Assembly (NCBI RefSeq): GCF_000424005.1
Contig: NZ_AUJB01000008.1
Span: 62,001 to 126,000 of the forward strand
DNA: 64,000 nt
From: Pseudobutyrivibrio ruminis CF1b
GTDB lineage: Bacteria > Bacillota > Clostridia > Lachnospirales > Lachnospiraceae
Reading direction: 5' to 3'
Shown here one piece after another: positions 1 to 64,000 of the stretch. A model generated the notes under the pieces. That model was given only the letters and a program-made list of their open reading frames with translations, made no database searches and was not told the DNA's origin. Made by a program: the position numbers and the translations under genes. Numbering within the stretch: position 1 is the first letter of the stretch; each line of letters begins with the position of its first letter.

Positions 1-2084
1 AGGTTATCGATCAGCTGGCAGGGGTGCTTCCAGATACAACAAGAGAGAACATTTCTCTTCCAAAGACTCTTTCAGGTGCAACTATCACCTGGAGCTCGGA
101 TACACCAGCTGTACTATCAAACGAGGGTGTAGTATCAGTTCCATCAGTAGATACAAAGGTAAAGCTTACAGCAACAATTACCTGCGGTGCCGAGTCTAGG
201 ACTGCAGAGTATGAGATAATGGTATACGATGGCCCACATATTATTGCAGGATATGATTTTGAAAATGTAGATGGGACAAGTGTTTCAGCTACTGGTGCCT
301 CAGTAGTAGGTGGAAATGCAACATTAATGGGAACAGCTTCTGTAATCAATGATGAGACTAGAGGGGAGGTCCTGAAAGTTGAGAATAGTGAAGGGAATAA
401 GCAGGTTAATTATTTATCTTTGCCAAACGACCTATTCAAGGACATTGATAAGTCTGGCTACACTGTAAGCATGTGGGTAAATATTGATGCTTCTACCTGG
501 GAGCACAGTGCTCTTTTTGAAGCAGATATGGTTTCAGGTGGTGCAGTTACAGGCAATTATCCTATGACAAGAATCGGTGCTAATCTGATAGGAAGAATCA
601 ATGCAAATGATTATTCTGACGCGGTTCCAGGAATTGCCTATGGAGAATTAACAGGTAAATGGCAGCTGGTAACATATACAGTGGATACAAAGGGTATCAA
701 GGTTTATTTAAATGGTAACCAGATTGTATACGACAAGAAGGATATCTCTAATTGCTTCAGTGGCAAAAATGCAGCAATTCAGAATGCTAATCATATAATG
801 GTTGGTGCAGGTGATATTTGGTCAGATGAGGATTGTAGAAATGCTTTATTTGATGATGTTCGTATATACGATACTGCACTGACAGCATCTGAGATAAGTA
901 GTCTTTATGATGCAACATATATGGATAATAAAGAAGATGAGCCAAAAGAGCCAGAGCATAAGGTTAAGCCTATAGCAGAGGAGGAGCCTGATGCAGAGGG
1001 AATGACAAAGGTTTACATTAGACTAGAGGACGATGAGTTCTATGAGGAAGCAAATGTATATGCTGTAGACGCTGATGGAAATCCAGTAGGTTTTGGTGAG
1101 GAACCAGGAAAAGCAATGGCTCACATAGGAAATGGCTGGTATTCAGTAAACGTTCCAAATGAACTTTTAGCTGCAGAGAATGAGGAAGATTTAAAGGAGG
1201 AAATCAAAGAAGAAATCAAAGTAGAAAGCAAGGAAGAAAATAAGGAAGATTCTGAAGATGCTGAGCAGGAAATATTAGATGCTGAGAGTGAGGAAACAAA
1301 GTCTGAGGAAATTCCAACAGAGGAAACAATTCTTGATAAAGTGGAAGAGGTTCTTGAGGAATTAGTAGATGAAATAAAATCAGCATTTTCTCCAATGGAG
1401 GTAAAAGCAGCTGAGTCTAATATTTTTGCAGATGGAGTGATATTAAGTGTCAATAATGGTAAGGGCTACAGTATAGTAGGTGCAAATTCATTATTTACTA
1501 TGGTAAGACCAAGTGCTGAAGAGCTTATGCAGGAGGAGTCAGAGGAACCTGCACATTCTGAGCCAGCTCCAGTACCACAGCCTGCAGCCGGCAATCAGAC
1601 TGCTCAGCCAGCGCCATCTAATCAGAACAGCTCATCTAATCAGAGCAGCTCATCAAGCTCAAATAGCGCATCTACCGCAGTGTCAGCTCAGCCTGCAGCT
1701 AATAATACAGTTACAACAGTTGCAGAAGCTCAGGTGCCATTAGCAGGTGACACTAAGATTGCTAGTAACAAGGCAAACAAGGTAACTAAGACTAAAGCAA
1801 CAAAGTCAACAACAGATACAACCGAAGAAAAACTCTCAGAAGAAGCAAACACAGAAGAGACAGAAGAAAATGATACTGCTGAAAACACAGAGGAAGCTTC
1901 AGTGGCTTCCGGGGAGTCAGAAAAGTCAGTAACAGAGGAAGCTATTGAGGATGAGGAGGTAGCAAAAGCTGCCCTTGAAGAGGAGATAAACTCAAATGGT
2001 TTTGGAATTGTCCCTATAGTAATAATAATCTTAATAGCCTTCGGTGGTGCTACAACAGCTTACTTACTTAGAAAAAATAAATAA
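1..2084 (+). CDS. Membrane-anchored surface protein with Ig-like and LamG domains (5' partial)
   Basis: The frame is open to the left edge, so the N-terminus, probably including a catalytic domain, lies outside the window. What remains is an Ig-like module of the type found in Lachnospiraceae glycoside hydrolases (to about nt 230), then a LamG/concanavalin-like jelly-roll (about nt 240-920, ending in a typical LFDDVRIYD segment), an acidic Glu-rich linker (about nt 1180-1380), a Ser/Gln/Pro/Ala-rich low-complexity stretch and a single C-terminal transmembrane helix followed by RKNK. This is the architecture of a cell-surface polysaccharide-degrading enzyme held by a membrane anchor and not by sortase. 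The catalytic family (GH43-like is common for this architecture) cannot be decided from the visible part. A hairpin terminator follows. Confidence 0.75.
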   Translation, partial: VIDQLAGVLPDTTRENISLPKTLSGATITWSSDTPAVLSNEGVVSVPSVDTKVKLTATITCGAESRTAEYEIMVYDGPHIIAGYDFENVDGTSVSATGASVVGGNATLMGTASVINDETRGEVLKVENSEGNKQVNYLSLPNDLFKDIDKSGYTVSMWVNIDASTWEHSALFEADMVSGGAVTGNYPMTRIGANLIGRINANDYSDAVPGIAYGELTGKWQLVTYTVDTKGIKVYLNGNQIVYDKKDISNCFSGKNAAIQNANHIMVGAGDIWSDEDCRNALFDDVRIYDTALTASEISSLYDATYMDNKEDEPKEPEHKVKPIAEEEPDAEGMTKVYIRLEDDEFYEEANVYAVDADGNPVGFGEEPGKAMAHIGNGWYSVNVPNELLAAENEEDLKEEIKEEIKVESKEENKEDSEDAEQEILDAESEETKSEEIPTEETILDKVEEVLEELVDEIKSAFSPMEVKAAESNIFADGVILSVNNGKGYSIVGANSLFTMVRPSAEELMQEESEEPAHSEPAPVPQPAAGNQTAQPAPSNQNSSSNQSSSSSSNSASTAVSAQPAANNTVTTVAEAQVPLAGDTKIASNKANKVTKTKATKSTTDTTEEKLSEEANTEETEENDTAENTEEASVASGESEKSVTEEAIEDEEVAKAALEEEINSNGFGIVPIVIIILIAFGGATTAYLLRKNK

Positions 2085-2099
2085 TCCCTCATGGAAAAA

Positions 2100-2123
2100 G
2101 GCACAGGTCGTTTGACCTGTGCC
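2100..2123. terminator. Bidirectional intrinsic terminator between convergent genes
   Basis: A perfect 10-bp stem (GGCACAGGTC / GACCTGTGCC) with a GTTT loop lies 15 nt after the stop of the surface protein and 10 nt from the end of the convergent nucleotidase gene. The T-tract is weak on the plus strand; on the minus strand the stem is followed by TTTTTCC. Confidence 0.75.
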
Positions 2124-2132
2124 ATTCCTGCT

Positions 2133-2729
2133 TTATTTCACTAATTCTCTAATAGTTTTCCAGTCTATACATCTGTGATAGTTATCATTTGGAAGTTCTG
2201 TATTGCGATTCCATGGGCGGTCAAAGACCATTACCTTTAGATCTGGTAAATGATCAAAAAATTTGAACGCAAGAGGTGAATCCTCTATAGCATAATCAAA
2301 GTGCATCTTATAATACTCTTCCAGCTTTAAGCTAAATTCACTGTCCTTGATAAAGCTGTCACGTCCATATTTATCGAGACAGTAGAGCTTTACTCGTTGA
2401 AGGTTATGTTCGTCAAGCCACTGACGTGAAGCCTCATAGGCGCTGTATGGCCTGCCTGTGATTATAGATACATTATGGCCTTCATCCAGCCACCTATTAA
2501 TTGTTTCAGAAGCACCAGGTGTCTCCTCATAAGTTAAAAGCACTTCAGGAGTATGGGCCTTTATCATCATTTCCTGATACTGCTCCTCAGTCAATGAAAA
2601 GGACTTCTGTAAGTTGAAAAACTGTATATTCTCGTAAGGTACATCCGTATCAAACATTTCCTTCACAAGCCCTGAAAAGTGAAGGGCAGTCTCACAAAGA
2701 CAATCGTCAAAATCTACGTAAATATTCAT
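2133..2729 (-). CDS. HAD-superfamily 5'-nucleotidase (NT5C type)
   Basis: A 198-residue soluble HAD phosphatase. Motif I is VDFDDC with the nucleophile and acid aspartates at residues 6 and 8. Motif II is the ITGRP segment and motif IV is the FDYAIEDSPLAF segment. Length and motifs fit the 5'(3')-deoxyribonucleotidase-like family, which dephosphorylates nucleoside monophosphates. It stands alone, transcribed away from the sulfur island, and its start lies next to the regulatory module at 2786-2892. The exact substrate cannot be read from the sequence. Confidence 0.75.
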   Translation of the reverse strand: MNIYVDFDDCLCETALHFSGLVKEMFDTDVPYENIQFFNLQKSFSLTEEQYQEMMIKAHTPEVLLTYEETPGASETINRWLDEGHNVSIITGRPYSAYEASRQWLDEHNLQRVKLYCLDKYGRDSFIKDSEFSLKLEEYYKMHFDYAIEDSPLAFKFFDHLPDLKVMVFDRPWNRNTELPNDNYHRCIDWKTIRELVK

Positions 2730-2785
2730 GTGCGTTCTCCATTTGTCAGTTTAATAGCATCACAATGATACCATAACATTCCATA

Positions 2786-2806
2786 GCTATAAACTCATTT
2801 TATAGC
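2786..2806. repeat. AGCTATAAA-type stem-loop, copy 1
   Basis: GCTATAAA pairs with TTTATAGC, followed by CGGCTCTAATTTTC. It belongs to a family of dispersed stem-loops in this window (also near 17948, 19061, 27743, 33374, 46834 and 58363) that share the AGCCAGCTAT core. Here it lies 32 nt upstream of a -35 box and may end upstream transcription. Confidence 0.7.
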
Positions 2807-2837
2807 CGGCTCTAATTTTCTTTAGTAACTAGGAGTA

Positions 2838-2892
2838 TTGACTTATATAGGGGGCGTCGCATATAATCCTATCAACCTAGTAAGTGAGTAGG
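2838..2892 (+). promoter_or_regulatory. Sigma-A promoter with Rrf2-type operator, leader/metK/nif-like operon
   Basis: -35 TTGACT at 2838-2843, an 18-bp spacer and -10 TATAAT at 2862-2867. A palindromic operator follows at once (2868-2892): outer arm CCTAT, inner arm ACCTA, centre G, inner arm TAAGT, outer arm GTAGG. The operator covers the expected transcription start, so bound protein would block initiation. The same arrangement recurs at 19119 and 27802. The Rrf2 protein encoded at 57855 is the likely ligand. Confidence 0.75.
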
Positions 2893-2935
2893 AAATAAAA
2901 ATACTTACAAAAATTATTTGAAAGGAACAGACTAA

Positions 2936-3073
2936 ATGAGAACAACAATTTCTACAGCTATGATGAATACTTGTATGTGTAAGGCCTGCTGTCAGACTTC
3001 TATTTGTTGTACTTGTAAAACAGTCTGTATGAATAAAACTAAAAAAGATATAGGCAAAAGCAATAGGTTTTAA
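2936..3073 (+). CDS. Cysteine-rich leader peptide (45 aa)
   Basis: An ORF with an AAAGGA ribosome binding site 9 nt upstream of its ATG lies between the Rrf2-controlled promoter and an intrinsic terminator. Eight of 45 residues are Cys, clustered at residues 13-31 as CMCKACC, CCTC and a final C; the C-terminal part is Lys-rich. Position and composition fit a regulatory leader peptide whose translation senses Cys-tRNA supply, as in classical amino acid attenuation. I infer this function. Alternatives are a small metal- or thiol-binding protein or a ribosomal peptide precursor, but no maturation gene is adjacent. The Cys codons lie 80 nt or more from the terminator, which is far for textbook attenuation. 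Confidence 0.65.
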   Translation: MRTTISTAMMNTCMCKACCQTSICCTCKTVCMNKTKKDIGKSNRF

Positions 3074-3104
3074 AATATCGTATATACGAATTGATTCTTT
3101 TAAG

Positions 3105-3150
3105 AAGACTTAAGACCAAAGCTTTTAGCTAAGGACCTTAAGTCTTTTTT
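3105..3150 (+). terminator. Leader terminator/attenuator
   Basis: AAGACTTAAG (3105-3114) pairs with CTTAAGTCTT (3137-3146), ending in a six-T run at 3145-3150. It lies 31 nt after the Cys-rich leader ORF and directly before the tRNA-like element. AGACTT at 2994-2999, inside the Cys codon region, is complementary to AAGTCT at 3140-3145 and could compete with the stem. The competing pairing is only six bases and is speculative. Confidence 0.7.
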
Positions 3151-3221
3151 GGTGTCATAGCCGCTGGAAAGGCATAGGCGAGGCATCGCTGAAGTTGGTG
3201 GTTCGAATCCATCTGGCACCA
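3151..3221 (+). tRNA. Atypical tRNA-like element (possibly tRNA-Cys-derived)
   Basis: A tRNA-shaped sequence starts right after the leader terminator. The acceptor stem is GGTGTCA (3151-3157) with TGGCACC (3214-3220) and discriminator A3221. There is a 3-bp D-stem GCC/GGC with a GG-containing loop, and a canonical T-arm whose loop is TTCGAAT (3202-3208) on a 5-bp stem with one G-T pair. The anticodon arm is abnormal: the best fold is GGCGA/TCGCT enclosing only four bases, GGCA, which include GCA (the Cys anticodon), and three bases join it to the D-stem. No CCA is encoded. It could be a degenerate tRNA, or a tRNA mimic with a regulatory role in this sulfur operon. An ordinary translating tRNA looks unlikely. 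Confidence 0.55.
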
Positions 3222-3242
3222 GTGAGGGTGAAAGGAGAGAAA

Positions 3243-3386
3243 ATGGCAGAAGTAAAAGAAGTAACTGAAAATCAACTGGCAAAAATCAAAGATTACATCG
3301 AGTCCATAAAATATGGCTCCGTAAACATCATCATTCAGGATGGCAAAATCATCCAGATAGACAAAAGTGAAAAAATAAGGCTATAA
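3243..3386 (+). CDS. yezD: YezD family small protein (DUF2292)
   Basis: A 47-residue protein with an AAAGGAGA ribosome binding site 4-11 nt upstream of ATG 3243. The core (an N-terminal helix, then YGSVNIIIQDGKIIQIDKSEK) is the YezD/DUF2292 fold: a short helix followed by two beta strands. Members of the family are small soluble proteins often encoded with sulfate and cysteine assimilation genes, but their biochemical role is not settled. It lies between the tRNA-like element and the CUGAC leader before metK. An earlier in-frame ATG at 3195 lies inside the tRNA-like sequence and lacks a ribosome binding site, so it was not used. Confidence 0.8.
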   Translation: MAEVKEVTENQLAKIKDYIESIKYGSVNIIIQDGKIIQIDKSEKIRL

Positions 3387-3401
3387 AGAAAAGATTTAGA
3401 A

Positions 3402-3467
3402 CTGACTAGACAACTAGAGGTTCAGGAACACGGTTTCATTCGCTGTGCTCTTGAGCCTCTTTTTTTC
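3402..3467 (+). promoter_or_regulatory. CUGAC-hairpin-terminator leader, copy A (before metK)
   Basis: CTGAC (3402-3406) runs into a CTAG-ACAA-CTAG hairpin (3406-3417). Its last two bases also start the base of an intrinsic terminator, AGAGGTTCA pairing with TGAGCCTCT and seven T. The two structures therefore compete for AG at 3416-3417. Three more copies (9802, 15242, 16602) keep the layout with compensatory changes in the first stem, which supports a real RNA element. The ligand is unknown; a SAM- or methionine-related signal is suggested only by the metK context. Confidence 0.65.
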
Positions 3468-3507
3468 TATAAAAAACAAAAAAGAAACAAAAGGAGAAAA
3501 AAAGAAC

Positions 3508-4752
3508 ATGGGAAAGTTATTCACATCAGAATCAGTAACAGAAGGACATCCAGACAAAATTGCAGACCAAATTTCTGATGCAATCCTTGATGAGCTACTT
3601 GCTCAGGATCCATATTCTAGAGTCGCTGCTGAGACAACAGTGGCAACAGGACTAGCTCTTGTTGTAGGAGAGATTACAACAAAGGCTTATGTGGACATTG
3701 CAAAGGTTGCTAAGGAAACAATCAGAGAGATTGGTTATGTAAATAACGTTGATGGATATAATGCAGATTCAATTGCAGTACTTACATCAATTGATGAGCA
3801 GTCAGCAGATATTGCACTTGGAGTTGATAAGGCATTTGAATCAAAACAGGAAGGAGTGACGGAAGATTTTGGAACAGGAGCAGGTGACCAGGGAATCATT
3901 TTTGGATACGCGACCGATGAGACACCAGAATATTTACCACCAGCTATTTCGTTTGCTCATCGTCTTACTAGACAACTTACAAAGGTTCGAAAGGATGGAA
4001 CACTTCCATACCTTAGACCAGATGGAAAATCACAGGTAACTGTGGAATTTGCAGAGGATGGACAGACTGTAAAGAGAGTACATACCATCGTAATTTCAAC
4101 ACAGCATGCAGAGGATGTAACTCTTGAGCAGATTCGTAAAGACGTAATTGAATACGTCATAAAGCCGGTAATTCCAGAAGAACTCCTAGACGAAAACACC
4201 ATATATTATGTAAATCCAACTGGAAGATTTGTTATCGGTGGTCCACAGGGAGATGCAGGACTGACAGGACGTAAGATCATCGTGGATACCTATGGTGGCA
4301 CAGGTCGTCACGGCGGCGGTGCTTTCTCAGGAAAGGATCCAACAAAGGTTGACCGTTCTGCAGCCTACGCAGCTCGCTGGGTGGCAAAGAATCTTGTGGC
4401 TGCAGGATTAGCTAAGAGACTTGAAGTAGAGCTTGCATACGCAATCGGCGTAGCAAAGCCAGTATCAATTGCCGTAGACACATTTGGAACAGGAGTGATT
4501 GATGATGAAAAAATTGTTGAAATTATTGAAAGAGTATTTGATCTCAGACCAGCAGCAATCATCGATGCCCTTAATCTTCGTAGGCCAATCTACAAGCAGA
4601 CTGCTGCTTATGGACATTTCGGCAGGACCGATGTGGACTTACCTTGGGAGCATTTAGATAAGGTGGAGGAGATAAAGAGCTACCTTAATGAGATAAAAGT
4701 TGATTTGGCTGTTCAGTATATTTCTGAGGCAAAGGAAGCAGTACAAGCATAA
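3508..4752 (+). CDS. metK: S-adenosylmethionine synthase
   Basis: Makes SAM from ATP and methionine in the cytosol. The 414-residue length is close to other MetK proteins. Signature segments are [13 protein letters not shown] at the N-terminus, GAGDQGI, and the [22 protein letters not shown] loop region near the middle, written here by its ends: it begins GGTGRHG and ends KVDRS. ATG 3508 has an AAGGAGA site 11 nt upstream; longer in-frame starts overlap the terminator and were rejected. The gene leads a run that contains two radical SAM enzymes and an MTA/SAH nucleosidase, so it probably supplies SAM to that pathway. The leader at 3402 suggests transcription attenuation. Confidence 0.97.
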
Positions 4753-4769
4753 GGAAGGTATAAGGAAAA

Positions 4770-5645
4770 ATGGCAGAGAAAATCGGAAAACATATCGCTA
4801 TCTATGGCAAGGGTGGAATTGGAAAATCTACAACAACATCAAATATTAGTGCAGCACTTGCAGAGGCTGGATATAGAGTAATTCAGATTGGATGTGATCC
4901 AAAGAGTGATTCAACAAACACACTTCGTGGAAATAACTACCTTCCAACTGTTCTTGATAGCTTAAGAGAAGGTAATAAAATCCATCTTGATGATATTTCT
5001 GTAAAGGGATTTGGCGGAGTACTCTGTATTGAATCAGGCGGACCAGTTCCAGGTGTTGGCTGTGCAGGACGAGGAATCAATGCAGCTGTAAATCTTCTTC
5101 AGGAGCTCAATCTTTTTGAAGAGTTCAAGCCAGACTACGTTCTTTATGATGTACTTGGCGACGTTGTATGTGGTGGTTTTGCAGTTCCAATCAGAGATGG
5201 AATTACGGACAGAGCTTACGTTGTATCATCTTCAGATTTCATGGCTTTATATGCTGCTAACAATCTTTTCAAGGCCATTAATAAATATGCCCCTACAGGT
5301 GGTGCAAAGCTTGGTGGTGTTATTGCAAATAGTATGAAGCCTGGATACCATCGTGAAATCGTAGAGGATTTTGTAGCAAAGACTGGTACAAGCATTGCAG
5401 GATACGTAAATCGTTCTATCGATGTACAGCAGTCAGAGCTTTATGGTAAGACTGTTATTGAGGCTAAGCCTAATAGTGCGCAGGCTGATATTTATAGAAA
5501 TCTTGCCAAGTACATTGCGGAAAATGAGAATCTTGTGGTTCCTAATCCGCTTGGTTCTGCAGAGCTTAGAGACTGGGCAAGAAACTGGGGAGATCGTATT
5601 TACGATATTGAAAGCGGAGTGGTAGGCGTCGCAGAAGCAATTTAG
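4770..5645 (+). CDS. Nitrogenase reductase-like (NifH/BchL family) ATPase
   Basis: A 291-residue P-loop Fe protein. Walker A is GKGGIGKST at residues 13-21, the DxxGD switch is at 127-131, and the two Cys that bridge the homodimer [4Fe-4S] cluster are Cys98 (GVGCAGRG) and Cys134 (DVVCGG). All residues needed for ATP-dependent electron transfer are present. By family knowledge it reduces the component-1 partners encoded 25 nt downstream (5671, 7066). The cluster has no nifENB or molybdenum genes, so nitrogen fixation is not its role. The sulfur-operon promoter, metK upstream and the ABC transporter downstream point to a reductase acting on a sulfur compound; the substrate is unknown. Confidence 0.93.
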
Positions 5646-5670
5646 TACCCCAGAAAGGAGAACGAGAAGT

Positions 5671-7065
5671 ATGAGTTCTATAGATGATAGAAAAGCATTA
5701 ACAAGAGAAAAACGTCTTAGCTCTCTTAGTCATTTTCATGGAACACTGGAAGGACTGATTGATGAAACCTCTGGAGAAGAGATAAAGCAGAGAATCAGAA
5801 CCTTCTCACAAATACATGATGATGAAACTATCTATGCATTTGATGTTCTTTCAAAGATTGAGGATGCTGCGATTATAGTAAATGGCTCAGTGGGATGTGG
5901 TGCTCTTGGAATATCTCAGTCTAATGTAAAGGACTTTAGCTGGTACTCTACAAATCTTGTTGAGAGGGACACAATACTTGGCGGTGATGATAAGCTTAGA
6001 GAAGCTATTTTAAGAGCCTACGAAGAGAAGCATCCAAAGGTGATATTAATTATTGGTACACCGGTTGTAGCCATAAATAATGATGATATTAATTCGGTTA
6101 TTTTGGAGCTTGAGGATGAGATAGGTATTCCTATTATAAGCATTTATACAGATGGTTTTAAGACCAAGACTCCAGTCACAGGCTACGATATCGTGACACA
6201 CAGCTTGTTAAAATATCTGATTTCTAAAAATGTTGAGCTTAAGGATAACTTCATTAATATAATTTCATTTTCGGAAGACATCGAAGACGTGGCAGCTATA
6301 GCCGAAATTTTCCATGAGCTTGATATTAAATTCCAGGTGATTCCTAGATTCTCAAGCGTAGAGGAAATCAGAAGAGCATCAAGAGCGAGAGCCTCAGTTG
6401 TTCTTAATCCAGAAGAGGGAGACTATCTGGCAAGAGAGCTTGAGGAGCTTTACGAGATACCTTATATAGAGACAGAAGCGCCAATAGGATTTAGAGGAAC
6501 AAAGAATTTTCTACTCAAGATTGCAGCATTCTTAAATATAGAACAGGAAGTTGTTGATTATATCGAGAAGGTAGAGTCTGAGCTTGCTCAGGCAGTTGTA
6601 AAGGATGTGCTTGGAGATAGAAAAATCTTCATAGACGCATCACTTAGCAGGGTGCCGGCATATGCAAGATTATTCACTAATTTAGGTGGAGAAGTGGTAG
6701 GTTTTTCATCACCATTTGTGGATTTAGAGAATAGAAAGCAGCTTAAAAGACTGGATTTTCTACAGAAAAACACAGTTGCAATCATTGGAAATGGCCAGCA
6801 GTTTGAAAAGGCAAATGAATTATCAAAAAATCAGATAGATATTTTCTTCAGTGAAAATTCAGGAAGTTCATTTGCTACGGATGAGGGCGCTGTAGTTATT
6901 TCTACAAAGAATAAGGTAACTTACGGCTTTAAGGGAGTTGAAGTTATTGTTAATTCAATCAGGAAGGTAATTGGTTTCCAAAATAAATACAGACAGAATA
7001 GCAGTTATAAGGATAGCTGGAAGAAACGAAGTGGAAACTGGTATGTAAAGCAGGAGGTAAGTTAG
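5671..7065 (+). CDS. Nitrogenase component 1-like subunit with a single cysteine
   Basis: A 464-residue protein of the NifD/NifK/BchN/BchB superfamily with a good AGAAAGGAG site. It has exactly one Cys, Cys76 (VGCGALG). The segment IIGTPVVAINNDDI occupies the place of the family's CP...GDDI motif but has Thr where Cys would be. No candidate Cys/His pair for an M-cluster was seen. With the three-Cys partner encoded immediately downstream it could supply the fourth ligand of one [4Fe-4S] cluster, as one subunit does in the chlorophyll-pathway reductases. The stop codon touches the next start (7065/7066), so translation is probably coupled. Function inferred; substrate unknown. Confidence 0.85.
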   Translation: MSSIDDRKALTREKRLSSLSHFHGTLEGLIDETSGEEIKQRIRTFSQIHDDETIYAFDVLSKIEDAAIIVNGSVGCGALGISQSNVKDFSWYSTNLVERDTILGGDDKLREAILRAYEEKHPKVILIIGTPVVAINNDDINSVILELEDEIGIPIISIYTDGFKTKTPVTGYDIVTHSLLKYLISKNVELKDNFINIISFSEDIEDVAAIAEIFHELDIKFQVIPRFSSVEEIRRASRARASVVLNPEEGDYLARELEELYEIPYIETEAPIGFRGTKNFLLKIAAFLNIEQEVVDYIEKVESELAQAVVKDVLGDRKIFIDASLSRVPAYARLFTNLGGEVVGFSSPFVDLENRKQLKRLDFLQKNTVAIIGNGQQFEKANELSKNQIDIFFSENSGSSFATDEGAVVISTKNKVTYGFKGVEVIVNSIRKVIGFQNKYRQNSSYKDSWKKRSGNWYVKQEVS

Positions 7066-8502
7066 ATGGCAAATATTATTAAGAATCCCAGAAATGGATG
7101 TGCCCTTCATGGAGCTTTACAGACAGTTCAGGAAATTCAGGGAGTAGTTCCTGTGGTTCATGCCAATGCAAGCTGTGGAGTAATCAATTATTTGGCCAAT
7201 TCCAAAACATCAGGTGGAAATCCAAGATTTTCCGGCTATTCAACACCAGGAACAGCAGCTCAGGAACGTCATGTTATTTTCGGTGGAGCGTCACGACTTA
7301 GAGAGCAGATTAAAAACACAGTAAAGGTTGTTGATGGTTCTCTTTATATAATCCTCAATAGCTGTGAGTCAGCTATGGTAGGTGATGACGTAGATGCCAT
7401 GACAAGAGAGATCGTTGAACAAGGCGAGCCAGTTGTAGATACATTGATAGCTGGATTCAACGGTAGTGCTTATTACGGATATGAACATGTGTTAGCTGAC
7501 ATTTTCAAATCAGTTTATGAGCTTAAAAAGAATGAAGGTGAAAAGAATCCACGTCTTGTAAATATATTCGGAATTATTCCCCAGAAGGATCCCTATTGGC
7601 AGGGGAATCTTGAGGAGATAACAAGAATTCTAAATGGTGTTGGATTGGAAACAAATATCTTCTTTGGTGCTGATGGGGGCACTGAGGATATAGAAAATGC
7701 AAGGAACGCTGCTCTTTCAATTACATTTGGAAGATGGGGGGAACTACCTGCAAAGGTATTGAATGAAAAATTTGAGATTCCAGTAATTCAAAGAGCAGCA
7801 TTACCTATAAATGCTGATGATGAGAGAGCACTTATTGAAGGAATTGAAGAATATATCACTATCGATCAGGAGACAAAAGAGCACTTTTTAGAGAAGGAAC
7901 AGAAATACGAGCTAAATTACTGGTCGAGAGTCAGAGATGAAATTATTGAGAATGATCTTGGAAGAACTGTAGCTATTGTTGGCGAAGAGGAGCATGTAAT
8001 CAGATTAGGGAAGCTGGTTCAGGAGGTTTTTGGCGCAGAGGTAGTTGCAGCGGTATTAACAGATGCATTGAAAAAGGATGAAGAACATACTTTGGATAAT
8101 GAAGAAGTTCTTAATTCTATAGCAAAGAACATTTATAAGACATCTGACCAGAAGGACATCAACGATATTATCAGACAGTCAAAGGCAGAATTGGTTATTG
8201 GAAGTTCTTTAGAACAGCATGTTGCTGATAAACATGGTATTCCACTTGTGGAAGCATCATATCCTGTTTATCACAAAACAATTCTTAATCATTCATCCAT
8301 AGGTGTGCGAGGTATAGTTGGGGTTATTGCTGAATATATAACAGCAGTTAAGCAGGCTGATAAAGAAAAAGAAGAAAAACTTCAGAACAAGCTGAAGGAG
8401 TTAAAGGGACAAAATGTCTGGCTGGAGCATTCTTATAAGAAGAGTCACAACGTGAAGCAGGTCGGTCTGGTTTCACAGGGTACAGTTAGAGAATCTATTT
8501 AA
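7066..8502 (+). CDS. Nitrogenase component 1-like subunit with three cluster cysteines
   Basis: A 478-residue superfamily member. Its only three Cys are Cys12 (NGCALHGA), Cys37 (NASCGV) and Cys100 (LNSCESAMVGDDV), the N-terminal Cys triad that carries the P-cluster-type [4Fe-4S] ligands in this superfamily. Cofactor-binding Cys and His of true nitrogenase are lacking. The C-terminus ends in a Lys/Glu-rich helix and a tail. The likely enzyme is a heterotetramer with the 5671 product, reduced by the 4770 Fe protein. The radical SAM gene follows 28 nt later. Related enzymes reduce tetrapyrroles or cleave C-S bonds (methylthio-alkane reductase); the latter suits the sulfur context, but this is inference. 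Confidence 0.87.
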   Translation: MANIIKNPRNGCALHGALQTVQEIQGVVPVVHANASCGVINYLANSKTSGGNPRFSGYSTPGTAAQERHVIFGGASRLREQIKNTVKVVDGSLYIILNSCESAMVGDDVDAMTREIVEQGEPVVDTLIAGFNGSAYYGYEHVLADIFKSVYELKKNEGEKNPRLVNIFGIIPQKDPYWQGNLEEITRILNGVGLETNIFFGADGGTEDIENARNAALSITFGRWGELPAKVLNEKFEIPVIQRAALPINADDERALIEGIEEYITIDQETKEHFLEKEQKYELNYWSRVRDEIIENDLGRTVAIVGEEEHVIRLGKLVQEVFGAEVVAAVLTDALKKDEEHTLDNEEVLNSIAKNIYKTSDQKDINDIIRQSKAELVIGSSLEQHVADKHGIPLVEASYPVYHKTILNHSSIGVRGIVGVIAEYITAVKQADKEKEEKLQNKLKELKGQNVWLEHSYKKSHNVKQVGLVSQGTVRESI

Positions 8503-8530
8503 ACACGGTTAATTTAAAAGGAGGATTATT

Positions 8531-9799
8531 ATGTCTAGGGCTATTACTAGAGAGGAATTATTTAAAGAGATTGAGTTGAGCAACATTATTGCAAATGAAG
8601 GTATATATATTTCACCAGAAGTAATCAGCACACTTGATTTTGAAAATCATGTTCAGGAGCAGATGAGAACATGCTTTGATATGAATCATGAGACTTACAC
8701 AAAAACAAAGCTTCCTACTTCTATTCGTCTATCAAGTAACTTTAGATTAGGACTTCCTTATAGACATAATTCAAGATTTTCTGTTCAGCATGAAAATGGA
8801 AAGTATTATCTTTTAGAGGGAAACAATCAGATTGATGAAGTTACTTTTGTGGAAAAGCCAAAATTCTACAATCATAAAACTTCTGATGGTGTAGATATGA
8901 AGACCATCGCTAACGAGGTTGGTAAGACAAAGGTAACAGTTGCCTACAGTAACGAATGTGCTCTCAAGGATAAGGGACTTGACTGCAAATTCTGTAACAT
9001 CAACGCAACTAAGAGCAGATTTGCGGATTTACAGGGAATCTCTTGGAAGACACCTTACCAGATTGCTGAGACATATGCTAAGGCCAGAGAGGAAGGCTAT
9101 GAATCTATCACTATCACAGGTGGATTTGTTCCAGAGCGTCGTGAAGTAGAATACTATATTGATGTGGCTGAGACAATTCAGGATTTAACAGGTCTTCAGG
9201 ACTTTGGTGGAACAGCCTGCGTAGGTGCACCTAGTGATCTTTCAGTAATCGAAAAATATAAGGAAGCAGGCTATAGGGCTATTTCTACTAACCTTGAGGT
9301 ATGGGACGAGAACTTCTTCAAGACAATCTGCCCTGGTAAGGAACAGATTTGTGGTGGAAGACAGAATTGGATTAACGCGCTTAAGCATGAGGTTGAAGTA
9401 TTCGGTAAAGGAAATGTTCGCTCATTTTTTGTTGCAGGTATTGAACCAAAATCTACACTTCTTGAAGGTATTGAATATCTTACAGAGCTTGGTGTAGTGG
9501 CAATTCCTCTTCATTGGATTCCAAATCCAGGTTCAGCACTTGAAGGACACAGAGCTCCAACTCCAGAGTGGTATTTGGATTTATATCAGAAGACATATAC
9601 ATTGCTCAAGAAGAATGGTCTTACTCATAGAGATTTGTATCATTCAGCAAACGTTGAGAATTCAATCTTTGATTACTTCTATGATTTAGATGGTGATCAT
9701 CTTGATATTCCAAAGCACGAGGCTGACAGAGTTCACTTTGTTGGAGAAGATAGCACAGTAGATAATAGAGAAGAAGAATTAATAGAGAAAACAGCATAA
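8531..9799 (+). CDS. Radical SAM protein, unusual CX8CX2C motif (paralog 1)
   Basis: A 422-residue protein with cluster-binding Cys143, Cys152 and Cys155, spacing C-x8-C-x2-C instead of the usual C-x3-C-x2-C. The downstream barrel segments (ITITGGFVPERRE, FFVAGIEPKSTLLEGIEYL, PLHWIPNPGS) resemble the biotin synthase/ThiH side of the superfamily. About 140 residues precede the barrel. A second, very similar copy is encoded at 15332. It may mature a cofactor for the nitrogenase-like enzyme or act on its substrate or product. MetK upstream and the nucleosidase at 13117 would supply SAM and remove 5'-deoxyadenosine. The CUGAC leader starts 3 nt after the stop. Confidence 0.88.
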   Translation: MSRAITREELFKEIELSNIIANEGIYISPEVISTLDFENHVQEQMRTCFDMNHETYTKTKLPTSIRLSSNFRLGLPYRHNSRFSVQHENGKYYLLEGNNQIDEVTFVEKPKFYNHKTSDGVDMKTIANEVGKTKVTVAYSNECALKDKGLDCKFCNINATKSRFADLQGISWKTPYQIAETYAKAREEGYESITITGGFVPERREVEYYIDVAETIQDLTGLQDFGGTACVGAPSDLSVIEKYKEAGYRAISTNLEVWDENFFKTICPGKEQICGGRQNWINALKHEVEVFGKGNVRSFFVAGIEPKSTLLEGIEYLTELGVVAIPLHWIPNPGSALEGHRAPTPEWYLDLYQKTYTLLKKNGLTHRDLYHSANVENSIFDYFYDLDGDHLDIPKHEADRVHFVGEDSTVDNREEELIEKTA

Positions 9800-9801
9800 G
9801 G

Positions 9802-9846
9802 CTGACCAGAAAACTGGAGGCTTCCTCAAAAAGAGGGAGCCTCTTT
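9802..9846 (+). promoter_or_regulatory. CUGAC-hairpin-terminator leader, copy B
   Basis: CTGAC at 9802-9806, first hairpin CCAG-AAAA-CTGG (9806-9817), then GAGGCTTCCTC pairing with GAGGGAGCCTC and a TTTGCTTT tract. Compared with copy A, the second and third stem positions changed from TA to CA with the partner changing from TA to TG, a compensatory change. It lies between the radical SAM gene and the substrate-binding protein gene, so it may tune expression inside the operon. Confidence 0.65.
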
Positions 9847-9864
9847 GCTTTACAGGAGGAAAAT

Positions 9865-10953
9865 ATGAAAAAGAATTACTTAAAGAAATTTTTGGCTATA
9901 ACAGCAGCATTATCTATGACCGTAGGATTTGTAGGTTGTGGAAATGAAGGGGCTGATACTATAGAGGCTGGTTCAAAATTAAAGTCGGATGAGGAAACGA
10001 AAGTAGAAATCGATCCTGAAAATTTCAATATTGATGATGTAGGAGAATTTACTATCAGAGTAGGTGTGAATTCTGGTGACGGAAATCAATATCTAAAGAT
10101 TTTAGATAATCACACAGGCTATCTGAAGGATAGAGGTATTAATCTTGAAACTACAGAGTTTGCAGCTGGTATTAATACAATTGATGCCATTACTACAGAT
10201 CAATTAGATGTAGGTCTTTTTGCAGATTATGCAGGTGTAAATAGAATTGGAAATACTTTAGCAGATACACAGCTTAGAGCTTTTGCCACTATCAGAAAAT
10301 CTAATGCATATAATCTTTATGTAAATCCAGATACTATTAAGGAGCCAAAGGATTTGGAAGGGCATACAGCAATCTCAATGGCAGGTGTTGTATTTGAATA
10401 TGATTATGGAAAATTATTCGAAACCTATGATATTGATAAGTCAAAGGTAGAATTAGTAAACGTATCAAGTACACAGGAGGCAATTGCATTAGCTGCTACA
10501 AACGGAGCAGACAGTTTTTGGGTAAATGATCAGATTGCTCCTAAGTTTGAAGAGGTTGGTTGGAAGCCTCTTGTAAATATTTCTGATGTTGACGCAACTA
10601 TGTATACATTCTTAGTAGCAAACAATTCATATTTGGAGGAGCACAAGGCAGAGGTTGCAAAGTTTTTAAAGGTTAGTGATGAAGCCTTTGATTATATTGA
10701 TGAGAACCTTGATGAGTTTGCAGGCTGGGTTCAGGCTGATATAGGTCTTGATAAAGATTTGGTTATAAGAGGCTGGAAGGAAGCTACACATAATTACACA
10801 TTCCCACAGGATGCTTATGAAGATCTGCTCAAGGTTGAAGACTGGTGTTATAAGAATGGTAATTTCCCAACAGAATACGATTTTACTGATTACATTAACA
10901 CAGATGCCTTGGCTTTGGTTTCACCAGACGAGGTAACCTGGCAGGCAAAATAG
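9865..10953 (+). CDS. ABC transporter substrate-binding lipoprotein, SsuA/TauA/NMT1 type (1)
   Basis: A 362-residue lipoprotein. The signal peptide ends in a lipobox with Cys25 (GFVGC). The mature fold is the type-2 periplasmic-binding fold of the sulfonate/nitrate/taurine class (RVGVNSGDGNQYLKILD, the ETTEFAAGINTIDAI segment, then LFADYAG). It precedes its permease by 9 nt and its ATPase. A close paralog is at 16669. The cognate substrate is probably the organosulfur compound handled by the nitrogenase-like enzyme; it is not identifiable by sequence alone. Confidence 0.9.
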   Translation: MKKNYLKKFLAITAALSMTVGFVGCGNEGADTIEAGSKLKSDEETKVEIDPENFNIDDVGEFTIRVGVNSGDGNQYLKILDNHTGYLKDRGINLETTEFAAGINTIDAITTDQLDVGLFADYAGVNRIGNTLADTQLRAFATIRKSNAYNLYVNPDTIKEPKDLEGHTAISMAGVVFEYDYGKLFETYDIDKSKVELVNVSSTQEAIALAATNGADSFWVNDQIAPKFEEVGWKPLVNISDVDATMYTFLVANNSYLEEHKAEVAKFLKVSDEAFDYIDENLDEFAGWVQADIGLDKDLVIRGWKEATHNYTFPQDAYEDLLKVEDWCYKNGNFPTEYDFTDYINTDALALVSPDEVTWQAK

Positions 10954-10962
10954 GAGGTCCCT

Positions 10963-11724
10963 ATGAAGAATATTACGAGAAAAATTATTAAAAGCGGAAT
11001 CATTTCCTGGGCTGTACTATTTGTGATTTGGGGAATAGTGTCACTGTTTTACGCAGAATCATTTTTTCCAAGTCCAGTAGAGACTTTTGTAGGTTTTAAA
11101 GAAATCGTGCTAAATGGAAAGCTTTGGGAGGATATAAGTATTAGTGTTCAGCGTGTGCTTTTAGGCTGGAGTAGAGCACTACTAATTGGAATTCCTGTGG
11201 GACTGCTGATTGGTAGATTCAGAATTGTGAACTGGTTTATAGAGCCATTTATAAATTTCTTCAGATTTGTACCAGCTATTGGTTTTTTGACTCTCTTTCT
11301 GATGTGGTTTGGTGTAGGTGAAGAATCAAAACTGATTTTGATTACTTATGCATCTATTTTTCCAATCATTATAAACACAATAGCTGGTGTAAATACTATC
11401 AATCCAGTGAAGTATCAGGCAGCAGAGTCTCTCGGAGCAAATAGATTTCAGTCCTTTATCACTGTAACTGTTCCAGGAGCAGTACCTAGTATTTTGACAG
11501 GCGCAAGACTTGGTCTTAGTACAGCCATTATTTCCATTGTAGGAGCTGAAATGCTGGCAGCTAATAGTGGACTTGGTTACCTGGTTTATACATCACGACT
11601 TTATTACAGAACTGATTGGATTTTTGTAGGAATCGTAACTCTTGGTGTTTTAGGATTTTTTGCTGATAAATTTCTTAGATTTGTAGCAAAAAAATCACTT
11701 AAGCATTATGGCGTTACAGGATAG
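10963..11724 (+). CDS. ABC transporter permease, SsuC/TauC type
   Basis: A 253-residue integral membrane protein with about six hydrophobic helices and the EAA loop characteristic of importers (EAAxxxGAN-like: QAAESLGANRFQSFITVTVPGA). It forms the channel of the importer encoded by 9865-12651 and would be a homodimer in the cytoplasmic membrane. The AGGAGGTCC site overlaps the preceding stop region. It is the only permease in the nitrogenase-like block, so both substrate-binding paralogs probably share it. Confidence 0.92.
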   Translation: MKNITRKIIKSGIISWAVLFVIWGIVSLFYAESFFPSPVETFVGFKEIVLNGKLWEDISISVQRVLLGWSRALLIGIPVGLLIGRFRIVNWFIEPFINFFRFVPAIGFLTLFLMWFGVGEESKLILITYASIFPIIINTIAGVNTINPVKYQAAESLGANRFQSFITVTVPGAVPSILTGARLGLSTAIISIVGAEMLAANSGLGYLVYTSRLYYRTDWIFVGIVTLGVLGFFADKFLRFVAKKSLKHYGVTG

Positions 11725-11733
11725 GAGGAGCTT

Positions 11734-12651
11734 ATGTCTAATAATACTAAAATTAAAATTGAACATATCAGCAAAAAATATGATGTAGAGAACAAAGCTC
11801 TTTTATTCACAAAGGGTAACAGTGCGCATGATAATTTCGTGGGACATGAAACTGACTATGTGTTGAAGGATGTAAATCTGGAAATCCAGGAGGGAGAATT
11901 TCATATTTTCCTTGGAGCAAGTGGATGCGGTAAAACTACACTCTTAAATATTGTAGCAGGCTTTTTAAATAAGACAGAGGGTTCTGTAAAGCTTGATGGC
12001 AAAGAGATTTCTGGACCTGGCTCTGAGAGAGGTGTTGTTTTCCAAAATGCAGACTCAGCTATTTTCCCATGGCTTACAGTCCAGAAAAATGTAGAGTATG
12101 GACTGAGAATGCGTGGTGTGAAAAAGGACGAGAGAAAAAAGATTGCTTCAGATGCTATTGAGCTGGTAGGTCTTAAGGGACATGAGCACAAGTATCCGGA
12201 TGAACTTTCAGGTGGTATGAAGCAAAGAGTCCAGATCGCCAGAAGTATTGCTGCAAACCCAGAGGTTCTTATTATGGATGAGCCATTTGGAGCTCTTGAT
12301 GCACAGACAAGACGAACACTTCAGGACGAGCTTATTAACATTTGGAAAAAGACTGGAAAGACAATTCTTTTTGTTACTCACGATATAGCAGAAGCAGTTT
12401 ATTTAGGTGAGAATATCAGTATTTTCTCGGTGGCTCCAGATGCAAGTATCGTTGATAAAATTACCGTTCCTTATAAGTATCCAAGAGATGTTAATGATCA
12501 AAGAGTAGGGGAGTTTATAAAATACACTACTGAGCAGCTTGAGAATGCTATAAGAGCATCAAAGGCAAAGCACGAAGGCTTACAGAAGGCAGAAAATGAG
12601 GAAGAAGCTGTTGAAAATGAAGTAGCAGAGGCTAATTCTGTAGCCGTATAA
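11734..12651 (+). CDS. ABC transporter ATPase, SsuB/TauB type
   Basis: A 305-residue nucleotide-binding subunit. Walker A is GASGCGKTT, signature LSGGMKQR, Walker [14 protein letters not shown] and H-loop VTHDIAEAV. Compared with usual SsuB/TauB (about 250 residues) it has an insertion near the N-terminus (about residues 18-40, before the [11 protein letters not shown] strand) and an acidic Glu/Ala-rich tail. AGGAGG precedes the ATG. It energises the import of the compound bound by the 9865 and 16669 lipoproteins. Confidence 0.93.
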
Positions 12652-12675
12652 GGGAAGAGACAGGAGGATAATATT

Positions 12676-13107
12676 ATGGCAAATTTTAAAGATATAAAGG
12701 ATTATATTTATGAGAATAAGAGCTTGGTTCTTTCTACTGTAGATGAGGCAGGAAACCCGCAGCTTAGACATATTGGTGGATACAATATCGACGGCAAGGA
12801 CATAGTTTTTCAAACAACAAAAAATACTGATAAGACAAAGGATATTGCTCACAACAATAATGTGGCTCTTTTATTTCAGCATGAGGGACAGCAGGCTCCA
12901 AAGAATGTAACCATTTATGGACGTGCGTTAGAGCTTGATGAGCTTGATGCAAAGAAGGCAGCCAGCCTTATTAAAGAGAGACGTCCGCAGCTCAATTATG
13001 ATCCTCAGGTAAATGTGATTTTTAAAGTAGAGACGGAATCAGTAAAGGTTCTTGATTTTCAGGCAGACCCAAAGCAGGTAGTAGTTCCAGCAAGCCAGCT
13101 GGTATAA
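12676..13107 (+). CDS. Pyridoxamine 5'-phosphate oxidase-like FMN-binding protein
   Basis: A 143-residue split-barrel flavoprotein (helix FKDIKDYIYENKSLVLSTV..., then strands NPQLRHIGGY and KDIVFQTTKNTDKT). Small proteins of this fold bind FMN, F420 or heme and act as oxidoreductases; most are not true PdxH enzymes. It sits in the nitrogenase-like operon between the ATPase and nucleosidase genes with short gaps and an AGGAGG site. It might supply electrons to, or protect, the Fe-S enzymes. Specific role unknown. Confidence 0.8.
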   Translation: MANFKDIKDYIYENKSLVLSTVDEAGNPQLRHIGGYNIDGKDIVFQTTKNTDKTKDIAHNNNVALLFQHEGQQAPKNVTIYGRALELDELDAKKAASLIKERRPQLNYDPQVNVIFKVETESVKVLDFQADPKQVVVPASQLV

Positions 13108-13116
13108 GGTGGTGGC

Positions 13117-13830
13117 ATGAAAAAAGTATTGATTGTGAGTGCATTGCCTCAGGAGACAGAATTCATAGACGAATATTTGAGAGACAATACTGACTGGATT
13201 AAACAGGATGAGGGAGAATACGTAAATACGATAAAAGATATTTATGTTTATGTGAAGGTCTTAGGCGTAGGAAAAGTCAATGCTGCATTTCAAACAGCAG
13301 ATGCAATAAATGATGTTAATCCGGACTTAATTGTCAATGTTGGTGTGGCAGGAGGCTTAGCTGATGATTTGGACAGAGGGTCATTAGCAATTGGTACAGA
13401 TTATGTGCAGGTAGATATGAGAACATTGATACCAGAAAACAGTCCAGTTATTGATCCTACTCCAAGGTATCTTCTCGAGGGAATAATTCAGGTGGCAAAG
13501 GCTAGCGAGATTAGTTTCAAAGCAGGAAGGATTGCAACAGGTGATTTTGTTCTCTATGAGAGAAAAAAGAGAAGAGCTATAAAAAAGGAATTCAAGCCGA
13601 TTGCATTTGATATGGAAACAGCTGCTGTAGCTCAGGTGGCAACTGCCAAGAAAATTGATTTTATTGGCATTAGAAGTTTTTCTGATATGGCAAATAAAAA
13701 GACCATTGGTTTATTAAGTAAGAAAAAGCAGATAGACAGTGCTGAGCTTAAATTAAGACGGGAGATGTTTAAACTTCCAGCAAAACTAGTTATTGATTAT
13801 CTGGAACAGGAGGATGGTAAGACAGCATGA
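13117..13830 (+). CDS. 5'-methylthioadenosine/S-adenosylhomocysteine nucleosidase family protein
   Basis: A 237-residue nucleosidase. The family catalytic residues are in place: Glu13 in the N-terminal strand region (PQETEF), the ribose-binding Met166-Glu167 pair (FDMETAA) and the general acid Asp190 (RSFSDMA). GVAGGLADD matches the phosphorylase-fold loop. Such enzymes hydrolyse MTA, SAH and also 5'-deoxyadenosine, the product of radical SAM reactions. In this operon it probably removes product and salvages the ribose or methylthio moiety. Its end overlaps the MATE gene by 4 nt. It is somewhat divergent from typical MtnN, so the substrate range is uncertain. Confidence 0.88.
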   Translation: MKKVLIVSALPQETEFIDEYLRDNTDWIKQDEGEYVNTIKDIYVYVKVLGVGKVNAAFQTADAINDVNPDLIVNVGVAGGLADDLDRGSLAIGTDYVQVDMRTLIPENSPVIDPTPRYLLEGIIQVAKASEISFKAGRIATGDFVLYERKKRRAIKKEFKPIAFDMETAAVAQVATAKKIDFIGIRSFSDMANKKTIGLLSKKKQIDSAELKLRREMFKLPAKLVIDYLEQEDGKTA

Positions 13831-15179
13831 AAAGAGATATGACATCTGGAAATGTTACAGTTTCACTGCTGTATTTTATCATTCCCTTGACTCTTGGTAA
13901 TATTCTGCAACAGCTGTACAACGCGGTGGATACCTATATCGTAGGGAGGTATGTAGGGAGCATGGCGTTGTCAGCTGTTGGCTCTGTAAGTAATCTTATT
14001 TTCATTTTTAACGCCATAGTGCTTGGCTTAAAGGCTGGAATTTCAGTTATCTGTTCCGAGAGCTATGGGCGAAGAGACGAAAAGGATTTCAATATCAGCA
14101 GAGAAGTAGGTTTTTTACTTATAGTAGCAACAGGAGTCATATGTACTGTAATTGGTATAACAAAGGCTACAAATATCATGGAATTTATAAAGGTTCCGGA
14201 TGTGATTTTTCAGGATGCATATGGTTATTTAAGAATTATATTGATAGGTTATCCTTTTGTATTTCTCTTTAATTATGGCATTGCAATCACGCAGGCAATG
14301 GGAAATTCTAATATTACTTTTATCGCATTACTTTCAAGCACTATATGTAACATTTTACTTGATTTGGTATTGATTTGTATTTTTGGCTTAGGTGTAAACG
14401 GCGCTGCAATTGCTACTATAATTTCGCAGGCTCTTTCAATGATAATCGTATTTACGAATTTGATAGCTACCGTGCCGCGTTCAAAATTTTCTTTTGAAGC
14501 TGGTGTGGTATCAGAAAAGCTAAAGGACATTCTTAGAGTTTCATTTCCATCCATTTTGCAGCAGGGAATACTTTCCCTGGGAATCATTTTAGTATCAGCT
14601 CTAATAAATCAATGTGGTACAGCGATGATTGCAGGGGTATCCATTGGTGGAAAAATCGATGGAATAATATCGCTCCCGATTATTACCATTGCAGAGGCGT
14701 TGGCTGTATTTACAGCTCAAAATATTGGTGCAGGTAAACCAGAGAGAATAGAAGAAGGCGTAAAGGCAGCAATTAAGCTTTGTGTGATTATGGTAAGTTT
14801 CTATTCTGTACTGATTTATTATCAGGGTCGTGAAATAATAAAGCTTTTCTTAGATGAATATGATGAAGCCATCGTTTCCGAGGGAATGAATTATATGGTT
14901 TCCATTTTGATAATGATGGTATTTATGATTTTCTTTAGATGTTTTATAGGAGTATATACAGGTAAGAAGGAAATGAAATTTGTCCTTTTAGCCTTTACTT
15001 TAAATATTATCAGCAGAGTATCATTTGCCTATGCTACATTTCCAGAATTAGGAAAATGGTCAGTGTACATTGCTAATCCATTAAGTGTATTGGTGGGAGC
15101 TATAGTGATTATGAGCGTTTATGGAATACAAAAATATGGAGAGCATTTTCAGGTGAATGCAAAACTGGAAATTAATTAA
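13827..15179 (+). CDS. MATE family multidrug/metabolite efflux transporter
   Basis: A 450-residue membrane protein with about 12 predicted helices and the MATE N-terminal hallmark (PLTLGNILQQLYNAVDTYIVGRYVG region, written by its ends: PLTLGN and IVGRYVG). ATGA overlap with the nucleosidase gene implies coupled translation. MATE proteins are Na+- or H+-driven exporters in the cytoplasmic membrane. In this operon it may export a by-product of the nitrogenase-like pathway, for instance a thiol or a dealkylated product. That is inference. Confidence 0.9.
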   Translation: MKRDMTSGNVTVSLLYFIIPLTLGNILQQLYNAVDTYIVGRYVGSMALSAVGSVSNLIFIFNAIVLGLKAGISVICSESYGRRDEKDFNISREVGFLLIVATGVICTVIGITKATNIMEFIKVPDVIFQDAYGYLRIILIGYPFVFLFNYGIAITQAMGNSNITFIALLSSTICNILLDLVLICIFGLGVNGAAIATIISQALSMIIVFTNLIATVPRSKFSFEAGVVSEKLKDILRVSFPSILQQGILSLGIILVSALINQCGTAMIAGVSIGGKIDGIISLPIITIAEALAVFTAQNIGAGKPERIEEGVKAAIKLCVIMVSFYSVLIYYQGREIIKLFLDEYDEAIVSEGMNYMVSILIMMVFMIFFRCFIGVYTGKKEMKFVLLAFTLNIISRVSFAYATFPELGKWSVYIANPLSVLVGAIVIMSVYGIQKYGEHFQVNAKLEIN

Positions 15180-15241
15180 GTGACAGGAGGATGTAGAAAA
15201 GATATCCTAGTTTCTTGATTTACAGATGAAAATAAAAAATA

Positions 15242-15301
15242 CTGACTAGAAAACTAGAGGTTTAAAACAGGTTATAAAACCATGTTTTAAACCTCTTTTT
15301 T
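15242..15301 (+). promoter_or_regulatory. CUGAC-hairpin-terminator leader, copy C
   Basis: CTGAC at 15242-15246, hairpin CTAG-AAAA-CTAG (15246-15257), then a perfect 13-bp terminator stem AGAGGTTTAAAAC / GTTTTAAACCTCT and a run of T. It precedes the second radical SAM gene (start 15332). The 62 nt between the MATE stop and this element show no clear promoter. Confidence 0.68.
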
Positions 15302-15331
15302 ATATAAACAAACAGTAAAAGGAGGAGAACC

Positions 15332-16600
15332 ATGTCAAGAGCAATAACAAGAGAAGAATTGTACAGGGAAATTGAGCTTGGTAACCAGATTTCAAGTGAG
15401 GGCATCTATATTAGTCCGGAAGTAATTGCAACACTTGATTTTGAAAATGAAATTCAGGAACAGGTGCGAACATGTTTTGATATGAATCATGAAACCTATA
15501 CCAAGACAAAGCTGCCAACATCTGTAAGATTATCTAGCAATTTCAGAGTAGGGCTACCTTACAAACACAATTCGAGATTTTCTATTCAGCATGAGAATGG
15601 GAAATATTATCTTTTGGAAAAGGGCAATCAGCTTGATGAAATTACATTTGTTGAGAAGCCTAAATTTCACAATTTTAAAACATCAGATGGCATTCCAATG
15701 AAGACCATTGCTGCTGATGTTGGAAAATCCAAAATTTCTGTTGCCTACAGTAACGAGTGTGCATTAAAGGATAAGGGATTGGATTGTAAATTCTGCAACA
15801 TTAACGCTACTAAGAGCCGTTTTGCAGATTTGCAGGGAATATCATGGAAAACACCTGTACAGATTGCGGAAACATATGCAAAGGCAAGAGAAGAAGGATA
15901 TCAGGCTATTACCATTACAGGTGGATTTATTCCAGAGCGACGTGAGGTAGAGTATTACATCGATGTTGCTGAGGCTATTCAGGATTATACAGGTCTAAAG
16001 GAATTTGGAGGTGCAGCTTGTGTTGGTGCTCCAGCAGATTTATCTGTAATAGAGAAATATAAGGAAGCTGGTTACAGTGCAATTTCATCCAACATGGAGG
16101 TGTGGGATGAGAATATCTTCAAGACAATTTGCCCTGGCAAGGAACAAATCTGTGGCGGTAGACAAAATTGGATAAATGCCCTAAAGCATGAGGTTGAAGT
16201 ATTTGGAAGAGGAAATGTTCGCTCATTCTTTGTGGCTGGAATTGAACCTAAATCAACACTACTTGAAGGTATTGAATATTTGACAGAACTTGGTGTTGTA
16301 GCAATTCCACTTCATTGGCTGCCTAATCCTGGCTCAGAGCTTGAGGGACATAGAGCTCCAGATCCAGACTGGTATTTAGATTTATATCAAAAGACATACA
16401 CGCTTCTCAGAAAAAATGGAATCACTCATAGAGATTTATATAGCTCAGTTAATGGAGAAAACAGTATCTTTGATAACTTCTATGATTTGGATGGAGATCA
16501 TCTTGATATTCCAAGGCATGAGGAGGACAGAGTTCACTTTGTGAATGAAGGCAATACGGTAGAGAATATAGACACCATTAAGGAAATAAAAACAGCATAG
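15332..16600 (+). CDS. Radical SAM protein, CX8CX2C motif (paralog 2)
   Basis: A 422-residue near-twin of the 8531 product: same length, same Cys143/Cys152/Cys155 spacing and long identical stretches around the cluster motif and in the C-terminal half. Differences are spread through the N-terminal 100 residues and the last 25. Together with the following CUGAC leader and substrate-binding protein it forms a duplicated cassette. Conservation of both copies argues that each is used, perhaps for different substrates or growth states. Confidence 0.88.
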   Translation: MSRAITREELYREIELGNQISSEGIYISPEVIATLDFENEIQEQVRTCFDMNHETYTKTKLPTSVRLSSNFRVGLPYKHNSRFSIQHENGKYYLLEKGNQLDEITFVEKPKFHNFKTSDGIPMKTIAADVGKSKISVAYSNECALKDKGLDCKFCNINATKSRFADLQGISWKTPVQIAETYAKAREEGYQAITITGGFIPERREVEYYIDVAEAIQDYTGLKEFGGAACVGAPADLSVIEKYKEAGYSAISSNMEVWDENIFKTICPGKEQICGGRQNWINALKHEVEVFGRGNVRSFFVAGIEPKSTLLEGIEYLTELGVVAIPLHWLPNPGSELEGHRAPDPDWYLDLYQKTYTLLRKNGITHRDLYSSVNGENSIFDNFYDLDGDHLDIPRHEEDRVHFVNEGNTVENIDTIKEIKTA

Positions 16601-16601
16601 G

Positions 16602-16650
16602 CTGACCAAAAAGACTGGAGGCTTTCTTTTTTGAAAAGAAGGTCTCCTTT
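16602..16650 (+). promoter_or_regulatory. CUGAC-hairpin-terminator leader, copy D
   Basis: CTGAC at 16602-16606 directly follows the radical SAM stop. A CCA/TGG stem with a 7-nt loop is the shortest first hairpin of the four copies. The terminator stem pairs GAGGCTTTCTTTT with AAAAGAAGGTCTC (G-U pairs included) and is followed by CTTTTA. The position relative to its flanking genes mirrors copy B. Confidence 0.6.
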
Positions 16651-16668
16651 TATATTAGGAGGTATGGT

Positions 16669-17757
16669 ATGAAAAAGAATTACTTGAAGAAAATACTTGC
16701 AGTGACAATGACTATTGCAATTAGTGCAGGATTTGCAGGTTGTGGCAACGAAGGTGTGGATACTATTGAGGCAGGTTCTGCTTTGAAAAATGAAGTGAAT
16801 GAAGAAGCAAGCATTGATGCAGACTCATTTAATATAGATGATGTGGGCGAAATTACACTTAGGGTTGGAGTATGCTCAGGAGATCCTAATCAATATCTAA
16901 AAGTTTTAGATAATCATACTAATTTCTTAAAAGACAGGGGGATTAATTTAGAGACTACTGAATTTGCAGCAGGAATAAATACTATTGATGCTATTACAAT
17001 CGACCAGCTGGATATAGGTAATTTTGCAGATTATGCGGGTATTAATAGAATTGGTAATACATTGGCTGATACAGATTTAAGAGCTTTTACTATGACAGGT
17101 ATCAATAAAAATTTCGTTTTGTATGTCAATCCCGAGCACATAAAAACAGCCAAAGATTTAGAGGGGGCAGTTCTTATTTCACATGCAGGTGTTGTCGTTG
17201 AATACGATTATGGTAAATTGGCTGAGACATATGATTTGGATCCAGACAAACTGGAATATACAAATGTATCGAGTCCTCAGGAGGCACTTGCTCTTGCAAT
17301 ATCAAATTCAGGTGATGCTTATTGGGCTGGGAAACAGGTTCAACCAAAATTTGAAGAGGCTGGTTGGGTACCATTCACAAGTATAGTGGATGTAGGGGCT
17401 CCAATGTATGGCTTCCTTGTAGCAAATAATAAGTTCCTTGAGGAGCATAAGGCAGAGGTGGCAAAATATTTGGCAGTCAGTGAAGAAGGATTTGCATATA
17501 TAACAGAACATTTAGATGAATTTGCAGGATGGGTAGAGGCAGACCTTGGTCTTAGAAAGGACTTAGTAATCTCGGGATGGCAGGAAAGCACCCATGATTA
17601 TGGATTTCCGCAGGAGGCATATGAGGATTTGTACAGTGTTGAAGAATGGTGCTACAAAAATGGAAATTTCCCAACACAGTACGACCCAGCAGATTTCATC
17701 AACACCGATGCGCTAGCTTTATATAAGCCAGATGCTGTTACCTGGGAGAGAAAATAA
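16669..17757 (+). CDS. ABC transporter substrate-binding lipoprotein, SsuA/TauA/NMT1 type (2)
   Basis: A 362-residue paralog of the 9865 product with the same length and lipobox Cys25 (GFAGC). The binding-site region differs: NSGDGNQ is CSGDPNQ here, and the ATIRKSN stretch of copy 1 is replaced. The ligand specificity may therefore have shifted. No permease or ATPase follows, so it probably docks on the transporter encoded at 10963-12651. It is the last gene of the nitrogenase-like block; a structured RNA and terminator follow. Confidence 0.88.
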   Translation: MKKNYLKKILAVTMTIAISAGFAGCGNEGVDTIEAGSALKNEVNEEASIDADSFNIDDVGEITLRVGVCSGDPNQYLKVLDNHTNFLKDRGINLETTEFAAGINTIDAITIDQLDIGNFADYAGINRIGNTLADTDLRAFTMTGINKNFVLYVNPEHIKTAKDLEGAVLISHAGVVVEYDYGKLAETYDLDPDKLEYTNVSSPQEALALAISNSGDAYWAGKQVQPKFEEAGWVPFTSIVDVGAPMYGFLVANNKFLEEHKAEVAKYLAVSEEGFAYITEHLDEFAGWVEADLGLRKDLVISGWQESTHDYGFPQEAYEDLYSVEEWCYKNGNFPTQYDPADFINTDALALYKPDAVTWERK

Positions 17758-17793
17758 TATTAAAGTAGAATAATCGTTGAAACTATCAGCGAA

Positions 17794-17843
17794 TTATCGC
17801 AAGAAGCCCTTGGAGGCCGCATACATTCGTTGGTCTGCGATAA
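17794..17843 (+). ncRNA. Candidate structured RNA at operon end
   Basis: An 8-bp closing stem TTATCGCA (17794-17801) / TGCGATAA (17836-17843) encloses further pairings such as GGCC/GGTC. The nine bases AAGAAGCCC occur twice (17801-17809 and 17849-17857) and both can pair with GGGCTTCTT (17879-17887), so two mutually exclusive folds are possible. It could be an attenuator, a processed 3' UTR small RNA or merely a decayed duplicated terminator arm. Confidence 0.4.
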
Positions 17844-17848
17844 ATAGA

Positions 17849-17890
17849 AAGAAGCCCCAATTGCTTACAAAGCAAAGCGGGCTTCTTTAT
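17849..17890 (+). terminator. Intrinsic terminator of the nitrogenase-like block
   Basis: AAGAAGCCC (17849-17857) pairs with GGGCTTCTT (17879-17887), with an inner TTGCTT/AAGCAA hairpin, followed by TATTATTT. Between here and 18008 nothing but the stem-loop repeat at 17948 is apparent. Confidence 0.8.
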
Positions 17891-17947
17891 TATTTAAATT
17901 CTTTAAAGTGTTTTTTAACATCAGATGCACTAATCCATCCTCCCTGG

Positions 17948-17975
17948 ACCAGCTATAGATTCAGTTTATAGCTGG
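17948..17975. repeat. AGCTATAAA-type stem-loop, copy 2
   Basis: CCAGCTATA (17949-17957) pairs with TATAGCTGG (17967-17975), followed by CTATTATTTTG. This copy has no Rrf2 promoter after it and separates the nitrogenase-like block from the toxin-antitoxin genes. Confidence 0.7.
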
Positions 17976-18007
17976 CTATTATTTTGCAAATATAGTAGAA
18001 AACTTTT

Positions 18008-18047
18008 TTGATATGATATATAATATCGATAGGTTATATCATATCAA
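18008..18047 (+). promoter_or_regulatory. Palindromic operator/promoter of the HTH-MNT antitoxin
   Basis: TTGATATGATATA (18008-18020) and TATATCATATCAA (18035-18047) form a perfect 13-bp inverted repeat around a TATAAT at 18019-18024. It ends at the ribosome binding site of the HTH gene, so it is the probable autoregulatory site. No convincing -35 box was seen. Confidence 0.65.
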
Positions 18048-18057
18048 GGAGGGTATT

Positions 18058-18666
18058 ATGAGTGTAGAGTCTGAATTTGAATATGAAAAACAACAGATAG
18101 CTAATATGGTCAAAAGATTGAGGGCATATGCAAATCTATCTCAGCGTGATTTATCTAAAATTACTGGTATTAGTCAGGCTGATATAAGCAAGTTGGAGCG
18201 TGGGCTTGGAAATCCTTCTCTCAATACAATATCTCGAATTATGTCTGCTACAGGTACCAGCCTAAATATGAACTATACCGTGCTTAATATTGATGGTCAG
18301 GATACGAAGGCAGAGATATGGCCAGATTTAAGTAAGCATGTGATAGATGTAGCTAAAGAATCATCCGAACTGATTGTAGATCAAATTGGAGATGAAGTTG
18401 CACAGGTTGTACTTTTTGGTTCTTGCGCAAGGGGTGAGAATAGTGAGGATTCCGATATGGATATTGCAGCTTTAGTTAACTGCGAAAGAGAAGATATAAG
18501 TCGTTTTACTGATATATTTGCACAGATTGGTGCTGATATGATGGATAAGTATCAGGAGCTGGTTAATATTGTTGCAATCCCTTTTAATGAGTATATCAGT
18601 AAGAAATCCTGGTATCCTTTTTATAAAAATATAGAAGATGAGGGAATTGTGTTATATGCAAAATAG
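18058..18666 (+). CDS. XRE helix-turn-helix/MNT nucleotidyltransferase fusion (antitoxin)
   Basis: A 202-residue protein with two domains: an XRE-type HTH (about residues 16-70, LSQRDLSKITGISQADISKLERG region by its ends LSQRDL and KLERG) and a minimal nucleotidyltransferase with GS-x10-DxD (GSCARGENSEDSDMD). ATG 18058 follows AAGGAGGG; a longer frame to 18013 runs through the operator and was rejected. In HEPN-MNT modules the MNT protein modifies its HEPN partner with AMP and so neutralises it. Here DNA binding and that activity are fused, and the palindrome upstream suggests autoregulation. It overlaps the HEPN gene by 11 nt. Confidence 0.82.
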   Translation: MSVESEFEYEKQQIANMVKRLRAYANLSQRDLSKITGISQADISKLERGLGNPSLNTISRIMSATGTSLNMNYTVLNIDGQDTKAEIWPDLSKHVIDVAKESSELIVDQIGDEVAQVVLFGSCARGENSEDSDMDIAALVNCEREDISRFTDIFAQIGADMMDKYQELVNIVAIPFNEYISKKSWYPFYKNIEDEGIVLYAK

Positions 18667-19057
18667 TGAGTTTCAGGCATTGGCTATGGTTAGATTGGAA
18701 AGAGCAAAAGAACTCATGTTAGAAGCTGAGACTTTGTTGAATGATGAGCATTATAAATCTGCAAATAACAGAGCTTATTATTCTGTAGAAAAATCTATAA
18801 CAGCCTTATTAGCAATGGATGAAGTTATGACGAAAACACATAAAGGTTGTTTACTTTTATTTAATAAACTTTATATAAGGGAAGGTAAGGGAGAATTTTC
18901 GCAGGAGGATTATAAACAAGCGGCTAAGGCAGAAGAAATTAGGAGTGCGTCAGATTATGATGATTTCTATATCGCAAACAAAATTGAAACAAAAGAGCTT
19001 GTGGATTTTTCAAAGAGCTTTTATGAAAAAGTAGAAAAGTATATACAGAGCAAATAG
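18656..19057 (+). CDS. HEPN domain protein (toxin of HEPN-MNT pair)
   Basis: A 133-residue all-helical HEPN protein (NNRAYYSVEKSITALLA matches the core helix of the family). ATG 18656 is preceded by GAGGGA at a good distance; ATG 18638 is an alternative. The RNase HEPN motif R-x4-6-H is not obvious: the equivalent segment reads RSASDYDDFY, with Asp in place of His, so catalytic activity is uncertain. Typical partner of MNT antitoxins. It has nothing to do with sulfur metabolism by sequence. Confidence 0.75.
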   Translation: MQNSEFQALAMVRLERAKELMLEAETLLNDEHYKSANNRAYYSVEKSITALLAMDEVMTKTHKGCLLLFNKLYIREGKGEFSQEDYKQAAKAEEIRSASDYDDFYIANKIETKELVDFSKSFYEKVEKYIQSK

Positions 19058-19060
19058 AGA

Positions 19061-19093
19061 GAGTCAGCTATAAAACTATTTTATAGCTGGCTC
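19061..19093. repeat. AGCTATAAA-type stem-loop, copy 3
   Basis: GAGTCAGCTATAAAA pairs with TTTTATAGCTGGCTC (one G-U pair), starting 3 nt after the HEPN stop and followed by TCATTTTC. It probably terminates the toxin-antitoxin transcript and lies directly before the Rrf2-type promoter. Confidence 0.75.
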
Positions 19094-19118
19094 TCATTTT
19101 CTTTAGGAGCTAGAAGTA

Positions 19119-19173
19119 TTGATTTTACAAGGGTTTATAGCATATAATCCTACCAACCTAGTAGTTAAGTAGT
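19119..19173 (+). promoter_or_regulatory. Promoter with Rrf2-type operator, sulfate assimilation operon
   Basis: -35 TTGATT (19119-19124), 18-bp spacer, -10 TATAAT (19143-19148), then the operator (19149-19173): CCTAC, CA, ACCTA, G, TAGTT, AA, GTAGT. Sequence and spacing are nearly the same as at 2838 and 27802, including the upstream TTTAGGAGCTAGAAG segment. Confidence 0.75.
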
Positions 19174-19203
19174 TAATAAAAATTTGAAGGAGGAAAATGT
19201 TTT

Positions 19204-20295
19204 ATGAAAAAGAAACTTTTATCGTTGATTTTAATCGCAGCACTTGGAGCTTCGGTTGTAGGTTGTGGAAGCACAAGTAGTGCTTCAGGCATAGATAGTG
19301 AAGAAGTTCCAAAGAGTGCTGGGGAGACAATCGAGCTTACAAACGTTTCTTATGATCCAACAAGAGAGCTTTACGCAGCTTACAACGAGCTTTTTGCAAA
19401 GCACTATGAAGAAGAGTTTGGTCAGAAGGTTGAAATCACACAGTCACACGGTGGTTCTGGTAAGCAGGCACTTGAGGTTGCCAACGGACTTGAGGCAGAT
19501 GTAGTTACGCTTGCACTTGAAGGTGATGTTCAGGTAGTTGCAGATGCAGGACTTATTGATGATGGATTTACATCAGAGTTTGAGCTTGATAGCTCACCTT
19601 ACACATCGACAATCGTATTTCTTGTTCGCTCAGGAAACCCAAAGAAGATTTATGACTGGAACGATTTGATCAGAGAGGACGTGGGAGTAATCACACCAAA
19701 TCCTAAGACATCTGGCGGTGCAATGTGGAATTACCTTTCAGCCTGGTACTATTTCGAGCAGCAGGGTCAGAGTGAGGATGAAATCCTTGATTCAATCAAG
19801 AAGCTTTATGCCAATGTAGTTGTTCTCGATTCTGGTGCAAGAGGTGCAACAACATCCTTTGTTGAAAATAAGCAGGGCGATGTTCTTATTGCCTGGGAGA
19901 ATGAAGCATTCCTTTCACTTCAGGAGTATCCAGGAGAGTACGAGATTGTAGTTCCTTCAGTATCAATCCTTTGCCAGCCAACAGTAGCTGTAGTAGATGA
20001 AGTTGCAAAAAAGCACGGCACAGCAGATGTAGCTAAGGAATACTTAGGATATTTGTATTCAGATGAAGCACAGGAAATTGAGGCACAGAACTTCTACAGA
20101 CCTAGCACAAAGTCAATCTATGACAAGTATGTATTTACAGCTGATTCAAACACTATCACAGAGATTCCAGCTGATGGAAAGTGGATTAATGACAACGTAA
20201 ATCTTACAGATATCAATCACTTCGGTGGCTGGGCACAGGCACGTGCTACACACTTTGCAGATGGTGCAAATTTCGACAGCATTTACGAGCAGTAA
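19204..20295 (+). CDS. sbp: Sulfate/thiosulfate ABC transporter substrate-binding lipoprotein
   Basis: A 363-residue lipoprotein with lipobox Cys21 (SVVGC). Sulfate-binding signatures follow: NVSYDPTRELY, QSHGGSGKQA and PKTSGGAMWNYL, with the Ser/Gly-rich loops that grip the desolvated oxyanion in CysP/Sbp. It is the first gene of a continuous run through permeases, ATPase, AprAB and CysDN, so sulfate (and possibly thiosulfate) is the substrate. The hairpin at 20302 after the stop probably lowers expression of the downstream permeases relative to this protein. Confidence 0.94.
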   Translation: MKKKLLSLILIAALGASVVGCGSTSSASGIDSEEVPKSAGETIELTNVSYDPTRELYAAYNELFAKHYEEEFGQKVEITQSHGGSGKQALEVANGLEADVVTLALEGDVQVVADAGLIDDGFTSEFELDSSPYTSTIVFLVRSGNPKKIYDWNDLIREDVGVITPNPKTSGGAMWNYLSAWYYFEQQGQSEDEILDSIKKLYANVVVLDSGARGATTSFVENKQGDVLIAWENEAFLSLQEYPGEYEIVVPSVSILCQPTVAVVDEVAKKHGTADVAKEYLGYLYSDEAQEIEAQNFYRPSTKSIYDKYVFTADSNTITEIPADGKWINDNVNLTDINHFGGWAQARATHFADGANFDSIYEQ

Positions 20296-20301
20296 AAATA
20301 A

Positions 20302-20329
20302 ATTGGAATGGGGGCAACTCCATTCCAAT
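20302..20329 (+). promoter_or_regulatory. Intercistronic stem-loop
   Basis: ATTGGAATGG pairs with CCATTCCAAT, followed by ATTTT only. It is a weak terminator or mRNA stabiliser between the abundant binding protein and the permeases. Confidence 0.6.
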
Positions 20330-20346
20330 ATTTTGCAGAGAGGATT

Positions 20347-21186
20347 ATGACTATGAATAAAAGAAGAAGTATAATACCAGGCTTTGGAATTTCAATGGGA
20401 ATAACAATTACGATACTAAGCATCATTGTGTTGATTCCACTTTGTTCTCTTGTAGTCTTTTCTGCAAAATTAAGTTTTTCAGAATTCGTATATACGGTAA
20501 CAAGACCAAGAGTTTTATCTGGATATTTCGTATCTATCTCCACAGCCTTTGTTGCTTCGCTAATCAATGTGGTAATGGGGCTTATCCTGGCTTGGATATT
20601 AGTAAGATATGACTTCAAAGGAAAAAGATTTATAGATGGAATCATAGAGCTTCCATTTGCTCTGCCAACAGCAGTTGCAGGTATTTCACTTACACATCTG
20701 ACCACTACAAACGGATGGGTGGGACAGATTTTCTACAATCTTTTTGGAATCAGAATAGCTTACACAAGAATTGGTATTACAGTAGCCCTTGTCTTTATTG
20801 GCATCCCATTCGTAGTACGAAGCGTGCAGCCAGTTTTGGAAAAAATAGATATTCAGTACGAGGAGGCTGCTTTTATTTTAGGCGCTGATGCCAAGACTAC
20901 CTTTAGAAAAGTAATCTTTCCGGAAATATTACCGGCGATTATTTCAGGATTCACTTTAGCATTTGCTAGATCAATCGGTGAGTATGGAAGCGTAGTTTTC
21001 ATCGCCGGAAATACTCCATATGAAACAGAGATTGCACCACTACTTATCATGTCAGAGCTTCAGGAATACGATTACTCAGCGGCAACCTCCATCGCTCTTG
21101 TAATGCTTGGTATAGCCATTGTGATTTTGTCAGTAAATGCACTGGCACAAAGCATTGTTTCAAAGAGAGTTAATGGAAAGGCATAG
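20347..21186 (+). CDS. cysT: Sulfate ABC transporter permease CysT
   Basis: A membrane subunit of about 279 residues with six hydrophobic helices and the EAA motif (YEEAAFILGADAKTTFRKVIFP by its ends: YEEAAFILGAD and FRKVIFP). The start is ambiguous: AGAGAGGA allows ATG 20347 or 20353; upstream in-frame ATG 20308 lies in the stem-loop. It pairs with CysW encoded 11 nt downstream to form the channel. Confidence 0.93.
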   Translation: MTMNKRRSIIPGFGISMGITITILSIIVLIPLCSLVVFSAKLSFSEFVYTVTRPRVLSGYFVSISTAFVASLINVVMGLILAWILVRYDFKGKRFIDGIIELPFALPTAVAGISLTHLTTTNGWVGQIFYNLFGIRIAYTRIGITVALVFIGIPFVVRSVQPVLEKIDIQYEEAAFILGADAKTTFRKVIFPEILPAIISGFTLAFARSIGEYGSVVFIAGNTPYETEIAPLLIMSELQEYDYSAATSIALVMLGIAIVILSVNALAQSIVSKRVNGKA

Positions 21187-21197
21187 GAGAAGAGATT

Positions 21198-22028
21198 ATG
21201 AATCTAAGAAGAGAGAATAAGGTTTTAAAATATGTTCTAATCACAATCAGTTTTATTTTCCTGGGAGTGTTTCTTTTACTTCCTCTTATATATATCGTAA
21301 TTACGGCGCTAAAGGACGGAATCTCAGGATATATAAATGCAGTTACAGATGAATATGCCATCAAGGCAGCCCTTTTGACAATCGAGGCAACCGTATTTGC
21401 GGTTATTGTAAATACGATATTTGGAATTGCTGCAGCATGGCTAATTACAAAGTATGCATTTAAGGGCAAGAAGCTATTATCTACTTTTATAGATTTGCCA
21501 GTTACAGTTTCACCAATTATAGCAGGTCTTATATATGTACTTACCTTTGGACGACAGAGCAGTCTATATCCAATTTTAGATTCCTATGGAATTCAAATTA
21601 TATTTGCTGTTCCGGGAATCGTTTTAGCTACAATCTTTGTCACATTTCCATTTATTTCAAGAGAGCTTATACCAGTGCTTACAGCTCAGGGAACGGATGA
21701 AGAAGAGGCAGCAGCCATCATGGGAGCAGGTACAGCCACTATTTTTAGAAAGGTAACCTTTCCACATATCAAATGGGCTTTGCTTTATGGAATAGTGCTT
21801 TGTACAGCAAGAGCCATGGGAGAATTTGGCGCAGTATCAGTTTTATCAGGACATCTTAGAGGCAAGACAAACACATTGCCACTTTATATAGAGCTTTTGT
21901 ATCAGGGCTATGATTTCACTGGGGCATTTGCAGCATCTTCTATTTTGGTAGTGCTGGCAATTGTTGTTTTGATACTGAGACTGGTAATTGAAAAACGCGG
22001 ACAAAAGGAACTTGATTTAAATAAGTAA
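21198..22028 (+). CDS. cysW: Sulfate ABC transporter permease CysW
   Basis: A 276-residue membrane protein, second half of the sulfate channel, with an EAA loop (EEEAAAIMGAGTATIFRKVTFP by its ends: EEEAAAIMGAG and FRKVTFP) and the RAMGEFGAVSVLSGH segment that is characteristic of CysW. An AGGAGAAG site precedes the ATG. Gene order sbp-cysT-cysW-cysA is standard. Confidence 0.94.
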   Translation: MNLRRENKVLKYVLITISFIFLGVFLLLPLIYIVITALKDGISGYINAVTDEYAIKAALLTIEATVFAVIVNTIFGIAAAWLITKYAFKGKKLLSTFIDLPVTVSPIIAGLIYVLTFGRQSSLYPILDSYGIQIIFAVPGIVLATIFVTFPFISRELIPVLTAQGTDEEEAAAIMGAGTATIFRKVTFPHIKWALLYGIVLCTARAMGEFGAVSVLSGHLRGKTNTLPLYIELLYQGYDFTGAFAASSILVVLAIVVLILRLVIEKRGQKELDLNK

Positions 22029-22042
22029 AAGGGGTGAATAAT

Positions 22043-23104
22043 ATGGCTTACGTTGAGCTTCATGATATTAATAAGCATTTCAAAAAATTCCACGCATCAA
22101 AGGACATCAATATTTCTATTGAGAAGGGCAAACTGGTGGCTCTTCTTGGACCATCGGGAAGTGGAAAGACCACTATTCTTCGAATGATTGCAGGCTTAGA
22201 GCAGCCTGATTCCGGAGAGATTATTATCGATGGAAAGGTGGTTAACAATATCCCAGGAAGTGAGCGAGGAATAGGATTCGTATTTCAGAATTATGCATTA
22301 TTTAGATACATGACTGTGTACGACAATATTGCATTTGGTCTTCGTGTGAAGAATGTGCCAGAGGACAAGATTAAGGCACGTGTTACAGAGCTGCTTTCAC
22401 TTATCAACTGCGAGGGACTAGAGAAGAGATATCCGAGCCAGTTGTCAGGAGGACAAAGGCAAAGAGTAGCCTTTGCAAGAGCTCTTGCTCCAAATCCACA
22501 GATTCTTCTTTTGGATGAGCCTTTTGCGGCTATCGATGCAAAGGTACGCTTAGAGCTCAGAACCTGGCTTAGACAGATGATTACAAAGCTAAATATCACA
22601 AGTATCTTTGTAACTCACGATCAGGATGAGGCCATCGAGGTGGCAGACGAAATCATTGTTACTAATCAGGGAAAGGTGGAGCAGTCCGGAACTCCTCAGG
22701 AGCTTTATAAGAACCCGGCCACACCATTTGTGGCACAGTTTATTGGAAATTCTGTAGCGGTAGAAAACTATCAGGAGTTTAGATATTTCAACAGAAAGGG
22801 AGAGGGTACAAAGGCATATATTCGTCCTGAGTTTGTAAGCGTATTTAAGAAGGGCGAAAGCGTTCAGTTTGCAAATTCTGCTGAGGAAGCTGTTGTTGAA
22901 GACATTATCTTTAGAGGCAGCAGTCTTGAAATAAAGGCGAGACTTCACGGAAATCTTATCTCTGCAAGCAGAAGTATAAACGAGCCTGAAATCAAGGTTG
23001 GAGAGACTGTTGATTTGTTTATTTACCGACTTTATATCGTGTCAGAGGATGAGGTATTCCTGGCAACTAACAGCTCACTTGCAGAAGAAGACGTTGTAAT
23101 TTAA
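22043..23104 (+). CDS. cysA: Sulfate ABC transporter ATPase CysA
   Basis: A 353-residue ATPase. Walker A is GPSGSGKTT, signature LSGGQRQR, Walker B ILLLDEPFAAID and H-loop VTHDQDEA. A C-terminal regulatory TOBE-like domain occupies about residues 240-340. ATG 22043 has AAAAGGGG 8 nt upstream; GTG 22034 overlaps that site and was rejected. It energises the CysTW importer. Confidence 0.95.
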   Translation: MAYVELHDINKHFKKFHASKDINISIEKGKLVALLGPSGSGKTTILRMIAGLEQPDSGEIIIDGKVVNNIPGSERGIGFVFQNYALFRYMTVYDNIAFGLRVKNVPEDKIKARVTELLSLINCEGLEKRYPSQLSGGQRQRVAFARALAPNPQILLLDEPFAAIDAKVRLELRTWLRQMITKLNITSIFVTHDQDEAIEVADEIIVTNQGKVEQSGTPQELYKNPATPFVAQFIGNSVAVENYQEFRYFNRKGEGTKAYIRPEFVSVFKKGESVQFANSAEEAVVEDIIFRGSSLEIKARLHGNLISASRSINEPEIKVGETVDLFIYRLYIVSEDEVFLATNSSLAEEDVVI

Positions 23105-23114
23105 GGATGTTTGA

Positions 23115-24839
23115 ATGAAAAAAATGATACAGGTAGAAAAATTAAATACAGATATTTTGATAATTGGCGGCGGTACAGCAGGCTGCTACGCTGCATATAC
23201 ATTTGGTCAAAGCGGAAAGCACAAGGTCCTTGTGGCTGAAAAGGCAAACATTAAAAGAAGCGGATGCCTTGCTGCCGGTGTAAACGCCATAAATGCATAT
23301 ATTACAGAGGGAAGAGTTCCTCAGGATTATGTGGATTATTGCAAGAAGGATGCAAAGGGAATCGTAAGAGAGGATTTGCTTTTATCCATATCTGAAAATC
23401 TAAATGAGGTAACACATAAGCTTGAAGAAAACGGGCTGGTTATCTTAAAGGATGAAAATGGTAAATATGTTACCAGAGGAAATCGAAACATAAAAATAAA
23501 CGGAGAAAACATTAAGCCTATCTTAGCTCATATGGCTCAGACCAAGGACAATGTGACTGTCATAAATCACGTTAATATTACAGATCTTATGGTGAAGGAA
23601 AACAAAGTTTTCGGAGCTGTAGGATTTGATGTAAATAGTCAAAAGGCCTACGTGATAATAGCAAAGGCGGTGCTTATTGCAACAGGCGGAGCAGCAGGTC
23701 TTTATCGACCAAATAACCCGGGTTTTTCCAGACATAAAATGTGGTATCCACCTTTTAATACCGGAGCAGGCTATGCTATGGGAATCAACGCAGGAGCAGA
23801 GATGACCACTTTTGAAATGCGATTTATCGCCCTTAGATGTAAGGATACAATTGCTCCTACAGGAACCATAGCTCAGGGTGTGAGAGCAAAGCAGATGAAT
23901 GGCAAAGGGGAAATTTATGAGACAAAGTACGGCGTTGCCACCTGCAAAAGAGTTTATGGCACTACTGAGGAAAACAGACTAGGAAATGGGCCCTGTTATC
24001 TAAAGACAGATGAGATTTCAAAGGAGCAGGAGGACGAGCTTTACAAAGCCTATCTGAACATGGCACCATCCCAGACACTAAAGTGGCTAGAGGGCGGTCA
24101 GGGACCAGCTAAACAGAATGTGGAGATAGAAGGCACAGAGCCATATATAGTAGGCGGTCACACAGCTAGTGGATTCTGGGTGGACAACAACAGAGCCACT
24201 ACCGTAAAAGGCTTGTATGCTGCCGGAGATGTGGCAGGAGGTGCCCCACAGAAATACGTAACGGGAGCTCTAGTAGAGGGAAAGCTTGCCGCACTTGGAA
24301 TTGAAGAATTTTTGGCAGAAGGTCAGGAGGCATATTCTGATGATAGTTGGGAGACCATAGTTTCTCAGTATGAAAAATTCTTAAATAATGAGGAAGGAAA
24401 TATCACCATAGAGCAGCTGGAAGAGAGCATGCAAAAAATCATGGATGAGTATGCCGGTGGAATCAGCAAGGCTTATCAGTTTAATGAGACAGGACTAAAG
24501 CTTGCAAAAGAAAAGATCTCTGGCTTGTTTGATGTTCTTGAGACTTTGAAGGCTTACGACACAGATGAGCTATTACAAATCTACGAAATCAAAGAAAGAT
24601 TAACTGTATGCCTTTCCCTTATAGAGCATTTAAAGGCCAGAAAAGAAACACGTTGGCACAGCTTTGCAGAAAACAAAAATTATCCGGACGAGGATAAGGA
24701 TTTTGAGGTCTATATTAATTCAATCAAAGAAGACAACCAGATAAAAATAATAAAAAGACCACTTGTTGTAGATGATTACAAACCAGTGATTTTTGCCTTT
24801 GATGGCAACAAACTGGTAGATGCAGGAGGTGAGGTTTAA
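23115..24839 (+). CDS. aprA: Adenylylsulfate (APS) reductase subunit alpha
   Basis: A 574-residue FAD protein of the fumarate reductase/AprA family. The FAD-binding GGGTAGCYAA lies near the N-terminus, then RSGCLAAGVNAINAY and the late GDVAGGAPQKYVTGALVEGK region (by its ends: GDVAGG and ALVEGK). With AprB it reduces APS to sulfite and AMP. In this operon (sulfate import plus CysDN, and the siroheme reductase elsewhere) it serves assimilation, not respiration, in the way of many Clostridia. Its stop codon overlaps the aprB start by 1 nt. Confidence 0.92.
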   Translation: MKKMIQVEKLNTDILIIGGGTAGCYAAYTFGQSGKHKVLVAEKANIKRSGCLAAGVNAINAYITEGRVPQDYVDYCKKDAKGIVREDLLLSISENLNEVTHKLEENGLVILKDENGKYVTRGNRNIKINGENIKPILAHMAQTKDNVTVINHVNITDLMVKENKVFGAVGFDVNSQKAYVIIAKAVLIATGGAAGLYRPNNPGFSRHKMWYPPFNTGAGYAMGINAGAEMTTFEMRFIALRCKDTIAPTGTIAQGVRAKQMNGKGEIYETKYGVATCKRVYGTTEENRLGNGPCYLKTDEISKEQEDELYKAYLNMAPSQTLKWLEGGQGPAKQNVEIEGTEPYIVGGHTASGFWVDNNRATTVKGLYAAGDVAGGAPQKYVTGALVEGKLAALGIEEFLAEGQEAYSDDSWETIVSQYEKFLNNEEGNITIEQLEESMQKIMDEYAGGISKAYQFNETGLKLAKEKISGLFDVLETLKAYDTDELLQIYEIKERLTVCLSLIEHLKARKETRWHSFAENKNYPDEDKDFEVYINSIKEDNQIKIIKRPLVVDDYKPVIFAFDGNKLVDAGGEV

Positions 24840-25150
24840 TGAGTATTAAAATTAACGCCTTGTCCTGCGTAGGTTGTAAAAGATGCGCAGAGGTATGTCC
24901 AGGAAATCTTATAAAGATAGTAAATAACAGAGCTGTAATCAAAAGAGAAAAGGACTGCTGGGGATGTACTTCCTGTCTAAAGGAATGCAAGACTGGTGCT
25001 ATCGAGTTTTTCCTAGGAGCTGATATAGGAGGAAAGGGTTCCATTCTTTCTGTTGAAGAAAAAGGAGATTTGAGAACCTGGACTGTTAAACGATTAGATG
25101 GCAGCAGTGAAACAATTACCGTAAATACGAAGGAATCTAACAAATACTAG
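24839..25150 (+). CDS. aprB: APS reductase subunit beta, 2[4Fe-4S] ferredoxin
   Basis: A 103-residue ferredoxin-like subunit with two Cys clusters: [13 protein letters not shown] and [14 protein letters not shown]. The first set follows the usual C-x2-C-x2-C-x3-C pattern and the second likewise. It relays electrons to the FAD of AprA. Shorter than dissimilatory AprB (about 150 residues): the C-terminal tail that wraps around AprA is reduced here. Confidence 0.93.
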
Positions 25151-25161
25151 AGAGGAATGCT

Positions 25162-26067
25162 ATGAGTAAATTGACACATCTTGATGAGCTGGAAGCTGAG
25201 GCAATATACATTATCCGCGAGGTTGCTGCAGAATGCGAAAAGCCAGTTATGCTTTATTCTATTGGAAAGGATAGCTCGGTAATGCTTCACCTTGCATTAA
25301 AGGCATTTTACCCGGAAAAGCCACCATTTCCATTTTTACATGTAAATACCACATGGAAGTTTAGAGAAATGATTGAGTTTCGTGACGCAGTTGCGGAAAA
25401 GTATGGTCTTACAATGCTTGAATACATTAATGAAGAAGGTGTTGCTCAGGGAATCAATCCATTTGATCACGGCAGTGCCTATACAGATATTATGAAGACT
25501 CAGGCACTAAAGCAGGCACTTGATAAGTACGGTTTTACAGCTGCCTTTGGTGGAGGCCGACGAGATGAGGAAAAATCCAGAGCAAAAGAGAGAATCTTTT
25601 CATTTAGAAATTCTGCCCATGCCTGGGATCCAAAGAATCAGCGCCCAGAGATGTGGAAGCTCTTTAACACAAAGCTATTTAAGGGTGAGGAGGTACGAGT
25701 ATTTCCTCTTTCAAACTGGACTGAAAAGGATATCTGGCAGTACATCAAAAGAGAAAATATTGAAATTCCATCTCTTTATTTTGCAAAGGAAAGACCTGTT
25801 GTTTACAGGGATGGAAATATCATCATGGTGGATGATGAAAGAATGGAAAAGAGACTTCTTCCGGGAGAAGAGGTTGTAAATAAAAAGGTGCGTTTTAGAA
25901 CTCTGGGCTGCTATCCACTTACAGGTGGCGTTGAGTCGGATGCTGACACTTTGGATGAAATCATAGAGGAGACACTAAGTGCCGTTTCCAGCGAGCGAAC
26001 AACACGAGTTATCGATAATGAGGCAGCAGGCTCGATGGAACGTAGAAAAAGGGAGGGATATTTCTAA
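25162..26067 (+). CDS. cysD: Sulfate adenylyltransferase subunit 2
   Basis: A 301-residue PAPS-reductase-fold adenylyltransferase. The PP-loop is SIGKDSSVM, with [16 protein letters not shown] and the C-terminal [24 protein letters not shown] region (by its ends: ERTTRVID and REGYF), all hallmarks of CysD. Together with the GTPase CysN it makes APS from sulfate and ATP. Ends exactly at the cysN start region (1-nt overlap). Confidence 0.97.
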
Positions 26068-27704
26068 TGCAGTTACTTAAATTTATTACATGCGGAAGTG
26101 TGGACGACGGAAAATCTACTCTCATTGGACACATCCTTTATGATTCAAAGCTTCTTTATGCAGATCAGGAAAAGGCACTGGAGCTTGATTCAAAGGTAGG
26201 TAGTAGAGGCGGTGCTATTGATTATTCCTTACTTTTAGATGGACTTATGGCAGAACGAGAGCAGGGAATCACCATCGACGTGGCTTACAGATATTTTACT
26301 ACTGACAATCGTAGTTTTATCGTTGCAGATACACCAGGCCACGAAGAATACACTAGAAACATGGCTGTAGGAGCATCCTTTGCAGATCTTGCAGTTATTC
26401 TTATAGATGCAAAGCAGGGTGTACTGGTGCAGACAAGAAGACACGCAAGAATCTGCTCTCTTATGGGAATTAAGTATTTCGTATTTGCGATAAATAAAAT
26501 GGATCTTGTGCGTTATAGCAGGGAACGTTTTGATGAAATTACTGAACAGATTGAAGAGCTGGTAAATGAATTAAAGCTTGAAAACCATGTAGTTATTCCT
26601 GTATCAGCCACAGAAGGCGATAATGTTACAAAGCGTTCAGAAAACATCGATTGGTATGAGGGTCCAGTTTTGCTTGAATACCTTGAGCAGGTGGACGTGG
26701 CATCTGAAAAGGAAGAGAAGGGATTTTACATGCCAGTACAGCGTGTTTGCCGTCCAAATCATACCTTCAGAGGATTTCAGGGGCAGATTGAAGCCGGTAG
26801 TGTTCATGTGGGAGATGAGCTTACCATTCTTCCAAGTGGAGAAAAGGCAAATGTAAAGAGTATCCATGTGCTTGATAAAGAAGTGGAAGAGGCAAGCATT
26901 GGCCGACCTGTTACGATTCAGCTCAATCGAGAGGTGGATGTATCAAGAGGCTGTGTCCTTTCTTCCAATGTGGAAATCGGAGTCACTTCATCTATTGAGG
27001 CTACACTTCTTTGGATGGATGATGAGAAGCTTGAGACAGGAAAGAATTTCTTTGTAAAGCTTGGCACAAAGCTTATCCCAGGTGTTGTTACAAATATCAG
27101 AAATACAATTGATGTAAATACCGGTGAGAAGAAGGAAGCTACCTCATTAGATAAAAATGAGATTGCCGTATGTGAGTTGCAGCTTGCAGACAGCATCGTG
27201 GTAGACACCTTTGCAAAGCACAAAACACTTGGTGAGCTTATTCTTATTGATAGAATTACAAATATGACTTCTGCCTGTGGTGTAGTAAATCAGGTATATA
27301 AGGAAGAGGCGGGAATATCTGCCACAGTTATAGATAGAGAAGTGAGAAGCAACTGGAAGGGACAAAGAGCCATTACAGTAGAGCTTAGCGAAAGCAGACT
27401 AGTTAATCTTGAGTTTGTACAGAAGCTGGAAAAAGAGCTTAGCAACAGAGGACGACATACATATCTTTACGCACCGGAAAGCAACCATGGAATAAAGGGT
27501 GTTGTAAAGCATCTTAATGATGCAGGTATTGTGGTATTGCTTTTTGCAAAGAAAGAACTGGATACATCGGTATTTAAATCCACAAGAGGATATATCAGTG
27601 ATTGGATTACTGATGATATTACATCTGTAGTAGATGCAGCAGATTACATCTACAAAGCTTCAGCAATTAGTGGAGAAACAGCTACTGTTGGAGATTATAT
27701 TTAA
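26067..27704 (+). CDS. cysN: Sulfate adenylyltransferase subunit 1 with degenerate APS kinase-like tail
   Basis: A 545-residue EF-Tu-like GTPase: P-loop GSVDDGKST, switch AEREQGITID, DTPGHEEYTRNM and NKMD. The CysN part ends near residue 430. The last ~115 residues (WKGQRAITVELSE onward, with NRGRHTYLYAPES) resemble an APS kinase (CysC) but the P-loop GLSGAGKST is missing. The tail cannot be an active kinase by known rules, which fits direct APS reduction by AprAB, where PAPS is not required. It may be structural or regulatory. Confidence 0.93.
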   Translation: MQLLKFITCGSVDDGKSTLIGHILYDSKLLYADQEKALELDSKVGSRGGAIDYSLLLDGLMAEREQGITIDVAYRYFTTDNRSFIVADTPGHEEYTRNMAVGASFADLAVILIDAKQGVLVQTRRHARICSLMGIKYFVFAINKMDLVRYSRERFDEITEQIEELVNELKLENHVVIPVSATEGDNVTKRSENIDWYEGPVLLEYLEQVDVASEKEEKGFYMPVQRVCRPNHTFRGFQGQIEAGSVHVGDELTILPSGEKANVKSIHVLDKEVEEASIGRPVTIQLNREVDVSRGCVLSSNVEIGVTSSIEATLLWMDDEKLETGKNFFVKLGTKLIPGVVTNIRNTIDVNTGEKKEATSLDKNEIAVCELQLADSIVVDTFAKHKTLGELILIDRITNMTSACGVVNQVYKEEAGISATVIDREVRSNWKGQRAITVELSESRLVNLEFVQKLEKELSNRGRHTYLYAPESNHGIKGVVKHLNDAGIVVLLFAKKELDTSVFKSTRGYISDWITDDITSVVDAADYIYKASAISGETATVGDYI

Positions 27705-27742
27705 AATTAACATAATTTAGAATGCCTAATTTTTTAACAATT

Positions 27743-27777
27743 AGAGCCAGCTATCAATTGAGTTGATAGCTGGCTCT
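27743..27777. repeat. AGCTATAAA-type stem-loop, copy 4
   Basis: A perfect 15-bp stem AGAGCCAGCTATCAA / TTGATAGCTGGCTCT with a 5-nt loop, followed by AATTATC. This is the best preserved copy and probably the terminator of the sulfate operon. A weaker version of the TTTAGGAACTAGAAG segment and the next Rrf2-type promoter follow. Confidence 0.8.
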
Positions 27778-27801
27778 AATTATCTTTAGGAACTAGAAGT
27801 A

Positions 27802-27855
27802 TTGATTTTACGGGCTCTAGAGCCTATAATCCTATCAACCTAGTGGATAGATAGG
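27802..27855 (+). promoter_or_regulatory. Promoter with Rrf2-type operator, encapsulin/cysteine operon
   Basis: -35 TTGATT (27802-27807), 17-bp spacer, -10 TATAAT (27825-27830), operator 27831-27855: CCTAT, CA, ACCTA, G, TGGAT, AG, ATAGG. The first four arms match the consensus; the third inner arm is degenerate. Confidence 0.78.
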
Positions 27856-27878
27856 AAATAAAAGAAAGGGGATTGCCT

Positions 27879-28295
27879 ATGAGTGGAACATTTGTAATTG
27901 AAGATGATGCGTATAACAAATTAGCAGAACATATCGAAAATACGTATCCAAATGAAGCCTGTGGGATTCTTATTGGAAACCTCCATGATAATCGTATATA
28001 CGATATCAAAGAAGCAACCAACAGAGAAAATGACAAAAGGGAGTCCTTTTTCTCTATGAATCCGTTGGAAATTTACAGGGTTGAGAAGGAGCAAAAAGAG
28101 ATTATTGGATTTTATCACTCACATCCTAACAAGACAGCAACTCTTTCAACTTCAGACAAAGAGTATATGGTGCCAGGAGTTTTAAATCTTATATTTGCTG
28201 TTACTAAAAACGGAGTTGTAGATATGAGAGCTTATAGAAGAGAAAAGCCAGAGACTACAGACGTAAAGGAAGAGAGAGTATTGGTTCATATATAA
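27879..28295 (+). CDS. JAMM/Mov34 (M67) metalloprotease
   Basis: A 138-residue JAB1/MPN-fold zinc peptidase. The JAMM signature is complete: a Glu (NEACGILIG) and HSH-P-x6-S-x2-D (HSHPNKTATLSTSD). ATG 27879 follows GAAAGGGG; an upstream TTG was rejected. Bacterial members (Mec+, HcyD, QbsD) trim C-terminal residues from MoaD/ThiS-type carriers or release cysteine from them. It directly precedes a MoaD-E1-rhodanese fusion, its probable partner. See the finding on the internal GG. Confidence 0.9.
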   Translation: MSGTFVIEDDAYNKLAEHIENTYPNEACGILIGNLHDNRIYDIKEATNRENDKRESFFSMNPLEIYRVEKEQKEIIGFYHSHPNKTATLSTSDKEYMVPGVLNLIFAVTKNGVVDMRAYRREKPETTDVKEERVLVHI

Positions 28296-28313
28296 AGACT
28301 TGGAGGGAAGATA

Positions 28314-29771
28314 ATGCTAGTTTACATTTCAGCTACACTTAGAAATTTTTTCGACAAAAACGTACAGCTTAATGTGGAAGCTGACAACATAAAAGAAGCT
28401 TTAGGTTTTCTTACTGATGAGTACCCAGATTCAAAGAAAGTATTGTTTGACGAGGCGGGAAAACTTAGAAGCTTCGTACAGATATATGTGGGAGACGAAA
28501 ACTACAGCCACAGCGAAAACTGGAACAAGAAAATTAAAGCATCACAGGAAGTTCTTCTTCTTCCAGCTATAGCAGGTGGTGCTCCAGAGGACAGCATCAT
28601 TTCAGACGACAGAAGAAAGGCAGTGGCCTTTGATGATTCAGAGGTAGAGCGATTTAGTAAGCATTTAATGCTTCGTGAAATCGGAGTTAAGGGGCAAAAG
28701 AGAATTAAGGCTGCCCGTGTTGTTGTGGCAGGAGCAGGAGCCCTTGGCTCACCTGTGATTCAGTATCTTGCAGCAGCAGGAGTTGGAACTATAAAGGTGG
28801 TGGATTTCGACGAGGTATCGTTGGAGAACCTTCAAAATCAGGTGCTTCATACAAGCCGTGATTTAAAGAGACCAAAGGTGGCATCAGCAAGAGATAAGGT
28901 CAGGAATATTAATAGAAGTATTGTATTCGAGGACGAGAATGTTCAGCTTGATGCAGATAATATCGTCTCTGTAATCGATGGATATGATCTTGTCATCGAC
29001 TGTACAGATAACTATAAAGCCAGATATTTAATAAATGACGCCTGCGTCTTGGCAGGAATTCCATTTGTATTTGGTGCGATTTTCCAATATGAAGGCCAGG
29101 TAGGAGTCTTCAATTATAAGGGAGGCCCATGTCTTAGATGTCTTTATCCTGCACCACCTGAACCAGGACTGGTTCCTACCTGTTCAGAGGGAGGCTCAAT
29201 TAGTCCCTTAGGTGGAATTATTGGAAGTATTCAGGCCAATGAGGCCTTGAAACTAATTATAGGAATTGGTGAGCATTTGGATGGAAAGCTTTTGGTGGTA
29301 GATAGCCTCTATCTTCATTCAAGAATTCTACATGTAGATAAGAATCACGACTGTCCACTCTGTGGTTATTCACCAACTATCACTGATGTGGAAGATTTCG
29401 ACTATGAAGACTTCTGCGGACTTAGGGTTGATGAGGATGAGGAGCCAATCGAAAGCATTGAACCAGAGGAGCTTGCTAGAAGAATTGAGGAAGAGGAACC
29501 AATTACATTTGTTGATGTAAGAGAGCCTCATGAAAGAGCAGTGCTTAGATTTCCTAATGCAGTAGTAATTCCAATTGGACAGCTTGCAAGAAGGAAGAAT
29601 GAACTAAATCCTGATGTTGACACCATATTTATTTGTAAACAAGGCAAGCGAAGTGAGCTTGCAATCAGAACCCTTAGGGAAGCTGGCTATGAAGGACCTA
29701 TGTACAATCTTAAGGGAGGATTAGATGCAATGAAAGATATTATATTCTCTCATGAAGGTGCGTGGTTATAA
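28314..29771 (+). CDS. MoaD/ThiS-like carrier fused to MoeB/ThiF E1 enzyme and rhodanese
   Basis: A 485-residue three-domain protein. Residues 1-90 are a ubiquitin-like MoaD domain ending LLLPAIAGGA (Gly88-Gly89 internal). Residues 110-350 are an E1-like adenylyltransferase with GAGALGS at 140-146, catalytic Cys290 (VPTC) and the zinc ligands Cys273, Cys276, Cys347 and Cys350. Residues 385-485 are a rhodanese with active-site Cys441 (CKQGKRS). The E1 plus rhodanese part resembles MoeZ, which makes protein thiocarboxylates. Fusion of carrier and E1 in one chain is unusual. It likely feeds sulfur, perhaps from the encapsulated desulfurase, into cysteine formation. Confidence 0.9.
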   Translation: MLVYISATLRNFFDKNVQLNVEADNIKEALGFLTDEYPDSKKVLFDEAGKLRSFVQIYVGDENYSHSENWNKKIKASQEVLLLPAIAGGAPEDSIISDDRRKAVAFDDSEVERFSKHLMLREIGVKGQKRIKAARVVVAGAGALGSPVIQYLAAAGVGTIKVVDFDEVSLENLQNQVLHTSRDLKRPKVASARDKVRNINRSIVFEDENVQLDADNIVSVIDGYDLVIDCTDNYKARYLINDACVLAGIPFVFGAIFQYEGQVGVFNYKGGPCLRCLYPAPPEPGLVPTCSEGGSISPLGGIIGSIQANEALKLIIGIGEHLDGKLLVVDSLYLHSRILHVDKNHDCPLCGYSPTITDVEDFDYEDFCGLRVDEDEEPIESIEPEELARRIEEEEPITFVDVREPHERAVLRFPNAVVIPIGQLARRKNELNPDVDTIFICKQGKRSELAIRTLREAGYEGPMYNLKGGLDAMKDIIFSHEGAWL

Positions 29772-29773
29772 GG

Positions 29774-29800
29774 ATAGAAACCGCCAAATGGCGTTTCTAT
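29774..29800 (+). promoter_or_regulatory. Intercistronic stem-loop before the encapsulin gene
   Basis: ATAGAAAC and GCC pair with GGC and GTTTCTAT around an AAAT loop with one bulged C. No T-run follows at once. It may protect or insulate the highly expressed shell mRNA. Confidence 0.55.
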
Positions 29801-29838
29801 ATAAACCCCATATTATTTTTTTAAGGAGGATAAGAAAA

Positions 29839-30798
29839 ATGGCAAAAGAAGCAGTAGAAAAGACTGAAGGCATCAATGCTCTTGGTGCCCAGGCTGCCTA
29901 CAATCTTGCGAATGTCACAAAGACTAAGCCTCAGTTTGGTGCTATCACACCTAAGTGGCTTACAAAGTTTTTGGAATTCAAGGGATTGGAGACAGGTATC
30001 TACAGAGTTAACAAGGTAGTGGAAGGTGAGACACCACTTGATGTTCTCTGCAGTCAGACTAAGAAGTCAGACATCATTCCTGATGGATATGTTGAGTATG
30101 AGACTTCACCAAGAGAGTACAGATTAAACTCTATCTCAACAATCATCAATGTAAACACAGTAATCGAGGATGTTTACAGTGCACCTTACGATCAGGTACA
30201 GGAGCAGCTTTCACTTGCAATCGAGTCTTTAAGAGAGCGTCAGGAAAGCCAGTTAATCAACAATGATGATTACGGTCTTCTTAAGAACGTTCCAGATTCT
30301 CAGAGAATCCAGACAAGAAACGGTGCTCCAACACCAGATGACCTTGATGAGCTCATCACAAAGGTATGGAAGGAGCCTTCATTCTTCCTTGCACATCCAC
30401 GTGCAATTGCAGCTTTCGAAAGAGAGTGTACAAAGAGAGGCGTTCCACCTGTAACAGTAAATCTTGCTGGAGGAACATTCTTAGCATGGAGAGGTATTCC
30501 AATTATCCCAACCGACAAGCTTTTGGTTGATGGTCTTAAGAATCCTAAGTCACAGAGCGGTAAGACTAACATCTTACTAATTCGTACAGGTGAGGCAAAG
30601 CGTGGTGTAGTTGGATTATTCCAGGCTGGTCTTAAGAATGAACACTCAAGAGGCTTATCTGTTCGTTTTAGAGGAATCGATGATAAGGGTGTAGCATCAT
30701 ATCTCTTGTCTTTATACTGCTCAGCAGCAATTCTTGCAGATGACGCTATTGCGGTATTGGAAGATGTAGAGGTAGGTGAGTATTATGACTACGATTGA
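29839..30798 (+). CDS. srpI: Family 2A encapsulin shell protein (SrpI type)
   Basis: A 319-residue HK97-fold protein. The N-terminal segment (AYNLANVTKTKPQFGAITP, KWLTKFLEF, GIYRVNKV) and YETSPREYRLNSISTII are typical of SrpI-like family 2A encapsulins, which self-assemble into a 60-subunit capsid. Family members are neighbours of, and contain, a cysteine desulfurase with a disordered N-terminus, as here. AAGGAGG sits 6 nt before ATG 29839; a longer frame to 29752 crosses the stem-loop and was rejected. The nanocompartment would sequester persulfide or elemental sulfur in the cytosol. The gene overlaps the cargo gene by 14 nt. Confidence 0.9.
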   Translation: MAKEAVEKTEGINALGAQAAYNLANVTKTKPQFGAITPKWLTKFLEFKGLETGIYRVNKVVEGETPLDVLCSQTKKSDIIPDGYVEYETSPREYRLNSISTIINVNTVIEDVYSAPYDQVQEQLSLAIESLRERQESQLINNDDYGLLKNVPDSQRIQTRNGAPTPDDLDELITKVWKEPSFFLAHPRAIAAFERECTKRGVPPVTVNLAGGTFLAWRGIPIIPTDKLLVDGLKNPKSQSGKTNILLIRTGEAKRGVVGLFQAGLKNEHSRGLSVRFRGIDDKGVASYLLSLYCSAAILADDAIAVLEDVEVGEYYDYD

Positions 30799-32383
30799 GA
30801 ATCTTGCAGGGGTTCCAAGTGCAGCGGAACTGACAGCACTTGCTAATCAATTGTTCCCTGATTTGACAGGCAGCATAGCAGAGCCTGAGGCACCAGAGGT
30901 TCCAGAACAGACAATCTATGGCGGAAGTCAGGATATCATTTTGCCTTATGCAAATGTCCCTGAGATTCCAGCTATCCCAGAAGTGTCTGCTATTCCAGAA
31001 GTGCCTACAGCAACTCTAGCAACTTCCGGATATGCTCCACAGGTACTGTCTCAGACTCAGGCTGACGAGCAAAGCAGGGCTATTGATGTGCCCACATCAC
31101 TTGGTGGAGACCAGGTGAAAAAGGAAAGTGAGGAATATATTTCTTATACTTCAAGAGATGAGTCCATAAGAATTGGCTCTAAGACTCTTGCCCAGATAAG
31201 AAGTGATTTCCCAATTCTTTCAGAGCAGATTAATGGTCGTCAGTTGGTATGGCTTGATAATGGTGCAACTACACAGAGACCACAGCAGGTAATCGACAGA
31301 ATCTCATATTACTATGAGCATGAGAACTCAAATGTTCACAGAGGAGCTCATACTTTGGCAGCCCGCTCTACAGATGCATATGAGAATGCAAGAGATATTG
31401 TAAGAGACTTTATCGGTGCAGGCTCATCTGATGAAATCGTATTTGTCAGAGGCACAACAGAGGCTATTAACCTTGTTGCAAACGCATATGTAAAGCCTAC
31501 ACTTGAGCCAGGAGATGAGATTATCGTTTCTATCTTAGAGCACCATGCAAATATTGTTCCATGGCAGCTCATTGCCCAGGAGACAGGTGCAGTTATCAAG
31601 GTCATTCCTGTTGATGAGTCAGGTCAGCTAAAGCTTGATGAGTACGAGAAGCTCTTTACTAAGAAGACTAAGTTTGTATCAGTTGCCCACGTTTCTAATG
31701 TGCTTGGCACAGTTACTCCAGTGGCAGAGCTTATTGCTATTGCCCACAGACACGGGGTGAGAATACTTATTGATGGAGCTCAGTCAATTGCTCACATTCC
31801 AGTGAGCGTCACAGCTCTTGATGCTGATTTCTTCGTGTTCTCTGGACACAAAGTATTTGCACCTACAGGAATCGGTGTTGTCTATGGAAAGAAGGAGCTG
31901 TTGGATGCTGCCAGACCATATCATGGCGGTGGCAACATGATTAAGGATGTTACTTTTGAGCGTACTATCTACAATCCAGCTCCAAACAAGTTTGAGGCAG
32001 GAACAGGAAGTATCGCAGATGCGGTAGGTCTTGGCGCAGCACTTTCATATCTTTCTGAGATTGGAATGCCATGTGTATACCGATGGGAGCACGAGCTTTT
32101 ACAGTATGCCATGAAGGAAATGAAGACAGTAAAGGGGTTGCACCTTATTGGAACAGCCCTTAATAAAGCATCAGTTCTTTCATTCAAATTAGATGGCTAC
32201 TCAGATGAAGAAGTTGGCAAGAGATTAGACAGCTATGGAATTGCAGTAAGAACAGGACATCACTGTGCACAGCCAGTGCTCAGACACTTTGGCTATGAGA
32301 GTTCAGTTCGTCCTACACTTGCGTTTTATAATTCACCAGACGATATTGATGCTCTTGTAAGAGTATTAAAAACATTCGCTTAA
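30785..32383 (+). CDS. Encapsulin cargo cysteine desulfurase (SufS-like, long disordered N-terminus)
   Basis: A 532-residue PLP enzyme. Residues 1-133 are a Pro/Ala/Glu-rich disordered region with a conserved-looking LTALANQLFP motif at 16-25, the expected position of an encapsulation signal, and repeated PEIPAIPEV units. The class II desulfurase domain begins near residue 135. Lys356 (SGHKVFAPTG) binds PLP and Cys494 (RTGHHCAQP) is the catalytic persulfide cysteine. It releases sulfur from cysteine as a persulfide, presumably inside the SrpI shell. ATG 30785 with GAGGTAGG is preferred over GTG 30776. Confidence 0.92.
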   Translation: MTTIENLAGVPSAAELTALANQLFPDLTGSIAEPEAPEVPEQTIYGGSQDIILPYANVPEIPAIPEVSAIPEVPTATLATSGYAPQVLSQTQADEQSRAIDVPTSLGGDQVKKESEEYISYTSRDESIRIGSKTLAQIRSDFPILSEQINGRQLVWLDNGATTQRPQQVIDRISYYYEHENSNVHRGAHTLAARSTDAYENARDIVRDFIGAGSSDEIVFVRGTTEAINLVANAYVKPTLEPGDEIIVSILEHHANIVPWQLIAQETGAVIKVIPVDESGQLKLDEYEKLFTKKTKFVSVAHVSNVLGTVTPVAELIAIAHRHGVRILIDGAQSIAHIPVSVTALDADFFVFSGHKVFAPTGIGVVYGKKELLDAARPYHGGGNMIKDVTFERTIYNPAPNKFEAGTGSIADAVGLGAALSYLSEIGMPCVYRWEHELLQYAMKEMKTVKGLHLIGTALNKASVLSFKLDGYSDEEVGKRLDSYGIAVRTGHHCAQPVLRHFGYESSVRPTLAFYNSPDDIDALVRVLKTFA

Positions 32384-32405
32384 AAATTTGTAGAAAGGGG
32401 ACATT

Positions 32406-33368
32406 GTGAGCACACTAGTTAAAGAACAACAGGAAATAGATCTGATTGTAAAAGATATCCTTGCGGATTTTGACGGTCAGAAAAATATTGATGCGGTTGA
32501 TATCTTTAACAAGCCGGATAAAAGGGAAGTCCAGGAACTGGTTAAAAACCTTTTTAAGATTGTGTATCCAGGCTATTTTAGAGATAAGTCCTTCAAGATT
32601 TATAACCCTCATAACAGCTATGCTGTAATCATTGAAGATGCCTTTTACCACTTGAATAAACAGGTCTTTCTGGCACTGGATTTCTGTAAAAAACGAGGCA
32701 CTATGACAGAAGATGACAGAAGAAAGGAAAGCTACAGAATCTGTAAAGCTTTTTTTGGTAGAATACCAAAGATTCGCGAATACATAGAAAGCGATTTGCT
32801 GGCTGCTTACGACGGCGACCCTGCTGCAGGTTGTTTTGAGGAAATTATTCTTGCTTATCCTGGTCTGATAGCTAGTACAGTTTATAGAATTGCCCACGAG
32901 CTTTATGTTGAGCAGGTGCCAGTATTGCCACGTATGATGACAGAGCTTGCTCACTCAAAAACTGGTATTGATATTCATCCTGGTGCCACTATTGATAAAA
33001 ATTTCTTTATAGATCACGGAACAGGCATTGTTATTGGTGAGACGGCGATTATAGGAAAAAATGTAAAGATCTATCAGGGAGTTACCATAGGAGCTCTTTC
33101 TACCAGAGGTGGTCAAAAGCTTTCTGGAAAGAAGAGACATCCTACCATTTGTGACAATGTCACTATATATGCAGGAGCTTCCATATTAGGAGGTAATACT
33201 ATAATAGGAGAGAATGCTGTAATAGGTGGTAACACATTTATTACCAGCTCAATCAATCCTAATACTATTGTGAGCATGAAAAATTTGGAGATGGAATATC
33301 GGACATCCGAAAATACGATAGCGACAGAAGAGTTGCATCAATCAGAGGAGTGGTATTACATCATATAA
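32406..33368 (+). CDS. cysE: Serine O-acetyltransferase
   Basis: A 320-residue acetyltransferase. The N-terminal half (about 175 residues) is helical; the C-terminal left-handed beta-helix holds the GIDIHPGATIDKNFFIDHG active-site segment (by its ends GIDIHPGA and IDHG) and hexapeptide repeats. It is longer than the ~180-residue EpsC type. It forms O-acetylserine, the acceptor for cysteine synthesis. GTG start with AGAAAGGGG 5 nt upstream. CysE genes are commonly linked to family 2A encapsulins, which supports the operon reading. Confidence 0.93.
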   Translation: MSTLVKEQQEIDLIVKDILADFDGQKNIDAVDIFNKPDKREVQELVKNLFKIVYPGYFRDKSFKIYNPHNSYAVIIEDAFYHLNKQVFLALDFCKKRGTMTEDDRRKESYRICKAFFGRIPKIREYIESDLLAAYDGDPAAGCFEEIILAYPGLIASTVYRIAHELYVEQVPVLPRMMTELAHSKTGIDIHPGATIDKNFFIDHGTGIVIGETAIIGKNVKIYQGVTIGALSTRGGQKLSGKKRHPTICDNVTIYAGASILGGNTIIGENAVIGGNTFITSSINPNTIVSMKNLEMEYRTSENTIATEELHQSEEWYYII

Positions 33369-33373
33369 TTAAG

Positions 33374-33405
33374 GAGCCAACTATAAGTCAATTTATAGTT
33401 GGCTC
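33374..33405. repeat. AGCTATAAA-type stem-loop, copy 5
   Basis: GAGCCAACTATAA pairs with TTATAGTTGGCTC. Compared with copy 4, CAGC became CAAC and GCTG became GTTG on the two arms, a compensatory change. It follows the cysE stop by 5 nt and its right arm contains the -35 box of the hemA promoter. Confidence 0.75.
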
Positions 33406-33427
33406 TGTTATAGAGATAATATATAAT
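33399..33427 (+). promoter_or_regulatory. Promoter of the hemA operon
   Basis: -35 TTGGCT (33399-33404), 17-bp spacer and -10 TATAAT (33422-33427), overlapping the stem-loop repeat. No Rrf2-type operator was seen here. Confidence 0.55.
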
Positions 33428-33454
33428 GATGGGCAATGAAAGGGCGATTATGTT

Positions 33455-34564
33455 ATGTTCGTAGTTTCGGTAAATCATAAAATTTCATCTACTGATTTTA
33501 GACAAAGCTTTGCCTTCGATGAAGACAAAACAAAGGAGTTTTTTCGTAGACTTTCTGAGGTATGCATAAAAGAATGCGTTTATGTAAATACCTGCAACAG
33601 ATGTGAGGTCTATGGAGTGGGAAAAGCCACAAAGTTGCTTCCTGTTTGGGCTGAGCTTGCAGGCGTTTCTGTGGAAGAATTAAAACAAAATGTTTTGTTC
33701 TTTGATGGAAATGGTGCGGTGAATCATCTGTTTCATGTCGCAGCAGGCTTCGAGTCTATGGTTTTAGGTGAAGATGAAATTCTTAGACAGATAAAGAATG
33801 CCTATTTCTATTCTATGGATGAGGGCTTCACTGGCTTTGAATTAAACACTGTTTTTCAGAGCGCTATCGCATGTGCAAAAAGAATTAAAACAGAGACAAA
33901 GCTATCAAAATCATCTGTTTCAGTTGCATCCCTTGCCGCTACAAAAATTCATAATTTTGCCCATGATAATAAAAAGGTCATGATTATCGGTGCCACAGGA
34001 GACACAGGTAACAAGGTCTTTAAAAATCTATTGTCCTACGGGGATTGTGAGATTTATGTAACTAAGCATATTCATCAGCTAAATGCTTTAAATGTAATTA
34101 CCATCCCTTACGAGGAAAGATACAAATATATTAATGAAATGGATGTGGTAGTATCAGCTACAAAGAGTCCACATTATACCATTACATACGGGAAACTTGT
34201 GGATATTCACATGGAAGAAAGGGACAGACTGTTTATAGATTTGGCTGTTCCAAAGGATATTGACGAAGACATATTAAAGCTTGGCAAAAGCCAGCTTATT
34301 ACAATAGACGATTTTGAAGCTATCGCAAAGGAAAATAATTCCATAAAGCTTCAGGAAAAAGAAAGCGGAGAGCTTATTATTGAGGAAGAGATTAATGATT
34401 TGCTTAAGGATTTGATCTTCCACGATAACAGGGAAAAGCTAAAAGCTATAAAGAACTCTCCAAGTGGAGATTTTCAGCATTTCCTTTTTAAATACAAGGA
34501 AATTGCCACGGCAGAAGAATTTTCAAGCTTCGTAAATGTGGTAACACAGATGACAGGAGCTTAA
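33455..34564 (+). CDS. hemA: Glutamyl-tRNA reductase
   Basis: A 369-residue protein, slightly shorter than usual. The catalytic Cys lies in NTCNRCE; the substrate loop ([19 protein letters not shown] by its ends HLFHVAAG and GEDEI), and the NADPH-binding GATGDTG region are clear. It makes glutamate-1-semialdehyde from Glu-tRNA for tetrapyrrole synthesis. Followed by hemB and hemL and later by hemC, cobA-hemD and sirC, i.e. a pathway ending in siroheme. Confidence 0.95.
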
Positions 34565-34587
34565 TAAATAGATTAGAGAGAAGGATT

Positions 34588-35559
34588 ATGAGAAGATTTA
34601 GAAGATTAAGACAGACACCCCAGATGAGAAGCTTTGTCAGGGAAAATGAAGTATCAGTAAAGGATTTGATTTATCCATTATTTGTAATTGAAGGAAGCAA
34701 TATTAAAAATGAAGTTCCTTCAATGCCAAATATCTATCAGTATTCCCTTGATAGAATAGATGAAGAATTGGATAAAGTTGTGGCAGCAAAGATTCCTGCC
34801 ATCCTTCTTTTTGGAATTCCAGAGCATAAGGATGAAAAGGGAAGCGGCGCTTATGACGACAATGGAATTACACAGCAGTGTGTGAGACACATTAAGGAAA
34901 ACTATCCTGGTCTTATCGTAATTGCGGATGTTTGTCTTTGCGAATATACAAGCCACGGTCACTGTGGACTTGTCTGCGAAGGTCATATTTTAAATGATGA
35001 GACACTTCCACTTCTGGCAAAGATGGCAGTATCTATGGCAAAGGCCGGAGCAGATATCGTGGCACCATCGGATATGATGGATGGAAGAGTGGCAGCCCTG
35101 AGAGAGGCTTTGGATGAGGCTGGCTTTATCGACACTCCAATCCTTAGCTACAGTGCAAAATTTGCATCAGGCTACTATGGACCATTTAGAGATGCAGCAG
35201 GCTCTGCACCTCATTTTGGAGATAGAAAATCTTATCAGATGGACCCTGCAAATGGCAGAGAAGCCATGAGAGAAATAGAGGATGATTTAGAGGAAGGTGC
35301 AGATATGATTATCGTAAAGCCGGCTCTTGCTTATCTTGATATTATGAAGGAAGCAAGAGAGTGCTTTGATGTGCCTTTCATCACATATAATGTCAGCGGC
35401 GAATATTCTATGGTAAAGGCCGCAGCTGCCAATGGCTGGATAGATGAAAAGAGAATTGTTCTTGAAAATATGATTGCTATGAAGCGAGCTGGTGCAGACA
35501 GAATCATCACCTATCATGCACTTGATGTAGCCAGATTTTTAGAGGAAGAGGACGTTTAA
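34588..35559 (+). CDS. hemB: Delta-aminolevulinic acid dehydratase (porphobilinogen synthase)
   Basis: A 323-residue enzyme. The zinc-type Cys cluster [14 protein letters not shown] is present, as are the Schiff-base lysines in SAKFAS and [12 protein letters not shown]. It condenses two ALA molecules to porphobilinogen. It begins 23 nt after hemA with AGAGAAGGA and ends 2 nt before hemL. Confidence 0.97.
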
Positions 35560-35561
35560 TA

Positions 35562-36815
35562 ATGAGTGTGTCACATGATTTTTTTGAGGATGCAAAGCAA
35601 CATATTCCTGGTGGAGTAAATTCTCCTGTAAGAGCTTTTAGAGCAGTGGGACAGGATCCACTTTTTATAGACCATGCAAAGGGTAGTCACATATTTGATG
35701 TGGATGGAAATGAATATGTAGATTATGTATGTTCATGGGGACCTATGATTTTAGGTCATGCCTATCAGCCTGTTATCGACGCTGTAAAAGCAGCCTGCGA
35801 TAATGGACTTTCTTACGGAGCGCCTACTCAGAAGGAAACAGTACTTGCAAAGCTTATATTAGAGGCTGTTCCCTTTATGGATAAGGTTCGTCTTGTAAAT
35901 TCTGGAACAGAGGCTGTCATGAGTGCCATCAGAGTTGCAAGAGGCTACACAGGCAAGGATAAGATTATAAAATTCAGAGGAAACTATCATGGTCACAGCG
36001 ATGGACTTTTAGTTACAGCAGGCTCAGGTCTTCTCACAGAATCCACACCAGATTCTGCAGGAGTGCCAAAGGGATATACTCAGACTACACTTTTGGCTAA
36101 TTACAATGATGAGGCTTCTGTGGAGGCTTTGTTTAAGGCCAATAAGGGCGAGATTGCAGCAGTTATTGTGGAGCCTGTCAGCGCAAATATGGGTGTTGTT
36201 CCACCAAAGGAAGGCTTTTTAGAGTTCCTTCGAAAGATTACAAAGGATAATGAAGCACTTCTTATTTTTGATGAGGTTATCACAGGCTTTAGATTAGCCT
36301 TTGGTGGTGCATCAGAGTACTTTGGAATCCAGCCGGATATGATTACCTTTGGAAAAATTGTAGGTGGAGGAATGCCACTTGCAGCCTATGTTGGTAAGAA
36401 GGATATCATGGATATGGTGGCACCTGTTGGAGCTGTATATCAGGCAGGTACTCTTTCAGGAAATCCTATTGCAGTTACAGCTGGAATCGAAAGTCTTAAG
36501 GTACTAAAAGCCGACAAGGATATTTATAGGAGAATAGATGCATTTGCTTCAAAGCTTGAAGAGGCTTATAAGAAAAAGGGCATTAGTGTCAATCGTGTAG
36601 GTTCACTGCTTTCTCCATTCTTTACAGATGGTTCAGTGGAAAGCTACGCTGATGTACTTAAATGTGACACAGAAAAATTCGCCCAGTATTTTAGAGGCAT
36701 GGTGGCTGAGGGAATTTATGTGGCACCTAGTCAGTTTGAGGCAATGTTCATCTCTGATGCTCACACTGAAGAAGATTTGGAAAAAACATTGTCAGCGATT
36801 GACAAAGTCTTATAA
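35562..36815 (+). CDS. hemL: Glutamate-1-semialdehyde 2,1-aminomutase
   Basis: A 417-residue PLP class III aminotransferase-fold enzyme. PGGVNSPVRAF at the N-terminus and the PLP lysine in TFGKIVGGGMP identify HemL. It forms 5-aminolevulinate. The last 17 nt overlap the promoter of the next operon (36799). Confidence 0.97.
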   Translation: MSVSHDFFEDAKQHIPGGVNSPVRAFRAVGQDPLFIDHAKGSHIFDVDGNEYVDYVCSWGPMILGHAYQPVIDAVKAACDNGLSYGAPTQKETVLAKLILEAVPFMDKVRLVNSGTEAVMSAIRVARGYTGKDKIIKFRGNYHGHSDGLLVTAGSGLLTESTPDSAGVPKGYTQTTLLANYNDEASVEALFKANKGEIAAVIVEPVSANMGVVPPKEGFLEFLRKITKDNEALLIFDEVITGFRLAFGGASEYFGIQPDMITFGKIVGGGMPLAAYVGKKDIMDMVAPVGAVYQAGTLSGNPIAVTAGIESLKVLKADKDIYRRIDAFASKLEEAYKKKGISVNRVGSLLSPFFTDGSVESYADVLKCDTEKFAQYFRGMVAEGIYVAPSQFEAMFISDAHTEEDLEKTLSAIDKVL

Positions 36816-36849
36816 ACCAAATAAAATAAAACCTAGTAAGTTAGTAGGA
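36799..36849 (+). promoter_or_regulatory. Promoter with Rrf2-type operator before tcdA-like gene
   Basis: -35 TTGACA (36799-36804) inside the hemL 3' end, 17-bp spacer, -10 TAAAAT (36822-36827), then ACCTA, G, TAAGT, TA, GTAGG (36831-36848). The left outer arm is lost but CCTAGTAAGTTAGTAGG is a near-perfect palindrome on its own. Confidence 0.65.
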
Positions 36850-36902
36850 GAATAAGCAGATGGTGAATATCATCTGCTTTATTCATATGTTTAGAGGTAT
36901 TT

Positions 36903-37673
36903 ATGTTAAATCAGTTTTCGAGAACAGAATTGCTTCTTGGTAAGGATGCCATGGAGCAGTTACAGAATAAGAGAGTTGCCATCTTTGGTATAGGTGGAGT
37001 TGGCGGATATGTGTGTGAGGCCTTGGTTCGTACAGGCGTTGGCCATTTTGATTTGATTGATGATGATAAGGTTTGTCTCACAAACCTCAATCGTCAGATT
37101 ATAGCTACCCGTTCTACAGTAGGAAAGCATAAGGTTGATGTTATGAAGGAGCGTATGCTTGATATCAACCCAAAGGCTGATATCACTGTTCACAAGTGTT
37201 TCTTCCTTCCTGAGAATGCTGATGATTTTGATTTTAAATCATATGATTATGTTGTAGATGCTGTTGATACTGTCACAGCAAAGATTGAGATTATTATGAG
37301 ATGTAAGCAGGATGATGTTCCTGTTATCAGTTGCATGGGCGCAGGTAATAAGCTTGATCCTAGCCGTTTCAGGGTGGCTGATATTTACAAGACTACCATG
37401 TGTCCTCTGGCAAAGGTTATGCGTCGTGAGATGAAAAAGCGCGGTGTTAAGAATCTCAAGGTTGTATTCTCAGACGAGAAGCCTACACGTCCAATAGAGG
37501 ATATGGCTATCAGCTGTAGGACAAATTGTATCTGTCCACCAGGTGCAGAGCATAAATGTACAGAGCGCAGGGATATTCCAGGCTCTATCGCATTTACCCC
37601 AGCTGTAGCAGGGCTTGTGCTTGCCAGCGAGGTTATAAAAGATTTATCTGACGGTTTTGGTAGAGGTTTATAA
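36903..37673 (+). CDS. tcdA: ThiF/TcdA family E1-like protein (tRNA t6A dehydratase-like)
   Basis: A 256-residue E1-like adenylating protein: GIGGVGGYV nucleotide loop, DDKVCLTNLNRQ, and the C-terminal segment CRTNCICPPG with further Cys. TcdA converts t6A to its cyclic form ct6A in tRNA. It is a housekeeping-type gene, but here it stands behind an Rrf2-type operator next to a LysR regulator. A sulfur-related role in this island is possible but not shown. Confidence 0.85.
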   Translation: MLNQFSRTELLLGKDAMEQLQNKRVAIFGIGGVGGYVCEALVRTGVGHFDLIDDDKVCLTNLNRQIIATRSTVGKHKVDVMKERMLDINPKADITVHKCFFLPENADDFDFKSYDYVVDAVDTVTAKIEIIMRCKQDDVPVISCMGAGNKLDPSRFRVADIYKTTMCPLAKVMRREMKKRGVKNLKVVFSDEKPTRPIEDMAISCRTNCICPPGAEHKCTERRDIPGSIAFTPAVAGLVLASEVIKDLSDGFGRGL

Positions 37674-37697
37674 ATTTAGAAGTAAAGGGAGAAGAAA

Positions 37698-38639
37698 ATG
37701 ACACTTCAGCAGGTTTTATATGCACTAACAATACAGGAATGCGGTTCAATGAATAAGGCAGCTGAAAAGCTTTATATTGTTCAGCCTACACTTACAAGCG
37801 CCATTCAGGAGCTTGAAAATGAGGTCGGAATCACCATCTTTATGCGTACCAATAAGGGTGTCATTGTTACCCCAGAGGGAGCAGAGTTTCTTGAGGATAT
37901 CAGGGGCTTTTATCGTCAATACGATATTGTTATGCAGAAGTACAGCGGAGAAGGAAATTACAAGAGAAAGTTCGGTGTTTCCACACAGCATTACACCTTT
38001 GCCGTACGTGCTTTTGTTGATATGGCAAAGCAATATGATATGAACGAGTTCGATTTCGCTCTTCGCGAGACTACCACCATGGACATCATTAAGGATGTCA
38101 GCACACTTAAGAGTGAGATAGGAGTCCTTTATATCAACGAGCTCAACCGCAAGGCTATGAATAGACTATTCACTGAGCATGCCCTGGAGTTCCATCCCCT
38201 TATAAAATGTAAGGCTTTTGTTTACCTGTGGAAGGATCATCCTCTTGCAAATCAAGAATATATTACCATGGAGGATTTGGAAGATTACCCATGTATGTTC
38301 TTCGAGCAGGGAGACAACAGTGAGTTCCTTGCAGAGGAAATCCTTAGCGAGAATTTCTATCCTAAGACACTTCGTGTTACAGACCGTTCTACCATGCTTA
38401 ATCTTGTTAAGGCTCTTAACGGATATACTTTATGCTCTGGTATCATTTATGGTGATTACAATGGTGATGGCTATATTGTTGTTCCATTCCGTGGCGATGA
38501 AGAGAATCCAAACAGTGTTATGGAAATCGGATATATCACAAAGAAAAATGCTGTTATGAGTAAGATAGGGGAGCAGTATCTGGAGGAGATTGAGAAAGCT
38601 CTTGATCAGATAGATAAATCGGTAATTTATGAGGAATAA
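37698..38639 (+). CDS. LysR-family transcriptional regulator
   Basis: A 313-residue LTTR. The N-terminal winged HTH contains GSMNKAAEKLYIVQPTLT and the effector-binding domain follows. Its position between TcdA-like and MetY suggests control of sulfur genes, in the manner of CysL or CysB responding to O-acetylserine, but the sequence cannot tell the effector. A terminator follows at 38695. Confidence 0.9.
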   Translation: MTLQQVLYALTIQECGSMNKAAEKLYIVQPTLTSAIQELENEVGITIFMRTNKGVIVTPEGAEFLEDIRGFYRQYDIVMQKYSGEGNYKRKFGVSTQHYTFAVRAFVDMAKQYDMNEFDFALRETTTMDIIKDVSTLKSEIGVLYINELNRKAMNRLFTEHALEFHPLIKCKAFVYLWKDHPLANQEYITMEDLEDYPCMFFEQGDNSEFLAEEILSENFYPKTLRVTDRSTMLNLVKALNGYTLCSGIIYGDYNGDGYIVVPFRGDEENPNSVMEIGYITKKNAVMSKIGEQYLEEIEKALDQIDKSVIYEE

Positions 38640-38694
38640 TATCGTAAATACGTTGCTATAAATTTCATTAATAACCAGCTATAAGATTAATGTT

Positions 38695-38723
38695 GAACCA
38701 GGTTTATTGACCTGGTTCTTTTT
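38695..38723 (+). terminator. Intrinsic terminator after the LysR gene
   Basis: GAACCAGGT (38695-38703) pairs with ACCTGGTTC (38710-38718) and is followed by TTTTT. A partial AGCTATAA repeat arm precedes it (38675-38685). Confidence 0.82.
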
Positions 38724-38760
38724 ATTTGATAATATCCTATCAACCTAGTAGGTAATTGGT
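38707..38760 (+). promoter_or_regulatory. Promoter with Rrf2-type operator, metY/hcy operon
   Basis: -35 TTGACC (38707-38712) in the terminator loop, 17-bp spacer, -10 TAATAT (38730-38735). The operator runs 38736-38760: CCTAT, CA, ACCTA, G, TAGGT, AA, TTGGT. Both inner arms match the consensus perfectly. Confidence 0.72.
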
Positions 38761-38790
38761 TGTTAGAGTAATAAAAGGGAGAACGCTTGG

Positions 38791-40017
38791 ATGAGATTTA
38801 ATACTAGATTACTCCATGAAGGTGTAATAAGAGAGATAAATGGAGCAACACTTCCTCCTATATATCAAAGTAGTGCCTTTGATCAGGAAACTGCAGAGGA
38901 TTTGGCAGGAATCTTCGGAAATAAGAAGATGGGCTATTGTTACACCAGAGTTTCAAATCCTACTATCACAGCTTTTGAAAACAGGATTACAAAGCTTGAG
39001 GGGGGAATAGGATCAGTTGCCTGTTCTTCAGGAATGGCAGCTTTATCAAATGCTTTGCTGAACATTTTACAGGCTGGAGATGAAATAATTTCAAGTGCCA
39101 GTCTTTATGGCGGAACAATTGATTTGTTCCGTGACATAGAAGCATTTGGAATAAAAACAAATTATGTGCGAAACAACGACCTAGAGCAAATAGAAGCTGC
39201 TTTCAATGAACGTACCAAGGTGGTATTTGCAGAGACCATCGGCAATCCCTGTTTGGACGTAACAGACATCAAAAAACTTGCAGAAATCGCTCACTCACAC
39301 GGAGTTCCACTTATTGTTGATAATACAACAGCTACTCCTTATTTAATAAAAGCAATTGAGCTTGGTGCTGACATAGTAGTGAATTCTTCTTCAAAATATA
39401 TAAATGGAAGCAGCAATTCAATCAGCGGTGTATTAACAGACAGCGGACATTTCAAATGGACAAGGGAAAAATATCCAGTACTTGGAGAATATGTAAAGTT
39501 TGGCCCTATGGCTTATATAGCAAAGATGCGTAGCGGTTTATTCAGAAATATGGGTACATGCCTGTCACCATTCAACGCATATCTGAATGTGATTGGACTG
39601 GAGACACTTGGTCTTAGAATGGATAGACAATGCAGCAATGCCTTAGCTCTTGCAACATGGCTTGAGGAAACATATTCAGACATCACAGTAAATTACCCGG
39701 GACTAAAGTCCAGCAAATGGCATGATATAGCAGAAGGACAATTGAATAATGGATATGGAGCGATTCTTACTATTAGAGTGGGTTCTAAAGAAAGAGCCTT
39801 CCAGATAATGAATAAGCTGACGATTCCATATATCCTTTCAAATATAGGAGATACAAAAACACTGGTAGTTCATCCAGCTTCAACGATTTCTCTTCACAGC
39901 ACTCCACAGGAGCTGGAAGATGCAGGTGTATACGATGATTTAATTCGTATATCCGTAGGAATCGAAGACGTTGATGACTTGATAGAAGATTTTAGAAATG
40001 CATTAAAAGGAGAATAA
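38791..40017 (+). CDS. metY: O-acetylhomoserine sulfhydrylase
   Basis: A 408-residue Cys/Met-metabolism PLP enzyme: TRVSNPT, CSSGMAALS, the ETIGNPCLDV segment and the PLP lysine in SSSKYINGSS. It replaces the acetyl group of O-acetylhomoserine with sulfide to give homocysteine. In Wolinella the sulfur donor is the HcyS thiocarboxylate, and the same neighbours (hcyS, hcyF, hcyD, sulfite reductase) occur here, so this version is the likely one. Ends 2 nt before the sulfite reductase start. Confidence 0.92.
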   Translation: MRFNTRLLHEGVIREINGATLPPIYQSSAFDQETAEDLAGIFGNKKMGYCYTRVSNPTITAFENRITKLEGGIGSVACSSGMAALSNALLNILQAGDEIISSASLYGGTIDLFRDIEAFGIKTNYVRNNDLEQIEAAFNERTKVVFAETIGNPCLDVTDIKKLAEIAHSHGVPLIVDNTTATPYLIKAIELGADIVVNSSSKYINGSSNSISGVLTDSGHFKWTREKYPVLGEYVKFGPMAYIAKMRSGLFRNMGTCLSPFNAYLNVIGLETLGLRMDRQCSNALALATWLEETYSDITVNYPGLKSSKWHDIAEGQLNNGYGAILTIRVGSKERAFQIMNKLTIPYILSNIGDTKTLVVHPASTISLHSTPQELEDAGVYDDLIRISVGIEDVDDLIEDFRNALKGE

Positions 40018-40019
40018 TG

Positions 40020-40892
40020 ATGGCAGAAGCAATTGATTACAAGGCTCTGAAGGCTGGCGGCTTCATGAAGCAGGTACAAAAGGGATATGGTTCCCTCAGA
40101 TTACAGGTTATCGGAGGCAACCTTGATGCAAAGGCAATCAAGACTGTTGCTGAGGTAGCAGAGAAATATGGTCATGGATATGTTCATATGACATCTCGTC
40201 AGGGAATTGAGATTCCATTTATCCATGTAAATGATCTTCAGAAGGTAAAGGATGAACTTAAGGAAGGCGGAGTTGGTACCGGTGTATGCGGACCTAGAGT
40301 ACGTACTATCACAGCTTGTCAGGGTTCAGAGATTTGTCCTAGTGGATGTATTGATACATACACTCTTGCAAAGGAACTTGACGCAAGATATTTCGGTAGA
40401 GAGCTTCCACACAAGTTTAAGTTTGGTGTAACTGGATGTCAGAACAACTGCCTTAAGGCGGAGGAAAACGATGTCGGAATTAAGGGCGGTATGACAGTTG
40501 AGTATAAAGAGGATGCATGTATTTCATGCGGTGTCTGCGTAAAGGCTTGTAGAGAAAAAGCTCTTACAATGACAGATGGCAAGGTAGAAATCGACAGAAC
40601 AAAGTGTAACAACTGTGCACGATGTGTAAAGAGCTGTCCTACTGATGCATGGGAAGGCACCCCAGGATATATCGTATCCTTCGGTGGAACCTTTGGAAAT
40701 AAGATTTACAAAGCCGAGGAGCTTGTCCCAATCATCCGTGATAAGGAGACACTTTTTAGAGTAACAGATGCAGCTATCGAATACTTCGAGGCTAACGCAA
40801 ATCCAAGTGAGCGCTTCCGCGCAACACTTCAGAGACTTGGAGATGAGGGATTAAGAGAAGTTGTAAATAAAGCATACGAAGGAGGTAACTAA
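40020..40892 (+). CDS. Siroheme [4Fe-4S] sulfite reductase with ferredoxin insert
   Basis: A 290-residue reductase of the small (AsrC-like/assimilatory Dsr-like) class. Siroheme-cluster ligands are Cys100, Cys106, Cys140 and Cys144 (C-x5-C and C-x3-C). A two-cluster ferredoxin domain (Cys167/170/173/177 and Cys196/199/202/206) is inserted after them. It reduces sulfite to sulfide. ATG 40020 is 7 nt after AAAAGGAG; ATG 40017 overlaps the stop of metY and is closer than usual. Siroheme comes from the hem/sir genes downstream. The electron donor is unknown; no AsrA/AsrB is seen here. Confidence 0.88.
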   Translation: MAEAIDYKALKAGGFMKQVQKGYGSLRLQVIGGNLDAKAIKTVAEVAEKYGHGYVHMTSRQGIEIPFIHVNDLQKVKDELKEGGVGTGVCGPRVRTITACQGSEICPSGCIDTYTLAKELDARYFGRELPHKFKFGVTGCQNNCLKAEENDVGIKGGMTVEYKEDACISCGVCVKACREKALTMTDGKVEIDRTKCNNCARCVKSCPTDAWEGTPGYIVSFGGTFGNKIYKAEELVPIIRDKETLFRVTDAAIEYFEANANPSERFRATLQRLGDEGLREVVNKAYEGGN

Positions 40893-40893
40893 A

Positions 40894-41142
40894 ATGGCAG
40901 ATGTAATTGAATTTGATGAGAAGATTGATATCACTGATAAGGTTTGCCCTTTGACTTTTGTAACTGCAAAAGTTGCAATCGAAGAGCTTGATGATGGTGA
41001 GGTTTTGGCAATTCGCCTTAATGATGGTGAGCCAGTACAGAACGTACCTCGTTCATTTAAAGAGGATGGCCATCAGGTACTTAAGCTTGATGACAATGGC
41101 GATGGCACATATACACTTTATGTGAGAAAGGTAGAGGAATAA
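40894..41142 (+). CDS. TusA-family sulfurtransferase
   Basis: An 82-residue protein of the SirA/TusA fold. Cys18 in KVCPLTFVTAK corresponds to the CPxP active-site Cys, with Leu instead of Pro at the last position. It binds persulfide and passes sulfur to an acceptor. It begins 2 nt after the sulfite reductase and overlaps the thioredoxin gene by 1 nt. It could shuttle sulfur from the reductase to HcyF/HcyS, by analogy to DsrC in Wolinella. Confidence 0.85.
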   Translation: MADVIEFDEKIDITDKVCPLTFVTAKVAIEELDDGEVLAIRLNDGEPVQNVPRSFKEDGHQVLKLDDNGDGTYTLYVRKVEE

Positions 41143-41459
41143 TGGCAGAGAGAATTTACGCTGATGATTTTCAGGCAAAGGTTTTAGATAGTCCTGTTCC
41201 AGTGCTAGTAGATTTTTACTCTGATTCATGCATTGCCTGCAAAAAGCTTGCTCCTACACTTTGCGATGTGGAGGAAGATTACGAGGGCAAGGTAAGTGTA
41301 TTCAAGGTAAATACAGGCTATGACACAAAGCTTGTTCAGGAATATGAGATTTTAAGTAATCCTACATTGATTTTTTTTAAGAATGGCGAAGCTGTTGATC
41401 GACAGATTGGTGCTAAGGATTATGACGAGTTAACTGACTGGATTGATGGTCTAATTTAG
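41142..41459 (+). CDS. Thioredoxin-like protein
   Basis: A 105-residue thioredoxin fold. The active site is CIACK instead of CGPC and the cis-Pro is in SNPTLIFF. Such variants usually reduce disulfides or persulfides of a dedicated partner. Its place between TusA and HcyS suggests it reduces a sulfur-carrier persulfide. Translation is probably coupled to tusA (1-nt overlap). Confidence 0.88.
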   Translation: MAERIYADDFQAKVLDSPVPVLVDFYSDSCIACKKLAPTLCDVEEDYEGKVSVFKVNTGYDTKLVQEYEILSNPTLIFFKNGEAVDRQIGAKDYDELTDWIDGLI

Positions 41460-41479
41460 TAGTAAAGGAGAATGGAAAA

Positions 41480-41686
41480 ATGACAATTACAGTAGCAGGA
41501 GAGAAAAAGGAATACAAGGATGGACTTACACTTCCTGAGCTTATTGAAGCAGAGAATGTAGAGACACCAGAGTATGTAACAGTATCTATTAATGATGAGT
41601 TTATTCTTACAGAGAATAAAGCTACAACAGTTTTAAATGAAGGTGATTCAGTAGAGTTCCTTTACTTCATGGGAGGTGGACAGTAA
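41480..41686 (+). CDS. hcyS: ThiS/MoaD-like sulfur carrier HcyS
   Basis: A 68-residue ubiquitin-like carrier ending MGGGQ. A functional thiocarboxylate needs an exposed Gly-Gly; the extra Gln must be cut off, as HcyD does to the extra residue of Wolinella HcyS. The JAMM protease at 42513 is the obvious candidate. AAAGGAG precedes the ATG. It overlaps the hcyF gene by one nucleotide. Confidence 0.87.
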   Translation: MTITVAGEKKEYKDGLTLPELIEAENVETPEYVTVSINDEFILTENKATTVLNEGDSVEFLYFMGGGQ

Positions 41687-42516
41687 TGGCTATGACAGAT
41701 CAGCAGATTGAGCGTTATAGTCGCCACATCATCCTCAAGGAGGTAGGAGCCAAGGGACAGAAGAAGCTTCTTAATGCAAAGGTCCTTATCATTGGTGCTG
41801 GCGGACTTGGAGCACCAGCTGCTATGTATTTGGCAGCAGCAGGTGTTGGTAAAATCGGTATCGTAGATGCGGATGAGGTAGATTTATCAAATCTTCAAAG
41901 ACAGATTATTCACTCTACAGCTGACATTGGAAAGCCAAAGGTGAAGTCTGCAAAAGAGACTATGAATGCAATGAATCCAGATGTTGAGGTAGTTACATAT
42001 CACAAGTTTGTGGATTCTACAAATATTAGAGAGTTAGTTCGTGAATACGATTTTATAATTGATGGAACAGATAATTTCCCAGCAAAATTCCTTATAAATG
42101 ATGCATGTGTAATGGAGAAGAAGCCATTTTCTCACGCTGGTATCATTCGCTTCAAGGGACAGCTTATGACTTATGTTCCTGGGGAAGGACCATGCTACAG
42201 ATGCGTATTCAAAAATCCACCACCAAAGGATGCAGTGCCTACATGTAAGCAGGCTGGTGTTATTGGTGCTATGGGTGGTGTTATTGGCTCACTTCAGGCT
42301 ATGGAGGCTATTAAGTACATTGTAGGAGTTGGTGAGCTTCTCACAGGAAAGCTTCTTACATATGATGCAGTAAATCAGGATTTCAGAAAGATTAAGCTTC
42401 CAGGTGATACATGCAAGTGTCCAGTTTGTGGAGCAAATCCAACTATTACAGAGCTTATTGATTACGAGCAGGTTGTATGTGAGGAAACTGCAGGACGCTT
42501 TGAGGCAGCAAGATGA
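41686..42516 (+). CDS. hcyF: E1-like adenylyltransferase HcyF (ThiF/MoeB family)
   Basis: A 276-residue E1-like enzyme: GAGGLGAPAA nucleotide loop at residues 37-46, DADEVDLSNLQRQ, catalytic Cys187 (VPTC) and zinc ligands Cys170, Cys173, Cys245 and Cys248. It adenylates the HcyS C-terminus for thiocarboxylation. The free-standing E1 contrasts with the fused MoaD-E1-rhodanese of the encapsulin operon. No rhodanese domain here; sulfur likely comes from TusA or sulfide. It overlaps hcyD by 4 nt. Confidence 0.9.
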   Translation: MAMTDQQIERYSRHIILKEVGAKGQKKLLNAKVLIIGAGGLGAPAAMYLAAAGVGKIGIVDADEVDLSNLQRQIIHSTADIGKPKVKSAKETMNAMNPDVEVVTYHKFVDSTNIRELVREYDFIIDGTDNFPAKFLINDACVMEKKPFSHAGIIRFKGQLMTYVPGEGPCYRCVFKNPPPKDAVPTCKQAGVIGAMGGVIGSLQAMEAIKYIVGVGELLTGKLLTYDAVNQDFRKIKLPGDTCKCPVCGANPTITELIDYEQVVCEETAGRFEAAR

Positions 42517-42941
42517 TAATAAGAATTGACTACAAATTATACGATGAGCTGGCAGCCTATGCCAGAGAACATCTTCCAGAGGAGGCCTGCGGTCTTATCG
42601 CAGGCACCGAGGAGGATGGTGAAAGACTAATCAAAAAAGTATATTTTTTGGAAAATATTGATCATGCTAATGATCACTTTACTCTTGATCCAAGAGAGCA
42701 GATGGAGGCAATAAAGGACATGCGCTCATTAGGTTTAAAGCCTCTAGGAAACTGGCATTCTCATCCTGAGTCGCCATCAAGACCATCTGTTGAAGACATC
42801 AAATTAGCTTTTGATTCAAAGGCAAGTTATATGATATTATCATTGATGTCTAAAGAAGCTGTTTTTAACAGCTTTCACATTGAAAATGGCGAAGTGACAA
42901 AAGAGGATTTGAGAATCATTTCGGAAGAATATTATTATTAA
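42513..42941 (+). CDS. hcyD: JAMM/Mov34 metalloprotease HcyD
   Basis: A 142-residue JAB-fold zinc peptidase. Glu in EEACGLIAG and the HSHPESPSRPSVED segment give the complete JAMM motif. Its proposed job is removal of the C-terminal Gln of HcyS to expose Gly-Gly. ATGA overlap with hcyF shows co-translation. A second JAMM protein with a different partner is at 27879. Confidence 0.9.
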   Translation: MIIRIDYKLYDELAAYAREHLPEEACGLIAGTEEDGERLIKKVYFLENIDHANDHFTLDPREQMEAIKDMRSLGLKPLGNWHSHPESPSRPSVEDIKLAFDSKASYMILSLMSKEAVFNSFHIENGEVTKEDLRIISEEYYY

Positions 42942-42958
42942 TTGCCATAGGAGATTTC

Positions 42959-43864
42959 ATGAAAATTAGAGTAGGAACCCGAGGTTCAAAGCTGGCTTTA
43001 GCTCAGACAAATTATGTAGTGGACAGGCTTAAGGCGGCTTTCCCTGAAAATGAATATGAAATAGAGGTTATTACTACTAAAGGCGACATCGATTTATCAA
43101 AGCCCTTGGATGCCATTGGTTCCAAGGGACTTTTTGTAGATGAGATAGAAAATGCTTTATTAGCTGGTGATATACAGATGGCGGTTCATTCCATGAAGGA
43201 TATGCCTGACACTCCAAAGGAGGGACTGGTATTTGCTGATTCCTGGACAAGAGAGGATGCCAGAGATGTATTGATTCTAAGAAAGGCAACATCTTTGGAA
43301 GAGCTTCCACAGGGAGCAAATATTGCCACAGGAAGTAAGAGACGTTCATATCAGCTGTTAAAGCTTAGACCAGATATTAATATTTGTCCTATCAGAGGAA
43401 ATATAGATTCCAGAATTAGAAAGCTTTATGAGGAAAATCCATGCAAGGAAAGATTGGATGGCATTATCCTTGCAGCTGCTGGATTAAAAAGAATTGGATT
43501 GGAAGAACATATTTCCCAGTATTTTAATGTGGAGGAGATGATTCCAGCTCCTGCACAGGGTACACTTGTAATTGAAGTGGCAGAGGAGAATAAAGAGCTT
43601 TTAAATATCGTAAATACGTTAGCAGATGAAGAGACAAAAGAAATTACTTTTCTTGAAAGAGGTTTCTTAAAAGCCATTGGCGGAGATTGCCATCTCCCAG
43701 TTGGAGCTTATGCAGAAAAATCCGAGGATGGATATACTCTTAGAGCTTTATTTGGTGATGAGTCAGGAAGCAAGCTTGCTACTACAGTGGTAAGGGGCAA
43801 AGATGCCAACCAGGAATTGATAGATAAAGCTGTTGCTGAAATAAAGGCACAGCTAGGTGAATAA
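42959..43864 (+). CDS. hemC: Porphobilinogen deaminase (hydroxymethylbilane synthase)
   Basis: A 301-residue enzyme: RVGTRGSKLALAQT at the N-terminus, the KGLFVDEIE and HSMKDMP segments and the dipyrromethane-anchoring Cys in AIGGDCHLP. It makes hydroxymethylbilane for uroporphyrinogen III. Placed between hcyD and the cobA-hemD fusion, it is in effect part of the metY operon, so siroheme supply and sulfite reduction are coexpressed. Confidence 0.96.
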   Translation: MKIRVGTRGSKLALAQTNYVVDRLKAAFPENEYEIEVITTKGDIDLSKPLDAIGSKGLFVDEIENALLAGDIQMAVHSMKDMPDTPKEGLVFADSWTREDARDVLILRKATSLEELPQGANIATGSKRRSYQLLKLRPDINICPIRGNIDSRIRKLYEENPCKERLDGIILAAAGLKRIGLEEHISQYFNVEEMIPAPAQGTLVIEVAEENKELLNIVNTLADEETKEITFLERGFLKAIGGDCHLPVGAYAEKSEDGYTLRALFGDESGSKLATTVVRGKDANQELIDKAVAEIKAQLGE

Positions 43865-43868
43865 TGTA

Positions 43869-45374
43869 ATGAGTACAAACAGAAAAGTAGCTTTAATCGG
43901 AGCAGGTCCAGGTGATTTGGATCTGCTCACTTTAAAAGGAAAAGAATATTTAAGAAAAGCAGATTGCATCATATATGACAGACTTTGCAATAAAAAGATG
44001 CTAGAGCTTGCCAGCTCAAAGTGCGAAATGATTTTTGTGGGTAAAGCCAATCATCATCATACTTTGCCACAGGATAAAATCAACGAGCTGTTGTTTGAAA
44101 AGTCAAAGGAATATGATTTTGTAGTCCGACTCAAAGGTGGTGACCCATATGTTTTTGGCAGAGGTGGCGAGGAAGCTCTTTATCTAAAGGAGAGAGGCGT
44201 CTTGGTGGAGATTGTTCCTGGTGTCAGCTCATCCATAGCAGCACTTGCTGATGCTGGTATTCCTATTACACATAGAGGATTGGCTAAGGGATTTCAGGTT
44301 ATCACAGCCCACAGTCGAAAGGATGAGCCTACTAACATCGATTTTACCCAGCTTATGGATGAAGATGTCACACTTGTTTTCCTTATGGGACTTGCTCATG
44401 TGGGAGAGATAGCAAGGGGCTTGATTAACGCTGGAAGAGCAGCTGATACAAAGGTTGCTGTTGTTTCAAATGGAACCACAAATCACCAGCGCAAGGTAGT
44501 TGGAACACTTTCAAATATAGATAGTCTTGTTAATGAAGCAGGTCTTGAATCACCATCTATTATTGTAGTTGGAAAAGTAGTAGGGCTTGCAGATGATTTA
44601 GACTTCTTTGAGAAACGTCCTTTCTTTGGTAAGAGATTTTTCCTTCCAAAGATTCAAAGCTTTAATTATAAACTTGAAACAGGGATTACAGAGATTTTAT
44701 ACAACGAGCTTGAAGAAAGACTTGAGAAAGATGGTGCTGAGGTTGTTACAGTTGTCACAGGTAAGATTAAGCCAGTTGAGTGTGATTTAGGATTTTTGGA
44801 ATTAGCCACCACGGGAGACTATATCGTATTTACCAGTGGTAATGGAGTCCGCTCTTTCTTCTGGAATCTTTTTGAAAAGCAGGGAAGAGATATTAGGGCG
44901 GTATCAAACTTTAGATTTGCTGTTGTAGGAGAAAAGACAGCAGCTATATTACGAGAGTTTGGCATTGTAGCCGATTTAATTCCTGAAAAGCAGACAGGTG
45001 CAGAACTTGCAGAATTACTTAAGAAAAATGTTAGCGAAGGTGTTGCTATAAACTGGCTTTGTGGAAAAGTCCAGTCACCAGAATTTGAAAAGACTTTGGG
45101 TGATGATTATTTATTGAACAAGATAATCTGCTACGAGAATGTACAAAATGAGCTTACAATTTCTGATGAGCTTAAGGGAGACATTCGTAAATGCGATGGA
45201 GCAATCTTTACAAGCGGAAGCAATGCAAAGGCTGTAGAAGGTCTGAAATTACCAGACAGAGTATATTCTATCGGACCAAGCTGCACAGCTGTCTTAAAAG
45301 GTCAGGGCGTGAATGAGGTGACGGAGGCTGTGGATGCTTCTTATGATGGAATAATAAATATATTGAGGTACTAA
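43869..45374 (+). CDS. cobA-hemD: Uroporphyrinogen-III C-methyltransferase/uroporphyrinogen-III synthase fusion
   Basis: A 501-residue bifunctional enzyme. Residues 1-240 are the SUMT methyltransferase (GAGPGDLDLLTLKG, RLKGGDPYVFGRGGEE, ITHRG); residues ~255-500 are a HemD-type synthase. It closes hydroxymethylbilane to uroporphyrinogen III and methylates it twice to precorrin-2 using SAM. AGGTGA precedes ATG 43869; GTG 43857 is an alternative. Gram-positive anaerobes often carry this fusion. Confidence 0.94.
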   Translation: MSTNRKVALIGAGPGDLDLLTLKGKEYLRKADCIIYDRLCNKKMLELASSKCEMIFVGKANHHHTLPQDKINELLFEKSKEYDFVVRLKGGDPYVFGRGGEEALYLKERGVLVEIVPGVSSSIAALADAGIPITHRGLAKGFQVITAHSRKDEPTNIDFTQLMDEDVTLVFLMGLAHVGEIARGLINAGRAADTKVAVVSNGTTNHQRKVVGTLSNIDSLVNEAGLESPSIIVVGKVVGLADDLDFFEKRPFFGKRFFLPKIQSFNYKLETGITEILYNELEERLEKDGAEVVTVVTGKIKPVECDLGFLELATTGDYIVFTSGNGVRSFFWNLFEKQGRDIRAVSNFRFAVVGEKTAAILREFGIVADLIPEKQTGAELAELLKKNVSEGVAINWLCGKVQSPEFEKTLGDDYLLNKIICYENVQNELTISDELKGDIRKCDGAIFTSGSNAKAVEGLKLPDRVYSIGPSCTAVLKGQGVNEVTEAVDASYDGIINILRY

Positions 45375-45375
45375 T

Positions 45376-45999
45376 ATGGCATATTTCCCAATGTTCATAG
45401 ATTTAACAGACAGTGACTGCCTAATCATCGGCGGTGGACAGGTGGCCTATAGAAAGGTTAAAGTCCTTTTGGATTTTGATGCCAGGGTCACAGTTATTGC
45501 TAGGGAAGTATCTCCAAAGATTAGAGAAATCGCTGGTAAGAATAATAATTTACAAATAGAAGAGCGTCAGTTTGAAGACTCTGATTTAAAGGGGAGAAAG
45601 CTTGTTGTAGTCGCTACAGATGACAATGATTTTAACAGTTTTGTATCTGAAAAATGCAATGAGGCCAACATCCCAGTAAACGTTGTTGACGATCAGGAAA
45701 AATGTTCCTTTATTTTTTCATCATATGTGAAAGAGGGGGACCTTGTAGGAGCATTTTCCAGTAGTGGAAAGAGTCCAGTGCTCACCCAGTATCTTCGAGA
45801 TAAGGAGAAAGAAGTCCTTACGCCTAAGCTTGGAGAAATAAATGATCTTATGGGACAGTGGAGAGCACAGGTAATAGACGTACTTCCTAATGAAGCTGAA
45901 AGAAAAGAAGTTTTTCAAAGCATCCTTAAATATTCTTTGGATAATGATAATTTACCTACAGAAGAAGAGATAAAAGTAATTATAAAGGAAAGAGTTTGA
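45376..45999 (+). CDS. sirC: Precorrin-2 dehydrogenase/sirohydrochlorin ferrochelatase
   Basis: A 207-residue protein matching the N-terminal CysG/Met8p module: GGGQVAYRKVKVLL NAD-binding loop, ATDDNDFN and the FSSSGKSPVLTQ segment. It oxidises precorrin-2 and probably inserts iron to finish siroheme. It ends in a terminator that overlaps its own stop codon. Together with 33455-36815 and 42959-45374 the island encodes the whole route from Glu-tRNA to siroheme. Confidence 0.92.
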   Translation: MAYFPMFIDLTDSDCLIIGGGQVAYRKVKVLLDFDARVTVIAREVSPKIREIAGKNNNLQIEERQFEDSDLKGRKLVVVATDDNDFNSFVSEKCNEANIPVNVVDDQEKCSFIFSSYVKEGDLVGAFSSSGKSPVLTQYLRDKEKEVLTPKLGEINDLMGQWRAQVIDVLPNEAERKEVFQSILKYSLDNDNLPTEEEIKVIIKERV

Positions 46000-46020
46000 C
46001 TGAAAGGTCAAACTCTTTTT
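45989..46020 (+). terminator. Intrinsic terminator of the metY/siroheme operon
   Basis: AAAGAGTTTGAC (45989-46000) pairs with GTCAAACTCTTT (46007-46018) and is followed by T residues. The sirC stop lies inside the left arm. Confidence 0.88.
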
Positions 46021-46098
46021 GTTTAAATAATATATAATATATTGATTAAAATTTAAACTGATATTATAATATAAATATAAATTAAAGGAGGTATTCCT

Positions 46099-46449
46099 AT
46101 GAGTGTAGCTTTTGCAGAGTTTACTGAACAGTTAGTTCCTATATCAGATTTTAGCCAGGGGAAGGCAGGGAAAATTTTTGCTGATGTTGCTAATAACAAT
46201 AAAGAATACATAGTATTAAAAAATAATCAGCCTACTGCTGTAGTTATTTCTGTTGAAGAGTACAGGAGAACCCAGAAGAGGATAAAGGTCCTTGAAACAT
46301 ATTTAGAAAAGCTTGAAGATATGTTTTTGTTAGCCAAGGCTGAGGAAAGAAAAGATAGTCCTACTATTCCATTTGAAGATGTTGTAAAAGAAAGCGGTTT
46401 CACCATGGATGAATTAGAAGCAATAATGGACGAGGTGGAAATTGAGTAG
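46099..46449 (+). CDS. Phd/YefM-family antitoxin
   Basis: A 116-residue protein: the N-terminal PISDFSQGKAGKIFADV and the LKNNQPTAVVISVEEY segment are typical of the DNA-binding Phd/YefM domain; the C-terminal 50 residues are acidic and helical, as in toxin-neutralising tails. AAAGGAGG precedes the ATG. The AT-rich stretch 46021-46080 holds its promoter. A GTG-start RelE-type gene overlaps its stop. Confidence 0.86.
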   Translation: MSVAFAEFTEQLVPISDFSQGKAGKIFADVANNNKEYIVLKNNQPTAVVISVEEYRRTQKRIKVLETYLEKLEDMFLLAKAEERKDSPTIPFEDVVKESGFTMDELEAIMDEVEIE

Positions 46450-46811
46450 TGAGTTGGAAGATTAAATTTTCCCTTGAGGCTAATGAGGAATTACAGAAAA
46501 TAGATAATAGTATTAAGAAACAGGTTTTATCCGGAATTGCTAAAGTATCCAAATCACCACTACCTCATCCTAATGGTTATGGAAAGCCATTAGGGAACAA
46601 AAATGGAAATAATCTAACAGGATTCTTTAAAATAAAGTATAGAGGAATAGGAATAAGAGTTGTTTATACATTGGTTATAGAACATCAGATAATGAATATA
46701 ATAGTCATATCCGCTAGAGATGATAACTATTGCTATGAAATGGCTGCTCAGATATACAAAAAATATGGTGATAATATCTTTAAAGATATATTTGATGATT
46801 TTAATTCTTGA
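46449..46811 (+). CDS. RelE/ParE-family toxin
   Basis: A 120-residue protein with the RelE-like fold: WKIKFSLEANEELQKID start, GLxxxxGxxFKIKYRGIGIRVVY core and a C-terminal helix. Members are mRNA endonucleases or gyrase poisons; this sequence looks more like RelE. The GTG start overlaps the antitoxin stop TAG by one base, giving 1:1 coupling. A chromosomal addiction module within the sulfur island. Confidence 0.83.
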   Translation: MSWKIKFSLEANEELQKIDNSIKKQVLSGIAKVSKSPLPHPNGYGKPLGNKNGNNLTGFFKIKYRGIGIRVVYTLVIEHQIMNIIVISARDDNYCYEMAAQIYKKYGDNIFKDIFDDFNS

Positions 46812-46833
46812 AGTGATATAAATTTATAAAATG

Positions 46834-46862
46834 GCCGGCTATTAATAAAGTTGATAGCTGGC
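46834..46862. repeat. AGCTATAAA-type stem-loop, copy 6
   Basis: GCCGGCTATTAA pairs with TTGATAGCTGGC (one G-U pair), followed by TATTATTTTTATC. It separates the toxin-antitoxin pair from the next Rrf2-type promoter. Confidence 0.72.
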
Positions 46863-46885
46863 TATTATTTTTATCTATTTTAAAA

Positions 46886-46918
46886 CCCATTGACATAGTA
46901 GGTAATGGTATATATAGT
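46886..46918 (+). promoter_or_regulatory. Promoter with Rrf2-type operator in the spacer, CODH-like operon
   Basis: -35 TTGACA (46890-46895), 17-bp spacer, -10 TATAGT (46913-46918). The operator covers -35 and spacer (46886-46910): CCCAT, TG, ACATA, G, TAGGT, AA, TGGTA. Unlike modules at 2838, 19119 and 27802, it would block polymerase binding and not escape. Confidence 0.68.
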
Positions 46919-46972
46919 AATTACAACATATGTTAAACGAAACAGTAAACGGCACAACTTAGGAGAATAACT

Positions 46973-47902
46973 ATGAAAAAAATACTATTACCAGCACTAT
47001 TGTTAGTTTCAGCATTGGCACTTACAGGCTGTGGAAATAAAGCCAAAGCCAACGAATCGGTAGAGACAGTTAAAATTGCTTATCTGCCAATCACACACTC
47101 TTTAGCAGTTCTTGAGGAAGCAAATCAGCTTCAGGCAGCAAATGAAAATATTAATGTGGAATTAGTTAAATATGGCTCGTGGCCAGAGCTTTTGGATGCG
47201 TTGAATTCAGGTCAGGTAGATGGCGCATCAGTGCTTATTGAGCTTGCAATGAAGTCAAAGGAAGAGGGAGTTGGTATCAAGGCTGTGGCTCTTGGACACA
47301 AGGATGGAAATGTAATTGTAGTTTCAAATGATGTGAAGGATGGGGCAGATTTAAAAGGAAAAACTATAGCCATTCCACATAGACAGTCCTCACATAATAT
47401 TCTTGTAAATCTGGCATTAGAGGAAAATGGACTTTCAATTGACGACATCAACGTGGTAGAGCTTGCTCCAACTGAGATGCCATCTGCACTTGCAGCTGGA
47501 ACTATTGATGGCTACTGTGTGGCTGAGCCATTTGGAGCTATGGGAGTTTCCATTGGGGCAGGCAAGGTTCTTTATGAGTCAAAAGAACTTTGGGAGGACA
47601 GCGCATGCTGCGCACTTGTTTTAACTGATAAGTTCATTGATGAGAGAGCAGATGTTGCAAAGGAATATGTAGCAGCATACAAGGATGCAGGCAACAGCTT
47701 AGACGAGACAGAAGCTAAGAATATAGCAAAGGAATATTTGAACCAGAAGAATGATGTTTTAGATATATCTCTTCAGTGGATTTCTTACGATGACCTTGAG
47801 CTGACAGAGGATGTTTACGAATCCCTTGTAGAAAAGGTAAAGGCATATGGCTTAAGTGATAATCCGCCAGCTTATGAAGATTTTGTACTTAGCGATTTTT
47901 AG
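46973..47902 (+). CDS. ABC transporter substrate-binding lipoprotein, SsuA/TauA/NMT1 type (3)
   Basis: A 309-residue lipoprotein with lipobox Cys20 (ALTGC). The binding fold is of the nitrate/sulfonate/taurine/bicarbonate class (KIAYLPITHSLAVL, GSWPELLDALNSGQVD). It belongs to a different subgroup from the paralogs at 9865 and 16669. It is followed by its permease and ATPase and then by a CODH-like gene under one Rrf2-type operator, so the ligand is likely a small sulfur compound or bicarbonate-like anion. Confidence 0.88.
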   Translation: MKKILLPALLLVSALALTGCGNKAKANESVETVKIAYLPITHSLAVLEEANQLQAANENINVELVKYGSWPELLDALNSGQVDGASVLIELAMKSKEEGVGIKAVALGHKDGNVIVVSNDVKDGADLKGKTIAIPHRQSSHNILVNLALEENGLSIDDINVVELAPTEMPSALAAGTIDGYCVAEPFGAMGVSIGAGKVLYESKELWEDSACCALVLTDKFIDERADVAKEYVAAYKDAGNSLDETEAKNIAKEYLNQKNDVLDISLQWISYDDLELTEDVYESLVEKVKAYGLSDNPPAYEDFVLSDF

Positions 47903-47925
47903 ACAAAAATAAAGGGCGAATAACA

Positions 47926-48687
47926 ATGAAAAAAATATTATCAGCAAGATATGTTGTCGTATCGATTTTAATTCTTATAGCCATCTGGCAAGTATTATTT
48001 CTTGTAAGTGATTACAGTGAGGCTTTATTTCCATCTCCATTTATGGCTTTCACAGCCTTACTGGAGATGATAGCCTCAGGGCAGCTGCTCACATCTATTA
48101 TTACCAGCATGAGCAGATTCATAATAGGCTATGGCCTGTCAGTGATTGCAGCGGTTTTACTTGGACTACTTCTGGGAAGCCTTCCAGAGGTTTTCAAATA
48201 TATTAATCCAACTCTACAGCTGCTGAGACCAATTTCACCTACAGCATGGATGCCATTTGTGGTACTGCTTTTTGGAATAGGTGATGTACCTGCTGTTGTA
48301 ATCATTTTTATAGCAGCGTTTTTCCCAGTATTACTTTCCACAGTATCATCCGTTGGAAACATCGCACCTATTTACTATAAGGTGGCAGATAACTTCGGAG
48401 TGAAGCAGCCACTTCTTACCTGGAAAATTGTTTTTCCTGCAGCATTCCCTGGTATCGCAAATGCGATACACCTTGCATTGGGAAGTGCATGGATTTTCCT
48501 TGTAGCAGGTGAGATGGTAGGTGCCCAGTCAGGACTTGGCTATCAGATTATCGATGCAAGAAATAACGTAAGAGCTGATATTTTGCTGGCGACAATTTTT
48601 GTCATTGGAATTATTGGTCTGGCTTTGGATTTCATCTTAGGTCAGGTGGAAAAGCTTATTCTTAAATCATGGGGAGGTGGAAAATAG
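47926..48687 (+). CDS. ABC transporter permease, SsuC/TauC type (2)
   Basis: A 253-residue membrane protein of six helices. The DNFGVKQPLLTWKIVFPAAFP region (by its ends DNFGVKQ and FPAAFP) is the EAA loop. Its stop codon TAG overlaps the GTG start of the ATPase gene. It forms the channel for the 46973 system. Confidence 0.92.
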   Translation: MKKILSARYVVVSILILIAIWQVLFLVSDYSEALFPSPFMAFTALLEMIASGQLLTSIITSMSRFIIGYGLSVIAAVLLGLLLGSLPEVFKYINPTLQLLRPISPTAWMPFVVLLFGIGDVPAVVIIFIAAFFPVLLSTVSSVGNIAPIYYKVADNFGVKQPLLTWKIVFPAAFPGIANAIHLALGSAWIFLVAGEMVGAQSGLGYQIIDARNNVRADILLATIFVIGIIGLALDFILGQVEKLILKSWGGGK

Positions 48688-49460
48688 TGGCATATATTCA
48701 TATTGAAAATGCAGGAAAAACCTTCCTACAGAATGGGCAGGAGTTTACGGCTCTTTCAGATGTAAATCTTGATATCGAAAGAGGTGAATTTATTTGTCTT
48801 CTTGGACCATCGGGATGTGGAAAGAGCACATTGTTAAACGCCATAGCAGGATTTGATCCTGTAAATAAGGGGAGTGTTTCTATAGATGGAAATGAGGTGA
48901 AAAATCCTTCCATAAACAATGTCACCATCTTTCAGAATTATGGACTTCTTCCATGGCGAACAGTTCTAAAAAATGTAGAGCTGGGACTGGAATCAAAGAA
49001 AGTGCCAAAGTCTGAGCGTGCCGAAGTAGCTAAGAAATATCTTGAAATGGTAAAGCTTAGTGAGTTTGAAAACAGCTTTCCACATCAGCTTTCAGGTGGT
49101 ATGCAGCAGCGTGTAGCTATAGCAAGGGCATTGGCGGTGGAGCCTGAAATAATATTTATGGATGAGCCTTTTGGCGCACTTGATGCTATCACAAGAATGA
49201 AGCTTCAGGATGACATTCTTGATATATGTAAGGAAGAAAAGAAGACAATTATTTTTGTAACTCATGACATTGAAGAGGCCGTTTATCTGGCTGACCGAAT
49301 CGTGGTTATGACACCAAATCCTGGCAAAGTAAAGGGTGTTATTACAGTACCTCTTCATCATTTCAGAGACAGAACCAGCGGAGATTTCCTGTTGGTGAGA
49401 GATAAGATTTTTGATTTGCTTAACATGAAGACAGAAGAATATATCGAATATACGATTTAA
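48687..49460 (+). CDS. ABC transporter ATPase, SsuB/TauB type (2)
   Basis: A 257-residue ATPase of normal SsuB/TauB length. Walker A is GPSGCGKST, signature LSGGMQQR, Walker [14 protein letters not shown] and H-loop VTHDIEEAV. GTG 48687 follows GGGGAGGTGG and overlaps the permease stop; in-frame ATG 48669 lies before that site. It ends 31 nt before the CODH-like gene. Confidence 0.93.
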   Translation: MAYIHIENAGKTFLQNGQEFTALSDVNLDIERGEFICLLGPSGCGKSTLLNAIAGFDPVNKGSVSIDGNEVKNPSINNVTIFQNYGLLPWRTVLKNVELGLESKKVPKSERAEVAKKYLEMVKLSEFENSFPHQLSGGMQQRVAIARALAVEPEIIFMDEPFGALDAITRMKLQDDILDICKEEKKTIIFVTHDIEEAVYLADRIVVMTPNPGKVKGVITVPLHHFRDRTSGDFLLVRDKIFDLLNMKTEEYIEYTI

Positions 49461-49491
49461 AATGCACTAAGTAAAAGGAGAGAATAATACA

Positions 49492-51594
49492 ATGAGTCAC
49501 ACACATGAGCATTCACATGAACACTGTCACAGCCATTCAAGAAGCAGTAAAGGTTTGGAGCATATTCACTCACACAGAAACCTTATTGGTTTTGATGAGC
49601 ATGGAATTCCAACAGTCACTTTAAAGGCCAGCGACCATGGCGGAGAGAGCAGTCCAGAGGATTTCACAAGAGATTATATGAACGCTGTCCAGGAATACAG
49701 AAAGACATTCCCATCAAAGCAGGATGTAATAGATCAGACTCCAGACCCAGCAGTAAGAGAGATGCTTCTTAGAATGGAGCAGCTTGGAATTGACACAACC
49801 TTTGACAGATTTGATGCTCAGAAGCCACAGTGTAACTTTGGCTTGTGTGGCACCTGTTGTAAGGTCTGTAATATGGGACCTTGTCGTATCACTCCAAAAT
49901 CGCCTAAGGGAGTCTGCGGGGCAGATGCAGATTTGATTGTGGCAAGAAATCTACTTCGCTCTGCGGCAGCAGGAGCAGCTCAGCATGGAATGCATGCTCG
50001 TGAGGTTATGCTTGCTCTTAAGAAGGCCGCTGAGGGAGAGCTTGATATTCCTATTTTAGGAGAGCAGAAAATCAGAGCAACAGCCGAAGCCTTTGGAATC
50101 AGACAGAAGAACAGACAGCTTAAGAATGTTGCAAAGGATTTAGCAGATGCTTTGCTTGAAGATTTATCAAGAACAGTTCCAGCTGAGTACAAAACAATTT
50201 CAGCATGTGCATTGCCTGAGAGACAAAAGACTTGGGAGGAGCTTGATATTCTTCCTATCAGCGCATATCACGAGGTGTTTGAGGCTTATCACAAGTCGGG
50301 TTGTGCCACCGATGGAGACTGGAAGAGCATCATGCAGCAGTTCTTACGCTGTGGACTTGCCTTTACATTCTCTGGCGTAGTTGGTGCATCCATCGCCACT
50401 GATTCACTTTTTGGTGTAGGTGACAGAGTTACTTCAAAGGTAAATATTGGTGCCCTCGAAAAGGGATATGTAAATATTGCTGTTCATGGACATTTGCCTC
50501 TTCTTGTAAGCCAGATTGTGGCCGCAGGCAAGAGAGAAGATTTGATCGAGCTTGCAAAATCTAAGGGAGCAAAGGGAATTCGTTTTTACGGTATTTGCTG
50601 CTCTGGACTTTCAGCTATGTACAGAGACAGTGGTGTTATTCCTCTTTCAAATGCCGTATCAGCTGAGCTTGTTCTAGGCACAGGAGCCCTTGATTTATGG
50701 GTAGCTGATGTGCAGGATGTATTCCCATCTATTATGGATGTGGCAAAGTGCTTTAAAACCACTGTTATCACCACAAGTGATTCAGCAAGACTTCCAGGAG
50801 CTGAAAGATATGAGTATGATCATCACCACAGTAACATTGGTCAGACAAAGGAGCTTGCAGAAAAGATTGTAAGACGAGCTATAGAAAGCTTTGAAGATAG
50901 AAAAGGAATTCCTGTGTATATTCCACCATATGAGGTAGAGGCTGAGGTAGGTTTCTCTGTAGAATACGTTCACAAGAGATTCGGAAGTATGAAGCCTATT
51001 GCTGAGGCAATCAGGGATGGAAGAATCCTTGGCGTTGTAAACATGGTAGGCTGCAACAATCCAAAGGTGCTTTATGAGAAGTGTATTGTTGATGTGGCTG
51101 ACGAGCTTTTAAAGAATAATGTCCTTATCATCACAAATGGATGTGCATCCTTCCCACTTATGAAGCTTGGATATTGCGCTATTTCAGGTAAGGAAAAGGC
51201 AGGAGAGTCCTTAAGAGAATTCCTTGAGCCTGATTTACCACCAGTATGGCACGTAGGAGAGTGCATCGATAACACCCGCTCAAGTGGTATTTTTGCAGGC
51301 ATAGCAGGAGAGCTTGGCGAAGATATGTACAAGCTTCCATATGCATTCTGCTCACCAGAGTGGGGTAACGAGAAGGGCATCGATGCAGCACTTGGCTTCA
51401 GACTTAATGGAATCAGCTCATACCACTGTGTAGAGGCACCTATCTACGGTTCCCAGAATGTAATAGAGTTCCTTAAGCATGGCACACAGGAGCTCCTGGG
51501 TTCCACAATGAATGTAAATACAGACCCAACTGAGTTGGCTAAGAAGATTGTGGCTGACATGAAAGAGAAGAGAAAGCAGCTTGGATGGGACTAA
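49492..51594 (+). CDS. Carbon-monoxide dehydrogenase-like (CooS family) protein with altered C-cluster
   Basis: A 700-residue Ni-Fe CODH homolog with a His-rich N-terminus (11 His in the first 28 residues), possibly metal binding. Cys114, 119, 122, 123, 126, 131 and 142 form the B/D-cluster region. C-cluster ligands present: His (HGH 332-334), Cys369/370 (GICCSG), Cys521 (GCNNP), Cys551 (NGCAS), Cys591 (GECIDN), and Lys628. The family motif DVQC reads DVQD here: Asp409 replaces a cluster Cys. Normal CO oxidation is therefore doubtful. No cooC, cooF or acetyl-CoA synthase genes are adjacent; the partners are an SsuABC-type transporter and two small membrane proteins. Confidence 0.88.
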   Translation: MSHTHEHSHEHCHSHSRSSKGLEHIHSHRNLIGFDEHGIPTVTLKASDHGGESSPEDFTRDYMNAVQEYRKTFPSKQDVIDQTPDPAVREMLLRMEQLGIDTTFDRFDAQKPQCNFGLCGTCCKVCNMGPCRITPKSPKGVCGADADLIVARNLLRSAAAGAAQHGMHAREVMLALKKAAEGELDIPILGEQKIRATAEAFGIRQKNRQLKNVAKDLADALLEDLSRTVPAEYKTISACALPERQKTWEELDILPISAYHEVFEAYHKSGCATDGDWKSIMQQFLRCGLAFTFSGVVGASIATDSLFGVGDRVTSKVNIGALEKGYVNIAVHGHLPLLVSQIVAAGKREDLIELAKSKGAKGIRFYGICCSGLSAMYRDSGVIPLSNAVSAELVLGTGALDLWVADVQDVFPSIMDVAKCFKTTVITTSDSARLPGAERYEYDHHHSNIGQTKELAEKIVRRAIESFEDRKGIPVYIPPYEVEAEVGFSVEYVHKRFGSMKPIAEAIRDGRILGVVNMVGCNNPKVLYEKCIVDVADELLKNNVLIITNGCASFPLMKLGYCAISGKEKAGESLREFLEPDLPPVWHVGECIDNTRSSGIFAGIAGELGEDMYKLPYAFCSPEWGNEKGIDAALGFRLNGISSYHCVEAPIYGSQNVIEFLKHGTQELLGSTMNVNTDPTELAKKIVADMKEKRKQLGWD

Positions 51595-51733
51595 TAGAAC
51601 TGAGATGTGCTATTCCAGAACGGAATGGCAAAACTCTTTTTATGAATGTCCAAAGGTCATATTTTACTTCCAAATACACTGGCCTTATTGGTATACTTCA
51701 CATTGGAGTTTTAAATAATAAGGAGGTACAGAC

Positions 51734-52117
51734 ATGGCTTGTTTTACAGTGCCAGCAGGCGAGGCAGTAGTTACTACTATAGTTAAGAAGGTAATCGATA
51801 AAAAGGAGATTAAGGAAGGAACATCTACACCTAAGAATGGTATTCCATTTTCGCGTAAGCTTAAGTGGCTTTCAAACCTTCTCTGGGGTGGTTCTGTTCT
51901 TTTGGCATATGAGCATGTATGGCATGGAGAGGTAAAGCCTTTCTTCCCATTTCTTACAGCTATGGAAAATCCAGCAGACAAGGCAGAGATGCTTCATGAG
52001 ATGGGTACAGTAGGTGTTGGAATGGCAGTATTGGTTACTGCAGTTTGGATTGGAATTTGCGTAGCTGCTGACGTTATTGTTAAGCGTCCAGTTTCAAGCG
52101 CAAAGGCTTCAAACTAG
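51734..52117 (+). CDS. Small membrane protein linked to the CODH-like gene (1)
   Basis: A 127-residue protein not recognised by me. It starts MACFTVPAGEAVVTTIV and has two hydrophobic segments (WLSNLLWGGSVLLAYEHVW and MGTVGVGMAVLVTAVWIGIC region) separated by a charged loop. AAGGAGG lies upstream of ATG 51734. The 139 nt before it contain only a weak hairpin (51608-51630). It ends 11 nt before the next membrane gene and could form a membrane anchor or redox partner for the CODH-like protein. Confidence 0.72.
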   Translation: MACFTVPAGEAVVTTIVKKVIDKKEIKEGTSTPKNGIPFSRKLKWLSNLLWGGSVLLAYEHVWHGEVKPFFPFLTAMENPADKAEMLHEMGTVGVGMAVLVTAVWIGICVAADVIVKRPVSSAKASN

Positions 52118-52127
52118 GAGGTGCGTC

Positions 52128-52430
52128 ATGACATTATTGCTTACAGTATTTGCTGCAATCGTAACAACAATTCTCTGGTACAACAGAAAGAATAATGATA
52201 TGCAGCTTCATGTATTAATGTTTATGTTCTGGGGAGCATCACTTATGTGGTTTGTAGATGCTATTGCAGAGTACACAGAGCTTGGTGCAGATTATTTTGC
52301 ACCTGCAGTAGAGGATATGATTAATGATAGCTTCCTCGGATTTTCTGTTATTGCATTTGCACTTATCATCTGGGTGGTGTATTTGCTTATCAAGGATCCT
52401 AAGGGCGTAGTTAGAAAGTCTATTTCATAG
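52128..52430 (+). CDS. Small membrane protein linked to the CODH-like gene (2)
   Basis: A 100-residue protein with about three hydrophobic segments (MTLLLTVFAAIVTTILWY start, HVLMFMFWGASLMWFVDAI and SVIAFALIIWVVYLLI). AGGAGGTG precedes ATG 52128. No family recognised. Probably coupled to the previous gene. The operon ends in a weak terminator at 52440. Confidence 0.72.
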   Translation: MTLLLTVFAAIVTTILWYNRKNNDMQLHVLMFMFWGASLMWFVDAIAEYTELGADYFAPAVEDMINDSFLGFSVIAFALIIWVVYLLIKDPKGVVRKSIS

Positions 52431-52439
52431 TATAAATTG

Positions 52440-52470
52440 GCTCAGGGTATTTAGCTCTGAGCTTTTAATT
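52440..52470 (+). terminator. Weak terminator after the CODH-like operon
   Basis: GCTCAG (52440-52445) pairs with CTGAGC (52457-52462) with some inner pairing, followed by TTTTAATTT. Confidence 0.6.
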
Positions 52471-52609
52471 TGTGTTTAAAATGTGAAGTTTTTGTGAAAC
52501 ATATACAAAATAGCCAAACTTAAATTAACGAAAACGTCGAAATTGTATATGAGGTATTTACAAAAACAGGAATTAACTGTAAAGTATCTCTTGTAAACAA
52601 AACAAGTTC

Positions 52610-52728
52610 GGATTGTTACTGTAAGGCAGGCAAGACTGAATCGCCCAATTTATTTATAATCACTAGTGATTATGTTATTATCTTTCTTAGGTAATGTGTC
52701 GTGGGGCTGATTCGGTCATTTTTTTTAT
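52610..52728 (+). promoter_or_regulatory. LicT-type RAT site and terminator before licT
   Basis: GGATTGTTACTGTAAGGCAG and following GCAAGAC at 52610-52636 match the ribonucleic antiterminator recognised by BglG/LicT proteins. Its 3' end overlaps the left arm of a terminator (GACTGAATC at 52634-52642 pairs with GATTCGGTC at 52709-52717, then eight T). The intervening 66 nt are AT-rich. The stretch 52471-52609 probably carries the promoter; I see no clear boxes. Confidence 0.8.
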
Positions 52729-52757
52729 TTTAAATTTTTTAGAAAGAACTACTAAGA

Positions 52758-53591
52758 ATGAAGATTAAAAAGATTTTAAATAATAATGCAGCCTTGGCGG
52801 TGGATGACAAGGGAAACGAGGTAGTTTATACAGGCTGTGGCCTCTGCTTTCAAAAGAAAAGCGGAGACAAGCTGGACGAAAGCAAAATTGAAAAGACTTT
52901 CGTCATGGAAAAGCCTAGTGAGCAGTTCATGAAGCTGGTAGCTGAAATGCCTTATGAGCAGATTCAGGTAGCTGATGAAATTATCACATATGCATCTACT
53001 AATCTTGGTAAGAGACTTTGCAATAATATTTACATCACTCTTACAGATCACCTTGGCTTTGCCATTGAGCGAAGCAAGACAGGGACAGTTCTTAAAAATA
53101 AACTCCTTTGGGAGACTAAGAACTACTACAAGATAGAGTATAGCATGGGCTTGCATGCCCTTGATATTATCAAGGACAAATTGGGAGTTGAACTTCCAGA
53201 GGATGAAGCAGGGTTCTTTGCACTGCACATCGTAAATGCGGAGTTAGATGGTAATATGCATCACACCATGGAAGCTCCAGAAATTATTGATGATATAGTT
53301 AGCATCGTTAAATTCACATATAACTCAGAGTTAGATGAAGGAACATTTTCATATGAAAGATTCATCACTCATCTGAAATACTTTTTACAAAGAGCGGAGC
53401 GTAGTGCTTACTACGAGCCACAGGATGAAGAGTTATATGAAAGTATAAAAAAGAGATTTCCAGACGCATACAAATGTGCACAGCGCATTCAAAGCTATAT
53501 GGAATCCAGATTTCCGCAGGAGATCACGGACGAAGAGATGTTATATCTCACAGTTCACATCTCACGAATAACAGAAAGAGCAAAAGCTTAG
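52758..53591 (+). CDS. licT: BglG/LicT-family transcription antiterminator
   Basis: A 277-residue protein: N-terminal RNA-binding CAT domain (MKIKKILNNNAALAVDDKGNE start) followed by two PRD domains with the expected regulatory His residues (TDHLGF, GLHALDI, LHIVNAE, THLKYF, VHISRI). When the PTS substrate is present it is dephosphorylated on PRD1 and binds RAT hairpins at 52610 and 53591 to prevent termination. It is thus self-inducing and controls the downstream PTS. Confidence 0.95.
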   Translation: MKIKKILNNNAALAVDDKGNEVVYTGCGLCFQKKSGDKLDESKIEKTFVMEKPSEQFMKLVAEMPYEQIQVADEIITYASTNLGKRLCNNIYITLTDHLGFAIERSKTGTVLKNKLLWETKNYYKIEYSMGLHALDIIKDKLGVELPEDEAGFFALHIVNAELDGNMHHTMEAPEIIDDIVSIVKFTYNSELDEGTFSYERFITHLKYFLQRAERSAYYEPQDEELYESIKKRFPDAYKCAQRIQSYMESRFPQEITDEEMLYLTVHISRITERAKA

Positions 53592-53679
53592 GATAGTTAC
53601 GGCGATAGAGTCGGCTAAACCTGTACTTTAGTTAAGAAGTGTCTACATGTAGATACTTAAACTAGGTGCAGGTTTTTTT
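53591..53679 (+). promoter_or_regulatory. Second LicT-type RAT site with terminator, before the PTS gene
   Basis: GGATAGTTACGGCGATAGAG followed by TCGGCTAAACC (53591-53621) is a RAT site. The terminator AACCTGTACTTTAGTTAAG region pairs with CTTAAACTAGGTGCAGGTT and seven T follow (to 53679). The RAT starts at the last base of licT. Confidence 0.82.
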
Positions 53680-53727
53680 ATTGGTACTTTTCAGGTCAGT
53701 GCGCAGGACCTGTAGAGATATATTTAA

Positions 53728-57201
<3,474 letters not shown>

Positions 57202-57212
57202 TATAGATCTAT

Positions 57213-57242
57213 GGGCTGGCACTTTTGTGTCAGTCCTTTTTT
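57213..57242 (+). terminator. Intrinsic terminator of the beta-glucoside operon
   Basis: GGGCTGGCAC pairs with GTGTCAGTCC (two G-U pairs) and six T follow. Confidence 0.85.
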
Positions 57243-57306
57243 ATGGCATTTTATAATGGAAAAGAGTAGAATAAATTTCATTATAAGATTAAAGGTGGAT
57301 TTTGAA

Positions 57307-57816
57307 ATGAAATTTAAAAAGCTTTTGGTAGTGATGATGTCATTTGGATTAATGGTTTCTATGGCTGCATGTGGTTCTTCTAAAGATGAGGATATTATTG
57401 GTGGTGCTGATGAACCTACTTCTATTAAGTTGGAATCAACTGTTTTTGATAAGGAAGATAAAGAAGAGGAGACAGAGACTTCTGAAGTTGAAACTGAGGA
57501 AGCTGAGACTGAATCAGAGGTTATTTCAGAAGATCAGGCGCTCGAGGCTGTAAGAGCATACTGTATAGAAGCAATTCCTGATTTAAAGGATATGGAAGGA
57601 AGTGAAGATTTCACTACTTACTGGCAGGTAGAATCAAGCTCTGAAGAGCAGATTGTAGTTTTATTCAGATCTTATACTGGTGCCCAGGTGAGATATTATA
57701 TTAATCCAGCTTCAGGAGAGACTTATGTTACTGAGTTTGTTCAGGGAATCACTGAAGAGGAAGAAGAAACTGGAGAGACATTCAACATTAAAGATTACAT
57801 TTCTGATGCAGAATAA
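57307..57816 (+). CDS. Small acidic lipoprotein of unknown function
   Basis: A 169-residue lipoprotein with lipobox Cys22 (SMAAC). A Glu/Thr-rich linker (residues ~50-80) leads to a ~75-residue folded part (EDQALEAVRAYCIEAIPDL, TTYWQVESS, VRYYINPASGETYVTEFV), reminiscent of PepSY-like or small surface domains. AAGGTGG precedes ATG 57307. It is monocistronic between two terminators. I do not recognise a specific function. Confidence 0.7.
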   Translation: MKFKKLLVVMMSFGLMVSMAACGSSKDEDIIGGADEPTSIKLESTVFDKEDKEEETETSEVETEEAETESEVISEDQALEAVRAYCIEAIPDLKDMEGSEDFTTYWQVESSSEEQIVVLFRSYTGAQVRYYINPASGETYVTEFVQGITEEEEETGETFNIKDYISDAE

Positions 57817-57819
57817 AAG

Positions 57820-57850
57820 AAAGGTCTAGTCGTGATGACTAGACCTTTTA
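57820..57850. terminator. Bidirectional terminator
   Basis: AAAGGTCTAGTC pairs with GACTAGACCTTT around a 5-nt loop, with T-runs on both strands, between the lipoprotein and the convergent rrf2 gene. Confidence 0.88.
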
Positions 57851-57854
57851 TTAA

Positions 57855-58253
57855 TTAACCTACCAAATCACTGAGCTTTTTTCCATAGAAGAAGTCTCTT
57901 TCAAGCATATAGAACTCTGTCCACATAGGAAGTGTTTTGCAAATGCCTTCCCTTGGACATTTGTAATTTTCATCTGAGAGACAAGCTACAGGAGAGAGGC
58001 TTCCTTCCATAAGCTCTATAATCTCACCTACAGAGTATTCATCTGCCTGACGGGTGAGCTGGTAGCCGCCACCTTTTCCACTGACGCCTTTTACAAAGCC
58101 TCCGTGTACAAGTTCCTTTACTATAATCTCTAAATATTTCTTTGAAATATCCTGGCGCTCTGCAATATCCTTCAAAGGAATGTATTCCTCCTGGTCTTGC
58201 TGAGCCAAATCTATCATAACACGAAGTGCATATCTTCCTTTAGTGCTAAACAT
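57855..58253 (-). CDS. Rrf2-family transcriptional regulator (probable sulfur/Fe-S regulator)
   Basis: A 132-residue winged-HTH regulator (MFSTKGRYALRVMIDLA start, with the GKGGGYQLTR wing). Three Cys at 91, 99 and 105 (C-x7-C-x5-C) resemble the [2Fe-2S] triad of IscR (C-x5-C-x5-C); CymR, the Firmicutes cysteine regulator, lacks it. The ATG at 58253 has GGAGG upstream; TTG 58265 was rejected. The operator family described at 2868 occurs upstream of this gene and of seven sulfur transcription units, so it most probably represses them when cysteine or Fe-S supply is good. It could instead be an IscR type. Confidence 0.85.
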   Translation of the reverse strand: MFSTKGRYALRVMIDLAQQDQEEYIPLKDIAERQDISKKYLEIIVKELVHGGFVKGVSGKGGGYQLTRQADEYSVGEIIELMEGSLSPVACLSDENYKCPREGICKTLPMWTEFYMLERDFFYGKKLSDLVG

Positions 58254-58321
58254 TCTAACCTCCAAGTCCGCTTGTTTGCCGAGATTAATGAAACAAGCTC
58301 ATCTATTATTTATACTATAAT

Positions 58322-58341
58322 AACCTAGGTAAGTAGGTGTA
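58322..58341 (-). promoter_or_regulatory. Rrf2-type operator before rrf2 (probable autoregulation)
   Basis: Read on the minus strand, ACACCTACTTACCTAGGTTA contains inner-arm-like units ACCTA, ACCTA and AGGT. TTGCTT upstream and TATAG downstream could be the promoter. The match is poorer than at the other sites. Confidence 0.5.
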
Positions 58342-58412
58342 AGCAAGATGTAAATAAGTACGTAGCTATAAATCTATCTGATAGCCACCTATCAATTTAT
58401 ACAATTATTAAA

Positions 58413-58445
58413 CCTATTGACGCAGTAGGTAAATAGGTTTAAGAT
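58413..58445 (+). promoter_or_regulatory. Promoter with Rrf2-type operator, SGNH/cystine transport operon
   Basis: -35 TTGACG (58417-58422), 17-bp spacer, -10 TAAGAT (58440-58445). The operator covers -35 and spacer (58413-58437): CCTAT, TG, ACGCA, G, TAGGT, AA, ATAGG. Both outer arms are perfect. A degenerate AGCTAT stem-loop (58363-58387) lies upstream. Confidence 0.72.
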
Positions 58446-58493
58446 ACCAACATGTAAAGCAAACGCGACATAAAACCGAGAAAGGAGACAGAC

Positions 58494-59111
58494 ATGAAAA
58501 GTGTACTTTGTTTTGGTGATTCAAATACATATGGTTTGAAGCCAGATGGCAGCGGTAGATATGAGAAGACAGAAAGATGGACTGGTATACTTTCAGAACT
58601 TCTTGGTCATCAGGATTATGAAGTGATAGAGGAAGGACTTGTTGGAAGAACAACAGTATTCGAAGACAGCACAAGACTTGGCAGAAATGGTTCGAAGCTA
58701 CTTCCTATATTACTTGAAAGCCATGGTCCCGTGGATACAGTAGTGTTGATGCTAGGCACAAATGATTGCAAAACTGTTTATAATGCATCAGCTACACTCA
58801 TCGGCAGGGGCACTGAAATTCTCCTTAAACAAATCAGAGCAAACAATCCTGAGGCCGAAATATTACTCCTTTCTCCAATTTATTTGGGAGAGCAGGTTTG
58901 GAAAGACCAGTACGATCCTGAGTTTAATGAGAGGTCAGTGGTTACCTCCAAGGAGCTCAAGGCAGTCTTTAGAAAGCTTGCAGAGGAATTTGACTGTAAG
59001 TTTTTGGCAGCATCTGATGTGGCGGAGCCTTCAGAAACGGATCAGGAGCATATGGATTTGAGGGGACATGAGCTTTTGGCGGGAGCGATTTATGAGAAAT
59101 TGATAGCGTAA
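58494..59111 (+). CDS. SGNH/GDSL-family hydrolase
   Basis: A 205-residue esterase. Block I is FGDSNTYG with the catalytic Ser10, block III is LGTNDCK, and the DLRGHE segment near residue 195 holds the Asp and His of the triad. No signal peptide, so it acts in the cytosol. First gene after the Rrf2 promoter and in front of a cystine-type transporter; it might deacylate an O- or S-acetylated sulfur amino acid such as O-acetylserine. That is a guess. Confidence 0.88.
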   Translation: MKSVLCFGDSNTYGLKPDGSGRYEKTERWTGILSELLGHQDYEVIEEGLVGRTTVFEDSTRLGRNGSKLLPILLESHGPVDTVVLMLGTNDCKTVYNASATLIGRGTEILLKQIRANNPEAEILLLSPIYLGEQVWKDQYDPEFNERSVVTSKELKAVFRKLAEEFDCKFLAASDVAEPSETDQEHMDLRGHELLAGAIYEKLIA

Positions 59112-59136
59112 ATAAATAGAAAAGAGGAAATATATT

Positions 59137-60030
59137 ATGAAGAACAATTTAGTAAGAAAAATCACAGCAGCAACTTTAGCAACAGGACTTTTAGCAGCTT
59201 CACTTACAGGATGCGGTTCAAGTGCATCTACAAGTGAGGTGGCAGGAACAGAGGAAGAGACAGTAGAGGCTTCTTCAAATGCAGGCTATAGAACACTTGA
59301 TGAAATCAAGGAAAGCGGAACAATCAACATTGGTGTATTCTCAGATAAGTCACCATTTGGTTATGTTGATGAGAATGGTGAGTATGCAGGATATGATGTT
59401 TATTTTGCAGAGAGAATTGGAAAGGATCTTGGTGTAGAAATCAATTACGTTTCTACAGAGGCAGCAAACAGAATCGAGTATCTTCAAACTGGAAAGGTGG
59501 ATATTATCTTAGCTAACTTCACAGTTACTGAGGAGCGTGCACAGGAGGTTGATTTCGCTCTTCCATATATGAACGTGGCACTTGGTGTAGTTTCACCTGA
59601 TTCAGCAGTAGTAGAGAGCCTCGATGACCTTGGAGCGGATGACCAGATTATCGTAATTTCTGGAACAACAGCAGAGACATACCTTACAAAAAATTATCCA
59701 GACATCAAGCTCCAGAAATACGATGCATATGCAGAAGCCAAGACAGCATTCGAAAACGGCAACGGTGTGGCATGGGCAAATGATAACACAGAGGTTATCG
59801 CATTTTCACTTGAGAACGAAGGCTACACAGTAGGTATCCCATCACTTGGTGATCAGGACACAATCGCTCCAGCTGTAACAAAAGGCAATGAGACACTTCT
59901 CAGCTGGCTTAATGAGGAGATTGAAGCTCTTGGCACAGAGAACTTCTTCCATGCAGATTATGAGGCTACACTTCTTGATACATACGGTGCAGACTATGAG
60001 GATACATTAGTTCTCGAGGGTGGCAAGTAA
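59137..60030 (+). CDS. Polar amino acid (probably cystine) ABC transporter substrate-binding lipoprotein
   Basis: A 297-residue lipoprotein, lipobox Cys26 (SLTGC). The type-2 amino acid-binding fold is clear: INIGVFSDKSPFGYVDENGEYAGYDV start, VDIILANFTVTEERA, and SGTTAETYL. Fold and operon are those of PEB1/FliY/TcyA-like binding proteins. The Rrf2-type operator suggests cystine or cysteine as substrate. Two permeases and one ATPase follow. Confidence 0.88.
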   Translation: MKNNLVRKITAATLATGLLAASLTGCGSSASTSEVAGTEEETVEASSNAGYRTLDEIKESGTINIGVFSDKSPFGYVDENGEYAGYDVYFAERIGKDLGVEINYVSTEAANRIEYLQTGKVDIILANFTVTEERAQEVDFALPYMNVALGVVSPDSAVVESLDDLGADDQIIVISGTTAETYLTKNYPDIKLQKYDAYAEAKTAFENGNGVAWANDNTEVIAFSLENEGYTVGIPSLGDQDTIAPAVTKGNETLLSWLNEEIEALGTENFFHADYEATLLDTYGADYEDTLVLEGGK

Positions 60031-60071
60031 AAATCGTATATACGATATGAAAGGAACATTAACCTAAAGTA

Positions 60072-60731
60072 ATGGATAAGGATATTCTTATTGAATACCT
60101 TCCACTATATAAGGATGCACTAGTTTTAACACTTAAAATTGGTTGGCAGGGCATTTTCCTGGCCTTTGTAATAGGTCTGATTGGCTCTGCCATTTCCCAT
60201 TTTAAAGTGCCAGTGCTGAAATCCATAGTGGGAGTATATATTGAACTATTTAGAAACACACCTCTTTTGGTACAGTTATTTTTTATTTATTTTGCATTGC
60301 CAAAGGTGGGAATACAAATTACAGCTGAGACCTGCGGTGTCCTTGGCTTGGGATTTCTTGGTGGAGCATATATGATTGAAACTTTTAGAAGTGGTGTGGA
60401 GGCGATTCCTGTAATACAGACTGAAAGTGCTCTTAGCCTTGGAATGAATGATTTCCAGACATTGTGGCATGTAATTTTACCTCAGGCTATTTCCATAAGC
60501 GTGCCAGGTCTTTTGGCAAACGTGATTTTCCTATTAAAGGAAACCTCCGTATTTTCTACTATCAGTCTTATGGATTTAATGTTTACAGCCAAGGATTTGA
60601 TTGGAATGTATGCCAAGACAATAGAATGCCTATTCCTTTTGGTTGTGTTCTATCTGATAATGCTTCTTCCTATTTCTATCATAGGAGCAGTCGTGGAAAG
60701 GAGGATGCGTTATGGCCAGTTTGGGGATTGA
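60072..60731 (+). CDS. Amino acid ABC transporter permease (1)
   Basis: A 219-residue HisM/GlnP-family permease: VYIELFRNTPLLVQLFFIYF and the ESALSLGMNDFQTLWHVILPQA segment (by its ends ESALSLGMN and VILPQA), the EAA-like loop. It is 41 nt from the binding protein gene, across the palindrome CGTATATACG at 60035. It overlaps the second permease by 20 nt; the two form a heterodimeric channel. Confidence 0.92.
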   Translation: MDKDILIEYLPLYKDALVLTLKIGWQGIFLAFVIGLIGSAISHFKVPVLKSIVGVYIELFRNTPLLVQLFFIYFALPKVGIQITAETCGVLGLGFLGGAYMIETFRSGVEAIPVIQTESALSLGMNDFQTLWHVILPQAISISVPGLLANVIFLLKETSVFSTISLMDLMFTAKDLIGMYAKTIECLFLLVVFYLIMLLPISIIGAVVERRMRYGQFGD

Positions 60732-61386
60732 TGTTTTATTTAAAGGAACCAATTTTATTAGATTGCTTCAAGGACTATGGGTTTCAGTAGAAATCAGCTT
60801 GATTTCAGTTGCACTAAGTATAGTTCTGGGATTGCTGATTGGTGTTTTAATGACAGTAGACAACAAGCCATTAAAAGCAATCCTAAAAATATATCTGGAG
60901 ACAGTTAGAATCATGCCACAGATGGTTTTATTGTTCATAGTATATTTTGGAACTACAAGAGTATTTGGCTGGGATATGTCAGCAGAGTCCTCAGCAATCT
61001 TCGTATTTACGTTTTGGGGAACAGCGGAGATGGGAGACCTGGTGAGAGGTTCAATAAAGAGTATCCCAAAAATCCAGTTTGAATCTGCTTTTGCACTTGG
61101 AATGGATAAGATACAAACATACTTCTATATTATTCTTCCACAGACAATACGCAGACTGATACCACTTTCTATCAATCTTATTACCAGAATGATTAAGACT
61201 ACATCACTGGTTATGATGATTGGAATAGTGGAGGTATTGAAGGTAGGGCAACAGATTATTGAGGCAAACAGAAAGACTTCACCAAATGCAGCATTTGGAG
61301 TCTTTGCGGTGGTGTTTTTACTATATTTCGTTGTGTGCTGGCCTATTAGCAGGCTTGCCACATACTTAGAGAAAAGGTGGGCGTAA
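60712..61386 (+). CDS. Amino acid ABC transporter permease (2)
   Basis: A 224-residue HisM/GlnP-family permease: [18 protein letters not shown] and [22 protein letters not shown] segment (by its ends [10 protein letters not shown] and IILPQ). Start ATG 60712 lies inside the first permease gene. Its stop TAA overlaps the ATPase start by one base. Confidence 0.92.
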
Positions 61387-62126
61387 TGAGCGAATTATTA
61401 AAGGTTACACATCTACATAAAGAATTTGGAACAAACGTAGTTTTAAAGGATATAAACTTATCAGTTAAAAAGGGCGAAGTTGTTGTAATCATTGGCCCAT
61501 CAGGATGCGGCAAGAGTACATTTCTTCGTTGTTTAAATGGACTGGAGGATATTCAAGGAGGTGTCATTACAGTAGATGGCCTTCCGGTGGAGGCAGGAAA
61601 GCGTGACATTACAAAGCTTCGACAGAAGATAGGAATGGTGTTCCAATCCTACGAGCTATTTCCACACATGACAGTTTTGGAAAATATTATTTTGGCACCC
61701 ACAAAGGTACAGAGGCGCCAGAAGGATGATGCAGTGAGGGAAGCACTGGAGCTTTTGGATAAGGTAGGGCTTGTAGATAAGAAGGACTACTATCCACGCC
61801 AGCTTTCAGGAGGACAGAAGCAGAGAGTGGCAATTGTTAGGGCGCTTCTTATGCATCCAGAGGTGATTCTTTTTGACGAGGTCACAGCAGCACTTGATCC
61901 GGAGATGGTTCATGAGGTATTGGAGACAATGATTGCACTTGCAAAAAGTGGTTCTACAATGTTGATAGTTACCCATGAAATGGCATTTGCAAAGGCTGTT
62001 GCTGACAGAATAATTTTTATCGATAAGGGAGACATTGTAGAAGAGACAGAGGACGTAAAAGGCTTTTTTGCAGAGCCTGAGACAGATAGAGCTAAGAAAT
62101 TTTTAAAGACTTTTGCCTATGAATAA
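61386..62126 (+). CDS. Amino acid ABC transporter ATPase
   Basis: A 246-residue GlnQ-type ATPase. Walker A is GPSGCGKST, signature LSGGQKQR, Walker [15 protein letters not shown] and H-loop [11 protein letters not shown] 61386 follows AAAGGTGG. With 59137-61386 it makes a complete importer. A terminator follows at 62137. Confidence 0.95.
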
Positions 62127-62136
62127 TTTTTTAAAA

Positions 62137-62160
62137 AACTCGCCTTTTGGCGAGTTTTTG
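62137..62160 (+). terminator. Intrinsic terminator of the amino acid transport operon
   Basis: AAACTCGCC pairs with GGCGAGTTT around TTTT; the right arm continues into TTG. Confidence 0.85.
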
Positions 62161-62190
62161 TGTATAAGTATTTGTAGGAGGGATAGGATT

Positions 62191-62964
62191 ATGAATGTTT
62201 TATTACTTGTTATGATTCCTTTTCTAGGTACTTCACTTGGTGCAGCCTGTGTATTTCTCTTTAAGAATTCCATTAATGATTCCTTACAGAGAATGTTTAC
62301 AGGATTTGCTGCGGGGGTGATGGTTTCAGCTTCCTTTTTCAGTTTGCTATTACCTGCATTAGAGCAGTCAGCTAACATGGGAAGATTGGCATTCTTGCCA
62401 GCAGCAATAGGCTTTGGTATAGGTATGGTATTCTTACTTGCTCTTGATATGTTGGTTCCACATACTCATATGGATAGCAGTGAAGAGGGTTTAAAGAGTG
62501 GATTGAAGCGTACCACAAAGCTGGTGCTTGCTGTGACACTTCACAATATTCCAGAAGGTATGGCAGTTGGTGTTGTAGCAGCTGGATGGCTATATGGAAA
62601 TGAAGCTATTTCATACATGGGAGCCCTTGCATTGGCGGTAGGTATTGCCATTCAGAATTTCCCAGAGGGTGCTATAGTTTCCATGCCTCTTATGGCAGAA
62701 GGAGAGAAGAAGGGAAAGACATTTTTCTACGGAGTTCTCTCAGGTGCAGTTGAGCCACTAGGTGCTTTGATGGTTATATTTGCTTCAAGCATTTTTGTAC
62801 CTGCTATGCCATATTTGCTTAGCTTTGCAGCAGGAGCCATGATTTATGTTGTAGTGGAGGAATTGATTCCTGAGATGTCTGAAGGAAAGCATTCCAATAT
62901 TGGAACAATAAGCTTTTTCCTTGGATTTATAATAATGATGATACTTGATGTGTCGTTAGGATAA
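62191..62964 (+). CDS. ZIP-family divalent metal transporter
   Basis: A 257-residue membrane protein with about eight helices and the ZIP metal-site segments AVTLHNIPEGMAVGV (helix IV) and GIAIQNFPEGAIVSMPL (helix V), the latter with Gln-Asn-Phe instead of His. A short His-containing loop (PHTHMD) precedes. It imports zinc or iron. AGGAGGGA precedes ATG 62191. It is bracketed by terminators and has no visible Rrf2 operator. Confidence 0.92.
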   Translation: MNVLLLVMIPFLGTSLGAACVFLFKNSINDSLQRMFTGFAAGVMVSASFFSLLLPALEQSANMGRLAFLPAAIGFGIGMVFLLALDMLVPHTHMDSSEEGLKSGLKRTTKLVLAVTLHNIPEGMAVGVVAAGWLYGNEAISYMGALALAVGIAIQNFPEGAIVSMPLMAEGEKKGKTFFYGVLSGAVEPLGALMVIFASSIFVPAMPYLLSFAAGAMIYVVVEELIPEMSEGKHSNIGTISFFLGFIIMMILDVSLG

Positions 62965-62967
62965 AGC

Positions 62968-62999
62968 AAAAGCCTTCCTTAGCAAAAAGGAAGGCTTTT
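62968..62999. terminator. Bidirectional intrinsic terminator
   Basis: A perfect 13-bp stem AAAAGCCTTCCTT / AAGGAAGGCTTTT lies between the convergent ZIP and potassium-uptake genes. Confidence 0.9.
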
Positions 63000-63002
63000 A
63001 TA

Positions 63003-63653
63003 CTATTTATTGATGCGATGAAGCTCATCACGCTCAAGAACAATAAGAAGCTCATTTTCGGCATCAAGTGGCTCTACTGGATCAAGAATCTTCCAGTGGC
63101 CGTTGTCATGATTCTTATATGCGATAACATTAATTTTGTAGTTTTTACGCAGATTAAGTTCAACCATGTTTTTTCCAACCCATTTTGGCATTGGGAACAT
63201 TTCTACCATACAAAGATTTTCATCTACTTTGAAGTAATCAAGGAAAGTATCGGAAGCAAGGATTCTTGCAGACTGTTCTCCGCCATACTCCTCAGGAACG
63301 ATAACTTTATCAGCGCCAATTTTTTTAAGAATAGAAGTCATTCTGTCTGATGAGCTTTTGGCAACAATAAGTGGAACTTTTAATTCCTTTGCAACTGCAA
63401 CAGACATGATGCTTGCCGAAAGATTGCCAGCCATGGCAACAGCTACGATATCCATATTTTTAAGACCAAGCATTTCTACTTCGTCCTCATTTGTGAGGTC
63501 AGCACATACAGAAGCTGTGCAATAACCATCCATATCCTTAAGTTTATCAGGGTCATTGTCTACTACCAAAACATCTGCGCCCATATCGTACATGCTCTTT
63601 GCAAGACTGATTCCATATTTACCTAATCCTAATACTGCTATTGTTTTTTTCAT
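63003..63653 (-). CDS. ktrA: Potassium uptake regulator KtrA/TrkA (RCK domain)
   Basis: A 216-residue cytosolic RCK protein: the N-terminal Rossmann fold (VLGLGKYGISLAKSMYDMG, with VDND later) binds nucleotide and a TrkA-C domain follows (about residues 140-216). It gates the KtrB channel encoded 11 nt upstream in the same direction. Confidence 0.93.
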   Translation of the reverse strand: MKKTIAVLGLGKYGISLAKSMYDMGADVLVVDNDPDKLKDMDGYCTASVCADLTNEDEVEMLGLKNMDIVAVAMAGNLSASIMSVAVAKELKVPLIVAKSSSDRMTSILKKIGADKVIVPEEYGGEQSARILASDTFLDYFKVDENLCMVEMFPMPKWVGKNMVELNLRKNYKINVIAYKNHDNGHWKILDPVEPLDAENELLIVLERDELHRINK

Positions 63654-63663
63654 TTTTATCTCC

Positions 63664-64000
63664 TTATCCTACGAAGAAATCTCCTTCTGTGTATCTGCAT
63701 TTACTCTTATGTTGACCTCTGCCGGCGAAAAATATGGCCAAAGAAATAGGTCCGATTCGTCCCAAATACATGGCGATTATAATAATAATTTTTCCTACAT
63801 TGTTGAGGCTTGAAGTAAGTCCTCTTGATAATCCTACAGTGGCAGAGGCACTGATAACCTCATAAAGACCATCCTGCATATTAATAGGATTTGTAACGAT
63901 TAAAGCAAGAGTTAAAACAATGATTGTAAATGCAGCAACTGAAACAATAACTGTAGCTTTTCTCATGTTTTCCTCTGTTACGCGTTTGTTGAAGATGATG
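63664..64000 (-). CDS. ktrB: Potassium uptake protein KtrB/TrkH (partial)
   Basis: Only the C-terminal 112 codons are inside the window; the frame remains open to the right edge (IIFNKRVTEEN before the first internal Met). The last segments (SASATVGLSRGLTSSL with the fourth selectivity-filter-like loop, GRIGPISLAIFF) match the channel subunit of the Trk/Ktr/HKT family. It pairs with KtrA. Confidence 0.9.
   Translation of the reverse strand, partial: IIFNKRVTEENMRKATVIVSVAAFTIIVLTLALIVTNPINMQDGLYEVISASATVGLSRGLTSSLNNVGKIIIIIAMYLGRIGPISLAIFFAGRGQHKSKCRYTEGDFFVG

Follow-up and report, generated by a model that had tools for sequence, protein, structure and literature searches.

Which kind of system is encoded by a gene cluster that sets a nitrogenase-like reductase beside radical SAM proteins and a sulfonate-type importer, and which of its parts would meet the substrate? 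This question is raised by a 64,000-nucleotide stretch of the Pseudobutyrivibrio ruminis CF1b genome (the window, used here for the whole stretch). A first-pass annotation had read the cluster as a candidate new organosulfur-cleaving system. Nitrogenase-like enzymes that cut C-S bonds have been recognised only recently, and isethionate reductase (Isr; IsrBHDK, rcc02237-02234, with SsuCAB) was reported from Rhodobacter capsulatus in 2024 (PMC11423573). In that organism, growth on isethionate as sulfur source requires all four Isr genes and SsuCAB, an isethionate lyase substitutes for DK, and the role of IsrB is left open in the cited sections of the discovery paper (PMC11423573).

Gene content of the locus

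The NifH-like gene, the two component-1 genes and the radical SAM, importer and accessory genes were found as intact open reading frames on the plus strand, placed as annotated before (Table 1). The two isrB-type copies share 84.6% identity and the two binding-protein copies 68.8%; judging from these sequences, one radical-SAM/binding-protein pair is an internal duplicate of the other. The annotated absence of NifB was borne out by a whole-genome search, in which the best NifB score (29 bits) stayed under the cut-off; NifE and NifN are judged absent from the genome having a single D-type place plus K. Besides the isrH-type gene, only NifH-family matches under 40 bits were obtained genome-wide. 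The candidate of a nitrogenase or NifEN remnant was rejected, as D and K scored far under the NifD, NifE, BchN and BchB cut-offs.

Table 1 Coordinates of the locus, its upstream region and a sulfite-reductase-type gene in the window
Feature	Position	Strand	Evidence or remark
Operator-like element CCTATCAACCTAGTAAGTGAGTAGGA	2868..2893	+	Looser copies ahead of other sulfur genes in the window
Cys-rich leader ORF, 45 codons	2936..3073	+	Read by eye; similar ORFs in relatives
Terminator-like hairpin, then T run	3102..3149	+	Inverted repeat I3; between leader ORF and yezD
tRNA-like element, 4-nt loop replacing anticodon loop	3151..3221	+	Rfam tRNA 35.7 bits
yezD (DUF2292)	3243..3386	+	
metK, SAM synthetase	3508..4752	+	
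isrH-type NifH-like ATPase	4770..5645	+	PF00142, 320 bits; Cys98 and Cys134
isrD-type component-1 subunit	5671..7065	+	PF00148, 204 bits; single cluster Cys76
isrK-type component-1 subunit	7066..8502	+	PF00148, 213 bits; Cys12, Cys37, Cys100
isrB-type radical SAM protein, copy 1	8531..9799	+	NF045502 variant_rSAM, 454 bits (cut-off 125); C143-X8-C152-X2-C155
NMT1/SsuA-type substrate-binding protein, copy 1	9865..10953	+	SsuA_fam 64 bits, under cut-off 163.5
ABC permease, SaoP/TauC/SsuC-like	10963..11724	+	Scores under those models' cut-offs
ABC ATPase, taurine/Sao/nitrate-type	11734..12651	+	Scores under those models' cut-offs
FMN split-barrel (PNPOx-like) protein	12676..13107	+	
Additional MTA/SAH-nucleosidase-like protein	13117..13830	+	
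MATE exporter	13827..15179	+	
isrB-type radical SAM protein, copy 2	15332..16600	+	NF045502 variant_rSAM, 458 bits (cut-off 125)
Substrate-binding protein, copy 2	16669..17757	+	Assigned by identity to copy 1
Sulfite-reductase-type protein (NIR_SIR)	40017..40892	+	

Identification as an Isr-type operon

In R. capsulatus, IsrD is described as keeping one of three P-cluster cysteines, the remaining two sites being taken by Arg and by Pro or Ser, and IsrK as keeping three cysteines at positions 12, 37 and 99 (PMC11423573, in the sections cited). Among our aligned Isr-type D rows, only the middle cluster cysteine is present (51 of 52; C76 in the window). At nif Cys154, 50 of 52 rows have Pro (P131 in the window) and two have Ser; at nif Cys62, 51 rows have Arg (R43 in the window) and one has a gap. 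The Arg is non-discriminating, since it also occurs in 20 of 22 other nitrogenase-like rows, and thus the cysteine loss and the Pro/Ser are the telling features of D. In these other rows the first cysteine comes eight columns later, at a site filled in Isr by Asp (41/52) or Ser (7/52). At the cofactor-ligand column (NifD Cys275), 50 of 52 rows carry Asn, Asp, Lys, Phe or Ser in place of cysteine (Asn246 in the window). In K, Cys12, Cys37 and Cys100 are kept in 74, 75 and 77 of 77 rows, respectively, the remainder being gaps. The cysteine pair of H (98 and 134 in the window) is kept in all 73 rows, and is not Isr-specific because other NifH-like proteins share it.

In the D tree, 52 Isr rows, including those of Rhodovulum and Rhodopseudomonas, fell on one side of a branch with 100/99 support and MarD on the other. 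It should be noted that this tree was built without R. capsulatus, for which Rhodovulum and Rhodopseudomonas served as stand-ins, without BchLNB and without a misframed outgroup row (L021). The R. capsulatus Isr was found neither among the 78 loci described below nor in overlapping samples of 295 and 389 genomes around Rhodovulum, nor among plasmids. The Rhodovulum locus (L139) has the gene order B-H-D-K, followed downstream by an FMN reductase, a luciferase-like monooxygenase, a permease and an NMT1 binding protein; its content is similar to that of the R. capsulatus locus, from which it differs in gene order and by an extra molybdopterin protein. Tested through these stand-ins, the D sequence of the window fits the same clade as R. 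capsulatus-type alphaproteobacterial loci.

By cysteine pattern and clade, the locus is an Isr-type operon, which is an already known kind and not a new system. The novelty proposed in the first-pass annotation does not hold, as this kind was published in 2024 (PMC11423573, as cited). The annotation itself had named placement in a characterised clade of another function as evidence against its reading, and D is largely so placed, by way of the stand-ins. Its general scheme (organosulfur import, release by a nitrogenase-like complex with a radical SAM protein, MetK, nucleosidase and sulfur control) fits the evidence.

The suggested kinship with methylthio-alkane reductase fared less well. A thioether reductase of this kind might be proposed from the top-scoring solved relative of D (126 bits), MarD, which we take to be the protein in 9d9u and 9fmg (entries titled Nitrogenase). 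However, MarD stands outside the Isr clade at 100/99, and its segment, where covered, keeps the cluster and cofactor cysteines that are absent from the D of the window. Moreover, B gave no NifB model match, whereas MarB is reported to have all NifB motifs (PMC12552129, in the part cited). This candidate was rejected on the D clade and the cysteines, and has hardly any probability left. Because the locus does not group with methylthio-alkane reductase, sulfonates would be expected as substrates over thioethers or heterocyclic thiols.

Distribution of the radical SAM partner and of SAM-related genes

A scan that required one of two short D motifs yielded 83 relatives, of which 80 were kept, in 78 loci; owing to this requirement, the sample leans to D sequences bearing either motif. 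All counts of B, H, D and K were made on six-frame segments. The number of B copies (at least 330 aa) per locus was one in 45, two in 17, three in 2, four in 1 and none in 13. The HDK core is almost always single across these loci, while B reaches four divergent copies, and in the 20 multi-B loci 36 of 44 B proteins are nearest to a B of another locus. Three large subfamilies were distinguished among the B proteins. A radical SAM partner occurs beside HDK in 57 of 60 Isr loci (genomic co-occurrence). In the family of the host, B (E<=1e-40) was found in 6 of 397 genomes, and the identical six carry an Isr-type D.

The structural model of B (pLDDT 93) matched LipA, HydE, PylB, BioB and ThiH in Foldseek at a query TM of ∼0.4, and B searched by sequence against PDB entries hit nothing but unrelated molecules (E 0.11 and 0.44). 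A NifB-like maturase role for B was rejected, given these LipA-, HydE-, PylB- and BioB-like matches and the lack of a NifB model match in B1 and B2.

Of the 60 Isr loci that span 12.9 kb or more, 35 carry metK and 22 a nucleosidase gene, compared with 0 of 36 control loci for each; 25 and 38 of the 60 lack metK and the nucleosidase, respectively. The controls are the non-Isr contigs among 38 regions, and their lengths (13-20 kb) are similar to those of the Isr loci (12.9-21.9 kb) though unmatched. Judged by record title, nearly all metK-bearing loci (38/39) are from Bacillota. The nucleosidase-like protein of the window scored under the nucleosidase cut-offs (112.6 vs 169 for PRK05584 and 66.7 vs 73.8 for TIGR01704) and is classed as a putative relative of the canonical MTA/SAH nucleosidase; elsewhere the genome has three PNP-family matches, of which the highest scores 172 bits.

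Co-variation of the radical SAM partner with the importer

We compared 63 B proteins in 46 loci with a binding protein (56 after dropping shared ones). These correlations rest mostly on low-GC loci, because in loci of high GC content (Azoarcus, Rhodovulum and Anaeromyxobacter) the simple ORF caller chooses frames on the wrong strand. B was strongly correlated with the binding protein (r=0.74) and less so with D (0.36). The partial correlation of B and binding protein given D was 0.70, and 0.44 after dereplication, with 0 of 999 permutations as high in either case. The centred correlation within pairs of multi-module loci reached 0.91. Since H and K both track D, their partial values given D are bound to be low; among pairs with similar D, K correlates with B (0.43) and with the binding protein (0.46). 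B and the ATPase were weakly correlated (0.35). In an NCBIfam scan of binding proteins beyond those of the window, two of seven reached the SsuA_fam cut-off.

Might this coupling be genetic linkage only, with operon blocks moving together and B a generic helper for any Isr core? B adjoins the binding protein (median gap of 72 bases), dereplication weakens the coupling as given above, and the nearest B pair is also the nearest binding-protein pair in just 14 of 23 locus pairs, all of which would suit such an explanation. It accounts poorly, however, for the FMN protein, which lies in the same cluster 1.7 kb off and tracks D (0.86) and not B (partial 0.04), for the divergent B proteins kept beside a single core and mostly nearer to a B elsewhere than to each other, and for the high value within multi-module pairs. 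We consider linkage as the sole cause improbable; part of the co-variation may come from linkage and from transfer in a single block. Taken at sequence level, the data suggest that the choice of compound lies with an exchangeable unit, the radical SAM partner and the importer matched to it. Our paper search found no published account of one HDK core with several importer-matched B proteins.

The discoverers place both sulfonate binding and reductive C-S cleavage on H/D/K itself, with B activating or accessory. The need for all four Isr genes, the bypass of DK loss by isethionate lyase and the reduction of substrate on D/K by other nitrogenase-like enzymes agree with it (PMC11423573, in the sections cited). 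On the other hand, the lyase bypass fits a catalyst and an electron donor alike, D lacks two of three cluster cysteines as well as the cofactor cysteine, up to four B proteins occur beside one core, and importer type is followed weakly by D (r=0.35) and strongly by B. Catalysis by H/D/K thus appears rather unlikely to us.

Upstream region

Copies of the sequence CCTAGTAAGTGAGTAGGAAA with at most three mismatches lie at 2876 and 36832 (expected by chance, 0.00). A looser operator pattern of 26 positions (up to six mismatches, used without a computed chance expectation) matched the plus strand at 2868 (0 mismatches), 19149 (3), 27831 (4), 36824 (6), 38736 (4) and 58413 (6). The match at 2868 is followed by the metK-Isr genes, that at 19149 by a sulfate-type importer, that at 27831 by ThiF/encapsulin/desulfurase genes and that at 38736 by a Cys/Met-PLP gene. 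These results agree with the annotated promoter element common to several sulfur operons. The Cys-rich leader ORF is a possible cysteine attenuator. Within the tRNA-like element no tRNA was called by ARAGORN, and its fold does not exceed shuffled sequences in stability (z=-0.99).

Proposed mechanism

The preferred reading, which we regard as probable, is an Isr-type desulfonation of sulfonates in which one H/D/K core serves interchangeable, substrate-facing B proteins, each with its own importer, and SAM acts as co-substrate. From the gene content, the Isr cysteine pattern, the clade seen through stand-ins, the co-occurrence of B with HDK, the co-variation of B with the importer and the enrichment of metK and nucleosidase genes, we infer the substrate of the locus, the flow of substrate and electrons, the place of B, the use of SAM in each turnover and the sulfur control as follows. 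The operon would probably be switched on under sulfur shortage, and the SsuABC-like importer would carry a small sulfonate into the cell. B would recognise the sulfonate, with SAM as co-substrate; it is taken as the substrate-facing part because the interchangeable B proteins beside one H/D/K core each come with a binding protein and a permease of their own. The NifH-like H would spend ATP and push electrons into the D/K complex, which is expected to hold one simple Fe-S cluster because of its four cysteines. The C-S bond would then break, and the sulfite reductase encoded at 40 kb would receive the freed sulfite. HDK would thus be a shared ATP-driven reductant for several B proteins, while MetK would make SAM and the nucleosidase would clear 5'-deoxyadenosine.

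A further step, possible but tentative, would reverse the published roles: the importer-matched IsrB-type proteins would be the actual desulfonases, using one SAM per turnover, and HDK a general ATP-driven electron donor. If so, a set of radical SAM enzymes would draw its power from one common nitrogenase-like complex. Because exchangeable B/importer modules, one to four in number, share a single core, the role of IsrB becomes directly testable, and these modules predict Isr systems that use more sulfonates than isethionate. They also allow bacteria from rumen, gut and termites to be grouped according to which sulfonates may supply their sulfur without oxygen.

Comparison with known systems

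BchLNB is likewise a nitrogenase-like two-component reductase, whose catalytic part has a 4Fe-4S cluster and lacks FeMo-co ligands (PMC11423573, as cited). It differs in substrate, and its BchN and BchB models are those whose cut-offs D and K of the window fail by far. To our knowledge, BchLNB has neither a radical SAM partner nor an importer. The isethionate sulfite-lyase IslAB resembles the proposed system in O2-independent release of sulfite from isethionate and in having a radical SAM partner; as described in the cited sections, it differs in being a glycyl-radical enzyme with a radical SAM activase, without a nitrogenase-like part (PMC11423573). MarBHDK likewise pairs a nitrogenase-like H/D/K and a radical SAM gene and cleaves a C-S bond, but differs in the P-cluster and cofactor cysteines of MarD (where covered), the NifB motifs of MarB (PMC12552129, in the part cited) and its separate clade.

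The closest likeness is to IsrBHDK-SsuCAB of R. capsulatus, in gene set, in the cysteine pattern of H, D and K and in the sulfonate-type importer (PMC11423573, in the sections cited). That system is induced within a sulfur-related regulon (PMC11423573), and the locus of the window has the shared sulfur promoter element. The gene order is H-D-K-B in the window and B-H-D-K in R. capsulatus. Unlike the R. capsulatus locus as described there (PMC11423573), that of the window has two B/binding-protein pairs and includes metK, the nucleosidase-like gene, the FMN split-barrel gene and the MATE exporter in the cluster, and its relatives exchange B/importer modules around a constant core.

Gene content and classification of the locus

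All genes named in the first-pass annotation were intact on the forward strand, as judged from open reading frames and domain matches. Locus L064 matched the window's D at 100% identity, which points to Pseudobutyrivibrio xylanivorans or a closely allied organism. They were arranged in the order yezD, metK, a NifH-like ATPase (H), two nitrogenase component-1 proteins (D and K), a radical SAM protein (B1), an NMT1/SsuA-type binding protein (SBP1), permease, ATPase, FMN split-barrel protein, nucleosidase-like protein, MATE exporter and second copies of the radical SAM (B2) and binding (SBP2) proteins. B1 and B2 were 84.6% identical, and SBP1 and SBP2 68.8%. Because codon differences between B1 and B2 were largely synonymous (153 versus 65 non-synonymous), we read the B pair as an old duplicate retained by selection. 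Downstream of these genes were a sulfate-type ABC importer (typed from its SBP_bac_11 binding protein and TOBE ATPase domains), and a sulfite-reductase-type gene. Domains of the FAD-binding, Fer4, PAPS_reduct and GTP_EFTU types mark further genes there, which we take for putative sulfate activation and reduction genes.

The pattern printed for isethionate reductase (Isr) in PMC11423573 was checked on relatives, using 52 dereplicated Isr rows in the D alignment. The middle cluster Cys was found in 51 rows (Ala in one), and the column of nif Cys154 contained Pro in 50 and Ser in two. The column of nif Cys62 contained Arg in 51 rows (one gap), in agreement with PMC11423573; this Arg is not discriminating, as it is shared by 20 of the 22 nitrogenase-like rows outside Isr. 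In those 20 rows the first Cys lies eight columns further, at a site that is mostly Asp (41) or Ser (7) in the Isr rows. At the cofactor-Cys column, the 50 Isr rows read (of 52) carried Asn, Asp, Lys, Phe or Ser, whereas all 22 other nitrogenase-like and all 14 nif rows carried Cys. K had three cysteines and H a Cys pair.

When 88 D-type proteins were placed in a maximum-likelihood tree, the 52 Isr rows, Rhodovulum and Rhodopseudomonas included, fell on one side of a 100/99 branch. MarD of methylthio-alkane reductase (Mar; PDB 9d9u) lay on the opposite side; the Mar structure paper (PMC12552129) also served for comparison. A Mar grouping was rejected on this position and on the missing cofactor Cys of Isr D. 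The Rhodovulum strictum locus (L139) contained B-H-D-K followed by a molybdopterin protein, FMN reductase, luciferase-like monooxygenase, permease and NMT1 binding protein, similar in content but not identical in order to the R. capsulatus Isr locus (PMC11423573). On the basis of the Cys pattern, the D tree and the L139 gene content, the window locus was filed as Isr kind, with Rhodovulum and Rhodopseudomonas standing in for R. capsulatus in the tree. The genes reported in the first-pass annotation were confirmed and its interpretation was partly right; the system that it proposed as a candidate new one had been described in 2024 (PMC11423573).

Distribution of Isr-type genes

Matches to D (1e-30) were present in 45 of 397 genomes of the window's family. 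Six were of Isr type (34-100% identity), and B (1e-40) occurred in exactly these six of the 397. The remaining 39 genomes had D matches of 26-33% identity; the cluster and cofactor cysteines are retained in those of them that were aligned. In 299 genomes of the phylum, every other D match among those listed was at most 35% identical. Such non-Isr nitrogenase-like proteins, in which the cluster cysteines are kept (loci L006-L012, L040-L063 and L164-L199), sometimes occurred several per genome; a few grouped with MarD in the D tree and most did not.

Isr-like D proteins, many from MAGs, were labelled as Bacillota, Spirochaetota, Pseudomonadota, Bacteroidota, Chlorobiota, Chloroflexota, Myxococcota, Fibrobacterota and candidate division FCPU426. 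Some came from Azoarcus MAGs (L100, L102, L105-L108, L113 and L116); the tree included five of these, which branched with L103 within its Bacillota part and suggest probable transfer between phyla. Five Isr loci (L074, L101, L110, L115 and L119) contained an arylsulfotransferase-like protein (PF05935; one member scanned), and eight a short-chain dehydrogenase cluster (one member scanned).

Co-variation of radical SAM proteins and importers

Nearly all of the 78 Isr-type loci have a single H, D and K. The exceptions are L070, L134 and L135, where K is split in two or occurs a second time, L132, which has two H genes, and loci whose contigs do not extend over all three genes. B proteins of at least 330 aa numbered one in 45 loci, two in 17, three in 2, four in 1 and none in 13. 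Sixty loci reached 12.9 kb or more, and 57 of them had some B match. Where a locus held several B proteins (20 loci), 36 of these 44 proteins were closest to a B of another locus.

B varies with the importer more than with the core. For 56 B proteins, each paired with a nearby binding protein (SBP), distances correlated at r = 0.74 for B and SBP, 0.36 for B and D and 0.35 for SBP and D. The B-SBP correlation was 0.70 given D (0/999 permutations as high) and 0.96 among 278 pairs with similar D. After dereplication (35 pairs, 30 loci) it was 0.47, or 0.44 as a partial correlation (0/999 as high). Given D, the partial correlation of B was 0.58 for the permease (51 pairs), 0.35 for the ATPase (45), 0.57 for the nucleosidase (20), 0.80 for the MATE exporter (14) and 0.04 for the FMN protein (16). 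The corresponding values for H (-0.07, 39) and K (0.19, 45) were low partly because both track D; among similar-D pairs, the correlation of K was 0.43 for B and 0.46 for SBP. Pairwise comparison of 10 multi-module loci gave a centred r of 0.91 over 180 cells. The B difference was clear in 23 locus pairs, and in 14 of these the closest B pair was also the closest SBP pair.

SAM supply and upstream elements

Of the 60 Isr loci no shorter than 12.9 kb, 35 had metK and 22 a nucleosidase (20/41 and 10/41 after dereplication). Neither gene occurred in any of 36 comparison loci from the same phylum, which surround nitrogenase-like D genes of other kinds. By taxon label, 38 of 39 metK loci belonged to Bacillota and one to Myxococcota. 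metK precedes H in some loci and follows K or the importer in others; elsewhere it lies between H and D. Three further PNP-family matches (best 172 bits) were present in the genome, so the nucleosidase of the Isr locus is additional.

The B motif Cys143-X8-Cys152-X2-Cys155 was kept in 89, 88 and 89 of 89 sequences. An AlphaFold model of B (pLDDT 93, pTM 0.91, 42 sequences) resembled PDB structures of lipoyl synthase, HydE, PylB, biotin synthase and ThiH (query TM-scores ~0.4), enzymes that generate a 5'-deoxyadenosyl radical.

An operator-like element precedes the metK-Isr genes. With looser copies elsewhere, the window has six forward-strand matches, four of which precede these or identified sulfur genes; a stricter 20-base form occurred twice (0.00 expected). 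The leader and hairpin upstream of yezD resemble a cysteine attenuator, and small ORFs with at least five Cys were found in 11 of 20 loci (L064-L083), nine alike by eye. The adjacent tRNA-like element was not called as a tRNA by ARAGORN, and its fold was not more stable than shuffles (z -0.99); it was present in five of six relatives scanned and absent from L074.

Features flanking the metK-Isr genes
Feature	Position	Strand	Details
Large acidic protein	24-2084	+	5' of operon; hydrophobic C-terminal stretch; surface-type by eye
Cys-rich leader ORF, then terminator-like hairpin	2936-3149		5' of yezD-metK-Isr
tRNA-like element	3151-3221		Rfam tRNA 35.7 bits; encoded CCA; 4-nt loop at anticodon-loop place
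Operator match	27831		Precedes the following genes
ThiF-rhodanese, type 2A (SrpI) encapsulin and cysteine desulfurase genes	28314-32383

Proposed mechanism and comparison with known Isr systems

Starting from the gene set, its family and the co-variation established here, we propose that the importer would load a small sulfonate, which B would bind and, using SAM, convert to a substrate radical. HDK would spend ATP and supply low-potential electrons, and sulfite would leave. Because of its four cysteines, HDK may hold one simple Fe-S cluster. C-S cleavage could take place on DK or on B, and the bypass of DK by isethionate lyase in R. capsulatus (PMC11423573) fits both. We favour B, because D lacks the cofactor Cys and depends weakly on importer type.

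'Major membrane protein I' is presumably an old name for the encapsulin family of the window's SrpI type. A protein of this name and a cysteine desulfurase are among the isethionate-induced genes of R. capsulatus (PMC11423573). Isr profiles have been used for annotation in a 2025 gut study (PMC12330013), and the Isr paper is cited by PMC11659671 and PMC13067680. The literature searched (bioRxiv preprints and supplements outside its scope) yielded no description of the modular B/importer architecture or of the association with metK and nucleosidase genes, and the main text of PMC11423573 does not contain the words paralog, copies, metK, deoxyadenosine or nucleosidase. In R. capsulatus, anaerobic use of isethionate as sulfur source needs isrBHDK and SsuCAB, and the same seven genes enable isethionate-dependent growth in R. 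sphaeroides (PMC11423573). The role of IsrB, termed unclear by its discoverers (PMC11423573), is made directly testable by the architecture and association described here.
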